64,000 nucleotides of DNA from Phreatobacter cathodiphilus (GTDB taxonomy: Bacteria > Pseudomonadota > Alphaproteobacteria > Rhizobiales > Phreatobacteraceae), in the NCBI RefSeq assembly GCF_003008515.1, contig NZ_CP027668.1, positions 558,001-622,000 on the forward strand, read 5' to 3'. Shown here one piece after another: positions 1 through 64,000 of this stretch. Every line of letters begins with the position of its first letter. The stretch's first letter is position 1. The position numbers were made by a program, and so were the translations under genes. The notes below the pieces were generated by a model that saw nothing but the letters and a program-made list of their open reading frames with translations, made no database searches and was not told the DNA's origin.

Positions 1-831
1 GGCATGGGCGTCTCGGCCCTCCTGCAGGTGCGCGTCGGCCTCGCGCCGCTGCAGCGCCTCGTCGGCGGGCTCACCGCCATCCGTGCCGGCGAACAGGAGC
101 ACCTGGAGGGCGACTTTCCCGTCGAGATCGCGCCGCTGGCGCGCGAGGTCAACGCGCTGATCGATTCCAATCGCGAGATCGTCGAGCGCTCGCGCACCCA
201 TGTCGGCAATCTCGCCCACGCCCTGAAGACGCCGCTCTCGGTCATCCAGAACGAGGCCGCCGGCCGCGACGACGCCCTCGCCCTCAAGGTCGCCGAGCAG
301 ACGCAGGTCATGCGCGACCAGGTCAACCACCACCTCGACCGGGCGCGCGCCGCGGCCCGCGCCCGCGTCGCCACCACCGTGGTGCCGGTGGCCGACGTCG
401 TCGGCAGCCTCGCCCGCACCATGCAGAAGGTCCATCGCGACCGCGACCTCGAGGTGGCCTGCGCCGTGCCGCAGGAGGTGATGTTCCGCGGCGAGCGCAA
501 CGATCTCGAGGAAATGGTCGGCAATCTCGTCGACAACGCCTGCAAATGGGCCAGCGGCCGGGTCGTCGTCACCGCCGAGCGCGAACAGAGCCCGACCTCG
601 GCCGACCGCGCCTTCTTCTCCATCACCGTGGACGACGACGGCCCGGGCCTGACGCCCGAGGAACGCGAGTCGGTCGGCCGGCGCGGCCGCCGCCTCGACG
701 AGACCAAGCCGGGCTCCGGCCTCGGCCTGTCCATCGTCGCCGAGCTTGCCGGCCTCTACGAGGGGAGCCTGCGCCTCGACGCCGCCCCGACCGGGGGCCT
801 GAGGGCGGTGCTGCGGCTTCCGGCGGTGTGA
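1..831 (+). CDS. feuQ: Sensor histidine kinase, FeuQ-like (5' partial)
   Basis: C-terminal 276 residues of a membrane sensor kinase; the sensor part lies before the window and the reading frame is open from base 1. A HAMP-like linker (about residues 10-60) is followed by the phosphoacceptor helix with NLAHALKTPLSV (His73 of the visible part) and an ATPase domain with N-box NLVDNACKW, DDDGPGL and GSGLGLSIV. The short HALKTPL dimerisation motif is typical of PhoQ/FeuQ-type kinases. Established knowledge: in Rhizobium leguminosarum feuPQ lies next to cycHJKL and is linked to iron uptake. Here a cycHJKL-type operon follows 2.2 kb downstream, so FeuQ is the best name, but the partner regulator is not visible. 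Confidence 0.72.
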   Translation, partial: GMGVSALLQVRVGLAPLQRLVGGLTAIRAGEQEHLEGDFPVEIAPLAREVNALIDSNREIVERSRTHVGNLAHALKTPLSVIQNEAAGRDDALALKVAEQTQVMRDQVNHHLDRARAAARARVATTVVPVADVVGSLARTMQKVHRDRDLEVACAVPQEVMFRGERNDLEEMVGNLVDNACKWASGRVVVTAEREQSPTSADRAFFSITVDDDGPGLTPEERESVGRRGRRLDETKPGSGLGLSIVAELAGLYEGSLRLDAAPTGGLRAVLRLPAV

Positions 832-853
832 GGGGGCGTCGCCGCCACCTCAC

Positions 854-874
854 CTCCTGGATCCCCTTCCCCTC
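854..874. repeat. Second copy of a 21-base word from the 22.3-kb palindrome
   Basis: Exact match (21/21) to 22388-22408. Here it stands in the 141-base gap between the FeuQ-like kinase and the lipoprotein gene, without the opposing arm, so it looks like a decayed or partial copy of the same intergenic repeat family. Confidence 0.55.
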
Positions 875-972
875 TCCCCGGCGGTATCGCGCCCGCTTTT
901 TGCCGCATTCGGCTGGACATTGGCGCCGTCCTCATCCCGCCGGCCCGAGCCGGCATCAAACGGGTTCCATCC

Positions 973-1419
973 ATGCGCCTCCGTCTCGTCGCCGCCACCG
1001 TCCTGATCGGCCTCACCGTCGCCGGCTGCGAAACCCGCGAGCAGTCGGGCACCGCCGTCGGCGCCGTGGCCGGCGCCCTCATCGGCTCGCAGTTCGGCGG
1101 TGGCCCGGGCGAGCGCCTCGCCGCCGGTCTCGCCGGCGCCGCCATCGGCGGCCTGATCGGCAATGCCATCGGCCGCGACCTCGACGCCCAGGACCGCCAG
1201 CGGGCCTACGAGGCCGAGCGCGTCGTCTGGGTCGAGGGCCGCCGCTCCGAATGGCGCTCGGAGAAGGCCTACGGCTATGTCGAGCCGGGCCGCACCTATT
1301 ACCGCGGCGCCGCCTATTGCCGCGAATACACCCACACGATCTATGTCGGCGGCCGGCCGCAGACCGCCGTGGGCACCGCCTGCCGCAACCCGGACGGGAG
1401 CTGGACGCCGGTCGGCTGA
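973..1419 (+). CDS. Glycine-zipper lipoprotein
   Basis: 148-residue probable outer-membrane lipoprotein. A signal peptide ends in the lipobox TVAGC (Cys19). It is followed by a glycine-zipper segment (about residues 28-75: GAVAGALIGSQFGGG, then AGAAIGGLIGNAIG) like that of the 17-kDa surface-antigen/OmpA-glycine-zipper family, and then a charged C-terminal domain with two cysteines (YCREY, TACRNP) and many aromatic residues. A structural or envelope-stability role is likely from the family, but no specific function can be assigned. It stands alone between feuQ and the following unknown gene. Confidence 0.8.
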   Translation: MRLRLVAATVLIGLTVAGCETREQSGTAVGAVAGALIGSQFGGGPGERLAAGLAGAAIGGLIGNAIGRDLDAQDRQRAYEAERVVWVEGRRSEWRSEKAYGYVEPGRTYYRGAAYCREYTHTIYVGGRPQTAVGTACRNPDGSWTPVG

Positions 1420-1467
1420 GCCGCACGGCCACCACTTCTTAACGTCGGCGGGTTACTTTCGGGCACG

Positions 1468-2922
1468 ATGACCGAGGCCGCCGTCAACCGACCGGACAGC
1501 GTCGCCGCTCCCTCGTCCATGGAGCGGTTGCGCGCCTATCTGTCCGCGCTCCCCGACTCCGCCAAACAGCTCCTCTCCAGCGAGATCGCCAAGGCGAAAG
1601 CGCGAGGCGAGGAGGTGCCCGGCGGCGACATGATCGTCGCTGCCCTCGGTCTCGCACCGGCCCCGGCCGCGCCGGCCAAGATGCCGCCTGCCGAAGAGGC
1701 CCGGCGCGAGGATGCCGCACCGCGCCTGCTGTTCCGCCCGCTCGAGCCCTTCCTCATCGACGAGCGGCTGGAGACCAAGGTGCGCGGCCGCATCATGCGT
1801 GCCTCGCTGCCGGCGATCTGGACCTTCCTGAAGCGTGACCTCAAGCCCGACGAGGCGGCCGCGCTGGAGCAGGTCTGCCGCCGGGCGGAGGTCGACGGCG
1901 ACGAGGTGCCGGTCGCCGCCGCCATCGCCGATTTCCTGCCGAAATTCAGCGTGGCCGCCTATGCCGCGCTGGAACAGGCCGGTTCCGGCGAGCTGGAGCG
2001 CAAGCGCCTCAACGTGCGCCTCGGCGACGAGCGGGTGCGCGAGGACCTCGCCGACGTGCTGGCGGTCCTCAACGACGCCCCCGTGATCGCCTCGGTGGTG
2101 GCGAAGGCGCCCTCCTCCATCAAGAATCTCGCGGACGAGGGGCTGGCCAACGCCCGCGCCATGCTCGACCCACTGGCGGCCTCGCGGCCCGGGCTCCTGC
2201 CGTTCAGCCTCGCCCTTCTCCAGGCCCGGCTGGTGCAGCGCGCCCAGCTCGTGCGCCTCGCCGTTCTCGCCGCCGACAGCGACGAGCCGAGCAAGATCGC
2301 CGCCAGCCCCTACCGCGCCGCCGTCGACCTCGTCATCGGCGACATCGAGCGGGCCACCCAGAAAGTATCGCGGGCGATCAAGGAGGGGCGGGGCGACCGC
2401 GCCGCCGCCGGCATCAAGGAATTTCATGATTCCGTCCGCTCCCTTCGCACCGACATGAGCCTGACTGGAGACGGCCCCTGGCAGCGGCGGGTCGCCAAGC
2501 TCAGAGCCGATCTCGCCGCTCTGCTCTCGGCCGAGATCGAGGGCATTCCCGGCGAAGTGCGCCGCCTCATCCGGCCGCGCCAGCGCACCGACCAGCCCAT
2601 GCAGCCGATCACCGAAGAGGTGGTGGGCGAGGTGGAGGCGCGCCTCGATCTCCTCAACACCTGCCGCAGCCACGCCTCGGAGATCGCGCTGAACGAGCTG
2701 ACGACCCGCGTCTTCTCCGAGATCCAGGGCTATCTCGACCCGACCCTGACGCAGCTCATGGAGAACATCCGCTCCGCGCCGGACGTCGACCGCGCCCTCA
2801 AGATCAGCCAGATCGAGGCCGCGGTGCGCTTCTCGGCCCGCATCTTCGGCGCCAGCTACGCGCAACTGCTGCAGAAGGCCGCCGACGTCGCCATCAACAG
2901 CGGCAAGGCCTCCGGGCGCTGA
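1468..2922 (+). CDS. Conserved hypothetical protein, mostly helical
   Basis: 484-residue cytoplasmic-looking protein with no signal peptide or membrane segment. The N-terminal 25 residues are polar, followed by a short Ala/Pro-rich linker (about residues 54-75), then a long helical, Arg/Glu/Leu-rich body. I recognise no catalytic motif. Coding is supported by strong third-position GC bias, by the good fit of the frame between its neighbours, and by the helical character; the long ORF on the opposite strand (1453-2865) is its mirror shadow. Function unknown. It lies just ahead of the cytochrome c maturation operon, separated by 143 bases. Confidence 0.75.
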   Translation: MTEAAVNRPDSVAAPSSMERLRAYLSALPDSAKQLLSSEIAKAKARGEEVPGGDMIVAALGLAPAPAAPAKMPPAEEARREDAAPRLLFRPLEPFLIDERLETKVRGRIMRASLPAIWTFLKRDLKPDEAAALEQVCRRAEVDGDEVPVAAAIADFLPKFSVAAYAALEQAGSGELERKRLNVRLGDERVREDLADVLAVLNDAPVIASVVAKAPSSIKNLADEGLANARAMLDPLAASRPGLLPFSLALLQARLVQRAQLVRLAVLAADSDEPSKIAASPYRAAVDLVIGDIERATQKVSRAIKEGRGDRAAAGIKEFHDSVRSLRTDMSLTGDGPWQRRVAKLRADLAALLSAEIEGIPGEVRRLIRPRQRTDQPMQPITEEVVGEVEARLDLLNTCRSHASEIALNELTTRVFSEIQGYLDPTLTQLMENIRSAPDVDRALKISQIEAAVRFSARIFGASYAQLLQKAADVAINSGKASGR

Positions 2923-3065
2923 TCGCGGCGCGTTTGCGCGACATCAAACCTTCCGGAGCGCGACAACCTGAGCGTTGTCCCCCAGGGACGGGTGCTTTAT
3001 TTAGCATCGTTCGAGGGTGGGTGCCCGTCGGCGCCCCCGCATGACGGGACGTTCCCCCAAAGGCC

Positions 3066-4160
3066 ATGGAAGGCTCCCTGACGATCTGGCTCGCCATCGC
3101 GGCCATGACTGCCGCGGCGATCTTCGCCGTTCTCCTGCCCCTGTCGCGCCCGACCCCCGCAGCCGCCGCCGAGATGGACGTCGCCGTCTACAAGGACCAG
3201 TTGGCGGAGATCGGCCGCGACGCGGAGGCGGGTCTCATCGGCGCGGCCGAGGCGGAGGCCGCCCGCGTCGAGGTCTCGCGCCGGCTGATCGCCGCCTCCG
3301 AGCGCGTCGCCGCCGTCGTCGGGGAAGGCGCCACGCGCCGCCGCCGCATGGTCGCGGTCGGCGCCATCCTGGTCATTCCCGCCGTCGCCGCGCTCGCCTA
3401 TGGCCTGAAGGGTCAGCCCGGCTATTCCGGCCAGCCCCTGGCGGAGCGCCAGCGCGCCGCCCCCGCGCCCACCGACATGGCCGGCCTCATCGCCCGCATC
3501 GAGGCCCATCTCGCCGCCAATCCCGGCGACGGCCGCGGCTGGGAGGTCGTCGCGCCCGTCTATCTGAGGCTCGGCCGGCTGCCGGACGCGGTCCGCGCCC
3601 GGAGCAACGCCTTGCGCATTCTCGGCGCCACCGCCGACCGCGAGGCCGACCTCGCCGAGGCCCAGACCCTCGCCGCCGGCGGCGTCGTCACCGCCGAGGC
3701 CAAGGCCGGATTCGAGCGGGCGGTCGCCCTCGGGCCCGGCCATCCCAAGGCCGGCTATTTCATCGGCCTCGCCGCCGAGCAGGACGGCAGGACGGAGGAG
3801 GCGCGCAGTGCCTGGGCGAAGCTGGTCGCCGAGGCACCCGCCGGCGCCCCCTGGATCGGCCTGCTCCAATCGGAGATTGCCCGCCTCGGCGGCACGCCGG
3901 CGCCAGCGGCGGCGCCCGCGCCGCCTCCCGCGGCGCCGCCCGACATCCGCGCCATGGTCGACGGCCTCGCCGCCCGTCTCGCCTCCGACGGGTCGGATTT
4001 CGAGGGCTGGATGCGCCTGGTGCGCTCCTACGTCGTCCTCGGTGAAGCCGCCAAGGCCCGCGAGGCCGCGGCCAATGCCCGCCAGCGCTTCGCCGGCGAG
4101 GCCGACAAGATCGGCCGGCTCGACGGGCTGGTCAGCGAACTGGGGATCGGCGGCTCATGA
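3066..4160 (+). CDS. ccmI: Cytochrome c maturation protein CcmI (CycH)
   Basis: 364-residue apocytochrome c chaperone. An N-terminal membrane helix (about residues 5-25) is followed by a short conserved cytoplasmic loop with [20 protein letters not shown], the hallmark of CcmI/CycH. A second membrane helix (about 95-113) and a long periplasmic TPR-like part that presents apocytochromes to the haem lyase complete it. A Pro/Ala-rich linker lies near residues 275-300. It is the first gene of ccmI-ccmE-ccmF-ccmH; its stop overlaps the ccmE start by four bases (ATGA), implying translational coupling. Confidence 0.93.
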
Positions 4161-4669
4161 CCACCACCGGCACACCCGTCTTCGTCCGCGGCGGCATGAC
4201 GCGCAAGCAGCGCCGCCTGACGCTGATCGGCATCGCGCTGGCGGTGCTCGGCCTCGCCGCCGGGCTGGTGCTCTATTCGCTGTCGGGCTCCATCACCCTG
4301 TTCCAGTCGCCGACCGACATCGTCGAGAAGAACCTCCAGCCCGGCGCCCGCATGCGGCTCGGCGGTCTCGTCGAGGCCGGTTCGGTGCGGCGCGGCCAGA
4401 ACATGGAGGTGGCCTTCACCGTCACCGACGGCCGCAACGCCATCCCCGTCTCCTATCGCGGCATCCTGCCGGACCTCTTCCGCGAGGGGCAGGGCGTCGT
4501 CACCGAGGGCGTGCTCGGCCCCGACCGCGCCTTCCGAGCGGACAGCGTGCTCGCCCGCCACGACGAGAACTACATGCCGAAGGAAGTGGCCGACAGCCTG
4601 AAGCGCCAGGGCCACTGGAAGCCGGGCGACCCCGCGCCGAACCCGAACGCCCCGGCGAGGTCGAACTGA
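4157..4669 (+). CDS. ccmE: Cytochrome c maturation haem chaperone CcmE (CycJ)
   Basis: 170-residue periplasmic haem chaperone anchored by one N-terminal membrane helix ([20 protein letters not shown], about residues 18-37). The OB-fold domain ends with [14 protein letters not shown], containing the haem-binding histidine of the HxxxY motif (His135, Tyr139 by my count). CcmE holds haem covalently before CcmFHI transfers it to apocytochrome. It overlaps ccmI by four bases and its TGA shares one base with the ccmF ATG. Confidence 0.95.
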
Positions 4670-6657
4670 TGTCCCCCGAGATCGGCCATTTCGCCCTCGT
4701 CCTCGGCCTCGCTCTGGCGCTCGTCCAGTCGGTCGTGCCCATCTGGGGGTCGCGGCGTGGCGATAACGCCCTCATGGCCACCGCCCCGCCGGTGGCCCTC
4801 GGCCAGTTCGCCTTCGTGGCGCTCGCCTTCGCGACGCTGACCCACGCCTATCTCGTTTCCGACTTCTCGGTCGAGAACGTGTTCATGAACAGCCATTCCA
4901 CCAAGCCGCTGATCTACAAGATCTCCGGCGTCTGGGGGAACCACGAGGGCTCCATGGTCCTCTGGGTGCTGATCCTCACCCTGTTCTCGGCGCTGGTGGC
5001 GCTGTTCGGCCGCAACCTGCCGCTGACCCTGAAAGCCAACGTGCTGGCGGTGCAGGGCTGGATCACCGCTGCCTTCCTGCTCTTCATCCTGAAGACCTCC
5101 AACCCCTTCGCCCGCATCACCCCGGCCCCGATGGAGGGCCGCGACCTCAACCCGCTGCTGCAGGACGTCGGCCTCGCCATCCATCCGCCGCTGCTCTATC
5201 TCGGCTATGTCGGCTTCTCCATGTCCTTCGCCTTCGCCGTGGCGGCGCTGATCGACGGCAAGCTCGACGCCGCCTGGGCGCGCTGGGTCAGGCCCTGGAC
5301 GCTGGTCGCCTGGATCTTCCTCACCGCCGGCATCTCCATGGGCTCCTACTGGGCCTATTACGAGCTGGGCTGGGGCGGCTGGTGGTTCTGGGACCCGGTG
5401 GAGAACGCCTCGCTCATGCCCTGGCTCGCCGGCACCGCGCTGCTCCATTCCGCCATCGTCATGGAGAAGCGCGAGGCGCTGAAGGTCTGGACGGTGCTGC
5501 TCGCCATTCTCACCTTCTCGCTGTCGCTCCTCGGCACCTTCCTGGTGCGCTCCGGCGTGCTGACCTCGGTCCACGCCTTCGCCGTCGATCCTGAGCGCGG
5601 CGTCTTCATTCTGGCCATCCTCGTCGCCTTCATCGGCGGCTCGCTGGCGCTCTATGCGTGGCGCGCGCCGACCCTGAAGCAGGGCGGCCTCTTCGCGCCG
5701 GTGTCGCGCGAGGGCGCGCTCGTCCTCAACAACCTGTTCCTCACCGCCGCCTGCGCCGCCGTCCTCGTCGGCACGCTCTATCCGCTGGCGCTGGAAACGC
5801 TGACGGGTGCCAAGATCTCCGTCGGCCCGCCCTTCTTCAACTGGACCTTCGGCCCGCTCATGGTGCCGCTGATGATCGCCATGGTCTTCGGCCCCTTCCT
5901 CGCCTGGAAGCGCGGCGATCTCGTCGCGGTGACGCAGCGCCTCACCCTCGCCTTCGCGGCGGCGATCCTCGCCACCCTGGTCGCCTATGCGGTGAGCACC
6001 GGCGGACCGGTGATGGCGCCGCTCTTCATCGGCCTCGCCTTCTACGTCATCGTCGGCGCGCTGCTCGACATCGCCGAGCGCGTCCAGCTCTTCCGCGCGC
6101 CGGCGGCCACCAGCCTCGCCCGCGCCCGCGGCCTGCCGCGCTCGGCCTGGGGTGCCGCCATCGCCCATGCCGGCGTCGGCGTGATGCTGCTCGGCATCGT
6201 CGGCGAGACCGCCTACAAGCAGGAGACCATCGTGCAGATGCGGCCGGGCGACAGCGTCTCCGTCGCCGGCTGGGACATCACGCTGCAGGGCCTCGTGCCT
6301 GTGCAGGGCCCGAACTACCGTGACCTCGTGGCGCGCCTGACGGTGCGCGAGGGCGGCGTCGACGCCGGCACGCTCGCCCCCGCCAAGCGCGTCTATACGG
6401 CCCGCGCCATGCCGACGACGGAAGCGGCGTTGAAGACCCGCGGCGTCTCCCAGCTCTACGTCTCGCCGGGCGATGCCGGCACCGACGGCTCCATCGCCCT
6501 GCGCTTCTTCTACAAGCCCATGGTGCTGCTCATCTGGATCGGCACGTTGGTGATGATGCTGGGTGGCGCCCTGTCGCTCTCCGACCGGCGGCTGAGGGTC
6601 GGCGCGCCGAAGCCCTCGGCCCGCCGCGCCGCCGCCGCCGTCCAGCCGGCGGAGTAG
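4669..6657 (+). CDS. ccmF: Cytochrome c haem lyase subunit CcmF (CycK)
   Basis: 662-residue multi-helix inner-membrane protein, the usual CcmF length. The start ATG at 4669 overlaps the ccmE stop (TGATG); the open frame runs further upstream but only as out-of-frame reading through ccmI/ccmE. The tryptophan-rich WWD signature is clear (GWGGWWFWDPVENASLMPWL, about residues 235-254), with histidines in flanking loops that serve as haem ligands in the family. It is the core of the haem lyase that receives haem from CcmE and joins it to apocytochrome c. Three bases separate it from ccmH. Confidence 0.95.
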   Translation: MSPEIGHFALVLGLALALVQSVVPIWGSRRGDNALMATAPPVALGQFAFVALAFATLTHAYLVSDFSVENVFMNSHSTKPLIYKISGVWGNHEGSMVLWVLILTLFSALVALFGRNLPLTLKANVLAVQGWITAAFLLFILKTSNPFARITPAPMEGRDLNPLLQDVGLAIHPPLLYLGYVGFSMSFAFAVAALIDGKLDAAWARWVRPWTLVAWIFLTAGISMGSYWAYYELGWGGWWFWDPVENASLMPWLAGTALLHSAIVMEKREALKVWTVLLAILTFSLSLLGTFLVRSGVLTSVHAFAVDPERGVFILAILVAFIGGSLALYAWRAPTLKQGGLFAPVSREGALVLNNLFLTAACAAVLVGTLYPLALETLTGAKISVGPPFFNWTFGPLMVPLMIAMVFGPFLAWKRGDLVAVTQRLTLAFAAAILATLVAYAVSTGGPVMAPLFIGLAFYVIVGALLDIAERVQLFRAPAATSLARARGLPRSAWGAAIAHAGVGVMLLGIVGETAYKQETIVQMRPGDSVSVAGWDITLQGLVPVQGPNYRDLVARLTVREGGVDAGTLAPAKRVYTARAMPTTEAALKTRGVSQLYVSPGDAGTDGSIALRFFYKPMVLLIWIGTLVMMLGGALSLSDRRLRVGAPKPSARRAAAAVQPAE

Positions 6658-6660
6658 GCG

Positions 6661-7113
6661 ATGCGCGTCCTCGCCCTTCTGCTCGCGCTCATGACCGCGA
6701 CGCCCGCCTTCGCCGTCCTGCCGGGCGAGCGCCTCGCCGATCCGCGCCTCGAGGAGCGCGCGCGGGCGCTGAGCCAGGATCTGCGCTGCATGGTCTGCCA
6801 GAACCAGTCGATCGACGATTCCGACGCGCCGCTCGCCCGCGACCTCCGGGTGCTGGTGCGCGAGCGGCTGGCTGCGGGCGACAGCGACAGGCAGGTGTTG
6901 GACTTCCTCGTCGCCCGCTACGGCGAATTCGTCCTGCTGCGCCCGCGCTTCGGCTGGCACACGGCTGTGCTCTGGGGGGCGCCGATCGTCTTCCTGCTCG
7001 CCGGCATCGGCTATCTCCTCATGGCCGCCCGCCGGCGCAAGCCTTCGCCCGTCGCGGTCACGCCGCTGAGCGATGAAGAGAAGGCCAAGCTCGAGGCGGC
7101 GCTCAAGTCCTGA
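6661..7113 (+). CDS. ccmH: Cytochrome c maturation thiol-reductase subunit CcmH (CycL)
   Basis: 150-residue CcmH. A signal peptide (about residues 1-18) precedes the periplasmic domain with the redox motif [11 protein letters not shown] (CxxC), and a C-terminal membrane anchor (about residues 101-122) ends in a short charged tail. The CxxC reduces the apocytochrome haem-binding cysteines before ligation. Last gene of the ccm operon; the 168 bases up to degP carry no clear hairpin. Confidence 0.95.
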
Positions 7114-7281
7114 TGCGGCTGGGGCCACGACCCCATCGGCAGTGAAGCAGCCGCCGCACTCCCCACCGCGGCACCTTACGAAGATGTAATGTCCCCGACA
7201 GGGTGAGGTAATCCGCCCTGCGCCAATCTCCCCTCACACACGGCGCAGACCCCGTGTCCCCTCATTCGTGGAGATTCCCCC

Positions 7282-8811
7282 ATGACGTCCCGTATTCGTG
7301 CCGCCCTTCTCGGCACCGTCGCAATCGCCGCCGTCGGCGCCGGCGTCCTGGCCTTCGAGCCCGCCCGCGCCCCCTTCGTCGCCAGCGCCACCGCCCAGGG
7401 CGCGATCACCGCGCCCAATTCCTTCGCCGACGTCGTCGAGCGGGTGAAGCCCGCCGTCGTCTCCGTCCGCGTCACCCAGGCCGCCCCGCAGGCCATGAAC
7501 TATCGCGAGCTGCCGGGCATGGACGAGGACGACAACGGCCAGATGGAGCGGTTCATGCGCCGCTTCGGCGAGCAGTTCCGCAACGACCCGCGCTTCGGCG
7601 GCCCCGGCACCCCCGGCGGCCCGCGCTTCGGCGGCCCCCGTGGCCCCGGCGGCCCGCGCGGCATGTCCCAGGGCTCCGGCTTCTTCATCTCCGCCGACGG
7701 CTACCTCGTCACCAACAATCATGTGGTGCGCGGCGCCACCGAGGCCGACATCGTCCTCGACAGTGGCCGCACCGTGAAGGCCAGGGTGGTGGGCACCGAC
7801 CCGCGCACCGACCTCGCCCTGCTGAAGGCCGAGGGCACGGACTTCCCCTTCGTCCGCTTCGCCGCCAATGCCCCGCGCATCGGCGACTGGGTGCTGGCGG
7901 TCGGCAACCCCTTCGGCCTCGGCGGCACGGTCACGGCCGGCATCGTCTCGGCCCGTGGCCGCGACATCGGCTCGGGTCCCTATGACGACTTCATCCAGAT
8001 CGACGCGGCGGTGAACCGCGGCAATTCCGGCGGTCCGACCTTCAACGCCAACGGCGAGGTGATCGGCGTCAACACGGCGATCTTCTCCCCCTCGGGCGGC
8101 AATGTCGGCATCGCCTTCGCCATTCCCTCCGAGACGACCAAGACCGTCATCGCCGCGCTGCGCGAGGGCGGCACGGTGGAGCGCGGCTGGATCGGCGTGC
8201 AGATCCAGGCGATCACGCCTGAGATCGCCGAGGGCCTGAAGCTGCCGAAGCCGGAGGGCGCCCTCGTCGCCGGCGTGCAGGCGGGAAGCCCCGCGGCCAG
8301 CAGCGACCTGAAGCCCTCCGACGTCATCGTCGCGGTGGACGGCCAGCCGGTGAAGGACGCCCGCGAGCTCAGCCGCCGCATCGCGGCGGTGCGGCCCGGC
8401 ACCACGGTGCGCCTGACCGTCATCCGTGACGGCGCCGAGCGCGCCTTCCCGCTCACCCTCGGCCGACTGCCTGGCGACGAGGCCTCGGCCCAGCCCGGCC
8501 GCCGCGCCCCCGGCGGCGAGCCGGCTCCCGAGGCGGCGCCGGTCACCCCGCGTCTCGGCCTTTCGGTCGAGCCGGCCGGCCGCGGCGAAGGCATGGTGGT
8601 TACCGAGGTCGACCCCTCCGGGCCCGCCGCCCAGCGCGGCATCCGTCCCGGCGACGTCATCCTCGACGTGGCGGGCCGTTCGGTCTCCTCGCTGCGTGAC
8701 GTGCGCGAGGCGCTGAACGCCGCCCGCGCCGACGGCCGCCGCTCGGCCCTGATCCGGCTGCGTTCGGGCGAGGGCCAGCGCTTCGTCGCCATTCCGCTCA
8801 ACCCGAGCTGA
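7282..8811 (+). CDS. degP: Periplasmic serine protease of the DegP/HtrA (Do) family
   Basis: 509-residue Do-type protease. Signal peptide (about residues 1-40), trypsin-like domain with catalytic His147 (TNNHVVRG), Asp177 (DPRTDLALL) and Ser249 (RGNSGGP), then two PDZ domains (about residues 285-380 and 420-505) joined by a Pro/Ala/Glu-rich linker. Unusual is a low-complexity Gly-Pro-Arg segment around residues 107-131 with repeated FGGP/PGGP units, in the LA-loop position used by DegP-type proteins for oligomer control. Role: degradation or refolding of misfolded envelope proteins. In rhizobia a degP homologue follows the cyc operon, as here. Confidence 0.95.
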   Translation: MTSRIRAALLGTVAIAAVGAGVLAFEPARAPFVASATAQGAITAPNSFADVVERVKPAVVSVRVTQAAPQAMNYRELPGMDEDDNGQMERFMRRFGEQFRNDPRFGGPGTPGGPRFGGPRGPGGPRGMSQGSGFFISADGYLVTNNHVVRGATEADIVLDSGRTVKARVVGTDPRTDLALLKAEGTDFPFVRFAANAPRIGDWVLAVGNPFGLGGTVTAGIVSARGRDIGSGPYDDFIQIDAAVNRGNSGGPTFNANGEVIGVNTAIFSPSGGNVGIAFAIPSETTKTVIAALREGGTVERGWIGVQIQAITPEIAEGLKLPKPEGALVAGVQAGSPAASSDLKPSDVIVAVDGQPVKDARELSRRIAAVRPGTTVRLTVIRDGAERAFPLTLGRLPGDEASAQPGRRAPGGEPAPEAAPVTPRLGLSVEPAGRGEGMVVTEVDPSGPAAQRGIRPGDVILDVAGRSVSSLRDVREALNAARADGRRSALIRLRSGEGQRFVAIPLNPS

Positions 8812-8822
8812 GGCGATGTCCT

Positions 8823-8848
8823 CCGGCGTCGAACCTTTCCGACGCCGG
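8823..8848 (+). terminator. Hairpin downstream of degP
   Basis: Perfect 9-bp inverted repeat (CCGGCGTCG / CGACGCCGG) with an 8-base loop, twelve bases after the degP stop. There is no T-run behind it, so intrinsic termination is uncertain; an mRNA-end-stabilising stem is possible. Confidence 0.4.
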
Positions 8849-9012
8849 CCACCACTCACGAGTGATCCCGCGCCGGCAACCCCAGTCGCCCCCCGCCGGC
8901 CTGGATCCTCTCGAGCGGGGCGGTCGGATCTCCATGTCCGGCCGCCTCGTTTTTCGGTGTTTTGCCGACCCCGTCTCGCACAGCGCCCGAGAGCCCGTGT
9001 AACATGCCCTCC

Positions 9013-9684
9013 ATGCGGATTCTGATCATCGAGGACGACCGCGAGGCGGCGTCCTATCTCGTCAAGGCCTTCAAGGAGGCGGGCCACGTGGCCGACCACG
9101 CCGCCGACGGCGAGGACGGGCTCGCCATGGCCTCCGACGGGCCCTACGACGTGCTCATCGTCGACCGCATGCTGCCGAAGAAGGACGGCCTCGCCGTCAT
9201 CGCCGAACTCAGGGCCGCCGGCCGGGACACGCCGGCGCTGATCCTCTCCGCCCTCGGTCAGGTCGACGACCGGGTGAAGGGCCTGCGCGCCGGCGGCGAC
9301 GATTATCTGCCCAAGCCCTACTCCTTCTCCGAGCTCCTCGCCCGCATCGAGGTGCTCTCCCGCCGCCGCACCACCGGCGCGCCGGAGACCGTCTATCGTG
9401 TCGGCGACCTCGAACTCGACCGGCTCTCCCACCGCGTCAGCCGCGGCGGCGGGGAGATCATCCTGCAGCCGCGCGAGTTCCGCCTGCTCGAATATCTGAT
9501 GAAGAATGCCGGCCAGGTCGTCACCCGCACCATGCTGCTGGAACACGTCTGGGACTATCACTTCGACCCCCAGACCAACGTCATCGACGTCCATGTCTCG
9601 CGGCTGCGCGCCAAGATCGACAAGGGCTTCGACAAGCCGCTCATCCACACGATCCGCGGCGCGGGATATACGGTGCGCCCGTGA
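9013..9684 (+). CDS. OmpR/PhoB-family response regulator
   Basis: 223-residue DNA-binding response regulator. Receiver domain with acidic pocket EDD (residues 7-9), phospho-acceptor Asp51 (VLIVDRML) and the conserved lysine in LPKPYSF; the winged-helix output domain follows (about residues 125-220, with QPREFRLLEYL and the VIDVHVSRLR recognition region). I use the ATG at 9013 because MRILIIEDD is the normal receiver start; an ATG at 9004 would add three residues. The stop overlaps the GTG start of the next gene by four bases, so the kinase at 9681 is its partner. Confidence 0.93.
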   Translation: MRILIIEDDREAASYLVKAFKEAGHVADHAADGEDGLAMASDGPYDVLIVDRMLPKKDGLAVIAELRAAGRDTPALILSALGQVDDRVKGLRAGGDDYLPKPYSFSELLARIEVLSRRRTTGAPETVYRVGDLELDRLSHRVSRGGGEIILQPREFRLLEYLMKNAGQVVTRTMLLEHVWDYHFDPQTNVIDVHVSRLRAKIDKGFDKPLIHTIRGAGYTVRP

Positions 9685-11144
9685 CCGCCGCCCCCGCGCC
9701 GTCCGGCGCCGCCGCGGCGAAGCCTGCACGCCGGATTTCCGGCTTCCGCTCGCTGCTGTCGACGACCGCCTTCAAGATCATCGCGGCCTATCTCTTCATC
9801 TTCGTGCTCTTCGCCGGCTTCGTCATCGGCTGGCTGGGCTTTGCCACCCAGCGCCAGCTCACCGACCAGCTCACCGAGACCATCACGGCGGAGGTGCGGG
9901 GCCTCGCCGAGCAATATGCCATCGGCGGCATCCGCCGCCTCGTCGAGGTCGTGGACGAGCGCAGCAACCGCCCCGGCGCCTCGCTCTATCTCGTCGCCAC
10001 CTTCGCCGGCGTGCCGCTGACCGGCAATATCGGCGAGCTGCCTGCCGGCACCCTCGCGCGCCAGGGCTGGATCGAGACCGACTATCGCCGCGCCGACGAG
10101 AGCACGTCCGACCGGCCGCACCGCGCCATCGCCCAGGTCTACGGCCTGCCGGGCAATTTCCGCCTGCTGGTCGGCCGCGACCTCGAGGAGCGCGACCGCA
10201 TGCGCGAGATCTTCGGCCGCGGCTTCCGCTTCTCGGTGGCCGTCGCCATCGTCCTCGGTCTGCTCGGCGCCTATTTCGTCACCCGCCGGGTGCTCAAGCG
10301 CGTCGACGCCATGACCGAGATGTCCCGCCGCATCATGGAGGGCGACCTCACCGGGCGCCTGCCCACGGCCGGCTCGCGCGACGAACTCGACCGCCTGGCC
10401 GGCTCCGTCAACGACATGCTCGCCCGCATCGAGGCGCTGATGGCCGGCATGAAGGAGGTCTCCGACAACATCGCCCACGACCTCAAGACGCCGCTGACGC
10501 GCCTGCGCAACAAGGCGGAGGAGGCGCTGAGGGTCGGCGGCTCCGACGCCGCCTATCGCGCGGCGCTCACCGGCATCATCGAGGAGTCCGACGGGCTCAT
10601 CCGCACCTTCAACGCCCTCCTGATGATCGCCCGTGCCGAGGCCGGCAACCAGCGCGAGGGCATGGTGCGGCTCGACCTCGCCGAGATCGCCCGCGGCGTC
10701 GCTGAACTCTATGAGCCGGTGGCGGAGGAGGCGCACGTCGCCCTCACCGTCACGGCCGCGCCGGTCAGCGTCACCGGCAATCGCGAACTGCTCGGCCAGG
10801 TGGTCGCCAACCTCGTCGACAATGCGCTGAAATACGGCGCCACGGGGGAGGGCGGCGAGGTCGCCGTCACCGTCGCCGCCGAGGACGGCGAGGCGGTCGT
10901 CACCATCGCCGACCGCGGCCCCGGCATCGCCGACGCCGACCGCGGCCGCGTGCTCGACCGCTTCGTGCGGCTGGAGACGAGCCGCTCCCGCCCCGGGTCC
11001 GGCCTCGGCCTCAGCCTCGCGGCGGCCGTGGCGCGCCTCCATGGCGGGCGTCTCGTGCTCGAGGACAACCGGCCGGGTTTAAAGGTGGCGCTGCGTCTGC
11101 CACGATCGGCCGATGACCCGAGCGTTGCCGCCCGACCCGTCTGA
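9681..11144 (+). CDS. Sensor histidine kinase paired with the 9013 regulator
   Basis: 487-residue membrane kinase starting at GTG in a GTGA overlap with the regulator stop. Two membrane helices (about residues 28-55 and 180-202) bracket a periplasmic sensor of about 125 residues. HAMP, phospho-acceptor His266 (NIAHDLKTPLTRL) and a HATPase domain (NLVDNALKYG, DRGPGI, SGLGLSLA) follow. The C-terminal coding end overlaps the glnE start by 32 bases. The order degP, regulator, kinase, glnE is recalled from rhizobial genomes; signal and target genes cannot be read from the sequence. Confidence 0.92.
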   Translation: MTAAPAPSGAAAAKPARRISGFRSLLSTTAFKIIAAYLFIFVLFAGFVIGWLGFATQRQLTDQLTETITAEVRGLAEQYAIGGIRRLVEVVDERSNRPGASLYLVATFAGVPLTGNIGELPAGTLARQGWIETDYRRADESTSDRPHRAIAQVYGLPGNFRLLVGRDLEERDRMREIFGRGFRFSVAVAIVLGLLGAYFVTRRVLKRVDAMTEMSRRIMEGDLTGRLPTAGSRDELDRLAGSVNDMLARIEALMAGMKEVSDNIAHDLKTPLTRLRNKAEEALRVGGSDAAYRAALTGIIEESDGLIRTFNALLMIARAEAGNQREGMVRLDLAEIARGVAELYEPVAEEAHVALTVTAAPVSVTGNRELLGQVVANLVDNALKYGATGEGGEVAVTVAAEDGEAVVTIADRGPGIADADRGRVLDRFVRLETSRSRPGSGLGLSLAAAVARLHGGRLVLEDNRPGLKVALRLPRSADDPSVAARPV

Positions 11145-14082
11145 TTCGCATGCAAGCCTGATCGACCGGCTGGCGGCCGCCCCCGTCCTGCCGAAGGGCG
11201 CGACGGTGGCGAAGCGCATCGCCGGCTTCCTCGCCGCCGTCGACGACGGCGAGCTCCGCGCCGCGCTCGACCGGGTGCTGAAGGCGCCGAAGGCCCGCGC
11301 CCTCGTCGCCGGGGTCCTCGCCCATTCGCCCTTCCTTTCCGCCATCGCCGGCCACGATCCCGCTCATCTGCTGGCGGTGCTGTCCGAGGCTCCCGAGGCC
11401 GTCTTCGCCCGGCTGAAGGCGGAGGCGGCCGCCGCCTGCCGCAAGGCGCGCAGCGACGAGGGCGTCGGTCGGGCGCTGCGTCGCTTCCGTGCCCAGATGG
11501 CGCTGCTGGTCGCCGTCGCCGACATCGGCGACGTGTGGCCGCTGGAGCAGGTGACCCGGGCCCTCACCGAGACGGCGGACCTCGCGGTGGCCGAGGCCGT
11601 CGCCCATCTGATGCGCGACCTCGCCGATCAGGGCATGCTGGCGCCCGCCGACCCCAGACAGGCGGAGGTCGGCTCTGGCTACATCGTTCTCGCCATGGGC
11701 AAGCACGGTGCTTTCGAGCTGAATTATTCCAGCGACATCGACCTCATCGTCTTCTTCGATCCCGACGTGGCGCCGATGAAGCCGGGCAAGGATGCCCAGC
11801 CCGCCTATGTGCGCCTCACCCAGCGGCTGGTGAAGATCCTGCAGGAGCGCACCGCCGACGGCTACGTCTTCCGCACCGACCTGCGCCTGCGTCCCGACCC
11901 CGGCGCCACGGCGGTGGCGATCTCCACCCCCGCCGCCTTCCATTATTACGAGACGATCGGCCAGACCTGGGAGCGCTCGGCCTTCATCAAGGCGCGGCCC
12001 TGCGCCGGCGACATCGCGGCGGGCGAGGCCTTCCTGAAGGAGATGCAGCCCTTCATCTGGCGCAAGTACCTCGACTATGCCGCGGTGGCCGACGTTCACG
12101 CCATGAAGCGGCAGATCCACGCCTTCCGCGGCCACGACGCCCTGGCCGTCGAGGGCCACAACATCAAACTGGGGCGCGGCGGCATCCGCGAGATCGAGTT
12201 CTTCGTCCAGACCCAGCAGCTCATCGCCGGTGGTCGCAACCCGGCGCTCAGGGTGCGCGACACCGTCACCGGACTGCATCGCCTGCGCGAGGCGGGCTGG
12301 GTCACCGAGGAGACGCGGGCCGCGCTGGAGCGCGCCTACCGGTTCCTGCGGCGGGTGGAGCACCGTCTGCAGATGGTGGCGGACGAACAGACACACAGCC
12401 TGCCCGAGACGACGGAGGCGGTCACCGGCATCGCCCAATTCCTCGGCTATCGCGACCACGCCGCCTTCGCCGCCGCGCTGACTGCGGAGCTGCGACCGGT
12501 CGAGGCCGCCTATGCCAAGCTCTTCGAGGCGCTGCCGCCGCTCGCCGAGGTCAAGGGCACGCTGGACCTCACCACCGACCCGCCGAAGGGAACGACGCTG
12601 GCGGCGCTCTCCGACCTCGGCTTCGCCGATCCGGCGATGGCGGTGGCGACCGTCCAGGCCTGGCAGCAGCCGAAATCCGGCGGGCTCAGGGCCCGCGACG
12701 CCCGCGACCGGGTGGCCGAACTCGCCCCCGCCCTCCTCGACGCGCTTTCGCGCACCGGCGACGCCGATCTCGGCCTGCGCGCCTTCGACCGGCTGCTGAC
12801 GCGCCATTCCCAGCCGATCGAGCTCCTCGCCATCCTGCGCAGCCATCCCGACCTGCTGGAGCTCATCTCGCAGATCCTCGGCTCGGCGCCGCGCCTCGCC
12901 GATCTCCTCGGCCGCCGCGCCCATGTGCTCGACGCGCTGCTGGAGCCCGCCTTCTTCGGCGAACTGCCCTCCGACGCCGATCTCGCCGCCAGCCTCGCCG
13001 CAACCCTCGCCATGGCCCGCGACGCCGAGGACGTGCTCGACCGCGCCCGCATCTTCGGCCAGGAACAGCTCTTCCTCACCGGCGTGCGTGTCCTCGCCGG
13101 CACCGTTTCGGCGGAAGCCGCCGGCCAGGCCTTCGCCCGCCTCGCCGAACAGCTCATCAAGGCGCTGCACGCCGCGGTGACCGACTGGATCGTCGCCTCC
13201 CACGGGTCCATCCGCGGCATGCGCACGGCCGTCGTCGCCATGGGCAAGCTCGGCGGCCGCGAGATGACGGCGGGGTCGGATCTCGACCTCATTCTCCTCT
13301 ACGACCACGATCCGAAGGAGAGCGCCTCGACGGGGCCGCGACCGCTCAGCGGCGGGCATTATTTCGCCCGTCTGACCCAGCGCCTGATCAGCGCCCTCTC
13401 GGCCCCCACCAGCGAGGGCGTGCTCTTCGACGTCGACCTCAGGCTGCGCCCCTCCGGCCGCTCCGGTCCAGTCGCCACCCATATCGACGGCTTCCGCGCC
13501 TACCAGGCCAAGGAAGCCTGGACCTGGGAGCACATGGCGTTGACCCGCGCCCGCGTCGTCGCCGCGACCCCCGGCTTCGAGGCGGAAGTGACGGAAGCCA
13601 TCCGCCGCGTCCTCACTGGCAAACGGCCGGCCAAGGCGACCCTCGCCGACATCGTCGACATGCGCAGGGCGATCGCCGAGGACAAGGGCGACGACGACCG
13701 CTGGGACCTCAAATATGCCCGCGGCGGCCTCATCGACATCGAGTTCATCGCCCAGGCGCTGCAACTCGTCCACGGCAACCGCCATCCCGACATTCTCGAC
13801 ACCAATACGGTGCGGGTGCTCGACAAGGCCGCCGCCGCGGGCCTGCTGAAGCCGACCGAGGGCGACGTGCTGCGCTCGGCCTGCCGCTTCTACCAGCGCT
13901 TGACGCAGATCCTCAGGCTCTGCCTCGTCGAGGGTTTCGACCCGCAGACCGCCGCGCCCGGTCTCAAGCGCCTGCTGGCGCGGGCCGGCGAACTCCCCGA
14001 TTTCGCCACTGTCGACGCCCATCTGGCGGAGGTGCAGCGCCAGGTTCGCAAGGCCTTCGTCGCCGTCGTCGGGCCGCTGTAA
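11113..14082 (+). CDS. glnE: Bifunctional glutamine synthetase adenylyltransferase/adenylyl-removing enzyme
   Basis: 989-residue GlnE, the enzyme that adenylylates and deadenylylates glutamine synthetase in response to PII and glutamine. Both nucleotidyltransferase domains are present: the N-terminal deadenylylase with MGKHGAFELNYSSDIDL (about residues 195-211) and the C-terminal adenylylase with MGKLGGREMTAGSDLDL (about 710-726), each followed by its helical GlnD-PII-like domain (GRGGIREIEFFVQ and ARGGLIDIEFIAQ). The start lies within the last 32 bases of the kinase gene, so the regulator, kinase and glnE are probably one transcript. Confidence 0.96.
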   Translation: MTRALPPDPSDSHASLIDRLAAAPVLPKGATVAKRIAGFLAAVDDGELRAALDRVLKAPKARALVAGVLAHSPFLSAIAGHDPAHLLAVLSEAPEAVFARLKAEAAAACRKARSDEGVGRALRRFRAQMALLVAVADIGDVWPLEQVTRALTETADLAVAEAVAHLMRDLADQGMLAPADPRQAEVGSGYIVLAMGKHGAFELNYSSDIDLIVFFDPDVAPMKPGKDAQPAYVRLTQRLVKILQERTADGYVFRTDLRLRPDPGATAVAISTPAAFHYYETIGQTWERSAFIKARPCAGDIAAGEAFLKEMQPFIWRKYLDYAAVADVHAMKRQIHAFRGHDALAVEGHNIKLGRGGIREIEFFVQTQQLIAGGRNPALRVRDTVTGLHRLREAGWVTEETRAALERAYRFLRRVEHRLQMVADEQTHSLPETTEAVTGIAQFLGYRDHAAFAAALTAELRPVEAAYAKLFEALPPLAEVKGTLDLTTDPPKGTTLAALSDLGFADPAMAVATVQAWQQPKSGGLRARDARDRVAELAPALLDALSRTGDADLGLRAFDRLLTRHSQPIELLAILRSHPDLLELISQILGSAPRLADLLGRRAHVLDALLEPAFFGELPSDADLAASLAATLAMARDAEDVLDRARIFGQEQLFLTGVRVLAGTVSAEAAGQAFARLAEQLIKALHAAVTDWIVASHGSIRGMRTAVVAMGKLGGREMTAGSDLDLILLYDHDPKESASTGPRPLSGGHYFARLTQRLISALSAPTSEGVLFDVDLRLRPSGRSGPVATHIDGFRAYQAKEAWTWEHMALTRARVVAATPGFEAEVTEAIRRVLTGKRPAKATLADIVDMRRAIAEDKGDDDRWDLKYARGGLIDIEFIAQALQLVHGNRHPDILDTNTVRVLDKAAAAGLLKPTEGDVLRSACRFYQRLTQILRLCLVEGFDPQTAAPGLKRLLARAGELPDFATVDAHLAEVQRQVRKAFVAVVGPL

Positions 14083-14100
14083 GGGATTTCAGGCGCCCCG

Positions 14101-14307
14101 CATCGGCCAAGTGCGTCCTTCGAGGCTCGCTGACGCTCGCGCCTCAGGATGAGGAGCGTGGTGGGTTGCACCGCCGGGTGAAACGCGACCGTCCGGCACC
14201 ACTGGGCCTGATGAAGGACACCTCCCTCCTCATCCTGAGGTGCGAGCCCCGCGGCGACGCGTCCGCGTCGCACGGGGGCGAGCCTCGAAGGACGCACTTG
14301 CCCGATG
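14101..14307. repeat. Long imperfect palindrome between glnE and the PleC-like gene
   Basis: Two 30-base outer arms (14101-14130 and 14278-14307) are inverted copies with a single mismatch, and an inner pair of 15-base arms (14142-14156 and 14226-14240, CCTCAGGATGAGGAG and its complement) is perfect. The whole 207 bases could fold into a long cruciform or RNA hairpin. The phrase CCTTCGAGGCTCGC with CTCAGGATGAGG is one I recognise from dispersed intergenic palindromes in several Hyphomicrobiales genomes (memory, not a search). It lies between convergent genes and may also stop transcription from both sides. Confidence 0.7.
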
Positions 14308-14323
14308 CAAGGCCCCCGAAGTC

Positions 14324-16633
14324 TCAGGCCTCCGCCTTCGCCTTGGGGCCGGCGACCGGCAGCCGCACCACCACCGTCGTGCCGCGCCCGAAGGTCGAGC
14401 GGATGCGCAGGGACCCGCCGTGCATCTCGGCCAGCGACTTGGCGATGGCGAGGCCGAGGCCGGAGCCCTGGTGGTTGCGGGAGAACTGGCTCTCCACCTG
14501 CTCGAAGGGCTTGCCGAGCTTGTTGATGGCGTGGCGGGGAATGCCGATGCCGGTATCCTCGATGGCGAGGGCGATGATGCCGCGGGCCTTGCGGGCGCGC
14601 ACCGAGATCATGCCGCCGCGCGGGGTGAACTTCACCGCGTTGGAGAGCAGGTTCAGCGTGATCTGCTTGATGGCGCGGCGGTCGGCGACGAGGTCCATGC
14701 CGCCCGGCACCTCCGCCTCCATCAGGATCTCCTTGTCCGCCGCCATCTTTGAGACGACGCGCATGGTCTCCTCCAGCGTCTCCTCCAGGCAGGTGGGGCT
14801 CAGCTCCAGCGACAGCCGGCCGGCCTCGATGCGGGCCATGTCGAGGATGTCGTCGATGACGGAGAGGAGGAAGTGGCCGCTGGCATGGATGTCGCGGACA
14901 TATTCGAGGTATTTCTTCGCCCCGAGCGGGCCGAAATGTCCGTCGCGCATCACCTCCGAGAAGCCGATGATGGCGTTGAGCGGGGTCCGCAGCTCGTGGC
15001 TCATATGGGCGAGGAATTCCGACTTGGCGCGGCTCGCCTCCTCGGCCTGGGTCTTCTGCTCGGAATATTTCTCGGCGAGCTCGGCAAGCTGCTGGGTCTG
15101 CATCTCCAGCGCATACTGGCTCTTCTGCAGGTCGGCGACGCTCGCCCGAAGCCGCTGCTCGCTGGCGGTGACGTGGGACTCGTGCCGCTTCAGGGCGGTG
15201 ATGTCGGTCCCCACCGAGACGAAGCCGCCGCAATGGGTGCGCCGCTCGCTGATCTGCAACCAGCGCCCGTCGGCGAGCTCCACCTCGAAGTTGCGCGAGC
15301 CGTCGGGGTCGTGGGTGGGCAGGATGTGGCCCTGCTTGATCTTGGCGCCGCCGCCGGCGGCGGCGAGCAGCTCGCGATAGCCGGCGCCCGGGCGCGCCTC
15401 GTCGTCGGCGAGGCCGTTGAGCTCGCGGAACTTGGAATTGCAGACGACGATGCGGTCCTGGTCGTCGCAGACGACGAAGGCCTCGGAGATCGTCTCGATC
15501 GCCTCGCGGATGCGATGGTCGGCGGCGGCGTTGCGGGCGGCGAGTTCGAGCTGCTCGGTGATGTCGACGACGATGCCGACGAAGCGGGGATGGGCGACGC
15601 CGGCGAGGGTGAGGCCGCGGCCGCGGGCGCGGAGCCAGATCCAGCGCCCGTCGGCGTGGCGCATGCGGAACTGGAAGTCGACGGCGTTGCGGGGGTCGAG
15701 ATCGGTGAGCTGGGAGATGCCGCCGAGATAGCCGTCTTCCGGGTGGAGGATGGGGAACAGCTCGTCGAAGGTGACCAGGCCCTCGCGGCCCTTGATGCCG
15801 AGAATCTCGAACATCGACGCCGACCAGTACATCTGGCTGGTGCCGATTTCCCAGTCCCACAGGCCGCAGCCGCCGCTCTCCAGCGCCGCGTCTATGGTGG
15901 CGCGGGCATTGTGGTTGATCATGTCGGCGGTGGCCGCCCGCATGGTCTGGATGTGGAAGGCGAGGCCGATGACGAGGAGCAGGAGGCCGGTGGTGGCGAA
16001 GAGCGTACCGGTCAGGAGCGAGTTGCGGGCCCACATGCCGAGCGCCTCATCGGTGTCGCGCAACACGAGGAACTGTGCCAGCGGCGCCGCCAGCGGGCGT
16101 ACGATGACGACGGCGTCCTCCTCCGTCGAGAGACGGACCGGGGTGGGGCTGCTCGTCGTCGGCGGTATGGCGGCGAAGACCTCGCGCAGCGGCTTGCCGA
16201 GCAAGCGGGCGCGGGCCGAGGCCGGGGCGACCGCGACGATGGTGCCGGCGGGATCGGTCGCCAGCATGACGCGGCCGGCCTGGGCGCCGATTCGCGGCGC
16301 CGTGTAATCGAAGGCCGCCTGCACGGCGGCCGTGGCGTCGCCGCCGGTGGCGGCCACGCGCTGGTTGAGGTCGATCTCGATGGCGGCGGCGGCGGTGTCG
16401 AGGTCGGCCTTGACGGCGACGAGCGCCTCCGTGCGGCTGTTGAGGATCTGTTGCAGCGCGCCTGCGCCCATCACCACCAGGAAGGCGATGATCAGGGTGG
16501 GCACGAGGCGGCGCAGGGCGGGCTCGTAAGGGGCCAGCCAGGACTCGAAGGAGGCGTCGACGGAGCGGGCGAACCCGTTCAGTCTCAAGGCATGAATCAG
16601 CGCGTCCGCGCTGGGCGCAGAACTGCGCTCCAT
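14324..16633 (-). CDS. pleC: PAS-domain sensor histidine kinase, PleC-like
   Basis: 769-residue membrane kinase (from the ATG at 16633, which has a GGGGG stretch upstream; an in-frame ATG at 16705 would add 24 residues without an obvious ribosome site). Two membrane helices flank a periplasmic region of about 140 residues; then two PAS-type domains, a coiled coil, the phospho-acceptor MSHELRTPLNAIIGFSEVM (His546) and a HATPase domain (NLLSNAVKFTP, EDTGIGI, GSGLGLAI). The HisKA helix is of the PleC/DivJ/PdhS type that controls DivK and the asymmetric cell cycle. Its place beside glnE matches the pleC neighbourhood I recall from Sinorhizobium. Name inferred from both. Confidence 0.85.
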   Translation of the reverse strand: MERSSAPSADALIHALRLNGFARSVDASFESWLAPYEPALRRLVPTLIIAFLVVMGAGALQQILNSRTEALVAVKADLDTAAAAIEIDLNQRVAATGGDATAAVQAAFDYTAPRIGAQAGRVMLATDPAGTIVAVAPASARARLLGKPLREVFAAIPPTTSSPTPVRLSTEEDAVVIVRPLAAPLAQFLVLRDTDEALGMWARNSLLTGTLFATTGLLLLVIGLAFHIQTMRAATADMINHNARATIDAALESGGCGLWDWEIGTSQMYWSASMFEILGIKGREGLVTFDELFPILHPEDGYLGGISQLTDLDPRNAVDFQFRMRHADGRWIWLRARGRGLTLAGVAHPRFVGIVVDITEQLELAARNAAADHRIREAIETISEAFVVCDDQDRIVVCNSKFRELNGLADDEARPGAGYRELLAAAGGGAKIKQGHILPTHDPDGSRNFEVELADGRWLQISERRTHCGGFVSVGTDITALKRHESHVTASEQRLRASVADLQKSQYALEMQTQQLAELAEKYSEQKTQAEEASRAKSEFLAHMSHELRTPLNAIIGFSEVMRDGHFGPLGAKKYLEYVRDIHASGHFLLSVIDDILDMARIEAGRLSLELSPTCLEETLEETMRVVSKMAADKEILMEAEVPGGMDLVADRRAIKQITLNLLSNAVKFTPRGGMISVRARKARGIIALAIEDTGIGIPRHAINKLGKPFEQVESQFSRNHQGSGLGLAIAKSLAEMHGGSLRIRSTFGRGTTVVVRLPVAGPKAKAEA

Positions 16634-16795
16634 CGCCGGTACCCCCGTCGAATCTCTGAATTTGCGTTCGGAGACCGAGCCCCAGCCCCTCCGAATCGCG
16701 GTCATAAGAATCGATTTGCCGGAGGGCTGTCTAGAGTCGCCGAATCACACGTGCGGAAATTTTTGGTTAACGCCGCTAGGAAGATTTGCTTCGGC

Positions 16796-19429
16796 TCATC
16801 CCAGCGACCGCGCGACGATGTCGCGCACGTCGGCGGACAGGGTCGCGGTGGCGGCCACCCGTTCCAGAGCCGCGCGCGCCAGCGTCCGCCGCCCCGCCTC
16901 CAGCCCCCTCCAGCTCCGGAAGGCCGAGAGGAGCCGCGCCGCCACCTGCGGATTGCGCGGATCGGTGGCGATGACCACCTCGGCGAGGAAGGCATAGCCC
17001 GCCCCGTCCGGCCGGTTGAACTGGGTCTGGTTGCCGCTGGCGAAACTGCCGACGAGGGCGCGCAGCCGGTTCGGATTGGTCATGGCGAAGGCGGGATCGG
17101 CGAGCAGGGCCTTGACGCGGTCGAGCGTCGCCGCCTCGGGGATCGCCGCCTGGAGCGCCAGCCACTTGTCGAGGATCAGCGCATCGGCGCGGTAGCGCTC
17201 GCGGAAGGCCTCGAGCGCCGCCTCGCGATCGGCACCCGGGTGCTGCGCCAGCACCGCCAGTGCGGCGAAGCGGTCGGTCATGTTGTCGGCGTCGCGGTGG
17301 CGGGCCGCCACCGTCGCGAGGCGGTCGGCCTCGCCGCCCGACGCCCACAGGTCCAGCGCCACGTTGCACAGCGCCCGCCGTCCCGCCGCGGCGGCATCCG
17401 GCGAGTAGGGGCCGGGCGTCGCGAAGCGCGACAGGGCGTCGGAGAGGGTGCCGTCGAGCCGGGAGCGGATGGCGAGCCGCAGCGCCCGGCGGGCGGCGTG
17501 GATCGCATCCGGGTCGACCTCGGCGCCGAGTTCGCGCGCGATGTCGGATTCGGAGGGAAGGGTCAGCGCCTGCGCCGCGAAGGCCGGATCGCGCCCGGCA
17601 TCGGCCAGCACGGCGGCGAGGGCGTCGGCGAGGATGTCGACGCCGCCGGCCAGCGCGGCGCCCTTGCGGCTCGCCGCCACCAGATGATCCGTCGCCAGCG
17701 TCTGGATCGCCTGCCAGCGGTTGTAGGCGTCGCCGTCGTGGCGGGCGAGAAAGCCGAGATCGGCGGCGGTCAGATCGGTCTTCAGCACGATCGGGGCGGA
17801 GAAGCCGCGGTTGATGGAGAGGACCGGCCGCGTCGGATGCCCCGAGAAGGTGACGCTCTTCTGCGCCGCGTCGAGGGCGATGACGCCGGGCACCGCCTTG
17901 CCGTCCTCGGTGAAGAGGGGACGCTCCGCCCCGTCCGGGCCGATCAGCCCGAAGGCCAGCGGCAGGACCATGGGCTGCTTCACGTCCTGGCCCGGCGTCG
18001 GCAGATGGGTCTGCTTCAGGTCGACGGTGAAGGTGCCGGCGACGGGATCGTGGCGGGTGGCGACGGCGACCTGCGGCGTGCCCGACTGGCGATACCAGAG
18101 GAAGAACTGGGTGAGGTCGCGTCCGCTCGCCTCGGCGAAGCAGGCGATGAAGTCCTCCACCGTCGCGGCGTCGCCGTCGTGACGCACGAGATAGAGATCC
18201 ATGCCGCGCCGGAACGCCTCGGCGCCGATGAGAACCTTCAGGGCGCGGATGATCTCCGCCCCCTTCTCGTAGACCGTCGCCGTGTAGAAGTTGTTGATCT
18301 CGTGGTAGATTTCAGGGCGCACCGGGTGCGACAGCGGCCCCGCGTCCTCGGCGAACTGGTGGCTCTTCAGGAGGCGCACGTCGGCGATGCGCTTTACTGC
18401 GCGGGAGCGCATGTCGCCGGAGAATTCCTGGTCGCGGAAGACGGTGAGGCCCTCCTTCAGGCAGAGCTGGAACCAGTCGCGGCAGGTGATGCGGTTGCCG
18501 GTCCAGTTGTGGAAATACTCGTGGGCGATGATGGCCTCGATCGCCGCATAGTCCTGGTCGGTGGCCGTGTCCGGCAGGGCGAGGACGTATTTGTCGTTGA
18601 AGATGTTGAGGCCCTTGTTCTCCATCGCCCCCATGTTGAAGTCCGACACGGCGACGATGTTGAAGACGTCGAGGTCGTATTCGCAGCCGAAGGCCTCCTC
18701 GTCCCAGCGCATCGAGCGCTTCAGCGCGTCCATCGCGTAGGCGCAGCGATCCTCCTTGCCGTGCTCGACGAAGATGCCGAGCTTCACGACGCGGCCGGAG
18801 CGGGTGGTGAAGGTGTCGGAGACCTCCGCGAGGTCGCCGCCCACGAGGGCGAAGAGATAGCTCGGCTTCGGGTGCGGATCGTGCCAGACGGCGTAGTGCC
18901 GCCCGTGGGGCAGGTCCCCGGCCTCGACGAGGTTGCCGTTGCCGAGGAGGACGGGCGCCGCCTTCTTCTCCGCCTCGATGCGCGTCGTGTAGACGGCGAG
19001 CACGTCCGGCCGGTCGGGGAAATAGGTGATGCGGCGGAAACCCTCCGCCTCGCACTGGGTGCACCAGGTGCCGGAGGAGCGGTAGAGCCCCATGAGCTGG
19101 GTATTGGCCTGTGGGTCCACCACCGTCTCCAGGGTCAGGCGGAAGGGGCCGGCAGGCGGATTGTGGATGACGAGACGGTCGGCCGTCGCCTCATAGGCCT
19201 CCGGCGCCGGCGTCCGTCCGTCGATGGCGATGGCGGCGAGGGTCAGCCCGTCGCCGTCGAAGACCAGCGGAGCGCCCGCGATCCCCTGCGGATGGGGCTC
19301 CACGGCGAGCACCGCCGTGACGCGGGTGGCGGTCGGGTGCAGCACGATGTCGAGGTGCACGGTCTTCACCACGTGGTCGGCGACCCGGTACTCGGAGAGC
19401 TTCACCGGCTTTGCCTGTTCGCTGCGCAT
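16796..19429 (-). CDS. pepN: Aminopeptidase N (M1 family zinc metallopeptidase)
   Basis: 877-residue M1 aminopeptidase, the standard proteobacterial PepN length. The substrate-recognition GAMEN motif is at residues 267-271 and the zinc motif HEYFH with its distal ligand is His303, Glu304, His307 and Glu326 (LKEG). PepN-type N-terminal beta domain, thermolysin-like catalytic domain and long helical C-terminal domain are all present. It removes N-terminal residues during cytosolic protein turnover. A 162-base gap separates it from the PleC-like gene downstream. Confidence 0.96.
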   Translation of the reverse strand: MRSEQAKPVKLSEYRVADHVVKTVHLDIVLHPTATRVTAVLAVEPHPQGIAGAPLVFDGDGLTLAAIAIDGRTPAPEAYEATADRLVIHNPPAGPFRLTLETVVDPQANTQLMGLYRSSGTWCTQCEAEGFRRITYFPDRPDVLAVYTTRIEAEKKAAPVLLGNGNLVEAGDLPHGRHYAVWHDPHPKPSYLFALVGGDLAEVSDTFTTRSGRVVKLGIFVEHGKEDRCAYAMDALKRSMRWDEEAFGCEYDLDVFNIVAVSDFNMGAMENKGLNIFNDKYVLALPDTATDQDYAAIEAIIAHEYFHNWTGNRITCRDWFQLCLKEGLTVFRDQEFSGDMRSRAVKRIADVRLLKSHQFAEDAGPLSHPVRPEIYHEINNFYTATVYEKGAEIIRALKVLIGAEAFRRGMDLYLVRHDGDAATVEDFIACFAEASGRDLTQFFLWYRQSGTPQVAVATRHDPVAGTFTVDLKQTHLPTPGQDVKQPMVLPLAFGLIGPDGAERPLFTEDGKAVPGVIALDAAQKSVTFSGHPTRPVLSINRGFSAPIVLKTDLTAADLGFLARHDGDAYNRWQAIQTLATDHLVAASRKGAALAGGVDILADALAAVLADAGRDPAFAAQALTLPSESDIARELGAEVDPDAIHAARRALRLAIRSRLDGTLSDALSRFATPGPYSPDAAAAGRRALCNVALDLWASGGEADRLATVAARHRDADNMTDRFAALAVLAQHPGADREAALEAFRERYRADALILDKWLALQAAIPEAATLDRVKALLADPAFAMTNPNRLRALVGSFASGNQTQFNRPDGAGYAFLAEVVIATDPRNPQVAARLLSAFRSWRGLEAGRRTLARAALERVAATATLSADVRDIVARSLG

Positions 19430-19463
19430 GACCTGATCCTCGGATGCCGACGGGGCCCGACCT

Positions 19464-20858
19464 TTACGGCGACGGCGCAGGGGAGGGAAGGGCGCGGACC
19501 GGCTCGGTATGGCCGACCACGCGGATGACCCGCGGCTGGCTGCGGCGGAAACCCCGCTCGATCGTGTCCACCGCCTCGTGCACCGCCTCCACCGTCAGGG
19601 CGGGATCGGCGCGGCAGTGATAGGTGACCACCAGTCCCTGCGCGGTGTCGCGCACCCGGACGCTGTGGACGTCGGTGATCTGTCCGGTGGTGGCCGCCAG
19701 CGCCGCGAGCGCGGTCGCGGCCTCCGTCACCTGAGTTGCGGCGGCGTCGCTGCCCACCAGCATCTCCACCTGCAGCGGCTCGATATGGGTCTCGACCTCG
19801 ACGTCCGTGCCGAGTTCGCCGCCGATCGCCGCCTCCAGCCGGCTGGCGATCTCGTGCGCCTCGCCGAGGGTCAGGGCCCCGTCCACCTCGAGATCGAGGC
19901 CGACGCAGAGCCGCTCGCCGAGATGCTGGACGGTGACGTGGTGGACGGCGAGGGCATGGCGCCGCGCGGTCAGGTGCACCCGCTCCATCACCGTCTCGTC
20001 GTCGAGCGCGACGGGCTCGGTCGTGACCGTCGTCACGGTGCCGCCATGGGCGCCCGCCGCTGCCGCGCCGATGGCGGACTTGATCTCTGCCACCCTTTCG
20101 AGAGGCAGGGTGCGGTTCACCTTCACGGTGATCTCGGCCAGCGTGTCGGTGCCGACCTCGCGCAGCCGGACGCTGTCCACCCCGACGACACCGGGCACGG
20201 CGCCGACCGCCTCCATCACCGCCTCGGTCGCCCCCTGCGGCGCCCGGTCCATCAGCGTGTCGATGGTGCGGCGGCCGAGATTCCAGCTCATCACGCAGAT
20301 GATGACGGCGACCGCGATGGCGGCGACGGCGTCGGCCATCGGATAACCCACCCAGACGAAGAACAGGCCGGCCAGCACCACCGCAGAACTCGCCATGTCG
20401 GCGGCGAAATGCAGCGCGCCGGATTCGAGCGCGTGACTGCCGGTCTCCTTCGCCAGGCGGCTCATGATGCGGACGCGCCAGTAGTCCACGGCGATGACCG
20501 CGACCATCAGGCCCGCCATGATTGGCGTCACCTCCACCGGGTGGCCGCCGCCCGTCAGCCGCCGCACCGCCTCGGTCACGACGATGCCGGAGACGAGGAA
20601 GAGGAAGGCCGTCTCGGCGAGGGCGGCGATCGATTCGACCTTGCCGTGGCCGTACTGGTGCTCCTCGTCCGGCGGCTTGTCGGCGAGACGCACGGCGTAG
20701 AAGGTCAGCACGGTGGCGGCGGTGTCGACGAGGCCATGGGCGGCCTCCGCGAGGATTGCGATGGAGCCGCTGGCGAAACCGACCGCCGCCTTGGCGGCCG
20801 TGAGCACCACCGTGACCAGGATCGAGGCCAGCGCCGCCTTCTGCTTGATGGAGACCAT
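19464..20858 (-). CDS. Cation diffusion facilitator with extended C-terminal region
   Basis: 464-residue CDF-family metal cation/proton antiporter. The N-terminal about 210 residues contain six membrane helices, with the metal-site AHGLVD motif in helix 2, HQYGHGKVES in the helix 2-3 loop and FAADMASS in helix 5. CDF proteins normally end in one cytoplasmic ferredoxin-like dimerisation domain of about 80 residues; here about 255 residues follow and seem to hold three similar units (about 215-275, 285-350 and 390-455), each with a V-x-x-V-x-x-V-x-V strand, a short acidic strand and a TL-x-x-A/V-H/A-E helix. Substrate metal (Zn, Fe, Mn, Co) cannot be assigned. Confidence 0.88.
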   Translation of the reverse strand: MVSIKQKAALASILVTVVLTAAKAAVGFASGSIAILAEAAHGLVDTAATVLTFYAVRLADKPPDEEHQYGHGKVESIAALAETAFLFLVSGIVVTEAVRRLTGGGHPVEVTPIMAGLMVAVIAVDYWRVRIMSRLAKETGSHALESGALHFAADMASSAVVLAGLFFVWVGYPMADAVAAIAVAVIICVMSWNLGRRTIDTLMDRAPQGATEAVMEAVGAVPGVVGVDSVRLREVGTDTLAEITVKVNRTLPLERVAEIKSAIGAAAAGAHGGTVTTVTTEPVALDDETVMERVHLTARRHALAVHHVTVQHLGERLCVGLDLEVDGALTLGEAHEIASRLEAAIGGELGTDVEVETHIEPLQVEMLVGSDAAATQVTEAATALAALAATTGQITDVHSVRVRDTAQGLVVTYHCRADPALTVEAVHEAVDTIERGFRRSQPRVIRVVGHTEPVRALPSPAPSP

Positions 20859-21031
20859 GGTCGCGCATCCCCGGCCGTGGAGTGAAGCGGAGGCCTAGTC
20901 GCTGCCCCGCCGCAGGTCAATCGCGGTGCGCTTCGCCACCCGCCCGACGCGCGGCAGCCGGACGCGCCGGGCCTTGACGGGGCGATGGCTCCGGGCTCCG
21001 CTGCCGCCGATCTCCGCTTTTCGGACATGCC

Positions 21032-21856
21032 ATGACGCCCATCGATCTCGACGCCCAGTACAACAACCGCGCCATGGTGCCCGACCATCCCGCCGTCATG
21101 GCCGGCTGGGCGGCGGATGCAGAGGCCTATCGCGCGGCACGGCCCGATGCCGGTCTCGACCAGGCCTATGGCACGGGCGAGCGCCACCGCTATGACCTCT
21201 TCCCCGCCGCGGCGCCGCGGGCCGGAGCGCCGATCGCCCTCTTCATCCACGGTGGCTACTGGCAGGCGCTCGACAAGACCTCCTTCAGCCACATGGCCGC
21301 AGGCGCCAACGCCCACGGTCTCGACGTGGCGGTGATGAGCTACGACCTGTGCCCCCAGGTGAAGCTCGCCAAGATCGTCGACGACGTGGTCGCCTGCATC
21401 CGGGTGCTGCGCGAGCGCACCGGCCGCCGCATCCTGCCCTTCGGCCATTCCGCCGGCGGCCACCTCGCCGCCTGCATGGCCGCGGCCAACTGGCCGCGGA
21501 TCGGCGAGCCGGCCGACATCGTCGCCGCCGCCATGCCCATCTCCGGCCTCTTCCACCTGGCGCCGCTGGTGCCGACCTTCGTCAACAGGGCCATGGGCAT
21601 GGACGCGGGGGAGGCGGCTTCCCTCTCGCCGCTCGTCTGGACGCCGCCGAAGGGCCTGAAGGTGACGGCGGTGGTGGGGGGAGAGGAATCCGCCGAATAT
21701 CACCGCCAGACCCGCACGCTGTGCGAATGCTGGGGCGCGCTGGGCGCCCGGACACGGGAGATGGTCGTGCCCGGCGCCAACCATTTCACCGTGATCGCGC
21801 CCTTCGCCGATCCTTCTTCGGCCCTGACGCGGGAACTGGTTGCGCTGGCGGGTTGA
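21032..21856 (+). CDS. Alpha/beta hydrolase, arylformamidase-like
   Basis: 274-residue hydrolase. The oxyanion motif HGGYW (FIHGGYWQALDK, about residues 73-84) and nucleophile elbow GHSAGGH (Ser about 142) are those of the animal-type kynurenine formamidase/esterase branch, and a C-terminal catalytic His is in GANHFTV. It may open N-formylkynurenine or a similar small ester or amide. No kynureninase or tryptophan dioxygenase gene is nearby, so the substrate is open. Confidence 0.85.
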   Translation: MTPIDLDAQYNNRAMVPDHPAVMAGWAADAEAYRAARPDAGLDQAYGTGERHRYDLFPAAAPRAGAPIALFIHGGYWQALDKTSFSHMAAGANAHGLDVAVMSYDLCPQVKLAKIVDDVVACIRVLRERTGRRILPFGHSAGGHLAACMAAANWPRIGEPADIVAAAMPISGLFHLAPLVPTFVNRAMGMDAGEAASLSPLVWTPPKGLKVTAVVGGEESAEYHRQTRTLCECWGALGARTREMVVPGANHFTVIAPFADPSSALTRELVALAG

Positions 21857-21919
21857 TCGACCGCAAGGTCCGAGGGGGGCGGACATGGGACCATGCCTCA
21901 TCGCATCCCCGGAGGCCTC

Positions 21920-22276
21920 ATGTCGTCCCCCCGCCTGCTGCCCGCCCTCCTCGTGCTCGCCCTGACGGCCGGCGACGCCCTCGCCCAGAGCCAGCGGGTG
22001 CTGGTCCAGCGCGGCGAGACGCTGGTGCGCCAGCACTGCGCCCTCTGCCACGCGGTGGGGCGGACGGATACGAGCCCCTATCCCAACGCGCCGCTGTTTC
22101 GCGAGCTGTCGAAGCGCTATCCGGTCGACGTGCTGGAGGAGGCCCTCGCCGAGGGCTTCACCTCCGGCCATCCGGCCATGCCGGAGTTCACCTTCTCGGC
22201 GGAGCGCGCCGCGGCCATCGTCGCCTATCTGAGCTCCATCCAGACCGAGCCGAACGCCCGCCCGCAGAGACGGTGA
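21920..22276 (+). CDS. Periplasmic monohaem c-type cytochrome
   Basis: 118-residue cytochrome c. Start at ATG 21920 with GGAGG just upstream; a signal peptide ending near ALAQS is followed by one haem site CALCH and a distal methionine candidate in HPAMPEF. Length and layout fit a class I cytochrome that carries electrons in the periplasm. No obvious redox partner is adjacent. Confidence 0.85.
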   Translation: MSSPRLLPALLVLALTAGDALAQSQRVLVQRGETLVRQHCALCHAVGRTDTSPYPNAPLFRELSKRYPVDVLEEALAEGFTSGHPAMPEFTFSAERAAAIVAYLSSIQTEPNARPQRR

Positions 22277-22318
22277 GGGCCACATCCGTCGCGGAGGCAG
22301 GCCGCTCCCGGCGTCATC

Positions 22319-22437
22319 ACCCGTCACCCCCGGCGAGACCGAAGGCCGAGGGAAGGGGGGCCATGGGCCATCGGGCGCTCCCTTCAACTCCTGGATCCCC
22401 TTCCCCTCGCTGCGCTCGGCCGGAGGTGACGGGGTGT
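22319..22437. repeat. Intergenic palindromic repeat element
   Basis: Imperfect inverted repeat: the arm near 22319-22333 (CCGTCACCCCCGG) matches the complement of 22420-22435 (CCGGAGGTGACGGG), and inner GGGAAGGGG / CCCCTTCCC arms continue the fold. The right half contains the 21-base word at 22388-22408 beginning CTCCTGGATCCCC, which recurs exactly at 854-874 after the first gene of the window. That suggests a dispersed repeat family. Confidence 0.6.
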
Positions 22438-22456
22438 GAGTGCACCACCTCCCCCA

Positions 22457-22486
22457 AAAGCAAAGGCCCGGCGCGACGGCCGGGCC
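22457..22486 (-). terminator. Intrinsic terminator for the acyl-CoA dehydrogenase gene
   Basis: Read on the minus strand: perfect 8-bp GC stem (GGCCCGGC / GCCGGGCC, 22465-22486) with a 6-base loop followed by TTTGCTTTT, 28 bases after the stop of the minus-strand gene. Canonical rho-independent form. Confidence 0.8.
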
Positions 22487-22514
22487 TCCATGTCTCACGA
22501 CAAGCCGCCGGCGA

Positions 22515-23732
22515 TCAGAAGAACGCCTGGATACCGGTCATGGCGCGGCCGAGGATCAGCGCGTGCACGTCGTGGGCGCCCTCATAGGTGTTGACCGTCT
22601 CGAGGTTCACCATGTGCCGGATGACGTGGTACTCGGCCGAGATGCCGTTGCCGCCGTGCATGTCGCGGGCCATGCGGGCGATGTCCAGCGCCTTGCCGCA
22701 ATTGTTGCGCTTCATCAGCGAGATGGCCTGCGGCGCGAAGGAATGGTCCTCCATCAGCCGGCCGAGGCGCAGGGCGCCGTGCAGGCCGAGGGTGATCTCG
22801 GTCTGCATGTCCGCGAGCTTCTTCTGCACGAGCTGGGTGGCCGCCAGCGGCTTGCCGAACTGCTTGCGGTCGAGCGTGTACTGGCGGGCGCGGTGCCAGC
22901 AGTCCTCGGCGGCGCCCATGGCGCCCCAGGCGATGCCGTAGCGGGCGCGGTTGAGGCAGCCGAACGGGCCCGACAGGCCCTTGGCGTTGGGCAGCATGTT
23001 CTCGGCCGGCACGAAGACGTCGTCCAGCACGATCTCGCCGGTGATCGAGGCGCGCAGCGAGATCTTGCCCTCGATCTTCGGGGTGGAGAAGCCCTTCATG
23101 CCGCGCTCGACGATGAAGCCGCGGATGGCTTCGTCCGTCTTGGCCCAGACCACCGCCACGTCCGAGATCGGCGAGTTGGTGATCCACATCTTCGAGCCTT
23201 TGAGCACGTAGCCGCCGTCCACCTTCACGGCGCGGGTCTTCATGCCGGCCGGGTCGGAGCCCGCGTCGGGCTCGGTCAGGCCGAAGCAGCCGACCCACTC
23301 GCCCGAGGCGAGCTTGGGCAGGTACTTCTTGCGCTGCTCTTCCGAGCCGTAGGCGTAGATCGGGTACATGACGAGGGAGGACTGCACCGAGCAGGCCGAG
23401 CGATAGCCCGAATCGACGCGCTCCACCTCGCGGGCGATGAGGCCGTAGGCGACATAGCCGAGGTCGGCTCCGCCATACTCGGAGGGGATCGTCGAGCCGA
23501 GCAGGCCGAGTTCGCCCATCTCGGTCATGATCTCGCGGTCGAAGCGCTCGTCGAGGAAGGCCGAGGTGACGCGCGGCAGCAACTTTTCCTGGCAATAGGT
23601 GCGGGCGGTCTCCTGCACCATGCGTTCCTCTTCGGTCAGCAGCCCGTCGAGGTTCAGCGGGTCTTCCCAGTTGAACTCCTCGTTGTCCTTCACGTAGGAG
23701 CCGGAGGCGGGGGTGAGCGCGGCGACGGCCAT
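22515..23732 (-). CDS. gcdH: Acyl-CoA dehydrogenase, glutaryl-CoA dehydrogenase type
   Basis: 405-residue FAD-dependent acyl-CoA dehydrogenase. The family signatures are strong: [16 protein letters not shown] in the middle domain, [16 protein letters not shown] in the C-terminal domain and [17 protein letters not shown], whose Glu is the catalytic base in glutaryl-CoA dehydrogenase. It would convert glutaryl-CoA to crotonyl-CoA in lysine/tryptophan breakdown. I use ATG 23732, which has GAGGA eight bases upstream; a TTG at 23747 would add five residues. Own terminator downstream. Confidence 0.9.
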
Positions 23733-23802
23733 GGCGATGATCCTCAAGCGAATGGTGGCGCTGTCTTAGGCCAAAGGCCGGACAGCGCCAAGCGCCGGAT
23801 CG

Positions 23803-25038
23803 TCATAGCGCGCCTGCCGCGCCCGCGCGATGCGGCATGGTCGCGAGCCGCGCGAGGGGCGAGGCGAGGGAGACCAGTGCCGAGGCGGCGAAGGCCGCCG
23901 CGACGAGGCCGAGCGCCGCGTCGAGGCCGAACATCGCCGCGACCCCACCGCCGGCGAGGGCTCCGAGCGGCCTGACGCCGTAGATCGCGACCTGGATGGT
24001 GGCGGTGACCCGCCCCATCAGCGCCGGCGGCGTCACGATCTGGCGGACGGAGGTCTGCATCACCAGCCAGAGCATGGGTCCGAAGCCGATGAGCCCGAAG
24101 GCGAGGGCCGCCATGGCGAGCCCGCCGAAGGACGGAGACAGCGCCATCAGCACCGCGCCGAGGGCCGAGGAGACGGGTCCGAAGAGCAGCACGGCCCGAG
24201 GCTGCACCCGCGCGAAGACGAAGGGCGCGACGGCGGCGCCGGCGATCATGCCGAGCCCGTTGATGCCCTGGGCGAGGCCGGCGCCTGCCGCATCCGTGCC
24301 GAGCCGCGTCAGGGCGAAGGGCACGAAGACCGCGATGAGGGCGACGAAGGCGAAGTTCCAGAACACGGCGCAGAGTCCGATGGCCCGCAGCAGGGGGTCT
24401 GCGACGACGAAGCGGGCGCCCTCGGCGATGGCGGTGAACAGCGCAGGCTTCGTTGCCGGCGTCGGCCGTGCCGCGAAGTGCAGGGTCGCAGCGCAGAGGA
24501 GGGCGGCGAGGGCGAGGAGCGCCGCCAGGGGGTAGCCGGCGAGCGGCGAGACGCGGGTGGCGAGGAAGCCGACCAGGAAGGGCGCGGCGGTGCTCGCCAT
24601 GGCCCGCATCAGCTCGATCCGGGCATTGGCTCTCGGCAGGTCGGCCGGGGCGACGATCTCGGGCACCAGTCCGATCTGGACCAGGACGAAGGTGACGGTG
24701 CCCGCCGCCGAGAGGAAGGCTGCGGCGCCGAGCAGCGCCACCTGGCCGAGAGCCGCGGCGGCAAGCGCCGCCAGCGCTCCGGCGAAGGAGAGGGTCAGCG
24801 CCGCGAGCAGGACAGTCCGGCGCGGCAGGCGGTCGACGATCACCCCGGCGGGCAGCGAGACGAGGAGCCAGGCGGCGGTCTGCGCCGCGACCAGCACCCC
24901 GACGAGGCCCGGCCCCGCCCCGAGTACGAGAACCGCGGTGACCGGCAGGGCGGCGAGCGCGATCTGGTCGGCGGCCTGCACGAAGCCGGCGGTGGCGAGG
25001 AGTCGGGCGAAAGGGGAGGGTGAGGTGGTCTCGGTCAT
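23803..25038 (-). CDS. MFS transporter (EntS/MFS_3-like exporter)
   Basis: 411-residue major facilitator with about 12 membrane helices. The helix 2-3 loop reads GVIVDRLPRRT, the usual MFS motif A variant of the MFS_3 (enterobactin exporter EntS-like) branch, and LPRANARIELM matches the same family's helix 5-6 region. Export of a small molecule is likely; the substrate is unknown. Confidence 0.85.
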   Translation of the reverse strand: MTETTSPSPFARLLATAGFVQAADQIALAALPVTAVLVLGAGPGLVGVLVAAQTAAWLLVSLPAGVIVDRLPRRTVLLAALTLSFAGALAALAAAALGQVALLGAAAFLSAAGTVTFVLVQIGLVPEIVAPADLPRANARIELMRAMASTAAPFLVGFLATRVSPLAGYPLAALLALAALLCAATLHFAARPTPATKPALFTAIAEGARFVVADPLLRAIGLCAVFWNFAFVALIAVFVPFALTRLGTDAAGAGLAQGINGLGMIAGAAVAPFVFARVQPRAVLLFGPVSSALGAVLMALSPSFGGLAMAALAFGLIGFGPMLWLVMQTSVRQIVTPPALMGRVTATIQVAIYGVRPLGALAGGGVAAMFGLDAALGLVAAAFAASALVSLASPLARLATMPHRAGAAGAL

Positions 25039-25113
25039 GGGCGGGTCTCCATGACCCGTCGTGACAGGGCGGCGCGCCGGCCGACACCCGATCTCTCCGC
25101 CCGTTTCCTGAGC

Positions 25114-26829
25114 TCACCCGATCAATTGGAAGCGGTCGACGTCGACGAGGCCTCGGTCGCTGATCTTCAGGTGCGGAATGACAGGCAGCGGCAGGAAGGC
25201 GACCTGCAGGAAGGGCTCGGCCAGCATCACGCCGAGGCCGGTCGCCGCGGCGCGCAGGTCTTTCAGCGGCTGGATCAGCTCCTCGAAGGGGAGGTCGCTC
25301 ATCAGCCCGGCGATGGGCAGGGCGAGTTCGGCGAGGACCCGGCCGCCCTCCACCACCACGAAGCCGCCGCGGATGGCGACCAGCCGGTTCACCGCCGCCG
25401 CCATGTCGGCATCGTCCGCGCCGACCACGCAGATGTTGTGGCTGTCGTGGCCGACGGACGAGGCAATGGCGCCGCGCTTCAGGCCGAAGCCGTGGACGAA
25501 GCCGCGGCCGATATTGTCGTTGATGCCGTGGCGGGCGACGACGGCGACCTTGACCGCGTCCTGGTCGAGATCGGGCTGCATGGCACCGCCGACGACCGGC
25601 AGGTCCATGGTGAGGTGGGCGGTGATGATCTTGCCGGGGATGACGCCGATGACATGGGCGGTGGCCCCCGTCGCCGGCACGCGGAAATCCTCCGCCGAAA
25701 CGGGCCGCGCCTTCATGCTGTCGAGCCCGACCGGGGCGACCGGCACCTTCCCCGCATACGCATCGGGCCCGACCAGCACCCCGCCGGCGATGACGTCGGA
25801 GACGGCGCAGGCCTCGAGGTCGTCGAGGAGGACGATGTCGGCGCGCTTGCCCGGCGCGATCATGCCGCGATCCCTGAGGCCGAAGGCGGTGGCGGCGGTC
25901 AGCGAAGCCGAGCGGTAGGCGGCGAGCGGCGGCACGCCGAGGCTGATGGCGGTGCGGATGAGGAAGTCGAGATGGCCTTCCTCGGCGATGTCGAGCGGGT
26001 TGCGGTCATCGGTGCAGAAGGCGAGGAAGGGGGAGGTGGCGACCGTCAGGAGCGGCGCGAGAGCGTGCAGGTCCTTCGACACCGAGCCCTCGCGGATCAG
26101 CACCGTCATGCCCTTCTGGATCTTCTCCAGCGCCTCGTCGGTGGTCGTCGTCTCGTGGTCGGTGCGGATGCCGGCGGCGATATAGCCGTTGAGGTCGAGC
26201 CCGCCCAGCAGCGGCGCATGCCCGTCGATGTGCCGGTCGGAAAAGGCGGCGATCTTGGCGAGGCACTCGGCGTCGCCGTTCACGACACCCGGAAAGTTCA
26301 TGAACTCGGCGAGGCCGATCACCTTGGGATGGTCGCGCCAGGCGACGAGATCCTCGACGCCGAGCCGCGCCCCGGCGGTTTCCAGATGCGTCGCCGGCAC
26401 GCAGGACGAGAGCTGCACCCTGAGGTCCATCACCGTGCGGCCGGCCCCCTCCAGCATGTAGGCGATGGCGGCCGGGCCCAGCACGTTGGCGATCTCGTGC
26501 GGGTCGCAGATGGCGGTGGTCACGCCGTGGCGGGTGACGCAGCGGTCGAACTCCATCGGCGTGACGAGTGAACTCTCCACGTGGAGATGGGTGTCGATGA
26601 AGCCCGGCACGGCGATGCGGCCGCGCCCGTCGATCTCCCGCAGGCCGCGATAGCCGCCATAGGTGCCGACGATGGTGTCGCCGCAGATGGCGATGTCGGT
26701 GACGAAGAGATTGCCGGTGACGAGGTCGAAGAGGCGGACGTTGCGGATGACGAGATCGGCTTCGCCCGCGCCGCGGCCCTGGGCGATGCGCCGGGTGAGG
26801 GTGTCGGGGGTGAGGCGTGCCGCCGTCAC
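25114..26829 (-). CDS. ade: Adenine deaminase
   Basis: 571-residue amidohydrolase of the Ade family, converting adenine to hypoxanthine and ammonia. Metal ligands occur in [12 protein letters not shown]; family marks include [29 protein letters not shown] and [15 protein letters not shown]. The start is GTG 26829 in a GTGA overlap with the preceding gene's stop; the open frame further upstream is antisense to other genes. Found at the end of a nitrogen/peptide-scavenging region on the minus strand. Confidence 0.93.
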
Positions 26830-27518
26830 GGCCGGCGCACCCGTTCGAGCACCAGCGGACGACCTCCCTCCGCCGGGTCCTTGGTGAAGCCTGCGGGGCC
26901 GAGCAGGAAGGACAGGCTGTTGCCGTCGAGGCCGTAGAGCACGAGCTTCGGCGCCTCGATGCGCCAGGAGGCGAGCCTCAGCCGCGTCACCGATGCCTGG
27001 CAGCCCTGGGGCGTGACCCTGACCGCATAGCTCTCCTGGCCGCCTGGCGGCGGGCGGTCCGACAGATGCACGCGGCAGAGGATTTCGCCGCCGGGCCGGC
27101 GCATCACCCAGTCGCCGAAGGCGTCGCGGGCGTTCGGCACCCGGTCGACGCCGTCCGGCGCACGGACCAGCACATAGCCCGGGTCCGGCTCCATGGCCGA
27201 ATAGGAGGCATCTTCGTTTTCGCGGAACGCCAGGAGCGTCTGCCGTGTCGGGCCGAGGAAACTCAACCCATCCACCGGGTGCCAAGCCGCCGCATCGGCG
27301 ATGACGGGCACGCGCCGGGCGCAGTCGGGCGACGTCGTCAGGCCGTAGCCGCCGATGGAGGTCGTGGTCGCCAGCGTCACCCGGCAGCCCGGCTCGCCGT
27401 TCGCCGGCGCGACGAGCCAGGTTCCGGCCAGCGTCCGCAGGATGGACGGGTCGATGCCCTGCGCCTGGGATGGCGCGGCCAAAGCGAGGGTGAGGAGCGT
27501 GAGGGCGGCGCGGATCAT
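26826..27518 (-). CDS. Secreted protein with two AprI/Inh-type inhibitor-like domains
   Basis: 230-residue exported protein. A signal peptide (about residues 1-20, ending SQAQG) is followed by two similar units of about 95 residues: [19 protein letters not shown] and [18 protein letters not shown] each open a domain with a W, a paired cysteine about 20-25 residues later and a hydrophobic W/L-rich end. This pattern resembles the AprI/Inh metalloprotease-inhibitor barrel. Start ATG 27518 chosen (GTG at 27533 possible). It is translationally coupled to adenine deaminase by a 4-base overlap. Inhibitor activity is inferred only from fold likeness. Confidence 0.7.
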
Positions 27519-27548
27519 TCCGGATGATCCCACGCCGCCGTCCGTTTG

Positions 27549-29165
27549 TCAGGCCACCCGGGCGAACTGGAAGTTGCGGCCCGGCGCCGCGTCGAACAGC
27601 GCCCGCGTATAGGGGTGCTGGGGCGCGGCGAAGATGTCGGCGGTCTTGCCGTGTTCCACCACCACGCCGTTCTGCATCACCGCGATGCGGTCGCAGATCT
27701 GCGCCGCGACGCGCAGATCGTGGGTGATGAAGAGCACGGCGAGGTCGAACTTCTTGCGCACGTCGTCGAGGAGGTCGAGCACCTGGGCCTGCACCGACAC
27801 GTCGAGGGCCGAGACCGCCTCGTCGGCGATGAGGATTTCCGGCTCCATCGCCAGCGCCCGGGCGATGCAGATGCGCTGGCGCTGCCCGCCCGAGAACTGG
27901 TGCGGATAGCGGTCGAGGGCATCGGGCGACAGGCCGACCAGCTTCATCAGGTCGCGGGACTTGGCGATGGCGTCGGCCTCGCTCATGCCGAAGTTCATCG
28001 GCCCTTCGATGATGGAGGCGCCGACCGAACGTCGCGGATTGAGCGAGCGATAGGGGTCCTGAAAGACGATCTGGCAGTGTTTGCGATGCGGCCGGAGCTG
28101 GCGCTCGGGGAGATTGGCGATGTCCATGTTGCTGACGACGATGCCGCCCGAGGTCGGCGTGATCAGCCTGGCGATGCAGCGTGCGACCGTCGACTTGCCC
28201 GAGCCCGATTCGCCGACGATGCCGAGCGTCTCGCCACGCCGCACGCGGATCTCCACGTCGGAGGCGGCGCGCACCTCGCGCTTCTTCTGGAAGAAGCCGC
28301 CGCCGCCATAGACCTTGCAGAGCTTCACCGTCTCCAGCGCCAGCTCGCCCGTCCGCTCCTCGCGCACCGGCGGAGTGAGCGTCGGCACGGCGTTGATCAG
28401 CATCTGCGTATAGGGGTGCTGGGGGTTCTTCAGCACCTCGGTGGCCGTGCCGGTCTCCACCACCTTGCCGCGCTGCATGACGACGACGCGGTGGGCGATC
28501 TCGGCGACGACGCCGAAATCGTGGGTGATGAACAGCACGCCCGTGCCGCGGCGCTCCTGCATCTCGGCGATGAGCTTCAGGATCTGCGCCTGCGTGGTCA
28601 CGTCGAGGGCGGTGGTCGGCTCGTCGGCGATCAGCAGCACGGGATCGAGCACCAGCGCCTGGGCGATCATGATGCGCTGGCGCTGGCCGCCCGAGAGCTG
28701 GTGCGGATAGGCGTCGTACATCTTCGCCGGATCGGGCAGCCGCACCGAATCCATCACCGCCAGCACCTTCTCCTTGCGCTCGGTGGCGCCGAGGCCGGTG
28801 TGGATGCGCAGCACCTCGTCGATCTGCTCGCCGCAGGTGACGACCGGGTTCAGCGCCGTCATCGGCTCCTGGAAGATCATCGACATCCGCGTGCCGCGCA
28901 GGTCGCGCAGCCGGCTGGCGCTGGCCTCGAGGACATTCTCCCCTTCGAGGAGGATCTGTCCGCCGGTCGCCTTGAGCTGGCCCTTGGGCAGCAGGCCCAT
29001 GACGGCATGGGACGAGACGGACTTGCCCGAGCCGGATTCGCCCACCACGCAGACGATCTCGCCGGGGTACACGGCGAAGGACACGTCCTCCACCGCGTTC
29101 CTGCGGTCGGCGCCTTTCGGCAGTTCGACCGTGAGGTTTCTGATGTCGAGGATAGGGGCGCTCAT
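27549..29165 (-). CDS. Peptide ABC transporter, fused dual ATP-binding protein (DppD-DppF type)
   Basis: 538-residue protein with two complete ABC ATPase domains in one chain. Walker A sites are [11 protein letters not shown] (about residue 38) and [11 protein letters not shown] (about residue 318); signature motifs [15 protein letters not shown] and [15 protein letters not shown]; Walker [13 protein letters not shown] and [12 protein letters not shown]. An oligopeptide/dipeptide-family C-terminal segment follows each domain. It powers the two permeases encoded just upstream, with which it overlaps by four bases (ATGA). Confidence 0.93.
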
Positions 29166-30103
29166 CCGCGCTTCTCCATTTTCGGATCGAGCGTGTCACG
29201 CAGACCGTCGCCGAGCATGTTCACGGCGAGCACCGTGAGGGCGAGGAAGATGCCCGGATAGAGGATGTTGTGGGGGAAGATGCGGAAGAGCTGGCGCCCC
29301 TCGGCCATGATGTTGCCCCAGGTCGGCACGTCCGGCGGAATGCCGATGCCGAGGAAGGACAGGATGGCCTCGACCAGGATCGCCGAGGCACAGATGAACG
29401 TGCCCTGCACGATGAGCGGGGCCACCGTGTTCGGCAGGATGTGGCGGATGACGAGCTTCACCGTCGGCGTGCCGGAGACCACGGCGGCCTCGACATAGGG
29501 CTCCTCGCGTACCGACAGCACCACCGAGCGAACGAGGCGCACGACGCGCGGCACCTCCGGCACCACGATGGCGATGATGACCGATACCAGGCCCGCCCGC
29601 GACAGCGACACCACGGCGATGGCGAGCAGGATGGCGGGAATGGCCATCAACCCGTCCATGATCCGCATGATGATGCTGTCGAGCCAGCGGATGTAGCCGG
29701 CGACCATGCCGATGACGAGACCGATGCTGACCGACAGCACCGCCACGGCGACGCCGATGAAGATGGAGACCCTCGCGCCGTAGACGACGCGGGAGAAGAC
29801 GTCACGCCCCAGCGTGTCCGTGCCCATGTAGTGCTTCACCGTGGCACGCGTGCCGTCGTCGAGGCGCATGGTGCTCTCGGCCATGGGATGGCGGTTGCGC
29901 GCGCCCGGATTGATGGCGGTGGGGTCGGAGGTGGCGATCAGCGGCGCGATCAGGCCGATGAAGACCATGACGAGGACGATGGCGAGGCCAACGACCACGT
30001 TGGGGCTGCGGAAGAGCTTGCGCCAGACCGTGGGTTTTGCGGGGGCCGGGACGGCGGGCGCTTCGGCGCTCGCGAGCGGCTCGGTGGAGGCTGGGGCGGT
30101 CAA
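29162..30103 (-). CDS. Peptide ABC transporter permease (DppC type)
   Basis: 313-residue inner-membrane permease with the N-terminal OppC-type extension, a large periplasmic loop containing [16 protein letters not shown] and the EAA region ([21 protein letters not shown]). The start codon is TTG at 30103, in a TTGA overlap with the stop of the preceding permease, so it depends on translational coupling. Confidence 0.92.
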
Positions 30104-31041
30104 TAGCGGATCCTCGGATCGAAGATCGTGTAGGACAGATCGACGAGCAGGTTGATCAGGACGTAGACGAGGGAAAAGGCGAGGATGATCGCCTGGATGA
30201 CGGGAAAGTCACGGGCGAGAACGGCGTCCACCGTCAGGCGGCCGAGGCCGGGGATGGAATAGACGCTCTCGGTGACCACCACGCCGCCGATCAGCAGGGC
30301 GACGCCGATGCCCACCACCGTGACGATCGGCACCGCGGCATTCTTCAGGGCGTGCTGGAACAGCACCTTCATCTCCGTCTGACCCTTGGCGCGGGCGGTG
30401 CGGATATAGTCCTCCGACAGCACCTCCAAGACGCTGGTGCGGGTCATGCGGGCGATCAGCGCCACATAGATGACGGAGAGCGTGAAGGCGGGCAGCACGA
30501 GGCTGCGGAACCACGGCCAGATGCCGTTGCCGATCCGCTGATAGCCCTGGACGGGGAACCAGCCGAGCTTGATGGCGAAGATGTAGATCAACAGATAGCC
30601 GATCACGAAGACCGGCACCGAGAAGCCGATGACCGAGAAGCCCATCACGATGCGGTCGATCCAGGTCCCCTGCTTGTAGGCGGCGACCACCCCGAGCGGG
30701 ATGGCGATGACGACGGCGAGGACGATGGTCAGGAAGGCCAGCGACAGGGTCGGCTCGATGCGCTCGGAGATGAGCTCGAACACGGTCTTGCGGAAGAAGA
30801 AGCTCTCGCCGAGCTCGCCGCGCAGCAGGCCCCCGAGCCAGATGAAGAACTGCTGCAGGATGGGCTGCTCGAGGCCGAGCTTGGTGCGGATGTCGAGAAT
30901 CTGCTGCGAGGTGGCGTTGTCGCCGGCGATGATCGCGGCGGGGTCGCCCGGCGTCAGGCGCAGCATGAGGAACACCATCACGGCGACGGTGAACAAAACG
31001 GGGATGGTCGCCGCGAGGCGTCGGAGAATATAGGACAACAT
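30100..31041 (-). CDS. Peptide ABC transporter permease (DppB type)
   Basis: 313-residue permease with the typical start MLSYILRRLAATIPVLF, six membrane helices and the EAA-loop equivalent SEDYIRTARAKGQTE. Pairs with the DppC-type permease downstream. Separated from the binding-protein gene by a strong hairpin that probably lowers expression of the membrane parts relative to the binding protein. Confidence 0.92.
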   Translation of the reverse strand: MLSYILRRLAATIPVLFTVAVMVFLMLRLTPGDPAAIIAGDNATSQQILDIRTKLGLEQPILQQFFIWLGGLLRGELGESFFFRKTVFELISERIEPTLSLAFLTIVLAVVIAIPLGVVAAYKQGTWIDRIVMGFSVIGFSVPVFVIGYLLIYIFAIKLGWFPVQGYQRIGNGIWPWFRSLVLPAFTLSVIYVALIARMTRTSVLEVLSEDYIRTARAKGQTEMKVLFQHALKNAAVPIVTVVGIGVALLIGGVVVTESVYSIPGLGRLTVDAVLARDFPVIQAIILAFSLVYVLINLLVDLSYTIFDPRIRY

Positions 31042-31072
31042 GGGAATTTTCGGCCCGCTGCAAGGGAAAGGC

Positions 31073-31097
31073 GGCGGCCGGGACGCGCCCGGCCGCC
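31073..31097 (-). terminator. Attenuating hairpin between binding protein and permease genes
   Basis: Perfect 10-bp GC stem (GGCGGCCGGG / CCCGGCCGCC) with a 5-base loop, 14 bases after the binding-protein stop; read on the minus strand it is followed by a T-rich stretch (TTTCCCTT). Such partial terminators between the first and second gene of ABC operons set the excess of binding protein. Confidence 0.6.
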
Positions 31098-31110
31098 TGT
31101 CGTCATTTCC

Positions 31111-32715
31111 TTACGCGCCGCGGCCCTTCTCGATGTTCCAGAACACCGGAGCCGGGGCCTCGAGCCAGCCGGAGATGTTCTTGCGGTGGGCGCCCGGCGA
31201 GTACCACTGACCCAGATGGATGTGGGTCGGGGCTTCCGAGACGCGGCGCTGCACCGCCTCGGCGATCTGCTTCTGCTCGGCCGCGGTGGCGGCGCGGGCA
31301 TAGCGGGCGCGCAGGGTCTCGATCTCCGGGTCGCTCGGCCAGCCGAAGGCCGCCTTGTCGCCCGAGGCGTTGAAGAAGCCGGCCATGACCGGATTGAGGA
31401 TGTCGGCCGCCACCCATGAGGTGAGCATGGCGCTCCAGCCGCCCTGGGTCGGCGGGTCGCGCTTCACGCGGCGGGCGACGACCGTCTGCCAGTCCATGGA
31501 CTGCATGTCGACGACGAAGCCGGCGCGCTCGAGCAGCGACTTGGCCACCGGCGCCAGGTTGGTGAGCACCTGCAGGTCGGTCGAGTGCAGCAGCACCACC
31601 GGTTCGCGGTTGTAGCCGGCCTCCTGGAGGAGCTGGCGCGCCTTGGCGAAGTTCGACTCCAGCTTGTCTTCCATGCCGGCCATGGTCTCCAGCGGCGAGC
31701 CGCAGACGAACATGGCCTTGCAGACCTTGTAATATTCCGGATCGCCGATGGTCGCCTTCAGGAAGTCCTCCTGGTTCAGCGCGTAGAGCACCGCCTGGCG
31801 GATCTTCGGGTTGTTGAACGGCGCCGTCGTGTGGTTGAAGCGCATGGTGTACTGGTTGCCCAGCACGTTCCAGTTGAACAGCTTGATGTTGTCGTCGGAC
31901 TTCAGCAGCGGCAGAAGGTCGTGGCTCGGCGCCTCGATGATGTCGATCTCGCCGGCCTGCAGGGCGTTGATCGCCTGCTGCTGGTCGGTGATGACGCGCC
32001 ACTCGACGCGGTCGACCTTGGCGACCTTGCCGCCGGCGAGGCCGTCGGCGGGTTCGGAGCGCGGCTTGTAGCCGGCGAACTTGGCGTAGACCGCCTTGTC
32101 GCCCGGCTTCCATTCGTCACGCACGAACATGAACGGGCCGGAGCCGATGAACTCGGTGATCTGCGTGTTCGGGTCGGTCTCGGCGACGCGCTTCGGCATC
32201 ATGAAGGGCACGTTCGAGGACGGCTTGCCGAGGGCGAACAGGAGGAGGCCGGTCGCTTCCTTCAGCTTGATCTCGAAGGTCTTGGGGTCCTTGGCCTCGA
32301 TCGAGCCGACGAAGCCCATCACGGTCTGGCCGAGCGGATCGCGGGCGGCCCAGCGGCGGATGGAGGGGATGATGTCGGCCGTCGTGACCGGCTGGTTGTC
32401 GTGCCACATCAGGCCGTCGCGCAGCGTGAACGTGTAGGTCAGCTTGTCGTCGCTGACCGTGTACTTGTCGACCATCTGCGGCTGCACCTGACCCTTGGAG
32501 TCGAGGGCGAACAGCGTGTCGTAGATCATGTAGCCGTAGTTGCGGACGATGTAGGCGGTCGTCCAGATCGGATCGATGATGCGCAGGTCCGAGTGCATCA
32601 CGACGCGCAGCACGTTGGCCGCGCCCTGGGCGGAGGCCCCTGTCGAACTCGCCAGTGCGCCGGCCGCGGCGGCGCCGGCCATCACGGTGCGGCGGGACAA
32701 TTTGACGGATTTCAT
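31111..32715 (-). CDS. Peptide ABC transporter substrate-binding protein (SBP_bac_5)
   Basis: 534-residue periplasmic binding protein. The N-terminus carries a Tat-type signal (SRRTVMAGAAAAGALASSTG) ending near ASAQG. Family features: MHSDLRIIDPIWTTAY at the mature N-terminus and LTYTFTLRDGLMWHDNQPVT. Start ATG 32715 has GGGGAGAG eight bases upstream. First gene of the transporter operon; the adjacent upstream amidase gene, in the same direction, suggests amide- or peptide-like ligands. Confidence 0.92.
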   Translation of the reverse strand: MKSVKLSRRTVMAGAAAAGALASSTGASAQGAANVLRVVMHSDLRIIDPIWTTAYIVRNYGYMIYDTLFALDSKGQVQPQMVDKYTVSDDKLTYTFTLRDGLMWHDNQPVTTADIIPSIRRWAARDPLGQTVMGFVGSIEAKDPKTFEIKLKEATGLLLFALGKPSSNVPFMMPKRVAETDPNTQITEFIGSGPFMFVRDEWKPGDKAVYAKFAGYKPRSEPADGLAGGKVAKVDRVEWRVITDQQQAINALQAGEIDIIEAPSHDLLPLLKSDDNIKLFNWNVLGNQYTMRFNHTTAPFNNPKIRQAVLYALNQEDFLKATIGDPEYYKVCKAMFVCGSPLETMAGMEDKLESNFAKARQLLQEAGYNREPVVLLHSTDLQVLTNLAPVAKSLLERAGFVVDMQSMDWQTVVARRVKRDPPTQGGWSAMLTSWVAADILNPVMAGFFNASGDKAAFGWPSDPEIETLRARYARAATAAEQKQIAEAVQRRVSEAPTHIHLGQWYSPGAHRKNISGWLEAPAPVFWNIEKGRGA

Positions 32716-32864
32716 GATGACTCTCCCCTGGAACTCCGCAGCCGGGATTGACCCCTGATCGACCCCTGGCCGCGAGAAGGTCGGATCAGACGACGCTTGG
32801 TCGGAAGGTGTCAATCCCGAAGCGCAGGCAACTGTCGCGCAAAATCCGTGCAGACGGCTGAGAG

Positions 32865-34304
32865 TTAGGCGCGGGCATGCGACAACGGGACGCGCGCGAA
32901 GGGCCGCTCCGATTCGAAGGCCCGCATCGCCCGGAGCACCGTCGCCTCCTGCCGCTTCCAGCCGACGATCTGCAGGCCGATGGGCAGGCCGTCGCCGTCG
33001 AGGCCGCAGGGCACCGTCCCCGCCGGCTGCTGCGTGACGTTGAAGGGCGGCGTGTAGGGGCACCAGTCGGTCCACAGCGGCCCCCAGGACTCCTCGCCGG
33101 CGAAGCCAGGCGGCGGCAGGTCGGCGCCGAGCGGGATGGCTCCCGTCGGCATGGTGGGGGTGATGAGCAGGTCGTAGCGGGTGAAGAACTCGGCCATGGC
33201 GATGACGGTCTTCGTGCGCCGGTAGAGCAGCGCGTCGATGAGCTGGGCGGCGGAGAAGCGCGAGCCGGTCTCGGCGCAGGCGACGAGGCCCGGGTCCATC
33301 TGCTTGCGCTGTTCGTCGCTGAAGGACGAGAGCGCCAGCGCCGCGCCGGCGTTCCAGATGTCCCAGGCGATGGGGGCGGGGTCCTCGATCGGCGGGTCGA
33401 CCTCCTCCACGATGGCGCCCATGGAGGCGAAGGTGGCGGCGGCGGCTGCCACGGCGCGCTCCACCTGCGGGTCGAGCTTCTTCACGAAACCGAGGCGCGG
33501 CGAATAGGCGATGCGCAGACGGCGCACGCCCTCGTCGAGGCCGATGCCATAGTCGGGCGCCGGCGTGTTCCAGGCCATGGGGTCGCGGGCGTCGGGCCCG
33601 GACAGGATGGTGAGGAGGGCGGCGACCTCGCGCACGTCCCGGGCGATGGGGCCGAGATGGGCGAGTTCGCCCATGACCGAGATCGGATAGGCCGGCACCC
33701 GGCCATAGGTCGCCTTGATGCCGGCGACGCCGCAATAGGCGGCGGGGATGCGGATGGAGCCGAGGCCGTCGGAGCCGAGATGGAACCGGCCGATGCCGAG
33801 CGCCGCGGCGGCCGCGCCGCCCGAGGTCGAGCCGCCGGCGGTGCGCGCGGGGTTCCAGGGGTTGCGGGTATGGCCGGTCAGCGGCGAGGAGGAGAGCCCG
33901 ATCCAGCCGAATTCCGGCATGGTCGTAGTGCCGAGGATGACGAGGCCGGCGTCCTTGCAGCGCGCGGTGACCGGCGCGTCGAAGGTCACGGGATCACGCG
34001 GGACGACCTTCGATCCCTTCAGCGACGGCCAGCCCGCCACCGCCATGTTGTCCTTCACGGTGACGCCGACCCCGTCCACCGGGCTCAGCGGCTCGCCCTT
34101 CGCCCAGCGCGCCTCCGATTCGCGCGCCCAGGCGAGCGTCCGCTCCCGGTCGATCAGCGCGAAGGCGTTGACGCTCTCCTGGCTCGCCTCGGCCCGGTCG
34201 AGGGCGTCCTTCGCCGCTTCGACGGGCGACAGGGTCCGGCGCCGGAAGGCGTCGGCCAGAGCGAAAGCATCGAGTTCGGATATGGCGGTGGAATAGATCG
34301 GCAT
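32865..34304 (-). CDS. Amidase (amidase-signature family)
   Basis: 479-residue amidase with the full Ser-cisSer-Lys triad: Lys84 (VTVKDNM), Ser159 in GGSTSGG and nucleophile Ser183 in SDGLGSIRIPA. Start ATG 34304 with GGGAG seven bases upstream (an open frame reaches 34370). It hydrolyses an amide bond of an unidentified substrate. It is 149 bases upstream of the binding-protein gene, in the same direction, so a joint role in uptake and breakdown of an amide is plausible. Confidence 0.92.
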   Translation of the reverse strand: MPIYSTAISELDAFALADAFRRRTLSPVEAAKDALDRAEASQESVNAFALIDRERTLAWARESEARWAKGEPLSPVDGVGVTVKDNMAVAGWPSLKGSKVVPRDPVTFDAPVTARCKDAGLVILGTTTMPEFGWIGLSSSPLTGHTRNPWNPARTAGGSTSGGAAAAALGIGRFHLGSDGLGSIRIPAAYCGVAGIKATYGRVPAYPISVMGELAHLGPIARDVREVAALLTILSGPDARDPMAWNTPAPDYGIGLDEGVRRLRIAYSPRLGFVKKLDPQVERAVAAAAATFASMGAIVEEVDPPIEDPAPIAWDIWNAGAALALSSFSDEQRKQMDPGLVACAETGSRFSAAQLIDALLYRRTKTVIAMAEFFTRYDLLITPTMPTGAIPLGADLPPPGFAGEESWGPLWTDWCPYTPPFNVTQQPAGTVPCGLDGDGLPIGLQIVGWKRQEATVLRAMRAFESERPFARVPLSHARA

Positions 34305-34373
34305 GACGGCACTCCCGCCGCGAAGGCTGCCACGACAGGGCGACCCGGCGTAAGGGGGTGTTGCGACCACGTG

Positions 34374-34751
34374 TCATGCGGAGCGCGGGCGGCGCCTCCG
34401 CCGCAGCGCCTTGATCTCGGCGATCCGCTCGACGTCCTCGACCTGCAGGTAGCGGCCCCTTTCGAGGATCTCCAGCGTGTATTCCTCGTAGGTGAGGCCG
34501 AGCCGGTCGGCTTTCTCCATGCGGAACCGCATGACGTCGGCCGAGACGCTCTTCCACGCCTCCCGGTGCGCCCGCTTCCAGTGCAGGAAGACGTGCGGAT
34601 CGCCCTTGCCCCAGGGCGGCCCCTCGTAATCCTCCAGCGGCGGCCCGCCATTGTGGCGCGGCGAGAGATCCTGCTGTTTCGCGACCGGCTCTACGGCATC
34701 CCGGTCTCGGGGGGCAAGGGGCAGCCTGCGCAGCCGCATGGGATCATCCAT
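34374..34751 (-). CDS. Small protein with HNGGPPLE motif
   Basis: 125-residue soluble protein of unknown function. It contains RHNGGPPLED followed by a W-rich helix (FLHWKRAHREAWKSV) and LTYEEYTLEILERGRYLQ, a combination I recall from short hypothetical proteins of Bradyrhizobium, Methylobacterium and relatives. The C-terminus is very basic (ALRRRRRPRSA). Start uncertain: ATG 34751, ATG 34739 or TTG 34796 are in frame. It may be co-transcribed with the amidase gene. Confidence 0.65.
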   Translation of the reverse strand: MDDPMRLRRLPLAPRDRDAVEPVAKQQDLSPRHNGGPPLEDYEGPPWGKGDPHVFLHWKRAHREAWKSVSADVMRFRMEKADRLGLTYEEYTLEILERGRYLQVEDVERIAEIKALRRRRRPRSA

Positions 34752-34855
34752 TCTCGGGTGGTGGACGATGATTCCATCATCATGGAACTTGCGCAAGGGC
34801 GGTGCCGCACATCAGGCCCCGGTGTATGGAATGGGTCGGGCACGCGGGGGACGCC

Positions 34856-35644
34856 ATGAACGCTGTGGACAATTGGGGCGATCGCGCCCGCATCGGCCTC
34901 TTCATCGTCGGACGGGAGGTGGTGCCCGAGGCGGAGTGGTGGGCCATGCGACCCGCCGGCGTCTCCGTCCATGCCGCCCGCGTCACCTCTGCTTCGCCCT
35001 GGGCGCCCTGGACCGCCGACCGGACCGGCGCCGGCCTCTCGCCCGACCTCTCCCGCGGCTGCCGCGACTTCACCGCCATCGCGGCGGACGTGGCGGTTCT
35101 CGCCCATTCGTCCAGCAGCTTCGTCGGCGGCCCCGGCTGGGACGAGGCGGCCGTCGCGGCGCTCGCCGCCGAGCTGCCCGCCGGGACCATCGCCACGACC
35201 AACGGCCTCGACATGCGCCTGGCGCTCGCGGCCCTGGGGTCGAAACGGCCGTTCCTCGTCATGCCGGCCTGGATGAGCGATGCCCTCGTCGCTTCGGCCC
35301 TGGCCTATCTCGAGGCTCATGGCTTCGCCGCTCCCGCCGCCTGGCGCTACCGGCCGCTCGACAAGTGGCGCGGCATCCCGCCCGATGGCCTCTATCCCGC
35401 GGGCATGGCGACGGACCAGGACACCGGCTCGCTGTTCGACCAGGTGGTGCGGGAATGTCCGGCGGACGCCGATTCCATCCTTCTGGCCGGCACCGGCCTG
35501 CGCTGCGTCGCCGTCATCGAGGCGCTGGAAAAAGCCCTCGCCCGTCCCGTTGTCACCGCCAACCAGGCGAGCCTCTGGCGGGCCCTGCAGGCGGCCGGCG
35601 TCGACGCGCGGGTCGATGGCTACGGTGGCCTGCTCCGCGGCTGA
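34856..35644 (+). CDS. Asp/Glu racemase-superfamily protein lacking both catalytic cysteines
   Basis: 262-residue protein with the two-fold alpha/beta layout of maleate isomerase/arylmalonate decarboxylase. Start ATG 34856 has GGGGG at the right distance. Where the family has a catalytic Cys in ACTSGSF, this protein has AHSSSSF, and where it has SCTNLRT it has AGTGLRC; the rest of the second motif (EKALARPVVTANQASLW) is well kept. The usual cysteine chemistry therefore appears impossible. It heads a plus-strand run with an M20 peptidase and a DHDPS-family enzyme. Fold call is firm, function open. Confidence 0.8.
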   Translation: MNAVDNWGDRARIGLFIVGREVVPEAEWWAMRPAGVSVHAARVTSASPWAPWTADRTGAGLSPDLSRGCRDFTAIAADVAVLAHSSSSFVGGPGWDEAAVAALAAELPAGTIATTNGLDMRLALAALGSKRPFLVMPAWMSDALVASALAYLEAHGFAAPAAWRYRPLDKWRGIPPDGLYPAGMATDQDTGSLFDQVVRECPADADSILLAGTGLRCVAVIEALEKALARPVVTANQASLWRALQAAGVDARVDGYGGLLRG

Positions 35645-35743
35645 CGCCCCGCACCCGGGCAGGGCGGCCTTGCCCGCGGCGCACTCCTCCTCCGCGTGCC
35701 GATCGGCATGATGCCCCCTTCCTTCACCGCAGGCCCCGTTCCC

Positions 35744-36940
35744 ATGATCACCCACGATACCCAAGCCGCGCTCGATCGTCTGATGCGCTTCCTCGCCGTC
35801 GAGGGCATCACCGGCCAGGAAAAGGCTATCGCCGAGGACGTCGCCAAGGCGCTGGTCGAGGCCGGCGTTCCGGCCGAGGCCATCGCCTATGACGATGCCA
35901 ACACGCGCATTCCCGTCCCCACCGAGACCGGCAACCTGATCGTCAAGATCCCGGGCCGCGGCGCCCTCAGCAACGGCGAGCCGCTTCTCTTCTCCACCCA
36001 TCTCGACACCGTGCCGCTCTGCGCCGGCGCCAAGGCGCGCATCGTCGGCGACAGGATCGTCTCCGGCGGCGACACGGCGCTCGGCGGCGACAACCGCACC
36101 GGCTGCGCCGTGCTCGTCTCCCTCGCGGCGGAACTCGCCAAGCAGAACCTCGACCATCCGCCGCTGGTGCTCGTCTTCTGCGTCCGCGAGGAGAGCGGCC
36201 TCTGGGGCGCCCGCTACATCGACCTCGACATGGTCGGGCCCGTGGCCATGGGCTTCAACTACGACGGCTCCCGCCCCGCCGACGTCGTCACCGGCGCGGT
36301 CGGCGGCGACGGCTGGTCGGTCGAGATCTTCGGCCGCGCCTCCCATGCCGGCGTCGCGCCGGAGCGCGGCATTTCCGCCAGCATGATCGCCGCCATGGCG
36401 CTTGCGGACGCCCAGGCCGGCGGCTGGTTCGGCAAGGTGGTGAAGGGCGACAAGGCCGGCACCAGCAATGTCGGCACCGTCGCGGGGCGTGACGGCCGCG
36501 GCGCGGGCGACGCCACCAACGTCGTCACCGACTACTGCTACGTGGAGGGCGAAAGCCGCAGCCACGACATGGCCTTCGTCGACGCCATCACCGACGCCTT
36601 CGAGGCCGCTTTCGTCAAGGCCGCCGCCACCCTCGTCAGCAGCGAGGGCAAGACCGGGCGCGTCGAGTTCAAGCGCCAGCGCAAGTATCACTCCTTCGCC
36701 ATCGACCGGAACGCGCCGGTCGTGCAGCGCGGCATCCAGGCCATCGAGGCCATCGGTCTGACGCCCAACCCGCGCCTCGTCAACGGCGGTCTCGACGCCA
36801 ACTACCTGACCCTCCACGGCGTCCAGACGGTGACCTTCGGCGCCGGCCAGAACGAGGCGCATACCGTCGACGAGTGGGTCGACATCCCCGCCTTCCAGAA
36901 CGCCTGCCGCCTCGCCATCGCGCTGGCGACGGCACGCTGA
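35744..36940 (+). CDS. M20-family metallopeptidase (peptidase T-like)
   Basis: 398-residue dizinc aminopeptidase/carboxypeptidase. Metal and catalytic residues are in FSTHLDTVP (His86, Asp88), ALGGDNRTG, CVREESG (Glu149-Glu150), FNYDGS and the C-terminal NEAHTVDEW. The lid domain carries GRASHAGVAPERGISA. It resembles tripeptidase PepT/PepT2. Start ATG 35744 is preferred over upstream in-frame codons on domain grounds. A 12-bp hairpin follows the stop. Confidence 0.9.
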   Translation: MITHDTQAALDRLMRFLAVEGITGQEKAIAEDVAKALVEAGVPAEAIAYDDANTRIPVPTETGNLIVKIPGRGALSNGEPLLFSTHLDTVPLCAGAKARIVGDRIVSGGDTALGGDNRTGCAVLVSLAAELAKQNLDHPPLVLVFCVREESGLWGARYIDLDMVGPVAMGFNYDGSRPADVVTGAVGGDGWSVEIFGRASHAGVAPERGISASMIAAMALADAQAGGWFGKVVKGDKAGTSNVGTVAGRDGRGAGDATNVVTDYCYVEGESRSHDMAFVDAITDAFEAAFVKAAATLVSSEGKTGRVEFKRQRKYHSFAIDRNAPVVQRGIQAIEAIGLTPNPRLVNGGLDANYLTLHGVQTVTFGAGQNEAHTVDEWVDIPAFQNACRLAIALATAR

Positions 36941-36954
36941 CGCGTTTCGACCAG

Positions 36955-36982
36955 GGGTGCCGCCGGTCCGCCGGCGGCACCC
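36955..36982 (+). terminator. Strong hairpin after the M20 peptidase gene
   Basis: Perfect 12-bp inverted repeat (GGGTGCCGCCGG / CCGGCGGCACCC) with a 4-base loop, 14 bases after the stop. No T-run follows, so it may act as a Rho-assisted or partial terminator or as an mRNA stabiliser ahead of the next gene. Confidence 0.5.
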
Positions 36983-37033
36983 GCCCCAACCAGAACAGAG
37001 CCGCCGATGCGCGGCCATCAGGGAGCTTCGTCC

Positions 37034-37957
37034 ATGGCCCATCCGCGCCCCTATCGCGGCGTCTTTCCCGTCGCGCCCACCATCTTCCACGAGGACGGCA
37101 CACTCGACCTCGACGGCCAGCGCCGCTGCATCGACTTCATGATCGATGCGGGGTCTCAAGGGCTCTGCATCCTCGCCAATTTCTCCGAGCAGTTCGTCCT
37201 CACCGACGCGGAGCGCGAGACGGTGATGCAGGCGGTCCTCGCCCATGTGGCGGGCCGCGTGCCGGTCATCGTCACCACGACCCACTTCGCCAGCCATATC
37301 TGCGCCGAGCGCTCCAGGCGCGCGCAGGACCTCGGCGCGGCGATGGTGATGATCATGCCGCCCTATCACGGCGCCACCTTCCGCGTCGGCGAGCCGGCCA
37401 TCGAGGCCTTTTTCCAGAAGGTCTCGCAGGCGATCTCCATCCCGATCATGATCCAGGACGCGCCGGTCGCCGGCACGCCGCTGTCGCCGGCCTTCCTCGC
37501 CAAGATGGCGCGGGAGATCGACAACGTCGCCTATTTCAAGATCGAGGTGGCCCAGGCGGCGGCGAAGCTGCGGACCCTCCTCGAACTCGGCGGCGACGCC
37601 ATCGTGGGGCCGTGGGACGGCGAGGAGGCGATCACCCTGATGGCCGATCTCGATGCCGGGGCCACCGGGTCGATGACCGGCGGCGGCTATCCCGACGGCA
37701 TCCGCACCATCATCGATCCCTATCTCGCGGGGGACCGCGAAGCGGCGAAGGCGGCCTATGAGCGCTGGCTGCCGCTCATCAACTACGAAAACCGCCAGTG
37801 TGGGCTGGCGGCTGCGAAAATCCTGATGAAGGAAGGCGGCGTCATCGCCTCCGCGGCGGTGCGCCATCCCTTGGCTCTTCCCCATCCGGCGGCTCAGGCC
37901 GGCCTGATCGAACTGGCGCGCGAGCGGGGTGCGATGGTGCTCAACTGGGGGCTTTGA
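37034..37957 (+). CDS. Dihydrodipicolinate synthase-family lyase/aldolase
   Basis: 307-residue TIM-barrel of the DapA/NAL family. The Schiff-base lysine is Lys169 (NVAYFKIE), with GLCILANFSEQFVLT as the phosphate/carboxylate-loop equivalent and a single Tyr in MIMPPYHGA. Start ATG 37034 has GGGAG eight bases upstream. It differs from true DapA in the GTTGE region, so a sugar-acid or keto-acid aldolase/dehydratase is more likely than lysine synthesis. Precise substrate unknown. Confidence 0.87.
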   Translation: MAHPRPYRGVFPVAPTIFHEDGTLDLDGQRRCIDFMIDAGSQGLCILANFSEQFVLTDAERETVMQAVLAHVAGRVPVIVTTTHFASHICAERSRRAQDLGAAMVMIMPPYHGATFRVGEPAIEAFFQKVSQAISIPIMIQDAPVAGTPLSPAFLAKMAREIDNVAYFKIEVAQAAAKLRTLLELGGDAIVGPWDGEEAITLMADLDAGATGSMTGGGYPDGIRTIIDPYLAGDREAAKAAYERWLPLINYENRQCGLAAAKILMKEGGVIASAAVRHPLALPHPAAQAGLIELARERGAMVLNWGL

Positions 37958-38303
37958 GCACCATCGCGGACCGTCGGGCCCGGTAGGGCCGTCCGGTCGT
38001 CTGCCGCACCGCCATTTCGGCGTCGCGGAACTCGACGCGGCGGCGAGGATCGGTGTCACCGGAGGCGGGGAGGGGCTCCCGGTCGTCTCCGGCATGCCCA
38101 CCGCTCGACCGAGGGCGGGACAGGCGGAAAACGTCGGCGGCTTTCGACGGTTCCCTGCGGCCGCGGCCGCGACGCCGTTTTTACCGCGACCATCTGTCGC
38201 CATGCCGAAATCCAAGCTCGCGCGTTGAGCCGCTGATGGTGACCGGCAGGGCGGGGTTTACGATGGCGAGGAGGCGGACAGGGCTCTGCGGGGCGGGCCC
38301 GTG
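37958..38303. other. Intergenic region, 346 bases
   Basis: Between the DHDPS-family gene and ctaG. Several short open frames cross it, but none has a ribosome site, coding-like base use or a recognisable product. A weak stem (GGCCC / GGGCC, around 37978-37991) follows the upstream stop. I see no clear promoter motif for the oxidase locus. Confidence 0.6.
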
Positions 38304-39023
38304 ATGGCACGCGCCGCCATCCCCTATTGCGGCCTGGCCCCGGTGCCGGCGGACCTGTGGACCCGCTGGAATCTCGATCCCCTGCTGCTCGCCGCCCTGC
38401 TCGCCCTCCTCGTGATCGGCCTGCGCCACGGCGCCGCGGGGCGCCGGCCATGGGTCTTCCTCGCCGGCTGGTGCGGACTGGTCCTGGCCTTCGTCTCCCC
38501 CTTCTGCGCGCTGACGTCGGCTTTGTTCTCCGCTCGCTCCGCCCATCACGTCCTGCTGGTGGTGGTGGTGGCGCCGCTTCTCGCGCTCGCGCTCCCTGCC
38601 CGTGTCGGCCCGGCCCGGACGGGCGCGGCGCTGGTCGTCTCCAGCGCGGTCCTCTGGATGTGGCACGTGCCCGCCCTCTACGAGAGGGCCCTGGCGAGCG
38701 ACGTCCTCTACTGGCTGCTGCAGCTCGCGCTCCTCGTAGCCTTCGTCTGGTTCTGGCACGAGGTCCTGCGAGGGACGCGTCCGGTCGGCGCGCTGCTCGC
38801 CATCGGCGCCGGCGCTGGCCAGATGGGGCTTCTCGCCGCGGTTCTCACCCTCGCGCCCGAGCCTCTCTATGCCGCCCACGCCGTCGCCCCCGTCGCGTGG
38901 GGCTTGAGCCCGCTGGCGGACCAGCAGCTCGGCGGCCTGCTCATGTGGGTCCCCGCCTTCCTGCTCTACGGCCTCTTCGCCCTGGCGCCCGCGCGCGGCG
39001 CGCTGCGGGAGCTGGAGGCATGA
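38304..39023 (+). CDS. ctaG: Cytochrome c oxidase assembly protein, CtaG (caa3_CtaG) type
   Basis: 239-residue membrane protein with about seven helices and the family motifs WRWNLDPL-like opening (WTRWNLDPLLL), SARSAHHVLLV and VLWMWHVPALYERAL, followed by DQQLGGLLMWVPA. In bacteria this family helps assemble the CuA/CuB centres of haem-copper oxidases, agreeing with the subunit II and I-III genes just downstream. Its stop overlaps the start of the next gene by four bases. Confidence 0.88.
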   Translation: MARAAIPYCGLAPVPADLWTRWNLDPLLLAALLALLVIGLRHGAAGRRPWVFLAGWCGLVLAFVSPFCALTSALFSARSAHHVLLVVVVAPLLALALPARVGPARTGAALVVSSAVLWMWHVPALYERALASDVLYWLLQLALLVAFVWFWHEVLRGTRPVGALLAIGAGAGQMGLLAAVLTLAPEPLYAAHAVAPVAWGLSPLADQQLGGLLMWVPAFLLYGLFALAPARGALRELEA

Positions 39024-39511
39024 TCGCGCTGCTCAAGTTCGTCCACATCGCGGCCCTCGCGGTGTGGTGCGCCGGGCTGCTGATCCTGCCGCTACTGCTC
39101 ACCGGGTCGCATGTGAGGACGCCGCAGCCCAAGGCGGCGCGGATGCGCATCTTCGCCCACAACGCCTACAATTACTGCGTCAGCCCCGCCGCCGTCGTCG
39201 CCACCGTCGCCGGCGGCAGCCTGATCTTCGCCCGCGAGCTGTTCCAGCCCTGGCTCTTCGCCAAGCTCGGCTTCGTCGGCGCCCTCGTGGTCATCCACGC
39301 CTATCTCGGCCATTGCGTGGTGGAACTCGGCGAGAAGGGGCGCTTCAGTCCGCTCGTCCACCCCTTTCTCGTTCTCGCCGCCGCCTTCGCGGTGATGACG
39401 GCCGTCCTTCTCCTGGTCCTCGCCAAGCCGGTGATCTCACCCGACCTGGTGCCCGACTGGCTGCGCGTGCCGCTGAACCGTCAGCTCCCCTTTCCGACGG
39501 TGCCGAGTTGA
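39020..39511 (+). CDS. CopD/HemJ-like membrane protein
   Basis: 163-residue protein with four membrane helices. LLKFVHIAALAVWCAGLLIL and the later KLGFVGALVVIHAYLGHCV recall HemJ/CopD-type proteins, which bind haem or act in copper import and protoporphyrinogen oxidation; two histidines are placed in helices as in that family. Coupled to ctaG (ATGA), so a role in oxidase assembly (haem or copper delivery) is likely. Its last 31 bases overlap the end of the opposite-strand DUF2231 gene. Confidence 0.78.
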   Translation: MIALLKFVHIAALAVWCAGLLILPLLLTGSHVRTPQPKAARMRIFAHNAYNYCVSPAAVVATVAGGSLIFARELFQPWLFAKLGFVGALVVIHAYLGHCVVELGEKGRFSPLVHPFLVLAAAFAVMTAVLLLVLAKPVISPDLVPDWLRVPLNRQLPFPTVPS

Positions 39512-40002
39512 TAGTCGAAGACGAGTTTGCCGCCATGCCAGCCCGTCAGCCCGGTAAAGGCCAGACACAGGGCCGAGAGCAGGATGCCCCAGGGCAGCAC
39601 CGCCTGCTCGAAGCCGGAGAGGCGCAGGCCGAAATTGGCGCCCATCATCGAGAGCAGCACCACAGCGAGGGTGAAATGGGTCCAGCTCGCAGCGCGGGCC
39701 CGGATGCCCGGCACCATCAGCAGTTCCACCGTTCCCGAGACGCCAGCGGCGAGGCCCATCAGGAAGCCCATGCCGATGGCCCAGAGGCCCGCCCGTGCCC
39801 AGAAGGCGTCGCCGGTCCACCAGTAGAAGAGGTCGGCGCCGAGGGTGCAGACCGTCAGCGCGATCGGGAAGGCAACCAGCATGGCGTGGATCGGGTGGCC
39901 CGCGATGGCGATGCGGGTCTCCTTGTCGTCGAGCGTCTGGGGGGTGTGGAGAGGATCGAGATCGGCGTCCCTCTGCCTGCGCTGGTCATGGGTGCTCGTC
40001 AC
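39481..40002 (-). CDS. DUF2231 membrane protein
   Basis: 173-residue protein of the DUF2231 family: AGHPIHAMLVAFPIAL opens the first helix, with four membrane helices in all and a conserved GWHGGKLVF near the end. Start is GTG at 40002; it begins inside the plus-strand subunit II gene (15-base divergent overlap) and ends inside the CopD-like gene, so it is boxed in antisense to the oxidase operon. Function of the family is unknown; a haem- or redox-related membrane role has been suggested by gene context. Confidence 0.82.
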   Translation of the reverse strand: MTSTHDQRRQRDADLDPLHTPQTLDDKETRIAIAGHPIHAMLVAFPIALTVCTLGADLFYWWTGDAFWARAGLWAIGMGFLMGLAAGVSGTVELLMVPGIRARAASWTHFTLAVVLLSMMGANFGLRLSGFEQAVLPWGILLSALCLAFTGLTGWHGGKLVFDYQLGTVGKGS

Positions 40003-40662
40003 GCTGTCCTCGTCGGTGTCGCTGCGGTTCTGGGCGGCTGCGCGGGCCCGTTGTCGGCCCTCGATCCGGCGGGCCCGGCGGCCGGCGGCATCCTGCAGAT
40101 CTTCCTCGTGCTGATGGCCATCGCCGTTCCGTCGTTCCTCGTCATCATCGGGCTCTTCGCCCTGTCATTCAAAGACGCTCGCGGCCGGCGGGTTCCCGTC
40201 CGCCTGTTCCTGATCGGCGGCGGCCTCGTCTTTCCGCTCGTCGCCCTGAGCTTCGTCACCGTCTACGGCGTGCTGCTGGGCGAGCGGATCACCGCCGCCG
40301 GCGTGACCCCGGCTTTGAGGGTGGAGGCACGGGCGCAGCAATGGCGATGGCACTTCACCCGCGACACGGCGGCTGGTCCCGTCACCCGCGCCGACATCCT
40401 GGACATTCCCGCCGGACAGCCCGTGGAGGTGATGATCTCGAGCGCCGACGTCATCCACAGTTTCTGGGTGCCCCGCCTCGGCGGCAAGATGGACGCCGTT
40501 CCAGGCTCGCGGAACCGGATGATCCTGCGCGCCGACACCCCCGGAACCTATCGCGGCGTCTGCGCCGAATTCTGCGGCACCGGCCACACCGCCATGGGCT
40601 TCTCCGTCGAGGCCCACGACCCCGCGGCCTGGGCCGCCCTCACCGCCGGACGGACGCCATGA
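39988..40662 (+). CDS. coxB: Cytochrome c oxidase subunit II (CuA)
   Basis: 224-residue subunit II, probably a lipoprotein (lipobox VLGGC, Cys18). Two membrane helices follow, then the cupredoxin domain with the CuA site: His in VIHSFWVPRLGG and CAEFCGTGHTAM (C-x3-C-x3-H-x2-M). It lacks a fused cytochrome c domain, so it takes electrons from a separate cytochrome. Stop overlaps the fused subunit I-III gene by four bases. Confidence 0.92.
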   Translation: MGARHAVLVGVAAVLGGCAGPLSALDPAGPAAGGILQIFLVLMAIAVPSFLVIIGLFALSFKDARGRRVPVRLFLIGGGLVFPLVALSFVTVYGVLLGERITAAGVTPALRVEARAQQWRWHFTRDTAAGPVTRADILDIPAGQPVEVMISSADVIHSFWVPRLGGKMDAVPGSRNRMILRADTPGTYRGVCAEFCGTGHTAMGFSVEAHDPAAWAALTAGRTP

Positions 40663-43163
40663 ACGCGCTGCACCGCCACCAGGCGCTCGACGCCGTCTGG
40701 AGAACGCCGCCGGGCCTGCGCGGCGTCCTCGTCAGCGTCAACCACAGCGATCTCGGCAAGCGGTTCATGATCGCCGCCTTCGCCTATTTCGCCATCGGCG
40801 GCGTCCTCGCCATGATGATCCGGGCGCAGCTCTCTTCGCCGCGATCCGCCTTCGTCGGCGCCGAGATCTTCAATCAGCTGTTCACGATGCACGGCAGCCT
40901 GATGATGTTCATGTTCGCCATTCCCTTCTTCGAGGGACTGGCGCTCTACATGCTGCCGAAGATGGTGGGGGCACGCGATCTCGCCTTTCCCCGCCTCTCG
41001 GCCTTCGGCTGGTGGTGCTATCTCTTCGGCGGTTTCATCCTGCTGACCGCCATGGTGCTGGGCCTCGCCCCCGACGGTGGCTGGTTCATGTACACGCCGC
41101 TCGCCTCGCGCGCCTTCACGCCCGGCATCAATGCCGACGTCTGGCTGCTCGGCATCACCTTCGTCGAGATCTCCGCCGTCTGCGCCTCCGTCGAGCTCAC
41201 CGTCAGCATCCTCAAGATGCGGGCCGACGGCATGCGCCTGTCGCGGATGCCCATCTTCGCCTGGTACATCCTGGTCACGGCGCTGATGATGGTGGTCGGC
41301 TTCCCGCCGCTCATCCTCGCCTCGACCCTGCTGGAGCTCGAGCGCGCCTTCGGCTGGCCCTTCTTCGACGTCGCCAAAGGCGGCCATCCCCTGCTCTGGC
41401 AGCACCTGTTCTGGCTCTTCGGCCACCCCGAGGTCTACATCATCTTCCTGCCCGGTGCCGGGGTCATCTCCATGGTGTTGCCGGTCATGGCCCGCCATCC
41501 GCTGATCGGTTACGGCTGGATCGTGGGGTCCATCCTCGTCCTCGGGTTCTTCAGCTTCGGCCTGTGGGTGCACCACATGTTCGCCACCGGCATCCCGCAT
41601 CTGGCGCTGGCCTTCTTCTCCGCCGCCTCCACCCTGGTCGCGGTGCCCACCGTGGTGCAGATCTTCGCCTGGCTCGCCACGCTCTGGGCCGGCCGGCCGG
41701 TCCTGCGCCTGCCGATGCTCTACATCGGCGGCTTCTTCGTCGTCTTCCTGATCGGCGGCCTCACCGGCGTCATGCTCGCGATCGTGCCCTTCAACTGGCA
41801 GGTCCACGACACCGCCTTCGTCACCGCCCATCTCCATTATGTGCTCATCGGCGGCTTCGTCTTCCCGATGATGGCGGGGATTTACTACTGGCTGCCGCGA
41901 ATCACCGGTCGGGTGACCAATCCCTCCCTGGGTGCCCTCGCATTCTGCCTCGTCTTCGCCGGCTTCAACGTCACCTTCCTCGTCATGCATCTGACGGGCC
42001 TCATGGGCATGCCGCGGCGGGTGTTCACCTACGATTCCGGCCTCGGCTGGGACATCCCCAACTTCATCTCCTCGCTCGGCAGCTTCGTCATGGCCTTCGG
42101 CTTCGCCGTCGCGCTCATCGACATCGCCCTCGCGGTCAGGTTCGGGCGCCGGGCGCCGCGCAATCCCTGGAAGGCGGAGACGCTGGAATGGGCCATGCCG
42201 AGCCCGGTACCCTCCTACAATTTCGCCAGCCTCCCGACGGTCACCGGCCGCCGGCCGCTCGAGGACGACCCCGGTCTCGCCCACCGCCTCGCGGCGGGGG
42301 AGGGGCATCTGCCCACGCCCCGAGACGGCCTGCGCGAGACGCTCGGCGTCGACATGCTGACCGGCCGGGTCACCGAGATCGTCATTCTGCCCGGCAATTC
42401 GCCCCTGCCCATCGTCACCGCGCTCGCCGTCGGCAGCTTCTTCCTCGCCATGCTCTTCGGGCTCTACTGGCTGACGCCCGTATCCGTCCTTGCCGTCGTG
42501 GTGCTGGTCTGGCTCTGGGCGGCGGCCATCGGCGCGCGGCGCGACGTCGGCCCGCTGGACACCGGCGGCGGCGCCGTCGTTCCGCCGCATCACGAGGCGG
42601 CCGAGGCGCCGGGCTGGTGGGGCAGCGTCTTCACACTCGTCGCCGATGCCAGCTTCTTCATGTCGCTCATCTTCGGTTATGCCTTCCTCGCGACGGTCGC
42701 CCCGGGCTGGCCGCCGCCGCGCCTCTTCACCCCGTCGATCGCACCGATCCTCCTGGCCGTGGCGGCCCTTCTTCTCGCTCTCGCTGCCGGACGCCACGCG
42801 CTCCGCACCGTGATGGCCGGCCGGAGTGCCCCCGCGGCCTGGAGTGCGGGCCTGGCGGCGGGAGCGACCGCCCTCGCCCTCGCCGGCCTCCTCACTGCGG
42901 GCTGGTGCGGCGGCCTCTCGGCGGGGTCCCACGCCTATGACGCGGTGACCTGGGTGCTCGTCGCCTATGCCGCCGTCCATCTCGCCGTCGCCGGGCTGAT
43001 GCTCGCCTTCGTCGCCCGGCGCCTCGTCGGCGGCTGGGGTTCCGCGCTGCGCAGCCTCGAGATCAGGGTCGCCTTGATGTGGAGCGCCTATGCCGCCTTC
43101 GCGACGGTCGCGGTGATCGTCGCCGTCGCAGGTCCGGGAGGCTCGTCATGGCGCTGGTGGTGA
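40659..43163 (+). CDS. Cytochrome c oxidase, fused subunits I and III
   Basis: 834-residue protein, a natural CoxA-CoxC fusion. Residues about 1-560 are subunit I with the haem/CuB core: His in FTMHGSLMMF, FGHPEVYIIFLPGAG (CuB His and cross-linked Tyr, D-pathway Glu), HHMF, and HDTAFVTAHLHYVLIG carrying the haem a and a3 ligands. Residues about 600-834 form a shortened subunit III with five helices, starting AEAPGWWGSVFTLV. The start ATG 40659 overlaps the coxB stop (ATGA). Such fusions occur in caa3-like and alternative aa3 (CoxMNOP-like) oxidases. Confidence 0.92.
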   Translation: MNALHRHQALDAVWRTPPGLRGVLVSVNHSDLGKRFMIAAFAYFAIGGVLAMMIRAQLSSPRSAFVGAEIFNQLFTMHGSLMMFMFAIPFFEGLALYMLPKMVGARDLAFPRLSAFGWWCYLFGGFILLTAMVLGLAPDGGWFMYTPLASRAFTPGINADVWLLGITFVEISAVCASVELTVSILKMRADGMRLSRMPIFAWYILVTALMMVVGFPPLILASTLLELERAFGWPFFDVAKGGHPLLWQHLFWLFGHPEVYIIFLPGAGVISMVLPVMARHPLIGYGWIVGSILVLGFFSFGLWVHHMFATGIPHLALAFFSAASTLVAVPTVVQIFAWLATLWAGRPVLRLPMLYIGGFFVVFLIGGLTGVMLAIVPFNWQVHDTAFVTAHLHYVLIGGFVFPMMAGIYYWLPRITGRVTNPSLGALAFCLVFAGFNVTFLVMHLTGLMGMPRRVFTYDSGLGWDIPNFISSLGSFVMAFGFAVALIDIALAVRFGRRAPRNPWKAETLEWAMPSPVPSYNFASLPTVTGRRPLEDDPGLAHRLAAGEGHLPTPRDGLRETLGVDMLTGRVTEIVILPGNSPLPIVTALAVGSFFLAMLFGLYWLTPVSVLAVVVLVWLWAAAIGARRDVGPLDTGGGAVVPPHHEAAEAPGWWGSVFTLVADASFFMSLIFGYAFLATVAPGWPPPRLFTPSIAPILLAVAALLLALAAGRHALRTVMAGRSAPAAWSAGLAAGATALALAGLLTAGWCGGLSAGSHAYDAVTWVLVAYAAVHLAVAGLMLAFVARRLVGGWGSALRSLEIRVALMWSAYAAFATVAVIVAVAGPGGSSWRWW

Positions 43164-43471
43164 AGGTTCTCGCAGGACTTCTCCTCTGGGGAGCCGGCTT
43201 CTCCATCCTCTACGCGCTGCATGGCCTCGGCTGCGGCCTCGGCTGGACCGACCTGCGCATCGGCCCGCTGAACCTCCTTCAGGCGGTCCTGATCGGCACC
43301 TGGATGGCGTTGCTGGCGATGGCCACGGCCTGGGCCTGGTTCCTCTGGCGGAGCGGCGGGCCGGCCGAGTCGGCGTTCCTGCGGACGGTCGGGCTGGTAT
43401 CGGCGCTGACCGGCCTCGGCGGGCTCTTCTTCACCGGCGCACCGGTGCTGCTCCCCGCCCATTGCCTCTAG
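43148..43471 (+). CDS. Small three-helix membrane protein of the oxidase locus
   Basis: 107-residue protein with three predicted membrane helices and a conserved LHGLGCGLGW stretch in the first loop. It starts inside the last 16 bases of the fused oxidase gene, so it is translated with it. It could be a small oxidase subunit or an assembly factor; I do not recognise a named family. Confidence 0.75.
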   Translation: MALVVKVLAGLLLWGAGFSILYALHGLGCGLGWTDLRIGPLNLLQAVLIGTWMALLAMATAWAWFLWRSGGPAESAFLRTVGLVSALTGLGGLFFTGAPVLLPAHCL

Positions 43472-43476
43472 AGCCG

Positions 43477-43501
43477 CGGCGGCGCGTTCAGTGCGCCGCC
43501 G
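43477..43501. terminator. Shared hairpin between convergent operons
   Basis: 9-bp perfect stem (CGGCGGCGC / GCGCCGCCG) with a 7-base loop. It lies between the plus-strand oxidase operon and the minus-strand dehydrogenase operon and spans the stop codon of the latter. No T-run on either side. Confidence 0.45.
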
Positions 43502-44711
43502 TCTCCTTCAGCGTCTGGCGCAGGCTCCGCACGGTGTCCTCGGTCACCGGAGGGGCGTCGTTGCCCCAGCTCGCGCGCACATAGCTCGCCACGGCGGCGA
43601 TCTGCGCGTCCGTCAGTTTCCACGCGTAGGACGGCATGCTGAGCGGGGTCGGGCGGGCCTGGGTCGGCACCGAGCGCGCGCCTTCCAGCAGGATGCGGAT
43701 CACCGTGGTGGGATTGGGATCGCGCACCTTGTTCGAGCCGGCGAGCGGGCCGAAGAAACGCGGCACGCCCGTTCCGTCCGCCCTGTGGCAGGCGCTGCAA
43801 TTGTCCGCATAGATGGCCCGACCTGCCGTCATCACGCTCTCGGCGGGCTTCGTCGCCGCGCTGCGGGCGGGGCTGTCGAGGCTGCGCAGATAGACCGCCA
43901 TGGCCTTGAGGTCGGCCTCGGTCATGAGCTGCGTCGAATATTCGATCACCTCGGACATGATGGAGACGGCGGCCGTGTGGGCGTTGCGGCCGGTCTTCAG
44001 GTATTCGACGATCTCGGCATCCGACCAGTGGGCGATGCCGCCGTTGCGCCCGGCGCGGATGTCGGGCGCCGCCCAGTTGTCGAGCTCGCCGCCCTGGAGA
44101 TGGCGGCTCCTGCGGTCGGCGCCGACGAGGTTCTTGTCCGTGTGGCAGGCGCCGCAATGGCCGGGGCCCTCGACGAGATAGGCGCCGCGATTCCATTCCG
44201 GGGAGCGCGCCGGGTCGGGCTGGTACACCCCCGGCGTGAAGTAGAGCAGGTTCCAGCCGGCCATCAGCCGCCGCCACGACAGAGGGAAGGGCAGCGAATT
44301 GGGCGGCGACTCCTTTTCGACCCGCGGCAGCGCGGCGAGATAGTCGTAGACAGCGTCCACGTCCTGCCGCGGCATCTTCGTGAAGTGCGGATAGGGAAAG
44401 GCGGGGTAGAGGCGCTGTCCGTCCCGCCTGATACCCTGATGGACCGCCCGCCAGAAGTCGTCCTTGGTCCAGCGCCCGATGCCGCTGCGCTCCGCGAAGG
44501 TGATGTTCGGCGCGTGGATCGTGCCGAAGGGCGTCGGCATGGGCCGACCGCCCGAATAGGGCGCCTCTCCGGGTACGGTGTGGCAGCCCTGGCAGTTGCC
44601 GGTGGCGGCGATGTAGCGCCCGCGCTCAACCTGCGAATAGCTGGTCGTCTGGGCGAGGCCGGCGGTGGACAGCGCCGCGAGGGCGGCCGTGGCGAGGAAG
44701 AGCGATCTCAT
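43488..44711 (-). CDS. Triheme membrane-associated cytochrome c of a GMC dehydrogenase
   Basis: 407-residue exported cytochrome. Signal peptide ending STAGLAQT, then three class I cytochrome domains with haem sites CQGCH, CGACH and CSACH. This is the layout of the cytochrome subunit of gluconate, sorbitol and alcohol dehydrogenases. It accepts electrons from the flavoprotein encoded directly upstream (4-base overlap) and passes them to ubiquinone or an oxidase. Confidence 0.92.
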   Translation of the reverse strand: MRSLFLATAALAALSTAGLAQTTSYSQVERGRYIAATGNCQGCHTVPGEAPYSGGRPMPTPFGTIHAPNITFAERSGIGRWTKDDFWRAVHQGIRRDGQRLYPAFPYPHFTKMPRQDVDAVYDYLAALPRVEKESPPNSLPFPLSWRRLMAGWNLLYFTPGVYQPDPARSPEWNRGAYLVEGPGHCGACHTDKNLVGADRRSRHLQGGELDNWAAPDIRAGRNGGIAHWSDAEIVEYLKTGRNAHTAAVSIMSEVIEYSTQLMTEADLKAMAVYLRSLDSPARSAATKPAESVMTAGRAIYADNCSACHRADGTGVPRFFGPLAGSNKVRDPNPTTVIRILLEGARSVPTQARPTPLSMPSYAWKLTDAQIAAVASYVRASWGNDAPPVTEDTVRSLRQTLKETAAH

Positions 44712-46465
44712 GCCTGCACCAAGGGGCCGGGGTTGCGCAGGTACTGGCTGCGAATGGCAGCGGCGGCCCAGAAGGTGAGCGCCGCGACCGTCGCCGTCGG
44801 ATTGTAGCCGGCGTTCTGCGGGAACACGCCGGCGCCCATGACGAAGAGGTTCGGCACGTCCCAGCTCTGCAGGTAGCGATTGACGACGCTGTTGGCCGGC
44901 GTCGTTCCCATGATCGTGCCGCCGGTGTTGTGGGTCGTCTGGTAGGGCATGGAATCGTAGGGACCGTCGCGCAGCACGACCTTGACCTCGCGTCCTCCCA
45001 TGAGCCGTGCGATGTCCGTCGCCCGCGCCGAGAGAAAGCGCGCCATGGCCCGGTCGTTGGGCGTGAAGTCGTAGGTCATGCGCAGCAGCGGCTGGCCATA
45101 GGCGTCCTTGTAGGTGGGATCGAGGTCGAGGGCGTTGGTGGCGTAGGCCATGGAGGCGCCGTGGGCGCCGACCGTGGTGGAGGTGAGGAAGTTGTCGGCC
45201 ACCGCCGCCTTCCACTGCGAGCCCCAGGTGGGGGTGCCCTCGGGCGTCCTGTGGGTCTCGATGGGACGCGCGTTGGTCGTCCAGTTGGCGATGTAGCCGC
45301 CGCCGATGAAGCCGAGCCCGGTATGGTCGAAATTGTCGCCGTTGTACTCGTCCACCGCGGCGCCCAGCGCGCCGGCGCCGACGAAGCCGTTGGTGAACTT
45401 GTCGTCGTAGAAGACCTGGGCGGCCGCCATGACCTGGTAGCAGTAGTTCTTGCCGACCAGCCCTTCGCCGGTGGCGGGGTTGTAGACCTCGCCGATGCCG
45501 GAGAGCATCATCAGCCGCGCGTTGCTCAGCGGATAAGCGCAGAGGATGACCAGCTCGGCCGGCTGTTCGTAGCGGTTCCCGTCCAGGTCGATATGGGTGA
45601 CGCCCGTCGCCCGGCGTCCCGTGTTGTCGCGGGTGATCGACAGCACCTCGTTCTGCACCTTCAGGGTGAAATTCGGCTTGCGCATCAGCACGGGCAGGAT
45701 GGTGGTCTGGGCGCTCGCCTTCGAATAATTGCCGCACCCGTACTTCTCGCAGAACCCGCAATAGCTGCAGGGCGCGAGCTGGGCTCCGAGCGGGTTCACG
45801 TACGGGCGGGTCAGGTTGGCGGAGGGGCCGGGGAAGGGCTTCAGGCCGAGCTGTCGCGCGGCGTGGATGAACTGGTTCTGGGAGAAGGTCATGTGCATCG
45901 GCGGATTGGGATATTCCGCGCTGCGCGGCCCTTCGAACGGGTTCCCGCCCTCGACGATCTCGCCGCGCAGGTTGCCTGCCTTCCCGCCGATGCCGCAGAG
46001 CTTGTCGAACCGGTCGTAGTGCGGCTCCAACTCGTCATAGGTGACGCCGTAGTCCTGCACGGTCATGCCCTCGGGCAGGGCGCCGTAGCGGGCGGTGTTG
46101 TGCGATTGCGCCGCGAAGTCGCTCGGCAGGAAGCGCCAGGTCTGGCCGTTCCAGTGTACGCCGCCGCCTCCGACCCCTTCGCCCGGCAGGAACGAGCCCC
46201 AGCGCCGCATCGGCCGCGCCACCTGGTCCCTGTTGTTGCGGAAGGTCAACGTGTCCCGCGCGTTGCTCTGGAACATCTCCTTGCGCCAGTACCAGCGCAA
46301 CTCGTCGGGCGCCGTCGTCGGCGGGAAATGAGTCGGCGTGTCGCGCCAGGCGCCGCGCTCGATGGCGAGCACCTGAAGCCCGGCATCGGTGAGCTCCTGG
46401 GCCATGATGGCGCCCGTCCAGCCGAAGCCGACGAGCACCACGTCCACGGGCGGCAGCTTTTTCAT
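44708..46465 (-). CDS. GMC-family FAD dehydrogenase (gluconate 2-dehydrogenase-like large subunit)
   Basis: 585-residue flavoprotein. FAD-binding VVLVGFGWTGAIMAQEL at the N-terminus and the C-terminal FVMGAGVFPQNAGYNPTATV are GMC hallmarks, with a catalytic His in TTHNTGG. A cysteine-rich patch (CSYCGFCEKYGCG, about residues 233-245) is typical of the [3Fe-4S]-binding group of membrane-bound gluconate/fructose-type dehydrogenases. Start ATG 46465 with GAGGA upstream. The sugar, sugar acid or alcohol oxidised is unknown. Confidence 0.92.
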   Translation of the reverse strand: MKKLPPVDVVLVGFGWTGAIMAQELTDAGLQVLAIERGAWRDTPTHFPPTTAPDELRWYWRKEMFQSNARDTLTFRNNRDQVARPMRRWGSFLPGEGVGGGGVHWNGQTWRFLPSDFAAQSHNTARYGALPEGMTVQDYGVTYDELEPHYDRFDKLCGIGGKAGNLRGEIVEGGNPFEGPRSAEYPNPPMHMTFSQNQFIHAARQLGLKPFPGPSANLTRPYVNPLGAQLAPCSYCGFCEKYGCGNYSKASAQTTILPVLMRKPNFTLKVQNEVLSITRDNTGRRATGVTHIDLDGNRYEQPAELVILCAYPLSNARLMMLSGIGEVYNPATGEGLVGKNYCYQVMAAAQVFYDDKFTNGFVGAGALGAAVDEYNGDNFDHTGLGFIGGGYIANWTTNARPIETHRTPEGTPTWGSQWKAAVADNFLTSTTVGAHGASMAYATNALDLDPTYKDAYGQPLLRMTYDFTPNDRAMARFLSARATDIARLMGGREVKVVLRDGPYDSMPYQTTHNTGGTIMGTTPANSVVNRYLQSWDVPNLFVMGAGVFPQNAGYNPTATVAALTFWAAAAIRSQYLRNPGPLVQA

Positions 46466-46491
46466 CCGGAATGTCCTCGTCTGCAGGCGCG

Positions 46492-47229
46492 TCAGCGCGG
46501 GGTCCAAGCCGGGCCGCCCTTGAGCCCGACGGGCTCGAGGGTCACACGCTGGCCGTTGTGGTCGAGATAGGGGCGGTAGTCGTAGCGGGCGCCCGGAAAG
46601 CCCACGAGGCGCCAGCCCACCATGTCGCGGTTGCCGCCATAGAGCGGGTCGCAGAAGAAGCCCTCGATGGCGTTCTCGTGAACCAGGCCGAAGAAGGCCT
46701 TGGCGGGCACGCCGTCCGGCAGCTCGAACTCACCCTTTTCCATGGCCGCCAGCACGGAGTCCTGCGTCGCGGCGTCGAGGTCGGCGAAGACGCGGCCGCC
46801 GTGCCGCTCGCGACAGGCGGAATCCAGCGCCGCAATGCCCCGGCGGTAGAAGCCGGCCGGCGGCTCCTCGAACTGATAGCCCTGTTCCGGCGTCGACGGG
46901 CCGAAAGGGCCCTGCATGTACCAGCGCTCGCCGCGCCCGTAGAAACCGGCGAGCTGGTTGTCGATGAAGTCGATGACGCCGGCCTCGCGGGCGCCGGGGC
47001 CGCGGGCATCGCTGGGAATGAGACGCTCGACCATGGCGCTGACACAGCGCCGCTCCTGCGGGGTCAGGAACCTCGCGCCGTCGAAGGGATAGGGAGAATC
47101 GACCCGGCCGGGCGTCCAGGGCACATGACCGCGGATGGTTCGCGCCAGGCCCGGGGTCGCCGCCGCGGCGAGGGTCGCCGGGATGGTGAAGGCGAGAACA
47201 TGCCGTCGTGACCAGTCGCCCGTCGCCAT
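46492..47229 (-). CDS. Gluconate 2-dehydrogenase gamma-subunit-like protein
   Basis: 245-residue small subunit with a Tat-type signal (SRRHVLAFTIPATLAAAATP), expected because the folded flavoprotein partner is carried across with it. FLTPQERRCVSAMVERLIPSD and FFGLVHENAIEGFFCDPLYGGN are family motifs. Start ATG 47229 has AGGAGG six bases upstream. First gene of the operon, 29 bases from a perfect EcfG-type promoter at 47258-47283. Confidence 0.9.
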   Translation of the reverse strand: MATGDWSRRHVLAFTIPATLAAAATPGLARTIRGHVPWTPGRVDSPYPFDGARFLTPQERRCVSAMVERLIPSDARGPGAREAGVIDFIDNQLAGFYGRGERWYMQGPFGPSTPEQGYQFEEPPAGFYRRGIAALDSACRERHGGRVFADLDAATQDSVLAAMEKGEFELPDGVPAKAFFGLVHENAIEGFFCDPLYGGNRDMVGWRLVGFPGARYDYRPYLDHNGQRVTLEPVGLKGGPAWTPR

Positions 47230-47257
47230 TCCATACCTCCTGCATCGACAGGGCGGT

Positions 47258-47283
47258 AACGCGGGGTTCCGAACGGCTGTTCC
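47258..47283 (-). promoter_or_regulatory. EcfG-type promoter for the GMC dehydrogenase operon
   Basis: On the minus strand GGAAC (47283-47279), 17-base spacer, CGTT (47261-47258): a full match to the general-stress sigma factor consensus. The expected start of transcription leaves a leader of about 20 bases holding the AGGAGG site. Confidence 0.6.
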
Positions 47284-47359
47284 TGAAAAGCAGGGGTCCA
47301 TGGTGTCGCAGTGCGGGAAATCTCCTTCGCGCCCGGCGAGTGGAAAAATTTCCCCGATA

Positions 47360-47384
47360 GGAACCCCGGCAGGACGAGTCCGTT
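47360..47384 (+). promoter_or_regulatory. EcfG-type promoter for the 47417 gene
   Basis: GGAAC (47360-47364), 16-base spacer, CGTT (47381-47384); a perfect consensus match 32 bases before the start codon. It faces away from the similar promoter at 47258-47283, giving a divergent pair. Confidence 0.65.
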
Positions 47385-47416
47385 GTCCCCACACTGTCAA
47401 CGGAGGCTCTCCAAGA

Positions 47417-47788
47417 ATGAAGACGATCCTTTCGGCTGCTGCCGCTCTGGCGATCGCCGGCACGGCGGCACTCGCCCAGACCACCGCCCCTGGTACCACC
47501 CCGCCGGCTGCCCCGACCACGACCCCGTCGGCCCCGGCTCCCGGCGCCGGCACACCCTCCGCCCCGGCTGCGACCACGACGGCCCGCGCCGTCAACGCCG
47601 CTCCGCTGGAGAACGGCGCCAACAGCTTCACCGAAGGCCAGGCGAGCGAGCGCTTCCGCGAGGCGGGCATCACCGGCGTGACCGGCCTCGCCAAGGACGA
47701 CAACGGGGTCTGGCGCGGTCGCGGCCAGTACCAGGGCCGCTCCGTCGAGATCGGCCTCGACTACCGCGGCAACATCCAGGCCCGATAA
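47417..47788 (+). CDS. Exported PepSY-like small protein
   Basis: 123-residue secreted protein. Signal peptide ends near TAALAQ; a Thr/Pro/Ala-rich low-complexity stretch (about residues 22-55) links to a C-terminal domain of about 60 residues whose GVTGLAKDDNGVWRGRG and VEIGLDYRGNI recall PepSY-type repeats. Start ATG 47417 with GGAGG upstream. Expression is likely under the EcfG-type promoter just before it. Function unknown. Confidence 0.78.
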   Translation: MKTILSAAAALAIAGTAALAQTTAPGTTPPAAPTTTPSAPAPGAGTPSAPAATTTARAVNAAPLENGANSFTEGQASERFREAGITGVTGLAKDDNGVWRGRGQYQGRSVEIGLDYRGNIQAR

Positions 47789-47805
47789 CAGGAAAGATCA
47801 ATCAC

Positions 47806-48357
47806 ATGGAACAGTCAGTCACGGCGATCTTCGACACCTATGCCGCCGCGTCCCAGGCCGTCGAGCGCGTTCGCCGAGAAGGCGTCGCCGATCGCGACGT
47901 CTCCATCATGTCCAACGACACCTCGGTTGAGCGCTCCCAGTATGGCGACTACCGCCATGATGCCGATTCCGAGGCCGGCACGGGTGCCGGCACCGGCGCC
48001 ACCATGGGTGCCGTCGCCGGCGGAGCCGCCGGCCTGATGGCCGGCATGGGCCTGCTCGCCATTCCCGGCCTCGGCCCGGTGGTTGCGGCTGGCTGGCTCG
48101 CCGCCACGCTGGTCGGCGCCGGCGCCGGTGGAGCGGCCGGTGGTCTGGTCGGCGCCCTCGTCGGCTCCGGCATGTCCGAGGACGAGGCGCACGGCTATGC
48201 CGAGGGCCTGCGCCGCGGCGGCACCGTGGTGACGGTGCGCGTGCGCGACGGCGGCAATGCCGCCCGCATCCGGCAGGTGCTGAACGAGGGCTCGTACGAC
48301 ATCAACGAGCGTTCGCAGACCTGGCGCGGCGAGGGTTGGGCCGGCCGCTCGACCTGA
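47806..48357 (+). CDS. General stress protein with glycine-zipper membrane segment
   Basis: 183-residue protein. The N-terminus MEQSVTAIFDTYAAASQAVE resembles the general stress protein 17M-like/DUF1269 domain; a glycine-rich double hairpin (about residues 62-125, GAVAGGAAGLMAG, GAGAGGAAGG) can insert into the membrane; the C-terminal part (VVTVRV, RQVLNEGSYDINER) finishes the ferredoxin-like half. It is 17 bases behind the PepSY-like gene, so shares its stress promoter. Confidence 0.8.
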   Translation: MEQSVTAIFDTYAAASQAVERVRREGVADRDVSIMSNDTSVERSQYGDYRHDADSEAGTGAGTGATMGAVAGGAAGLMAGMGLLAIPGLGPVVAAGWLAATLVGAGAGGAAGGLVGALVGSGMSEDEAHGYAEGLRRGGTVVTVRVRDGGNAARIRQVLNEGSYDINERSQTWRGEGWAGRST

Positions 48358-48402
48358 TCCCTGCGACCACTGTGGCGGGGGAGGGCCCCCGTCGATCATC
48401 TT

Positions 48403-48434
48403 CGGCCCGGACGGCACGACGCCGCTCCGGGCCG
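48403..48434 (+). terminator. Hairpin terminator after the 47417-48357 operon
   Basis: 9-bp stem (CGGCCCGGA / TCCGGGCCG) with a 14-base loop that can pair further, followed by TTTCGTC, 45 bases after the stop. Confidence 0.5.
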
Positions 48435-48452
48435 TTTCGTCGAGACAGCCCC

Positions 48453-49025
48453 ATGGACCTTCTCGACCGTCTCCGCGACGGCTCCCTGGCTGATCCCGTG
48501 GCGCTGGCTTCCGCGCTGATCGGCTGGCACTTCACCGTCGACGGCGTCGGCGGCACCATCGCCGAGACGGAGGCCTACAGCCGCGACGACGCCGCGTCGC
48601 ACAGCTTCCGCGGCCCGAGGACGGCCAACGCCGCCATGTTCGGTCCGCCCGGAACCATCTACGTCTACAGGTCCTACGGTCTGCACTGGTGCCTGAACAT
48701 CGTCAGCGCCCCTGGTGCCGCCGTGTTGCTGCGGGCGCTGGTACCCACGGACGGTCTCGACGTCATGGCGGCGAGGCGGGGCGAGGGGCCCTCCGAACGC
48801 CTCTGCGCCGGGCCCGGCCGGCTCGCCCGCGCCCTCGGCGTCACCGGCGCCCACGACGGGCTCTCCGTCTTCGAGGCGCCGTTTTCGCTCCTGCCCCTTC
48901 TCGACGCTCCGACGGTGGTGTCGGGTCCGCGCATCGGCATCAGCCGGGAGACGGACAGGCCATGGCGGTTCGGTCTCTCGGGGAACCGATCGCTCAGCCG
49001 GCCCTTCCCCCCAAGCGGGCTTTAG
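48453..49025 (+). CDS. DNA-3-methyladenine glycosylase (AAG/MPG family)
   Basis: 190-residue base-excision repair glycosylase. Family motifs: the catalytic Glu in GTIAETEAYSRDDAASHSF, the minor-groove tyrosine region IYVYRSYGLHWCLNIV and LCAGPGRLARALGV. It removes alkylated purines such as 3-methyladenine and hypoxanthine. It stands among stress genes but has no EcfG-like motif directly in front. Confidence 0.93.
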   Translation: MDLLDRLRDGSLADPVALASALIGWHFTVDGVGGTIAETEAYSRDDAASHSFRGPRTANAAMFGPPGTIYVYRSYGLHWCLNIVSAPGAAVLLRALVPTDGLDVMAARRGEGPSERLCAGPGRLARALGVTGAHDGLSVFEAPFSLLPLLDAPTVVSGPRIGISRETDRPWRFGLSGNRSLSRPFPPSGL

Positions 49026-49049
49026 GAACGACCGCCGCAACGGATGGTT
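49025..49049 (+). promoter_or_regulatory. EcfG-like promoter for the manganese catalase
   Basis: GGAAC (49025-49029), 16-base spacer, GGTT (49046-49049): one mismatch from GGAAC-N16-CGTT. It overlaps the stop codon of the glycosylase gene and ends 30 bases before the catalase start. Confidence 0.5.
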
Positions 49050-49079
49050 GTTCCAGCATCCCGGCTCAGGAGAAGCTTC

Positions 49080-49991
49080 ATGTTCATGCGCATCGACAAG
49101 CTGCAGGTCGAGTTACCGGCTCCCAAGGCGGCCGACCCCAATGCGGCCAGCGCGCTTCAGCAACTGCTGGGCGGAAAATACGGGGAGATGTCGACGCTCG
49201 GAAACTATCTGTTCCAGAGCTTCAACTTTCGCTCCAAGTCCAAGCTTCGCCCGTTCTACGGTCTGGTTGCGGCGATTACGGCCGAAGAACTGGGCCATGT
49301 CGAACTCGTCAGCAACGGGATCGCCATGCTCGCCAACGGGCCCGACGACGAGATCGTCGGCCCGGGAGATCCGTCGGACGCGCCTTACGAGTTCATGAAG
49401 GACGTGCGGTCGGTCAGCGGCTTTGCCTCCCATGCCGGCGGCGCGATGCCGGTGAACGCCAACAGCATGAGCTGGAACGCCGATTTCGTAACCACCACCG
49501 GGAACGTGATCTTCGACCTGCTGCACAATTTCCACCTCGAGTGCGGCGCCCGTCTCCACAAGCTGCGCGTCTACGAGACGCTCAGCGATCCGACCGGCCG
49601 CGAGGTCTGCGGCTATCTGCTGGTTCGCGGCTCCGTCCACGCCCATGCCTATGCCCTGGCGCTGAAGCAGCTCACGGGTGTCGACATCGAGAAGATGCTC
49701 CCCGTTCCGAACATTCCGCTCGACCGCATCCCGGAATGCCAGAAGTATCTGGACGAGGGCTCGCACCGTCGCCTCTACACCTTCAGCGAGACCGACTATC
49801 GCGAGATCGCTGGCGTCTGGGCCGGCGAGGCGCTGCCGACCGATCCCGCTGGAGAGCTGGAGGTCGTGGAAGGCATGCCCGAGGGCGGCAAGATCCACGA
49901 CCTGGAGGGCGAGCCCAACGTCTTCGCTCCGGACTATGCGCCGGAGGAGATGTACGAGATCGCCGCCAAGCTGTTCAAGAAGTCCAGGTGA
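49080..49991 (+). CDS. Manganese catalase
   Basis: 303-residue dimanganese catalase of the KatN/YdbD type, breaking down hydrogen peroxide. Ferritin-like four-helix bundle with metal ligands in TAEELGHVEL and the second pair around FHLECGARLHKLRVYE and VRGSVHAHAYA. Start ATG 49080 with AGGAG eight bases upstream. An EcfG-like promoter ahead and a hairpin behind make it a single-gene stress unit. Confidence 0.93.
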   Translation: MFMRIDKLQVELPAPKAADPNAASALQQLLGGKYGEMSTLGNYLFQSFNFRSKSKLRPFYGLVAAITAEELGHVELVSNGIAMLANGPDDEIVGPGDPSDAPYEFMKDVRSVSGFASHAGGAMPVNANSMSWNADFVTTTGNVIFDLLHNFHLECGARLHKLRVYETLSDPTGREVCGYLLVRGSVHAHAYALALKQLTGVDIEKMLPVPNIPLDRIPECQKYLDEGSHRRLYTFSETDYREIAGVWAGEALPTDPAGELEVVEGMPEGGKIHDLEGEPNVFAPDYAPEEMYEIAAKLFKKSR

Positions 49992-50001
49992 CATCGCCTC
50001 G

Positions 50002-50028
50002 CTCCGGGCCGCTGCCGACGGCCCGGAG
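50002..50028 (+). terminator. Hairpin after the manganese catalase gene
   Basis: Perfect 9-bp stem (CTCCGGGCC / GGCCCGGAG) with a 9-base loop, ten bases after the catalase stop; no T-run. Confidence 0.45.
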
Positions 50029-50067
50029 ACTGCTCGTCGATAAACGTGTGTTAGTGCGCCCGGCTTC

Positions 50068-50418
50068 ATGAAGGGCCAACATTGCAAAATGGCTTCCCAC
50101 CGCAAAAGTCGCGAATTCTGGCTGAGACCTTTGATGGCCACAGCCGCGCCCGAGCGCCAATTCAGTCCCGGCGACTGGGTCCAGGTGCGCTCGGGCGGCG
50201 CACCTATGGAACTCGTCGGCTATGAGGAGAACGGCGACGTGCTCTGCAGGCTCGGCGAGCGAACCTTCGCCATGCCGGAGCTGCTGCTGCGCGCCCTCGG
50301 GGAAAAACCGCGGCGCCGCGGGCGCAAGCCGGGCATCAGCCCGGCCAAGTTGACCGCCGACTCCACGCCGGCCGCGGAGCCTGCCGGCGCCGAGGGGGAG
50401 GCCCGCGCAAAACAATAG
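50068..50418 (+). CDS. Small protein with DUF2158-like domain
   Basis: Up to 116 residues. The core (FSPGDWVQVRSGGAPMELVGY, split here as FSPGDWVQVRSGG and PMELVGYEENGDVLCRL) looks like the short beta-barrel of YodC/DUF2158 proteins; the tail is basic then Ala/Pro-rich (EKPRRRGRKPG). The start is uncertain: ATG at 50068, 50089 or 50134 are in frame and none has a good ribosome site. Function unknown. The stop lies in the left arm of a terminator hairpin. Confidence 0.6.
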   Translation: MKGQHCKMASHRKSREFWLRPLMATAAPERQFSPGDWVQVRSGGAPMELVGYEENGDVLCRLGERTFAMPELLLRALGEKPRRRGRKPGISPAKLTADSTPAAEPAGAEGEARAKQ

Positions 50419-50443
50419 CGCCGCCCGAACATCGGGCGGCGCT
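50417..50443. terminator. Bidirectional terminator
   Basis: Perfect 12-bp stem (AGCGCCGCCCGA / TCGGGCGGCGCT) with a 3-base loop between convergent genes. On the minus strand it is followed by ATTGTTTT, giving a good intrinsic terminator for the 50463 gene; on the plus strand only the stem is strong. Confidence 0.75.
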
Positions 50444-50462
50444 TCCGGACAAACCTGGTCGT

Positions 50463-50729
50463 TCAGCGCGAACGGCGCCGCATGCGCCGACGCCGGCGGG
50501 TGCGCCGCATGCGCGGAGCGACGGTCGGCGCGGTCGGATTGGGAGCGGCGCGTCCCCGGGAGGAGCTGCCCGCACCGGTATCCTGGCCGCCGCCGGCACC
50601 GCCGCTCCCGGCCCCGCCCGCCCCGCCTCCGCCAGCCTGCATCTCGATCGGGGCGGCCACGGCTGCGCCGGTCGCGGCCACTGCGAAGAGCGCGGCCGAG
50701 AGAGCGAAGAAATTCCGTCTGGTCTGCAT
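50463..50729 (-). CDS. Exported small Gly-rich protein with Arg-rich tail
   Basis: 88-residue protein. A signal peptide with twin arginines (QTRRNFFALSAALFAVAATG) is cut near AVAAP; the mature part is a Gly/Ala/Ser low-complexity stretch (about residues 32-55) ending in a tail with 12 Arg in the last 17 residues. Start ATG 50729 has GGAGG eight bases away (ATG 50732 also possible). It has its own EcfG-like promoter and terminator, which supports it being real. The charge suggests binding to nucleic acid, phospholipid or LPS, but this is a guess. Confidence 0.65.
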   Translation of the reverse strand: MQTRRNFFALSAALFAVAATGAAVAAPIEMQAGGGGAGGAGSGGAGGGQDTGAGSSSRGRAAPNPTAPTVAPRMRRTRRRRRMRRRSR

Positions 50730-50773
50730 CATGTTTCCTCCGGACCGGACGGGTTCGTCCGGTATGGAGGGAA

Positions 50774-50798
50774 AACGCGCCCGGTCACGCGATGTTCT
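50774..50798 (-). promoter_or_regulatory. EcfG-like promoter for the Gly/Arg-rich protein
   Basis: On the minus strand AGAAC (50798-50794), 16-base spacer, CGTT (50777-50774): one mismatch from consensus, 45 bases before the start. Confidence 0.45.
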
Positions 50799-50834
50799 TC
50801 AGCCGAGAGCGCGGCAGCCCTGCAGGACCCTTTT

Positions 50835-50859
50835 GGAACCGCGGGCGACACCGGTGGTT
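50835..50859 (+). promoter_or_regulatory. EcfG-like promoter for the 50892 gene
   Basis: GGAAC (50835-50839), 16-base spacer, GGTT (50856-50859); one mismatch. Divergent to the candidate at 50774-50798. Confidence 0.45.
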
Positions 50860-50891
50860 GCCGTCGCTCTCTCTCCAGCACGGACAGCGAC

Positions 50892-51119
50892 ATGGCCCCC
50901 TCCGACGTCTACCACCTCGCCGAGCTCGACCAGATGATCGAAAGACTGCGAGCCGATCTTCGCGACATCAGCGAGCGTGCCGCCAGCGCCGACGGGAACG
51001 CCAGTGAGGAGCGGCTCGCCGACATGCTGGCCACCCAGGAGGCGCGCCTGCAGGACCTGCTCGCCAAGCGCGAGGAGATCCTTGCCAAGGCGGAGAAGGG
51101 CGGGCGGGACGCCGGCTGA
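50892..51119 (+). CDS. Small coiled-coil protein
   Basis: 75-residue soluble, highly charged protein that is helical throughout (LDQMIERLRADLRDISERAA, then a second helix LQDLLAKREEILAKAEK). No ribosome site stands out, but coding-like composition and an EcfG-like promoter 33 bases upstream support it. Function unknown. Confidence 0.6.
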   Translation: MAPSDVYHLAELDQMIERLRADLRDISERAASADGNASEERLADMLATQEARLQDLLAKREEILAKAEKGGRDAG

Positions 51120-51155
51120 GAACCCGCCGCCCGGCGCCGGGAAAGGTGCCTCTGA

Positions 51156-51180
51156 GGAACAGCGTCTGTTGCCAATCGTT
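51156..51180 (+). promoter_or_regulatory. EcfG-type promoter for the DUF6894-Crp operon
   Basis: GGAAC (51156-51160), 16-base spacer, CGTT (51177-51180): perfect consensus, 54 bases before the ATG at 51235. Confidence 0.65.
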
Positions 51181-51234
51181 TCCCACGGGATGCTTCAATC
51201 ACACCAAATCCTTTCCGGCTCCGGAGTCGATGCG

Positions 51235-51498
51235 ATGGCGAGCTATCTCTTCGATCTCGATGAAGACGGGTCTTCCCTTCCCGCGGAACAGTCTCTCGAC
51301 TTTCCCACCTCTCAGGCGGCCTGCAGCGAGGCCGTCCGTGCCTTGAGCGAAATGATGGCGGAGACCCTCCTGTCCAACGGCCACAGCCGCTATCTCTGCA
51401 TCACCGTCCGCAACGGCGTGGGCGCCGCTATCTTCCGCGCCTCGCTGAAATATGACGCGCAGACGCTCTGCAGCGGTACGCGCCCCGAGCCCGAGTAA
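51235..51498 (+). CDS. DUF6894 family protein
   Basis: 87-residue protein: ASYLFDLDEDGSSLP at the start, a central helix (ACSEAVRALSEMMAETL) and a closing strand LCITVRNGVGAAIFRASLKY, the pattern of the short DUF6894 proteins abundant in Methylobacterium and Bradyrhizobium. Start ATG 51235 with GGAG eight bases upstream. Its TAA overlaps the ATG of the Crp/Fnr regulator by one base. Confidence 0.78.
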   Translation: MASYLFDLDEDGSSLPAEQSLDFPTSQAACSEAVRALSEMMAETLLSNGHSRYLCITVRNGVGAAIFRASLKYDAQTLCSGTRPEPE

Positions 51499-52226
51499 TG
51501 GCTGAGTCGCTCCTCCAGCCGCTGGTCGCCGCCCTGTCGGTTCGCGACGATCTCACCGCCGACGAGGTGCGGGCCCTTCACGAACTGCCGGTGCACCTGC
51601 GCTCATGCCCGCGCGGCTCGGAGATCGTCGCCGACCATACACGGCCCGGCCGCAGCTCCCTGGTGATCGAGGGCATGTGCGGGCGTGTCGTCCAGGCGCG
51701 GGAGGGACGGCAGATCACGGCCGTCCACGTTCCCGGCGATTTCGTCGATCTCCACTCGCTGCTGCTGAAGGTCATGGACCACTCGGTCATCGCACTGAGC
51801 GACTGCCAGGTCGCCGCGGTGCCGCACGGCCACCTCGTCGCGCTCGGCGAGCGGTTCCCCCATCTCAGCCGCCTCCTGTGGCTCTGCACCGTCATCGACG
51901 GTGCCATCCAGCGCAGCACGATCGCCAATATCGGAAGACGGTCGGCCATGCAGCGGCTCGCCCATCTCGTCTGCGAGCTCCACATGCGGCTGAGCATTGT
52001 CGGCCTCGCCGCGCCAAACGGTTTCACCTGCGCGTTCACCCAGACCGATCTCGGCGATATCCTAGGCCTGTCCGCCGTGCACGTGAACCGCACAATCCGG
52101 GACCTCAGGAACCGCAAGCTCCTGTCCTGGTCCGGCAGCCAGGTGCTCTTCGCGAGTTTCGAGAGCCTTGCCGCTTTCGCCGACTTCGACCCCACCTACC
52201 TCAACCTGCAGAAGGAACCCCGCTAG
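51498..52226 (+). CDS. Crp/Fnr-family transcriptional regulator
   Basis: 242-residue regulator. Beta-roll sensor (about residues 20-130), dimer helix and winged helix-turn-helix (FTQTDLGDILGLSAVHVNRT, about 178-197). The cAMP-contacting R-T/S motif is missing and no FNR-type cysteine cluster is present, so it senses neither cAMP nor oxygen by the classical means. It shares a perfect EcfG-type promoter with the DUF6894 gene and may act as a second-tier stress regulator. Confidence 0.88.
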   Translation: MAESLLQPLVAALSVRDDLTADEVRALHELPVHLRSCPRGSEIVADHTRPGRSSLVIEGMCGRVVQAREGRQITAVHVPGDFVDLHSLLLKVMDHSVIALSDCQVAAVPHGHLVALGERFPHLSRLLWLCTVIDGAIQRSTIANIGRRSAMQRLAHLVCELHMRLSIVGLAAPNGFTCAFTQTDLGDILGLSAVHVNRTIRDLRNRKLLSWSGSQVLFASFESLAAFADFDPTYLNLQKEPR

Positions 52227-52300
52227 CCCGGGCTCGGGCTTAACAAAAAGCAATCCACGTCGTCCGTCCCGCCGGTATCGTTCCCGGCGATGGAGGATGC

Positions 52301-53968
52301 ATGAGCATTCGGCGGCGCCTGTTCGTACTCGGTGGCATCTTTCTCGTTCCCGTCCTCGGGGTGGGGGCCTGGAACGAGTATGCCGACCATGTCGAGAGGG
52401 AACGGCAGGTCCGCGAGAGCGTCGCCCAGGAAGCCCGCTATGTGGCCTCCGAGTTCGAGCGTCTGCTGGACGGCGCGCGCAGTCTCGTCGAGACCATCGC
52501 TCACGTGCCGGTGGTCCGGCAGGGCGAATGGGCGGCTTGCGCCGAACTCCTCACCACCCTGCGGCCCTTCAATGCCGGGGTGCTCGCCCTGGCGGCCACG
52601 GATGCGGCCGGCACCGTCATGTGTGCCTCCGACCAGCCGGCCGGCGCCAGCCTGCCGTCGGTGGCCGATCGCCCGCATGTCCAGCTCGCCCTGCGGCAGG
52701 AGACCTTCGTCGTCGGCGGCTATGCCTACGGCCGCCAGACGGCGGGCCACGCCCTTCACGTGGCGGTGGTGCGCCGCGACGTCGCCGGCGCCGCGGCGGG
52801 CGTCGTCTTCGCCACCATCAGCCTCGACTGGATCGCCGGCCGCTACGCCCGCTCGTCGTGGAGCGAGGATCACGTGGTGACGGTCGCCGACGCCGACGGC
52901 AGGATCCTGATGCGCCAGCCGGATCACCACCGCTTCGTCGGCAGGGCCATCCCCGAGGCCACCTGGTCCGGCCTGCGCCGGCTCTCCGGCAACGGCAGTT
53001 TCGAGGATGTCTCACCGCTCGACGCGGTGAGGCGCATCGTCGGCTACGTCGCGAAGGCGGGCCCGTCCCCCGGCCTGTTCATCGGCGTCGGCGTCAGCCG
53101 TCAGAGTGCCTTCTCCGATCTCCATGCGGCCACCCAGCGCGCCGTTCTGGGCTCCCTCATCGGCCTCCTCGCCGCCTTCGGCTTCGCCTGGATGACGGCC
53201 CGCAACCTGATCACGCGACCGTTCCGCCAGATTCTCGGGGCGGCCCAGTCCCTCGCCGCCGGCAGGCTCGACGCCCGCTCGCCGGTCGCCGGCCGCGGTG
53301 AGTTCGGTCAACTGGCGGAGGCCTTCAACGTCGTCGCAGACCGGCTGACGTCGGAGATCCGCGGCAAGGACATGCTGCTGCGCGAGCTCAGCCACCGGGT
53401 CATGAACAGCCTGCAGATGCTCAACTCCACCGTCATCCTGCAGCAGCGCGCGGTGAAGGACGAGCGCACCCGGGAACTCCTCGGCCAGATCGGCGGCCGC
53501 GTCATGGCCATCGCCGAGGCCTATCGGCAATTGCACAGGGTGGAGGGGGAGGACGTGATCGATCTCGGCGATCTCATCGCCCAGGTCGCCGAACAGACCT
53601 GCCACTCCCTGCTCGCCGATGCCGGCCGGTGCCGCGTCACCGTGGCGCCGCTGACCCTCACTCCGGACAGGGCGATCCGCGCCGGCCTCATCGCCAACGA
53701 GTTGGTGATGAACGCCATCAAATACGGCGGCGGGCCGCAGGCCGCCGTGAGCGTAGACTTCACCTCCGAGGCCGGCTGCGCGGTCCTGACGGTCCGCAAC
53801 GGCAAGGTCGAAAGGGAAGGGCAGGCCGGTGGAGGATTCGGAACGCGCATGGTGTCCCTGCTGGCCACCGACCTCGGCGGAACAGTCGAGATGCGCGACG
53901 ACGCAGGCGATGCGGTCGTGACGCTCCGCTTCCCCGTCAGCTCGGCTCCCCTGGCCCCTGCTCCCTGA
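52301..53968 (+). CDS. Membrane sensor kinase of the HisKA_2 family
   Basis: 555-residue kinase. Two membrane helices (about residues 7-24 and 281-303) bracket a Cache-like periplasmic sensor domain; HAMP (about 304-355) follows; the phospho-acceptor is His365 in LLRELSHRVMNSLQML, the HisKA_2 form; then a HATPase domain with ANELVMNAIKYGG. HisKA_2/HWE kinases are the usual inputs to PhyR in the alphaproteobacterial general stress response. Start ATG 52301 with GGAGG upstream. No EcfG-like promoter directly before it. Position inside the stress-promoter cluster supports that role. Confidence 0.88.
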   Translation: MSIRRRLFVLGGIFLVPVLGVGAWNEYADHVERERQVRESVAQEARYVASEFERLLDGARSLVETIAHVPVVRQGEWAACAELLTTLRPFNAGVLALAATDAAGTVMCASDQPAGASLPSVADRPHVQLALRQETFVVGGYAYGRQTAGHALHVAVVRRDVAGAAAGVVFATISLDWIAGRYARSSWSEDHVVTVADADGRILMRQPDHHRFVGRAIPEATWSGLRRLSGNGSFEDVSPLDAVRRIVGYVAKAGPSPGLFIGVGVSRQSAFSDLHAATQRAVLGSLIGLLAAFGFAWMTARNLITRPFRQILGAAQSLAAGRLDARSPVAGRGEFGQLAEAFNVVADRLTSEIRGKDMLLRELSHRVMNSLQMLNSTVILQQRAVKDERTRELLGQIGGRVMAIAEAYRQLHRVEGEDVIDLGDLIAQVAEQTCHSLLADAGRCRVTVAPLTLTPDRAIRAGLIANELVMNAIKYGGGPQAAVSVDFTSEAGCAVLTVRNGKVEREGQAGGGFGTRMVSLLATDLGGTVEMRDDAGDAVVTLRFPVSSAPLAPAP

Positions 53969-53982
53969 CGGGTGCGCTCATA

Positions 53983-54007
53983 GGAACGGCGGCGCGCTCC
54001 GTCTGTT
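53983..54007 (+). promoter_or_regulatory. EcfG-like promoter for the CinA-type gene
   Basis: GGAAC (53983-53987), 16-base spacer, TGTT (54004-54007); one mismatch, 52 bases before the ATG. Confidence 0.45.
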
Positions 54008-54059
54008 GTTCGTTCAGGCCGGGCAGGGGCCCGCGCACAGGCGAGGCTGCGGGCAGACG

Positions 54060-54617
54060 ATGACGGATCTTGTAGAAGTGGTGATGGAGGCCTTGAGGGA
54101 CCGTGACTGGACCCTCGCGTGCGCGGAATCCTGCACCGCGGGCCGCCTGGCCCAGACGCTCGCCAGCGGACCCGGCGCTTCCAGGATCTTCCTCGGCGGC
54201 GTCGTCGCCTACACCCCCTCCACCAAGGAACGCGTGCTCGCCGTGCCGGCCGAGATGCTCGAGCGGCCGGAGGGCGCCGTCAGCGAAGACGTGGCAGTTC
54301 AGATGGCGAGAGGTGCGGCGGACTTGACCGGCGCCGATCTTGCCCTGGCGACCACCGGTGTCGCCGGCCCGTCCTCCGATGAGGAGGGAAACCCGGTCGG
54401 CCGCGTCTATATCGCCCTGCACGACGCCACGGCCGGTGACGCCGAGGGTGCCGTGCGGCGTTTCGATTTCGGTGACATCGGTCCCAAGGAGGTCGTGGAG
54501 CGCACCGTCGATGCGGCGCTCATCCTGCTCGCCGGCCATCTGGCGGCGCAACCCCACGAGCGATCGGCGCGGCAGGCCCAGCCGGGCCGCCGCAGCGGCG
54601 AGGGCGGCGGGTCGTGA
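54060..54617 (+). CDS. Nicotinamide-nucleotide amidase (CinA C-terminal/PncC type)
   Basis: 185-residue stand-alone CinA C-terminal domain. The catalytic serine is in CAESCTAGRLAQTLA, with GGVVAYTPSTKERVL and ATTGVAGPSSDEEGNPVG as further family motifs. It deamidates NMN to NaMN in pyridine nucleotide recycling. The last 25 residues (HERSARQAQPGRRSG) are a basic extension. An EcfG-like promoter lies in front and the stop codon is inside a terminator hairpin. Confidence 0.9.
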   Translation: MTDLVEVVMEALRDRDWTLACAESCTAGRLAQTLASGPGASRIFLGGVVAYTPSTKERVLAVPAEMLERPEGAVSEDVAVQMARGAADLTGADLALATTGVAGPSSDEEGNPVGRVYIALHDATAGDAEGAVRRFDFGDIGPKEVVERTVDAALILLAGHLAAQPHERSARQAQPGRRSGEGGGS

Positions 54618-54626
54618 CCCGCCGCC
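54603..54626. terminator. Shared terminator between convergent genes
   Basis: Perfect 11-bp inverted repeat (GGCGGCGGGTC / GACCCGCCGCC) spaced by two bases, followed by GTCTGTTC on the plus strand. It spans the stop of the CinA-type gene and lies seven bases from the end of the YciE-like gene. Confidence 0.6.
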
Positions 54627-54632
54627 GTCTGT

Positions 54633-55136
54633 TCAGGCCGCCTTGCGGTTGACCGCGCTGACGGCGATGTCGGTCAGCTTCTCGTCGGCCGCCTGCTCTT
54701 CCTTCAGCGTCTTCTCGAGTTCGGCGGCGCAATCAGGCCGGCCGAGCTGCCTGGCCCAGGCAACGAGAGTGCCGTACCGGGTCATCTCGTAGTGCTCGAC
54801 GGCCTGGGCGGCGGCGATCAGGGCTGCGTCGAGGACCCGCTTGTCCTCCACCTCGCCGGCCACCTCCTCGGCCTCCTCGATGATGCCGTCGATGGCCGGG
54901 CAGTCCTGACCCTTGACGGCGGCGCCGTGCATCCGGAACACCGCCTGCAGACGCGTGATATGGGTCTCGGTCTGCTTGCGGTGGTCCTCGAAGGCCTGCT
55001 TGAGCTGGGGATCGGTCGCCTTGTCGATCATGCCCGGCAGTGCCTTCAGGATCTGCTGCTCGGCGTAATAGATGTCCTGCAGCTGATGGACGAACAGGTC
55101 GTCCATGGTCTGGATGTCTTTGGAAAACCAACCCAT
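54633..55136 (-). CDS. DUF892 (YciE-like) ferritin-fold stress protein
   Basis: 167-residue four-helix-bundle protein. DLFVHQLQDIYYAEQQILKA opens the first helix; ligand-like Glu/His pairs recur in HRKQTETHITRL, EEAEEVAGEVED and AVEHYEMTRYG. YciE/YciF proteins are induced by osmotic and general stress. Start ATG 55136. An EcfG-like promoter is 35 bases upstream. Confidence 0.9.
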   Translation of the reverse strand: MGWFSKDIQTMDDLFVHQLQDIYYAEQQILKALPGMIDKATDPQLKQAFEDHRKQTETHITRLQAVFRMHGAAVKGQDCPAIDGIIEEAEEVAGEVEDKRVLDAALIAAAQAVEHYEMTRYGTLVAWARQLGRPDCAAELEKTLKEEQAADEKLTDIAVSAVNRKAA

Positions 55137-55170
55137 GACAGTCCTCCTCTGTGGTGGATGGTCTGCCAGA

Positions 55171-55195
55171 AACCGCTTGCGCCAGGCGATGTTCC
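55171..55195 (-). promoter_or_regulatory. EcfG-like promoter for the YciE-like gene
   Basis: On the minus strand GGAAC (55195-55191), 16-base spacer, GGTT (55174-55171): one mismatch. Divergent to 55212-55237. Confidence 0.5.
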
Positions 55196-55211
55196 TCTTG
55201 GGAGGGCGGAG

Positions 55212-55237
55212 GGAACCGGCCGACGCGCTGGCCCGTT
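55212..55237 (+). promoter_or_regulatory. EcfG-type promoter for the 55285 gene
   Basis: GGAAC (55212-55216), 17-base spacer, CGTT (55234-55237): perfect consensus, 47 bases before the start. Confidence 0.6.
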
Positions 55238-55284
55238 CCCTTGCCGAGGACCCGCGACGGGCCCCTAGCACGAGGAGGTGGAGC

Positions 55285-55518
55285 ATGACCGACGACCGCA
55301 TCCCGGGGTCGGAGGAGCCCCGGATCACGCGCCACAACGGTACCAAGCCCCAGGCGGGTGACGGCGCGTTCGCTGTCCCCGGCGCCGCCGGGCGTCCGGA
55401 CACGGGCGACCGCCGCGGCGAGGACTACGTGGAAAGCCAGCCGGGAGGCCGGCGCGACGACCTCGTGGATCGGGCCAATCGGCCGCCGGGGCGCCGGTCG
55501 GGCGGCGGGCAGGACTGA
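55285..55518 (+). CDS. Small hydrophilic disordered protein
   Basis: 77-residue protein rich in Gly, Arg, Asp and Pro with no hydrophobic core, so probably disordered. Strong ribosome site GGAGG six bases before the ATG at 55285 and a perfect EcfG-type promoter. It resembles hydrophilin-like stress proteins in composition only. Confidence 0.65.
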   Translation: MTDDRIPGSEEPRITRHNGTKPQAGDGAFAVPGAAGRPDTGDRRGEDYVESQPGGRRDDLVDRANRPPGRRSGGGQD

Positions 55519-55579
55519 GCGTCCAGGCTCTTCGGGTTACCGGCATACCGAGCCAATGTCGCCGCAGAACAGTTCGTTC

Positions 55580-55876
55580 CTACTCGCCCTGCGGCGTGCG
55601 CCCGTCGGGATGACTGCCGTCGGCGGGTCGGCTGTCGTGGATGAAGCGGTCGAGCATGCAGCCCGCCTCCTTGTGATCGCTGCGGCTCACCACCGCCCGG
55701 CCGCCGGCGGGGAAGATCTCGCTCTCCTCCAGCGACGCGTCGAGGTAGCCGTGCCTGGCCGCCCAGTCGTGGAAGGCGAGGCGCAGCGCGTCGTACCGGC
55801 TGAGGCCGGGGTGCTGCTCGGCGATGAAGGCGTCGAGCGCTCTCAGAAGATCTTCGGAAAGGAACCTGTCGATCAT
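55580..55876 (-). CDS. Small protein with ribbon-helix-helix-like N-terminus
   Basis: 98-residue protein. The first half (FLSEDLLRALDAFIAEQ, then LSRYDALRLAFHDWAARHG) resembles the strand-helix-helix unit of ribbon-helix-helix DNA-binding proteins; the second half is polar with a conserved-looking ESEIFPAGGRAVVSRSDH. AGAGG lies eight bases upstream of the ATG, and a perfect EcfG-type promoter 34 bases upstream. Regulator role is inference. Confidence 0.65.
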   Translation of the reverse strand: MIDRFLSEDLLRALDAFIAEQHPGLSRYDALRLAFHDWAARHGYLDASLEESEIFPAGGRAVVSRSDHKEAGCMLDRFIHDSRPADGSHPDGRTPQGE

Positions 55877-55910
55877 GCGTCAGCCTCTCGGGCATGTCGG
55901 ACGCGCGGTG

Positions 55911-55935
55911 AACGCGGCTGGGGCGCCGAGGTTCC
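55911..55935 (-). promoter_or_regulatory. EcfG-type promoter for the 55580 gene
   Basis: On the minus strand GGAAC (55935-55931), 16-base spacer, CGTT (55914-55911): perfect consensus. Confidence 0.6.
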
Positions 55936-55990
55936 CGACACTCGCCTTGTTGTCATCCTTCCGGAGGCTGCCGTGGGTTCGGCGAAGCGG

Positions 55991-56015
55991 GGAACTACAC
56001 CTCGCCTGAGGCGTC
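55991..56015 (+). promoter_or_regulatory. EcfG-like promoter for the 56037 gene
   Basis: GGAAC (55991-55995), 16-base spacer, CGTC (56012-56015): one mismatch. Divergent to 55911-55935. Confidence 0.45.
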
Positions 56016-56036
56016 TGTTGAGGTGAGGAGGCAGTC

Positions 56037-56396
56037 ATGGCCGATCGCATCGACGCACAGACGGAAAAGGCGAACCGCAGCGAGTTCGCCAACCAGTCGG
56101 AAGTTCCCCGCAACGACCGGGTGCTGCTCGAGACACCGGGCGGGACCAGTGCCGAGAAGGAGCCCGGCGAGGAGAGCCTCGTCGATGCCGAGGTCAGCGG
56201 CATCTCCACCGCCCGGCCCACGAGCGACGTCACCGGCGTCGCGGATTCCGGCACGGACGAGGAAACCTCGGACGGCCTCACCTCCACCGAGGAATCCCTG
56301 CGCCAGGCGGCGGAGGACACCCCGCTCGGCGAACGCGATCCGACGCTGGACGACGGGCCGGTCTTCGACCGGCACGACGCCCCGCCGCGGATCTAG
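56037..56396 (+). CDS. Small acidic disordered protein
   Basis: 119-residue very acidic protein (many Glu, Asp, Ser, Thr; few hydrophobics) with no recognised domain, likely intrinsically disordered. A strong ribosome site (GAGGAGG) precedes the ATG. Stop overlaps the end of the convergent antiporter gene by four bases. Stress-related by its promoter and neighbours; function unknown. Confidence 0.65.
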   Translation: MADRIDAQTEKANRSEFANQSEVPRNDRVLLETPGGTSAEKEPGEESLVDAEVSGISTARPTSDVTGVADSGTDEETSDGLTSTEESLRQAAEDTPLGERDPTLDDGPVFDRHDAPPRI

Positions 56397-57634
56397 CCGG
56401 GGCTCTGGGCGCCGTCCCGGCCCGGCGCGGGTAAGGCGCCGGTGATGCCGAGCAGGCGGGCGGCGAGGCCGATGGTCGGTCCCTGGATGACGCTCGACAC
56501 CACCACCACGAAAAAGACGATGTTGAAGATCGTCTGCGCGCCTTGGATCCCCGCAACGATCGGGAACGTGGCGAGGACGATGGGCACGGCGCCCCTGAGC
56601 CCCGCCCAGGAGATGAACAGCTTTTCCCGCCAGTGGAAGTCGCGGAAGGGCGCCAGGCTGACGAAGACGCTGAGTGGCCGCGCGATGAGCATCAGGACCG
56701 CAGTGATGGCGAGGCCCGGCCCCGCCACGGCGGGCAGTTGCGCGGGGAAGACGAGCAGACCCAGGGTGAGGAACATGACCACCTGTGCGAGCCAGGCGGC
56801 GCCATCCTGGAACAGCGAGATGGACCGCTTGCCCGGGAAGTCCTGATTGCCGGCCACGATCCCCGCGATGTAGGCGGCGAGGAAGCCGTTGCCGCCCGCA
56901 ATGCCGGCGAGCCCGTAGCCGAGCAGGGCGGCGCCCACCGAAACCACCAGCGCCAGACTCCCGACCTGAAGGCGCACGTGTCGCAGCAGGGCGGGCAGGC
57001 CCATCCCGACGGCCCAGCCGACGGCCGCCCCCACACCCATCTGGACGAAGAAGCTTGGAACCAGCCCCGACACCCCGGCGGCCGGCGCCGTGATCAGCAG
57101 GATGCCGGCGCCGACCAGGAAGATGGCCATCGGGTCATTGGAGCCGGATTCCAGCTCGATGAGCCCGCAGGCGCGGTTGTCGAGCGGCAGCCCGTGCGAG
57201 CGCATGATGGCGAAGACCGCCGCCGCGTCGGTCGAGGCGATGACCGCGCCGAGCAGGAATCCCTGCAGGGGCGTGAAGTCCAGGAGAAGAACCGCGGCGA
57301 CGGAGACCACTGCCGCGCTGATCGCCACGCCGACCGTCGCCAGCACGAAAGCCGGCCTTATCACCCCGCGCACCATCGACCAGTCGGTATCGAGCCCGCC
57401 TGAGAACAGGATGAAGACGAGGCAGGCGACACCCACGGCCTGCGCTGCCCCGTAATTCTCGAACGCGATGCCGCCCGGGCCGTCGGACCCGGCCACCATG
57501 CCGAGGGCGAGGAAGCCGATCAGTGCCGGGAGGCCGAACCGGCTGGAGAGATTGCCCGCGAGGACGGTGAGAAGGAGCAGCGCCCCGAGGGCGAAGAAGA
57601 GGAGTTCGGGGGAGGGGGATGCCATTCTGTCCAT
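56393..57634 (-). CDS. CPA1-type cation/proton antiporter (NhaP2/CvrA-like)
   Basis: 413-residue antiporter with about 12 membrane helices. IELESGSNDPMAIFLVGAG carries the transport-site ND/DP motif, and LLGAVIASTDAAAVFAIM and FISWAGLRGAVPIVLAT are family regions. Escherichia coli CvrA/NhaP2 has in addition cytoplasmic TrkA_C-type regulatory domains, which are absent here, so gating may differ. K+ or Na+ efflux for pH or osmotic balance is expected. Start unsure: ATG 57634, 57625 or 57688. No EcfG-like motif in front. Confidence 0.87.
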   Translation of the reverse strand: MDRMASPSPELLFFALGALLLLTVLAGNLSSRFGLPALIGFLALGMVAGSDGPGGIAFENYGAAQAVGVACLVFILFSGGLDTDWSMVRGVIRPAFVLATVGVAISAAVVSVAAVLLLDFTPLQGFLLGAVIASTDAAAVFAIMRSHGLPLDNRACGLIELESGSNDPMAIFLVGAGILLITAPAAGVSGLVPSFFVQMGVGAAVGWAVGMGLPALLRHVRLQVGSLALVVSVGAALLGYGLAGIAGGNGFLAAYIAGIVAGNQDFPGKRSISLFQDGAAWLAQVVMFLTLGLLVFPAQLPAVAGPGLAITAVLMLIARPLSVFVSLAPFRDFHWREKLFISWAGLRGAVPIVLATFPIVAGIQGAQTIFNIVFFVVVVSSVIQGPTIGLAARLLGITGALPAPGRDGAQSPG

Positions 57635-57822
57635 CGAGCGGGCGGACCCGCCCTCCGCAAGAGGAACTTGTGTGCCGGGGGTGGCCATTGTGCCGCAGGC
57701 CCGAGACGCCCCCTCCGGTGTCCATGCCGCGCTGAACGGACGTCAGCCGCTCCGGCCCGGCAAGCCCGCGACGACCGAACGCTGGCTCCACGCCGACCCT
57801 GTCCCTCGGGATTGCCGGACGG

Positions 57823-58083
57823 TCAGGCCGGATCGGGTTTGTTGGAGGTCCGGTCCGGCAGGGCGTCCACGGCGGCGTCGACGCCCTCGTCCTCGCCGGT
57901 CGCACCGCGCTTCAGGACCTTCGTCGCAGCCTCGTCCTTGGCGCGCGGATCGGTCTCCAGCGGGGCGGTGTCCGAAGTGGCCGTGAGGCCGACATCCGCG
58001 GGCTTCTTGCCGTCGGCGCGGGCCGCTTCGGCGAAGGTGGCGAGTGCTTCCGGCTGCTGGCCTTCGCTTTTGGCAGTGCTCAT
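57823..58083 (-). CDS. Small acidic disordered protein
   Basis: 86-residue hydrophilic protein (Ala, Glu, Asp, Lys, Thr-rich), start ATG 58083 with GGGGG seven bases upstream. TSDTAPLETDPRAKDEAATK and the C-terminal NKPDPA show no fold. Perfect EcfG-type promoter upstream, so a small stress protein. It resembles the 56037 and 55285 products in composition. Confidence 0.65.
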   Translation of the reverse strand: MSTAKSEGQQPEALATFAEAARADGKKPADVGLTATSDTAPLETDPRAKDEAATKVLKRGATGEDEGVDAAVDALPDRTSNKPDPA

Positions 58084-58119
58084 CGTCATCCCCCTGTGAA
58101 ATCGCAGCGTCGAGGGCCC

Positions 58120-58144
58120 AACGGTAAGGTCGGCATTATGTTCC
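58120..58144 (-). promoter_or_regulatory. EcfG-type promoter for the 57823 gene
   Basis: On the minus strand GGAAC (58144-58140), 16-base spacer, CGTT (58123-58120): perfect consensus, 37 bases before the ATG. Confidence 0.65.
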
Positions 58145-58186
58145 CGACGTGAGGGGAGCGGAGGTCCGTCGGGGCGAAAATGGCAG

Positions 58187-58219
58187 ATTGTTGACAATCG
58201 ACAATGTGCCCTGTTCACT
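58187..58219 (+). promoter_or_regulatory. Sigma-70-like promoter with GntR/FCD-type operator
   Basis: ATTGTTGACAAT (58187-58198) is a two-fold site of the form ATTGT-NN-ACAAT, as bound by GntR/FCD regulators, with a further ACAAT half-site at 58201-58205. Its core TTGACA (58191-58196) can be a -35 box; 17 bases on lies TTCACT (58214-58219) as a weak -10. Likely control site of the following transporter operon, by the GntR-family product of the gene at 62173. Confidence 0.55.
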
Positions 58220-58269
58220 CGGCCTCCGAGCCGGTCCGGCTCCGCGACGACGCGACCTGGAGGGGATCC

Positions 58270-59109
58270 ATGACCATCGACCGACGCAGTTTCGCCTCGG
58301 CTCTCGCAGTGACGGCGGGCGGCGCCCTCCTCGGCGTGCCGGCCTACGCTCAAGGCGGCGGCACGCTCGACCAGGTGAAGCAGCGCGGCTCCCTCCGCGT
58401 CGGCGTCACGCAGGCCCCGCCATGGTACTCCAAGGACGCGCGCACCGGCGAGTGGTCTTCGGGCGTCGGCGTCTCCCTCGGCAAGGCCATGGCCGCCGCC
58501 CTCAACGTGCGGTTCGAGCCGGTCGAGGTCACCTGGGGCACCGCCGTCGCCGCCCTTCAGGCCAACCGCATCGACATCATGTTCGTTCTCGACGCGACGC
58601 CCGAGCGCGCCCAGGCCGTCGACTTCCCGAAGTCGCCGCTGCTCTACTATTCGCTCGCCGTCCTCGCGAAGGACGATCTCGCCGTGCGCACCTGGGAGGA
58701 CCTCAACAAGCCCGAGGTCCGCATCGCCGTGCCCCAGGCGACCAGCATGGACCGCTTCCTCACCGCCGAAGTGTCGAAGGCCGCCATCCAGCGTTTCCCC
58801 GGCAATACCGAAGCCATCGCCGCCTTCCAGTCCGGCCGCGTCGAGGCCGTCTGCCTGTTCCATCCGCCGCTGATCGCCGCGCGCCAGCGCCTCGGCTCGG
58901 GCAAGATCGTCGTGCCGCAGCCGACCCAGTCCAACCCGTCGAGCGCCGCCGTGCGCAAGGGCGACACGGCCTTCGTGGAATGGGTCGACGCCCGCATCGT
59001 CGAGTACTACCGCACCCGGCAGATCCAGACCTGGTACGAGGAGTTCCTCACCGGCTTCGGGCTGGATCCGAAGGCGGCGCCGCCGATCATCAAGGAAATG
59101 CTCGGCTGA
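58270..59109 (+). CDS. Polar amino acid ABC transporter substrate-binding protein (SBP_bac_3)
   Basis: 279-residue periplasmic binding protein. Tat-type signal (DRRSFASALAVTAGG) ends near AYAQG; the mature part starts RGSLRVGVTQAPPWYSKD, the family 3 signature, with DIMFVLDATPERAQAVDF further on. Start ATG 58270 with GGAGGGG upstream. First gene of a six-gene operon; amino acid or related small polar ligand expected. Confidence 0.92.
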   Translation: MTIDRRSFASALAVTAGGALLGVPAYAQGGGTLDQVKQRGSLRVGVTQAPPWYSKDARTGEWSSGVGVSLGKAMAAALNVRFEPVEVTWGTAVAALQANRIDIMFVLDATPERAQAVDFPKSPLLYYSLAVLAKDDLAVRTWEDLNKPEVRIAVPQATSMDRFLTAEVSKAAIQRFPGNTEAIAAFQSGRVEAVCLFHPPLIAARQRLGSGKIVVPQPTQSNPSSAAVRKGDTAFVEWVDARIVEYYRTRQIQTWYEEFLTGFGLDPKAAPPIIKEMLG

Positions 59110-59122
59110 CGCGGCACCGGCC

Positions 59123-59800
59123 ATGTACGCCTGGGATTTCGGCCCCGTCCTCGCCAACGGCGACCTGCTCTGGGCGGGGCTGCGCAGCACGCTCGCCCTG
59201 ACGGCGGTGGCGCTCGCCGGCGGCTTGCCGGTGGGCCTCGCTCTGGCGCTGGCGCGACTGTCGGGGGCGAAGTCGCTGTCCGTCCCGGCTGGCATCGTCA
59301 TCGAGGTGTTTCGCACCACGCCGCCGCTGGTCCAGCTCTTCTGGTTCTATTTCGGCCTGCCCATCGTCGTGAACGTCGAGATGACGCCCTATCTGGCGGC
59401 GGCCCTCACCTTCACCATCCAGTCCGGCGCCTTCTTCGCCGAGATCTTCCGCGCCGGCATCGTCTCCGTCGACCGGGGCCAAAGGGAAGCGGCGCGCGCC
59501 ATCGGCATGAGCCCGTCCCAGACCATGGTGCGGGTGGTGCTGCCGCAGGCGGTGAAGCGCATGTTCCCGGCCATGATGGAGCGCTCCATCGAGCTGATGA
59601 AGACGACGACGCTGGTGGCGACCGTCTCCTATGCGGACCTGCTCTACCAGGCGAACGAACTGGCGCAGAAGACCTTCCGGCCCCTCGAGGTCTTCACCGC
59701 CGCTGCCCTCATCTACTTCGTCACCATCTCCTTGTTCAGCGCCCTCGGCGCGCTCCTCGAACGGCGCATGGCGGCGAGCGGCGAAATGGCGGCGCGCTGA
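59123..59800 (+). CDS. Polar amino acid ABC transporter permease 1
   Basis: 225-residue permease of the His/Glu/Gln/Arg/opine family. IVIEVFRTTPPLVQLFWFYF and the EAA loop (QREAARAIGMSPSQTMVRVV) are characteristic. Its TGA shares a base with the next ATG (59800). Confidence 0.92.
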   Translation: MYAWDFGPVLANGDLLWAGLRSTLALTAVALAGGLPVGLALALARLSGAKSLSVPAGIVIEVFRTTPPLVQLFWFYFGLPIVVNVEMTPYLAAALTFTIQSGAFFAEIFRAGIVSVDRGQREAARAIGMSPSQTMVRVVLPQAVKRMFPAMMERSIELMKTTTLVATVSYADLLYQANELAQKTFRPLEVFTAAALIYFVTISLFSALGALLERRMAASGEMAAR

Positions 59801-60465
59801 TGGCCTATCGCTGGGACTTCGCCCCGATCCTCGACAACTGGCAGGCCCTCGCCATGGGTGCCGTCGGTACCGTGCGCCTCTTCGCCATCTGCCTCGTCCT
59901 CGGCCTCGGCTTCGGCCTCCTCGTCGCGCTGGCGCGCCGTTCTGCCCACGCCCCGCTGCGCTGGCTCGCCGTCGCCTTCATCGAGTTCTTCCGCAACACG
60001 CCGGTGCTGGTGCAGATTCTCTGGTTCTATTTCGCCCTGCCCATGCTGGTGCCTGTGGAGATCACCCCGTTCGGAGCCGCCATCCTCGGCATCTCGCTCA
60101 ACTCGGCCGCCTATTCCGCCGAGATCTATCGCGGCGGCATCCAGTCCATCGAGCCGGGACAGTGGGAGGCGGCCCGTTCCATCGGCATGAGCGGCCTGCA
60201 GACGCTGCGCCGCATCGTCCTGCCGCAGGCGTTGCGCCGGGTCCTGCCGGCGCTCACCAACCGCGGCATCGAGATCTTCAAGATGACGACGCTGGCTTCC
60301 GCCGTCTCCTATGTCGAACTCCTCCACCAGGGCAAGCTGGTGGCGTCCCTGAACTTCAACCCGCTGGAGGTCTACACGGTCGTCGGCGCCCTCTTCTTCC
60401 TCTTCCTCTACCCGCTGGTGCGCGCCACCTACGCGCTCGAGCGGCGGCTGGCGCGGAGCGACTGA
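59800..60465 (+). CDS. Polar amino acid ABC transporter permease 2
   Basis: 221-residue second permease of the same family (FIEFFRNTPVLVQILWFYFA; EAA loop QWEAARSIGMSGLQTLRRIV). It forms a heterodimer channel with the product of the preceding gene. Confidence 0.92.
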   Translation: MAYRWDFAPILDNWQALAMGAVGTVRLFAICLVLGLGFGLLVALARRSAHAPLRWLAVAFIEFFRNTPVLVQILWFYFALPMLVPVEITPFGAAILGISLNSAAYSAEIYRGGIQSIEPGQWEAARSIGMSGLQTLRRIVLPQALRRVLPALTNRGIEIFKMTTLASAVSYVELLHQGKLVASLNFNPLEVYTVVGALFFLFLYPLVRATYALERRLARSD

Positions 60466-60468
60466 CCC

Positions 60469-61251
60469 ATGGCCGACACGCTTCTCCAGCTCAGGGGCCT
60501 CGGCAAGCGCTTCGGCGCGAGCCCCGTCTTCTCCGGCGTCGATCTCGACGTGGAGGCCGGCGACCGCATCGCCATCATCGGCGCATCCGGCTCGGGCAAG
60601 TCGACCTTCCTGCGCTGCATCAACTTCCTCGAGCGTCCGGACGAGGGCCGCGTCATCCTCGCCGGCGAGGCGGTGGGGGAAGCGCGCGAGCGCGGCGGCG
60701 CGACGCAAATGCGCTATGACGAGAGGGCGCTCAACCGGCTGCGCCAGCGCGTCGGCATGGTCTTCCAGCAGTTCAACCTCTTTCCCCACATGACGGTCGT
60801 CGGCAACGTCATGGAAGGGCTCGTCACCGTGAAACGCCTGTCGCGCGATGCGGCGCGGCCGCGCGCCCTCGCAGAACTCGCCCGCGTCGGCCTCGCCGAC
60901 AAGGCGGAGGCCTATCCGGCGCATCTCTCGGGCGGCCAGAAGCAGCGCGTCGCCATCGCCCGGGCGCTGGCCATGGAGCCTGAGATCCTGCTCTTCGACG
61001 AGCCGACCTCGGCCCTCGATCCGGCCCTCGTCGGCGAGGTGCTGAACACCATCCAGTCGCTCGCCGAGGACGGCCGCACGATGCTCCTCGTCACCCACGA
61101 GATCGGCTTCGCCTATCACATGGCCACCCGCGTCCTCTTCCTCGCCGAGGGCGGCATCTATGAGCAGGGCACGCCCGACGAGGTGCTCAAGAACCCGCGT
61201 CGGCCGCTCACCCAGGCCTTCATCGCCGGCCACCGCCGGTTCAGCTTCTGA
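60469..61251 (+). CDS. Polar amino acid ABC transporter ATP-binding protein
   Basis: 260-residue ATPase of the GlnQ/HisP group: Walker A GASGSGKSTFLRC, Q-loop VFQQFNLFPHM, signature LSGGQKQRVAIARAL, Walker B ILLFDEPTSALDP and the H-loop THEIGFA. Start ATG 60469, three bases after the permease stop. Confidence 0.94.
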   Translation: MADTLLQLRGLGKRFGASPVFSGVDLDVEAGDRIAIIGASGSGKSTFLRCINFLERPDEGRVILAGEAVGEARERGGATQMRYDERALNRLRQRVGMVFQQFNLFPHMTVVGNVMEGLVTVKRLSRDAARPRALAELARVGLADKAEAYPAHLSGGQKQRVAIARALAMEPEILLFDEPTSALDPALVGEVLNTIQSLAEDGRTMLLVTHEIGFAYHMATRVLFLAEGGIYEQGTPDEVLKNPRRPLTQAFIAGHRRFSF

Positions 61252-61264
61252 CAGGAACAGTGCC

Positions 61265-62176
61265 ATGAGCAGCACCGCGGGCAGCGCCCAGGGCTATCTC
61301 GACGATCCCCGCAACGAAACCGTGCTCGTCTATGTCGACGGCGCCTTCGTGCCCCGCCACGAGGCGCGGGTCTCCATCTTCGACTCCGGCTTCGTGCTCG
61401 GCGACGGCGTCTGGGAGGGGCTGCGCCTGAAGAACGGCCGGCTGATCCAGCTTGATGCCCATCTCGACCGCCTGTTCGAGGGCGCCGGGTCCATCGCCCT
61501 CGACATCGGCCGCAGCCGCGAGGAGGTGGCCGCCGCGGTCGCGGAGACGCTCGACCGCAACGGCATGACCGACGGCGCCCATGTCCGGCTCATGGTCACC
61601 CGCGGCGTCAAGGCGACGGTGAACCAGGACCCGCGCTTCGTCATCGGCAAGGCGACCATGGTCATCGTCGCCGAGTACAAGACGCCGCGGCCGGAATCGA
61701 AGGCCCGCGGCCTGTCGCTCTTCACCTCGACCTTCCGTACCAGCACGCCCGACGTCTTCGACCTCCGCCTCAACTCGCACAGCCGCCTGAACCTCATCCA
61801 GGCGCTGATCCAGGCCATCAATGCCGGAGCGGACGAGGCGCTGATGCTCGATCCCCACGGCTTCGTCGCCAGCTGCAACTCGACCAATTTCTTCATCGTC
61901 CGCCGCGGCGAACTGTGGAGCTCCACCGGCTCCTACTGCTTCAAGGGGCTGACGCGCCAGGCGGTGATCGACGCCTGGCGGGATGCCGGAGCCGTCTGCC
62001 GGGAGAAGGACTTCACCCTCGCCGAGGTCTATGCCGCCGACGAGGCCTTCGTCACCGGCACCCTCGGCGGCGTCACGCCGGTGACGCGCATCGACGGGCG
62101 GGTGATCGGCGCCGGTAAGCCTGGCCCGATGACGCAGCTCGCCTCCGAGCGCTACCAGGCCTGGGTCGCCCGATGA
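61265..62176 (+). CDS. Aminotransferase class IV-fold protein, PLP-lysine position occupied by Arg
   Basis: 303-residue protein with the fold of branched-chain/D-amino-acid aminotransferases. N-terminal VYVDGAFVPRHEARVSIFDS and GDGVWEGLR are typical, as are DEALMLDPHGFVASCNSTNF and DEAFVTGTLGGVTPV. The region that should carry the PLP-binding lysine reads LRLNSHSRLN, with Arg168 and Arg174 where relatives, as I remember them, have Lys; there is no lysine between about residue 145 and the FKGLTR segment near 220. Normal transaminase chemistry may be lost. It sits in the transporter operon and overlaps the GntR gene by four bases. Confidence 0.82.
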   Translation: MSSTAGSAQGYLDDPRNETVLVYVDGAFVPRHEARVSIFDSGFVLGDGVWEGLRLKNGRLIQLDAHLDRLFEGAGSIALDIGRSREEVAAAVAETLDRNGMTDGAHVRLMVTRGVKATVNQDPRFVIGKATMVIVAEYKTPRPESKARGLSLFTSTFRTSTPDVFDLRLNSHSRLNLIQALIQAINAGADEALMLDPHGFVASCNSTNFFIVRRGELWSSTGSYCFKGLTRQAVIDAWRDAGAVCREKDFTLAEVYAADEAFVTGTLGGVTPVTRIDGRVIGAGKPGPMTQLASERYQAWVAR

Positions 62177-62868
62177 GCCGCGCGGCGTCGCCGATCCCCG
62201 CGGAACCTATCGCCCAGCTCCGGCGGGCGACCTTCCGCGACCAGATCGCCGAGCGGCTGCGCCACGCCATCATCGACGGCCGCATTCCTCCCGGCGAGGC
62301 GGTGACCGAACTTCAGCTCGCCGCCGAATTCGGCGTCAGCCGCGGTCCGCTGCGCGAGGCCATGGGGCAACTCGCCGAGGAGGGGCTGCTGATCACCGTG
62401 CCCTACACGGGCACGCGGGTGGTCGACCTCTCGGCCGGCGACATCAGCGAAATCTATTCGCTGCGCACGGCGCTGGAGACGCTGGCGTTTCAGCAGATCT
62501 GGCAGCGGCGGACGCCCGCCTTCGCGCGCGCGCTGAAGTCCCGCCATGCCACCCTTCTCGAGGCGCTGCCCAAGGGGGACGGCTATGCCTCCTCCCTGGC
62601 CGAGGTGCAGTTCCACTCCACCGTCTACGAATATTGCGGCCACGCGCTGTTGCTGGAGACCTGGCGACGCATCTCGGCGCGCCTCCACCTCTATCTCGCC
62701 GTCCATCAGAAGGCCCACGGCCGCTCCGGCCCCCTCGGCGATGCGCACCAGCGCTATGTCGAGCTCGCCCTCGGCGACGATCTCGCGCCGATGATCGCCG
62801 AGATCGAGCATCACATGCGGCGCGGCGTCCTGCAGCTCCAGTCCTATCTCGGCGGCCTGACGGCCTGA
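62173..62868 (+). CDS. GntR-family regulator with FCD ligand domain
   Basis: 231-residue regulator. Winged helix (about residues 18-80) with GRIPPGEAVTELQLAAEFGV and SRGPLREAMGQLAEEGLL, then an all-helical FCD domain with the metal/ligand residues in FHSTVYEYCGHALL and IEHHMR. Coupled to the aminotransferase gene by ATGA; probably regulates its own operon through the site at 58187-58198. Confidence 0.92.
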   Translation: MSRAASPIPAEPIAQLRRATFRDQIAERLRHAIIDGRIPPGEAVTELQLAAEFGVSRGPLREAMGQLAEEGLLITVPYTGTRVVDLSAGDISEIYSLRTALETLAFQQIWQRRTPAFARALKSRHATLLEALPKGDGYASSLAEVQFHSTVYEYCGHALLLETWRRISARLHLYLAVHQKAHGRSGPLGDAHQRYVELALGDDLAPMIAEIEHHMRRGVLQLQSYLGGLTA

Positions 62869-62969
62869 GGGCGCGGGCCGTTCAAACCGCCGTGATCCCG
62901 GTGTGCCGTTCACGGTAAGGCCCTATTCTCCGGCAGAGTGGACAGACCTGGACGCCGAGGAGGACCGCC

Positions 62970-63464
62970 TTGACCGACGACCGATCGACCCGCCGCCTCT
63001 TTCTTGTCCGTAGCGCGGCGCTGGCGGGCGCGGCGCTGACGACCGGCGGCCTCGTCCTGCCCGCCCGTACGCAGGGCCTCGCGCCCACCCCCACGATGCG
63101 CGGCGGCGCCAACAACTACATCCCCGGTGCGCCGGTGGTGCAGCGCATCGGCGGCGGCGGCTTCTGGATGACCGGCACCGTGCGGCGGGCCGGCGACGGC
63201 GCACCGCTCTCCGGCATCCGCATCCAGATCTGGGCCCATACGACCGAGGGGCGCGAGTCCGACCGCCACAGCCACGGCGCCACCCTGACCGCCGCCGACG
63301 GCAGCTTCCGCCTGGAGATGCCGCAGATCGTGCCGGCATTCGGCCAGGCTCACGGTCATCTCGCCTATGAGGGCGAGGGCTTCCGGTCGGTCTTCCTGCG
63401 CCCGGTCATGGCCAGCGCCCGCGACACCAGCCTCGCCGCCCATTTCGTGCTGCAGCCGGTCTGA
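62970..63464 (+). CDS. Tat-exported intradiol-dioxygenase-fold protein lacking the tyrosine ligands
   Basis: 164-residue protein. The start is TTG 62970, supported by a strong GAGGAGG six bases upstream. A Tat signal (STRRLFLVRSAALAGAALTT) is followed by the beta-sandwich of intradiol ring-cleavage dioxygenases: GTVRRAGDGAPLSGIRIQIW, TAADGSFRLEMP, then AHGHLAY in place of the HxH iron-ligand pair. The two tyrosine ligands of true dioxygenases are replaced (TEGRES, PAFGQ). It may bind metal but not cleave catechol. It is five bases ahead of a ferric-reductase-like gene, suggesting a common periplasmic redox role. Confidence 0.75.
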   Translation: MTDDRSTRRLFLVRSAALAGAALTTGGLVLPARTQGLAPTPTMRGGANNYIPGAPVVQRIGGGGFWMTGTVRRAGDGAPLSGIRIQIWAHTTEGRESDRHSHGATLTAADGSFRLEMPQIVPAFGQAHGHLAYEGEGFRSVFLRPVMASARDTSLAAHFVLQPV

Positions 63465-63469
63465 GCCGC

Positions 63470-64000
63470 TTGCCGACCATCCGGGTCGTCCTGGTCTGGA
63501 CCGCGCTGGCGGTCGCCATCCTCGTCCCCGTGGTGATCGCGGCGCGCAGCCCGCTGCTCGCCTGGCGGGACGGGGTCTATATCACGGCCGGTTTCGCCGG
63601 GATCCTCGGGCTGGCGCTGCTGCTCGTGCAGCCGCTGCTCGCCGGCGGTCACCTGCCGGGCCTCGCGCCGCGCCGGGCGCGGCTGGCCCACCGATGGCTC
63701 GGGGTCGTCCTCGTCGCGCTCGTCGTCGCCCATGTCGCAGGGCTGTGGATCACCAGCGCCCCCGACGTGATCGATGCCCTGCTCTTCCAGTCGCCGACGT
63801 CTTTCTCGCCCTTCGGCGTCGTCGCCATGTGGGCGGTCTTCGCCACGGCCCTGCTGGCGGCTGTCCGGCAGCGGCTGCGCCTGTCGCCGGCCGCCTGGCG
63901 GATCGGCCATACGGCGCTGGCGCTGGTGATCGTCGTCGGCACCATCGTCCATGCGCTGCTGATCGAGGGGGCGATGGGCACCGTCTCGAAGGCCGCCTTC
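63470..64000 (+). CDS. Ferric-reductase-like transmembrane protein (3' partial)
   Basis: First 177 residues of an integral membrane protein, read from TTG 63470 and open to the window end. It has about five hydrophobic helices (first about residues 5-25: VVLVWTALAVAILVPVVIA). Two histidine pairs, His74/His88 and His147/His161, are each spaced 14 residues on opposing helices, the bis-haem arrangement of ferric reductase/YedZ-type domains. The 5-base gap to the dioxygenase-fold gene implies one operon. Whether flavin and NAD domains follow cannot be seen. Confidence 0.75.
   Translation, partial: MPTIRVVLVWTALAVAILVPVVIAARSPLLAWRDGVYITAGFAGILGLALLLVQPLLAGGHLPGLAPRRARLAHRWLGVVLVALVVAHVAGLWITSAPDVIDALLFQSPTSFSPFGVVAMWAVFATALLAAVRQRLRLSPAAWRIGHTALALVIVVGTIVHALLIEGAMGTVSKAAF

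Follow-up and report, generated by a model that had tools for sequence, protein, structure and literature searches.

In a 10.9-kb block of the Phreatobacter cathodiphilus genome, twelve EcfG-type promoter sites stand before genes that, together with the sites, are very probably part of the PhyR-NepR-EcfG general stress regulon. Three things make this membership very probable: the sites are enriched in the block, the genome encodes the matching machinery, and the promoters are conserved in the closest relative. We consider it highly likely that the block with its genes (46.5-58.1 kb of the 64,000-nucleotide stretch of DNA that we analyzed, the window) is a secondary regulon island driven by EcfG, with feedback or fan-out through a kinase and a Crp-type regulator, and that it was built within the genus.

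Promoter sites and the genes they precede

The sequence-only reading had listed six perfect GGAAC-N16/17-CGTT sites and six with one mismatch, and all twelve are present (Table 1). They are correctly oriented, with the -10 box 21-54 bp before a start codon, in agreement with the 20-60 bases first claimed and with the ~100 bp upstream of start codons within which EcfG promoters are found in the cited portion of PMC6599016. Eight of the twelve sites form four divergent pairs (47258/47360, 50774/50835, 55171/55212, 55911/55991); many such pairs had been noticed earlier. The split into perfect and mismatched sites holds for GGAAC...CGTT but not for the published consensus GAAC-N16/17-C/GGTT (PMC4814048, cited in part), which permits four of the six "mismatches." Ten of the twelve sites match that consensus; the remaining two, with -10 boxes TGTT and CGTC, fall outside it. 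For Sphingopyxis, the cited section of PMC7083833 describes a flexible -10 in EcfG-type promoters.

If one mismatch is allowed, the window has 29 sites on the two strands together. The 17 beyond the twelve comprise 11 within genes, 2 that overlap the 55212 site, and 4 in gaps. Three sites occur in the gaps of 1-47 kb, where none had been seen earlier, but the one perfect match among them (38130-38154, minus strand) is misoriented, with no credible gene behind it. The others have one mismatch each. One, at 8926-8951 (GGATC...CGTT), precedes the gene at 9004 by 52 bp; the other, at 40171-40196 on the minus strand (-10 CTTT), precedes the gene starting at 40002 by 168 bp.

Pfam matches confirm the products proposed for the manganese catalase, YciE-like, CinA, and DUF6894 plus Crp genes, and each of these runs has a site. 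P123 and the YflT gene, which starts 17 bp after it, likely share an operon; the MPG gene, 95 bp after YflT, has no placed EcfG-type site. The YflT and DUF892 (YciE) members match these stress protein families above the Pfam cut-offs, and we saw no unusual features in the proteins themselves. Hydrophilins are defined by a GRAVY under -1 and more than 6% Gly; P77 alone passes, while P119 comes close (GRAVY -0.94) and P88 less close (-0.73).

The kinase gene begins 74 bp downstream of crp and is likely in the same operon. Its product has a HisKA_2/HWE core (HisKA_2 3.5e-14, HWE_HK 1.6e-6) with a sensor part (HAMP 1.3e-13), plus a Cache match of 37.6 bits, below the cut-off of 45. Among NCBIfam models, PhyK scores best, with 133.7 bits and an alignment to model positions 4-536 of 537, but this is far below the equivalog cut-off of 750 bits, so the kinase target is a guess. 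An EcfG-type operon appears to encode a PhyK-like kinase, which suggests feedback.

Table 1. Features in and beside the island, in window coordinates
Feature	Position	Strand	Basis and remarks
Cytochrome-c-like gene	43488-44711		Likely same operon as GDH3; named by eye, spacing
GMC oxidoreductase	44708-46465		Likely operon with GDH3 as first gene; GMC_oxred match, gene spacing
Gluconate 2-dehydrogenase subunit 3 (GDH3)	46492..47229	-	Pfam PF13618, E 7.8e-34
EcfG-type promoter	47258..47283	-	Perfect, N17, 28 bp before 47229 (GDH3)
EcfG-type promoter	47360..47384	+	Perfect, N16, 32 bp before 47417 (P123)
P123, small, secreted-looking	47417..47788	+	No Pfam/NCBIfam match; paired with YflT
YflT-domain (heat-induced stress protein) gene	47806..48357	+	Pfam PF11181, 31.8 bits vs cut-off 26.2
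Methylpurine-DNA glycosylase (MPG)	48453..49025	+	Pfam PF02245, E 1.7e-52
EcfG-type promoter	49025..49049	+	-10 GGTT, 30 bp before 49080 (manganese catalase)
Manganese catalase	49080..49991	+	Pfam PF05067, E 4.1e-65
P94, small protein	50134..50418	+	No Pfam/NCBIfam match; no EcfG-type site
P89, small, Gly-rich, Arg-rich tail	50463..50732	-	Weak gene call, hand-added
EcfG-type promoter	50774..50798	-	AGAAC...CGTT, 41 bp before 50732 (P89)
EcfG-type promoter	50835..50859	+	-10 GGTT, 32 bp before 50892 (P75)
P75, small protein	50892..51119	+	No family match
EcfG-type promoter	51156..51180	+	Perfect, 54 bp before 51235; heads DUF6894-Crp-kinase run
DUF6894 protein	51235..51498	+	Pfam PF21834, E 1.7e-13
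Crp/FNR-family regulator	51498..52226	+	Pfam PF13545, PF00027; one-base overlap with DUF6894 end
HisKA_2/HWE sensor kinase, HAMP and Cache-like stretch, PhyK-like	52301..53968	+	Pfam, NCBIfam
EcfG-type promoter	53983..54007	+	-10 TGTT, 52 bp before 54060 (CinA)
CinA (competence-damaged, amidase-type) protein	54060..54617	+	Pfam PF02464, E 1.6e-45
YciE-like protein (DUF892)	54633..55136	-	Pfam PF05974, E 8.1e-61
EcfG-type promoter	55171..55195	-	-10 GGTT, 34 bp before 55136 (YciE-like)
EcfG-type promoter	55212..55237	+	Perfect, N17, 47 bp before 55285 (P77)
P77, small, hydrophilic	55285..55518	+	GRAVY -1.45, Gly 18%
P98, small protein	55580..55876	-	No family match
EcfG-type promoter	55911..55935	-	Perfect, 34 bp before 55876 (P98)
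EcfG-type promoter	55991..56015	+	-10 CGTC, 21 bp before 56037 (P119)
P119, small, acidic, hydrophilic	56037..56396	+	
Na+/H+ antiporter	56393..57625	-	Pfam PF00999; no EcfG-type site
P88, small, hydrophilic	57823..58089	-	
EcfG-type promoter	58120..58144	-	Perfect, 30 bp before 58089 (P88)

Conservation and probable assembly of the island

We searched 12 genomes of the genus, among them this one (G000) and its closest relative (G001). All twelve promoters are kept in G001, with 104 of 108 motif letters identical (96%) and 111 of 194 spacer letters (57%), in a comparison that favors the motif by seeking the best site in each genome. The YciE promoter there can be read in two ways, as N16-CGGT or N17-GGTT, each with one mismatch; we scored it as 7 of 9 letters kept. 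The unusual boxes recur as well, TGTT of the 53983 promoter in G001 and G002 and CGTC of the 55991 promoter in G001; the 51156 promoter (DUF6894) is perfect in both relatives. Whereas a single divergent gap lies between GDH3 and P123 here, in G001 the two orthologues have other neighbors, and each is preceded by a perfect site of its own. P89 has 82% identity over 72 aa in G001, relatives of P75 occur in G001, G004, G006, G007, and G009, and the position of the antiporter is taken in G001 by an unrelated 266-codon frame.

Elsewhere in the genus, orthologues passing our filters (a 40% identity threshold among them) have a site in 9 of 12 cases if the island gene has one and in 0 of 11 if it does not. 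The three that lack it are CinA and P119 in G006 and P75 in G009. The site-less genes are an imperfect control, because in G006 a Crp relative without DUF6894 is itself preceded by a perfect site; at 39% identity it falls below the filter.

Alternatively, the block could have entered the genome as a horizontally transferred island, its genes using EcfG promoters by coincidence; we regard this as unlikely. In its favor, among the 12 genus genomes the block as such occurs only in this genome and G001, and the ABC transporter operon on its right has other neighbors in all six congeners examined. The manganese catalase, too, is restricted, being found in 7 of 61 genomes searched, our own included, and within the genus only here, in G001 (97%), and in G002 (34%). 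Third-position GC is somewhat lower (87.2% over 17 genes vs 92.3% over 44 genes elsewhere in the window), but overall GC barely differs (69.1% vs 70.2%). Neither an integrase or transposase, nor a tRNA attachment site, nor a clear composition shift marks the block as mobile: the window's sole tRNA is at 9285, and no integrase, transposase, or phage family appears among 20 proteins scanned with Pfam. The distribution of its parts also speaks against acquisition. The synteny comparison that had been proposed shows gene subsets at other places in genus relatives, singly or in small sets and mostly with their promoters. The earlier description of the island as assembled is supported by gene order within the genus, and nothing suggestive of a mobile element was found.

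Outside the genus, P123-YflT is a two-gene module that recurs across Alphaproteobacteria: of the YflT loci compared (the best 80 of 496, as in all counts at YflT loci here), 75 have a P123 relative upstream of the YflT gene. The idea that the block exists as a whole beyond the genus was rejected, as these loci, from named genomes, include no dense island. They contain 52 perfect sites in 1.38 Mb, vs 10-38 for nine control patterns; three loci have three or four sites and none has five. A tblastn search there for other island genes found Crp relatives at two loci, a kinase at one, and YciE at one; six loci have a relative of the flanking SBP, five an EcfG-like match, and none PhyR or NepR. In G044, a manganese catalase 71% identical to ours lies beside Crp-like and YciE-like genes (38-42%), with no perfect EcfG-type site in that 19-kb stretch.

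Regulators and density of sites in the genome

A nepR-ecfG operon with a divergent phyR is located at 4.225 Mb, and a perfect GGAAC-N16-CGTT site precedes nepR by 47 bp. NepR matches PF18557 at 49.8 bits (cut-off 25.7), the ecfG product has sigma-70 regions 2 and 4, and PhyR has sigma-like and receiver domains. AAC in the -35 element is common to ECF sigma factors (PMC7083833, in the part cited), so a different ECF sigma with a related -35 could in principle read the sites in response to a specific stress rather than in a general stress response. However, we find this improbable: the same full motif precedes the genome's own nepR-ecfG operon, and it is the EcfG motif of Rhizobium etli and Sphingopyxis in the excerpts cited from PMC3892343 and PMC7083833. 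The reading of the sites as EcfG-type promoters is thus upheld by this locus, by conservation in G001, and by the placement statistics.

The single 4,494,445-bp contig of the genome contains 108 perfect sites, vs 27 for the reversed pattern, and 6 of the 108 fall in the 10.9 kb of the island. In 20,000 simulations with 108 uniformly placed sites, 0.075% had any 11-kb stretch with 6 or more. Counted per gene (a site 10-80 bp upstream, with no more than one mismatch), sites precede 12 of 18 island genes, 1 of 44 in the remaining window, and 8 of 323 in eighteen 20-kb stretches sampled over the genome (360 kb); the density check suggested with the original observation thus finds the island denser than background. 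The reversed pattern gives 0/18, 0/44, and 6/323, so the sampled background is near noise, and the published consensus gives 10/18, 0/44, and 5/323. That the cluster arose by chance, as spurious matches to a short degenerate motif (only nine fixed bases, one mismatch allowed) between the genes of a GC-rich genome, is hardly credible given 12/18 genes against 8/323, none of 18 for the reversed pattern, and promoters conserved in G001. As a genome-wide measure, reversed-pattern totals are usable in this genome and fail in others: reversed matches outnumber forward ones in G003 (155 vs 104) and G008 (161 vs 123) and, in other families, in G066 (119 vs 57) and G023 (81 vs 75), so in these genomes clusters are informative and totals are not.

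The term "regulon island" is supported with one amendment, as this is one of several clusters in the genome. The nepR-ecfG-phyR neighborhood has the most perfect sites (11 in 20 kb); a third cluster, at 3.365-3.374 Mb, has 6, the same number as the island. When the count is of genes preceded at the proper distance by the published consensus, the island (10/18) exceeds the nepR neighborhood (7/21). The two are alike as dense EcfG-type clusters, but the island is without nepR, ecfG, and phyR. Elsewhere in the genome, perfect sites stand before genes of stress type, named by eye, for example an OtsAB-like pair and a Ku/LigD-like set. Around nepR in other genera of the order, 20-kb stretches from 20 of the 27 such genomes identified hold 89 perfect sites in all (0-10 each), vs totals of 2-16 for six control patterns.

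Predicted response and significance

Under stress, kinases would phosphorylate PhyR, which would then remove NepR and leave EcfG free, all three being encoded at 4.225 Mb. Free EcfG would start transcription at the twelve island sites and switch on the manganese catalase, the YciE-like and YflT-like proteins, the CinA-type protein, the gluconate-dehydrogenase-type operon, and several small hydrophilic proteins. Through the DUF6894-Crp-kinase run, a PhyK-like sensor kinase and a Crp-type regulator would likely join the response and provide feedback or fan-out. As for its history, the island probably grew within the genus by accretion of self-contained units, each a promoter with its gene.

The EcfG (ECF15) regulons of Methylobacterium extorquens, Rhizobium etli, Sphingomonas melonis, and Sphingopyxis granuli have the same motif, regulators, and kinds of target. 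In the cited parts of the literature, targets include catalases, Ku, trehalose genes, and many hypothetical proteins, and in S. melonis the Crp-type regulator #0072 (PMC6599016, PMC4814048, PMC3892343, PMC7083833, PMC8103513). In contrast, here a dozen promoters lie together ~0.87 Mb from nepR-ecfG-phyR (the short way, assuming a circular chromosome). The portions of the EcfG papers cited describe no second island away from ecfG, and a literature search that left most subscription journals outside its reach listed no title or abstract opening on such clustering. The type of switch is already known; so many sites together far from the regulator gene is a modest new example.

A broader possibility, which we put forward tentatively, is that stress genes of the genus move as promoter-plus-gene units and repeatedly gather into sigma-factor-free islands that differ by species and are held by selection for joint switching; one such island, with an EcfG-driven PhyR kinase and Crp, would raise its own response. 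The analysis provides a list of likely direct EcfG targets for Phreatobacter, a genus for which one paper search returned nothing on sigma factors in the stress response. Among these targets are seven small proteins that match no family; each has its own site and should be stress-induced. More generally, the island suggests that genes of a global bacterial regulon can cluster locally, an idea that is testable across many genomes.

Promoter sites and gene content of the island

The 12 EcfG-type promoter sites that a sequence-only reading had placed at 47258..58144 are confirmed: each is present in the sequence and faces a start codon on the same strand, 21-54 bp downstream, and eight lie in four divergent gaps. 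Genes were called by codon usage; the starts of P94, DUF6894 and CinA were shifted upstream by hand, and P89, missed by a stricter caller, was added by hand (P plus a length denotes a small island protein). At no more than one mismatch to GGAAC-N16/17-CGTT, the window holds 29 sites. The 17 beyond those claimed comprise 11 intragenic sites, two overlapping the 55212 site and four in gaps (see table); a small RNA is possible at the perfect gap match. Two of the six sites described as mismatched, with TGTT and CGTC, do depart from the published consensus, given as GAAC-N16,17-C/GGTT in PMC4814048; the other four fit it. Up to 14 different kinds of -10 box, with a near-invariant -35 AAC, are reported in PMC7083833.

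Pfam assigns island proteins to manganese catalase, DUF892 (YciE-like), YflT, CinA, methylpurine glycosylase, DUF6894, a Crp-type regulator, a sensor kinase and an antiporter. Another eight, all small, match nothing in Pfam or NCBIfam at E 0.01; each of these except P94 has its own EcfG-type site. The DUF6894, Crp and kinase genes are tightly spaced (a one-base overlap, then 74 bp), and the perfect site heading this run is kept in G001, the closest relative, and in G002. Among 80 alphaproteobacterial loci of YflT relatives in named genomes (the best 80 of 496), 75 have a P123 relative 190-511 bp upstream and five have a perfect site within 900 bp upstream; one-mismatch sites lie upstream in more than five, a figure without a control. 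Several Microvirga P123-YflT loci have GGAAC-N16/17 followed by CATT, a variant -10. Of these named loci, the one most similar to the YflT query (84% identity) comes from a metagenome-assembled Phreatobacter genome, which makes Phreatobacter the probable genus of the window.

Site clusters in this genome and beyond

The genome (4,494,445 bp) is assembled as one contig, on which the window spans 558001-622000. It contains 108 perfect sites versus 27 for the reversed pattern. Counting genes with a site 10-80 bp upstream (at most one mismatch), we found 12/18 in the island, 1/44 in the rest of the window and 8/323 in a background sample of eighteen 20-kb stretches; the reversed pattern gave 0/18, 0/44 and 6/323, respectively. 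The island frequency thus exceeds chance. The published consensus stood properly placed before 10/18 island genes, more than in the nepR neighbourhood (7/21), the rest of the window (0/44) or the sampled stretches (5/323).

The island is not unique in this genome but one among several clusters. Merging overlapping pairs leaves 97 listed sites, of which 42 lie within 5 kb of another, versus a simulated mean of 19.7; eight further sites, past the last one listed, fall outside this count, including three from the run of four. One site of that run precedes another DUF892 gene, whose product shares 51% identity with the island YciE-like protein. The third cluster includes, named by eye, genes for a DUF892-looking protein and an exonuclease-like protein.

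Runs of perfect sites in this genome (at least three members, neighbours no more than 5 kb apart; the run of four includes three sites past the last one listed), with other features of the window
Feature	Frame	Coordinates	Remarks
Run of 6	genome	605258-616120	window island
Run of 3	genome	1014040-1019943	
Run of 3	genome	1030871-1033075	resembles, by eye, a set of Ku/LigD end-joining genes
Run of 6	genome	3364870-3374189	third cluster; all sites 25-75 bp before a called gene
Run of 3	genome	3756020-3756329	
Run of 11	genome	4206520-4226160	around nepR-ecfG and phyR; largest run among sites listed
Run of 4	genome	4256839-4260400	3.6 kb
Gap site, at most one mismatch	window	8926	52 bp before a gene
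Gap site, perfect	window	38130-38154	no credible gene behind
Gap site, at most one mismatch	window	40171	168 bp before a gene
Gap site, at most one mismatch	window	55555	no gene behind
Intragenic site	window	48982-49006	73 bp before catalase
Gluconate-dehydrogenase-type operon	window	43488-47229	subunit 3, GMC oxidoreductase, cytochrome-c-like gene; EcfG-type promoter

Clustering recurs elsewhere: in the congener G007, 33/95 sites have a neighbour within 5 kb versus 16.4 expected by simulation, and on contig 1 of G066, from another family, 19/52 versus 7.3. Of the genomes outside the genus, 27 were found to have nepR; in 20 of these, its surroundings total 400 kb and hold 89 perfect sites (from 0 to 10 in each stretch), versus totals of 2-16 for six controls. 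Site clustering around nepR is therefore common across the order. Dense stretches lacking nepR occur in the genome of the window, G007 and G008; another, in G003 (8 perfect sites in 20 kb), may also lie apart from nepR. Where sites were listed in full, G023, from another family, has the nepR cluster only, and G066 has two groups beyond it: one of four sites within 1.4 kb on a second contig, the other of three within 1.3 kb at 954-956 kb.

Conservation and assembly across the genus

The G001 assembly comprises 480 contigs and is 89% complete. One contig, 11.6 kb long, carries the genes from YflT through P88, plus the ABC transporter, in unchanged order, except that an unrelated 266-codon frame occupies the antiporter position. 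P123-YflT lies at the end of a second contig, which probably adjoins the first, because the two partial YflT copies agree fully in their overlap. All 12 promoters persist in G001, with 104/108 motif letters and 111/194 spacer positions identical, a comparison biased toward the motif by seeking the best site in both genomes; chance sites would be rare given the low per-gene background (8/323). The unusual -10 boxes are shared as well: three genomes have TGTT before CinA, and two have CGTC before P119. In G001, other genes flank the gluconate-dehydrogenase-type operon and P123, yet each retains a perfect promoter; the operon would be a surprising metabolic component of a stress regulon.

A DNA search of the 11 other genus genomes found one 7.7-kb piece of the region in G001, one 3.4-kb piece in G002, shorter stretches scattered over several sites in most of the rest and, in G005, G010 and G011, only fragments under 90 bases beyond the flanking transporter. 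The DUF6894-Crp-kinase-CinA block is present in G002 together with its two promoters, and G006 has partial gene sets spread over three contigs. In G007, P123-YflT lies ~4 kb from phyR, within the nepR-ecfG-phyR cluster. In G008, P123-YflT and YciE sit in a second island (G008:C1:6828000-6847999), whose 13 perfect sites within 20 kb outnumber those of the window island, ~0.83 Mb from that genome's nepR locus (12 perfect sites in 30 kb). The right-hand transporter operon has other neighbours in all six congeners examined (G004, G005, G006, G007, G010 and G011); ~6 kb from it in G006 is a P88 orthologue headed by a perfect site.

Across 14 loci in seven congeners, 9/12 orthologues of site-bearing genes have a site, versus 0/11 for siteless island genes. 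The filter, set at 40% identity and at half the length of the query, excluded P123 and a 39%-identical G006 Crp relative with a perfect site. P123 has a site in five of six congeners, its gene being called short in the sixth, G002.

Relation to the general stress response

The sole NepR match in the genome lies at 4,224,980-4,225,084(-), preceded at 47 bp by a perfect EcfG-type site; an ECF sigma gene follows nepR and phyR is divergent from it, the usual layout according to PMC4814048 and PMC8103513. A HisKA_2 kinase adjoins ecfG, and the island kinase is 30% identical to part of it over 229 residues; the top NCBIfam model for the island kinase is PhyK, matched at full length with a score far below cut-off. 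If the kinase acts on PhyR, the island would feed its own activation. The earlier reading of this region as an assembled EcfG regulon island is supported as a prediction from sequence. The EcfG general-stress system is already known; this secondary island, which carries no sigma-factor gene, adds a modest new example.
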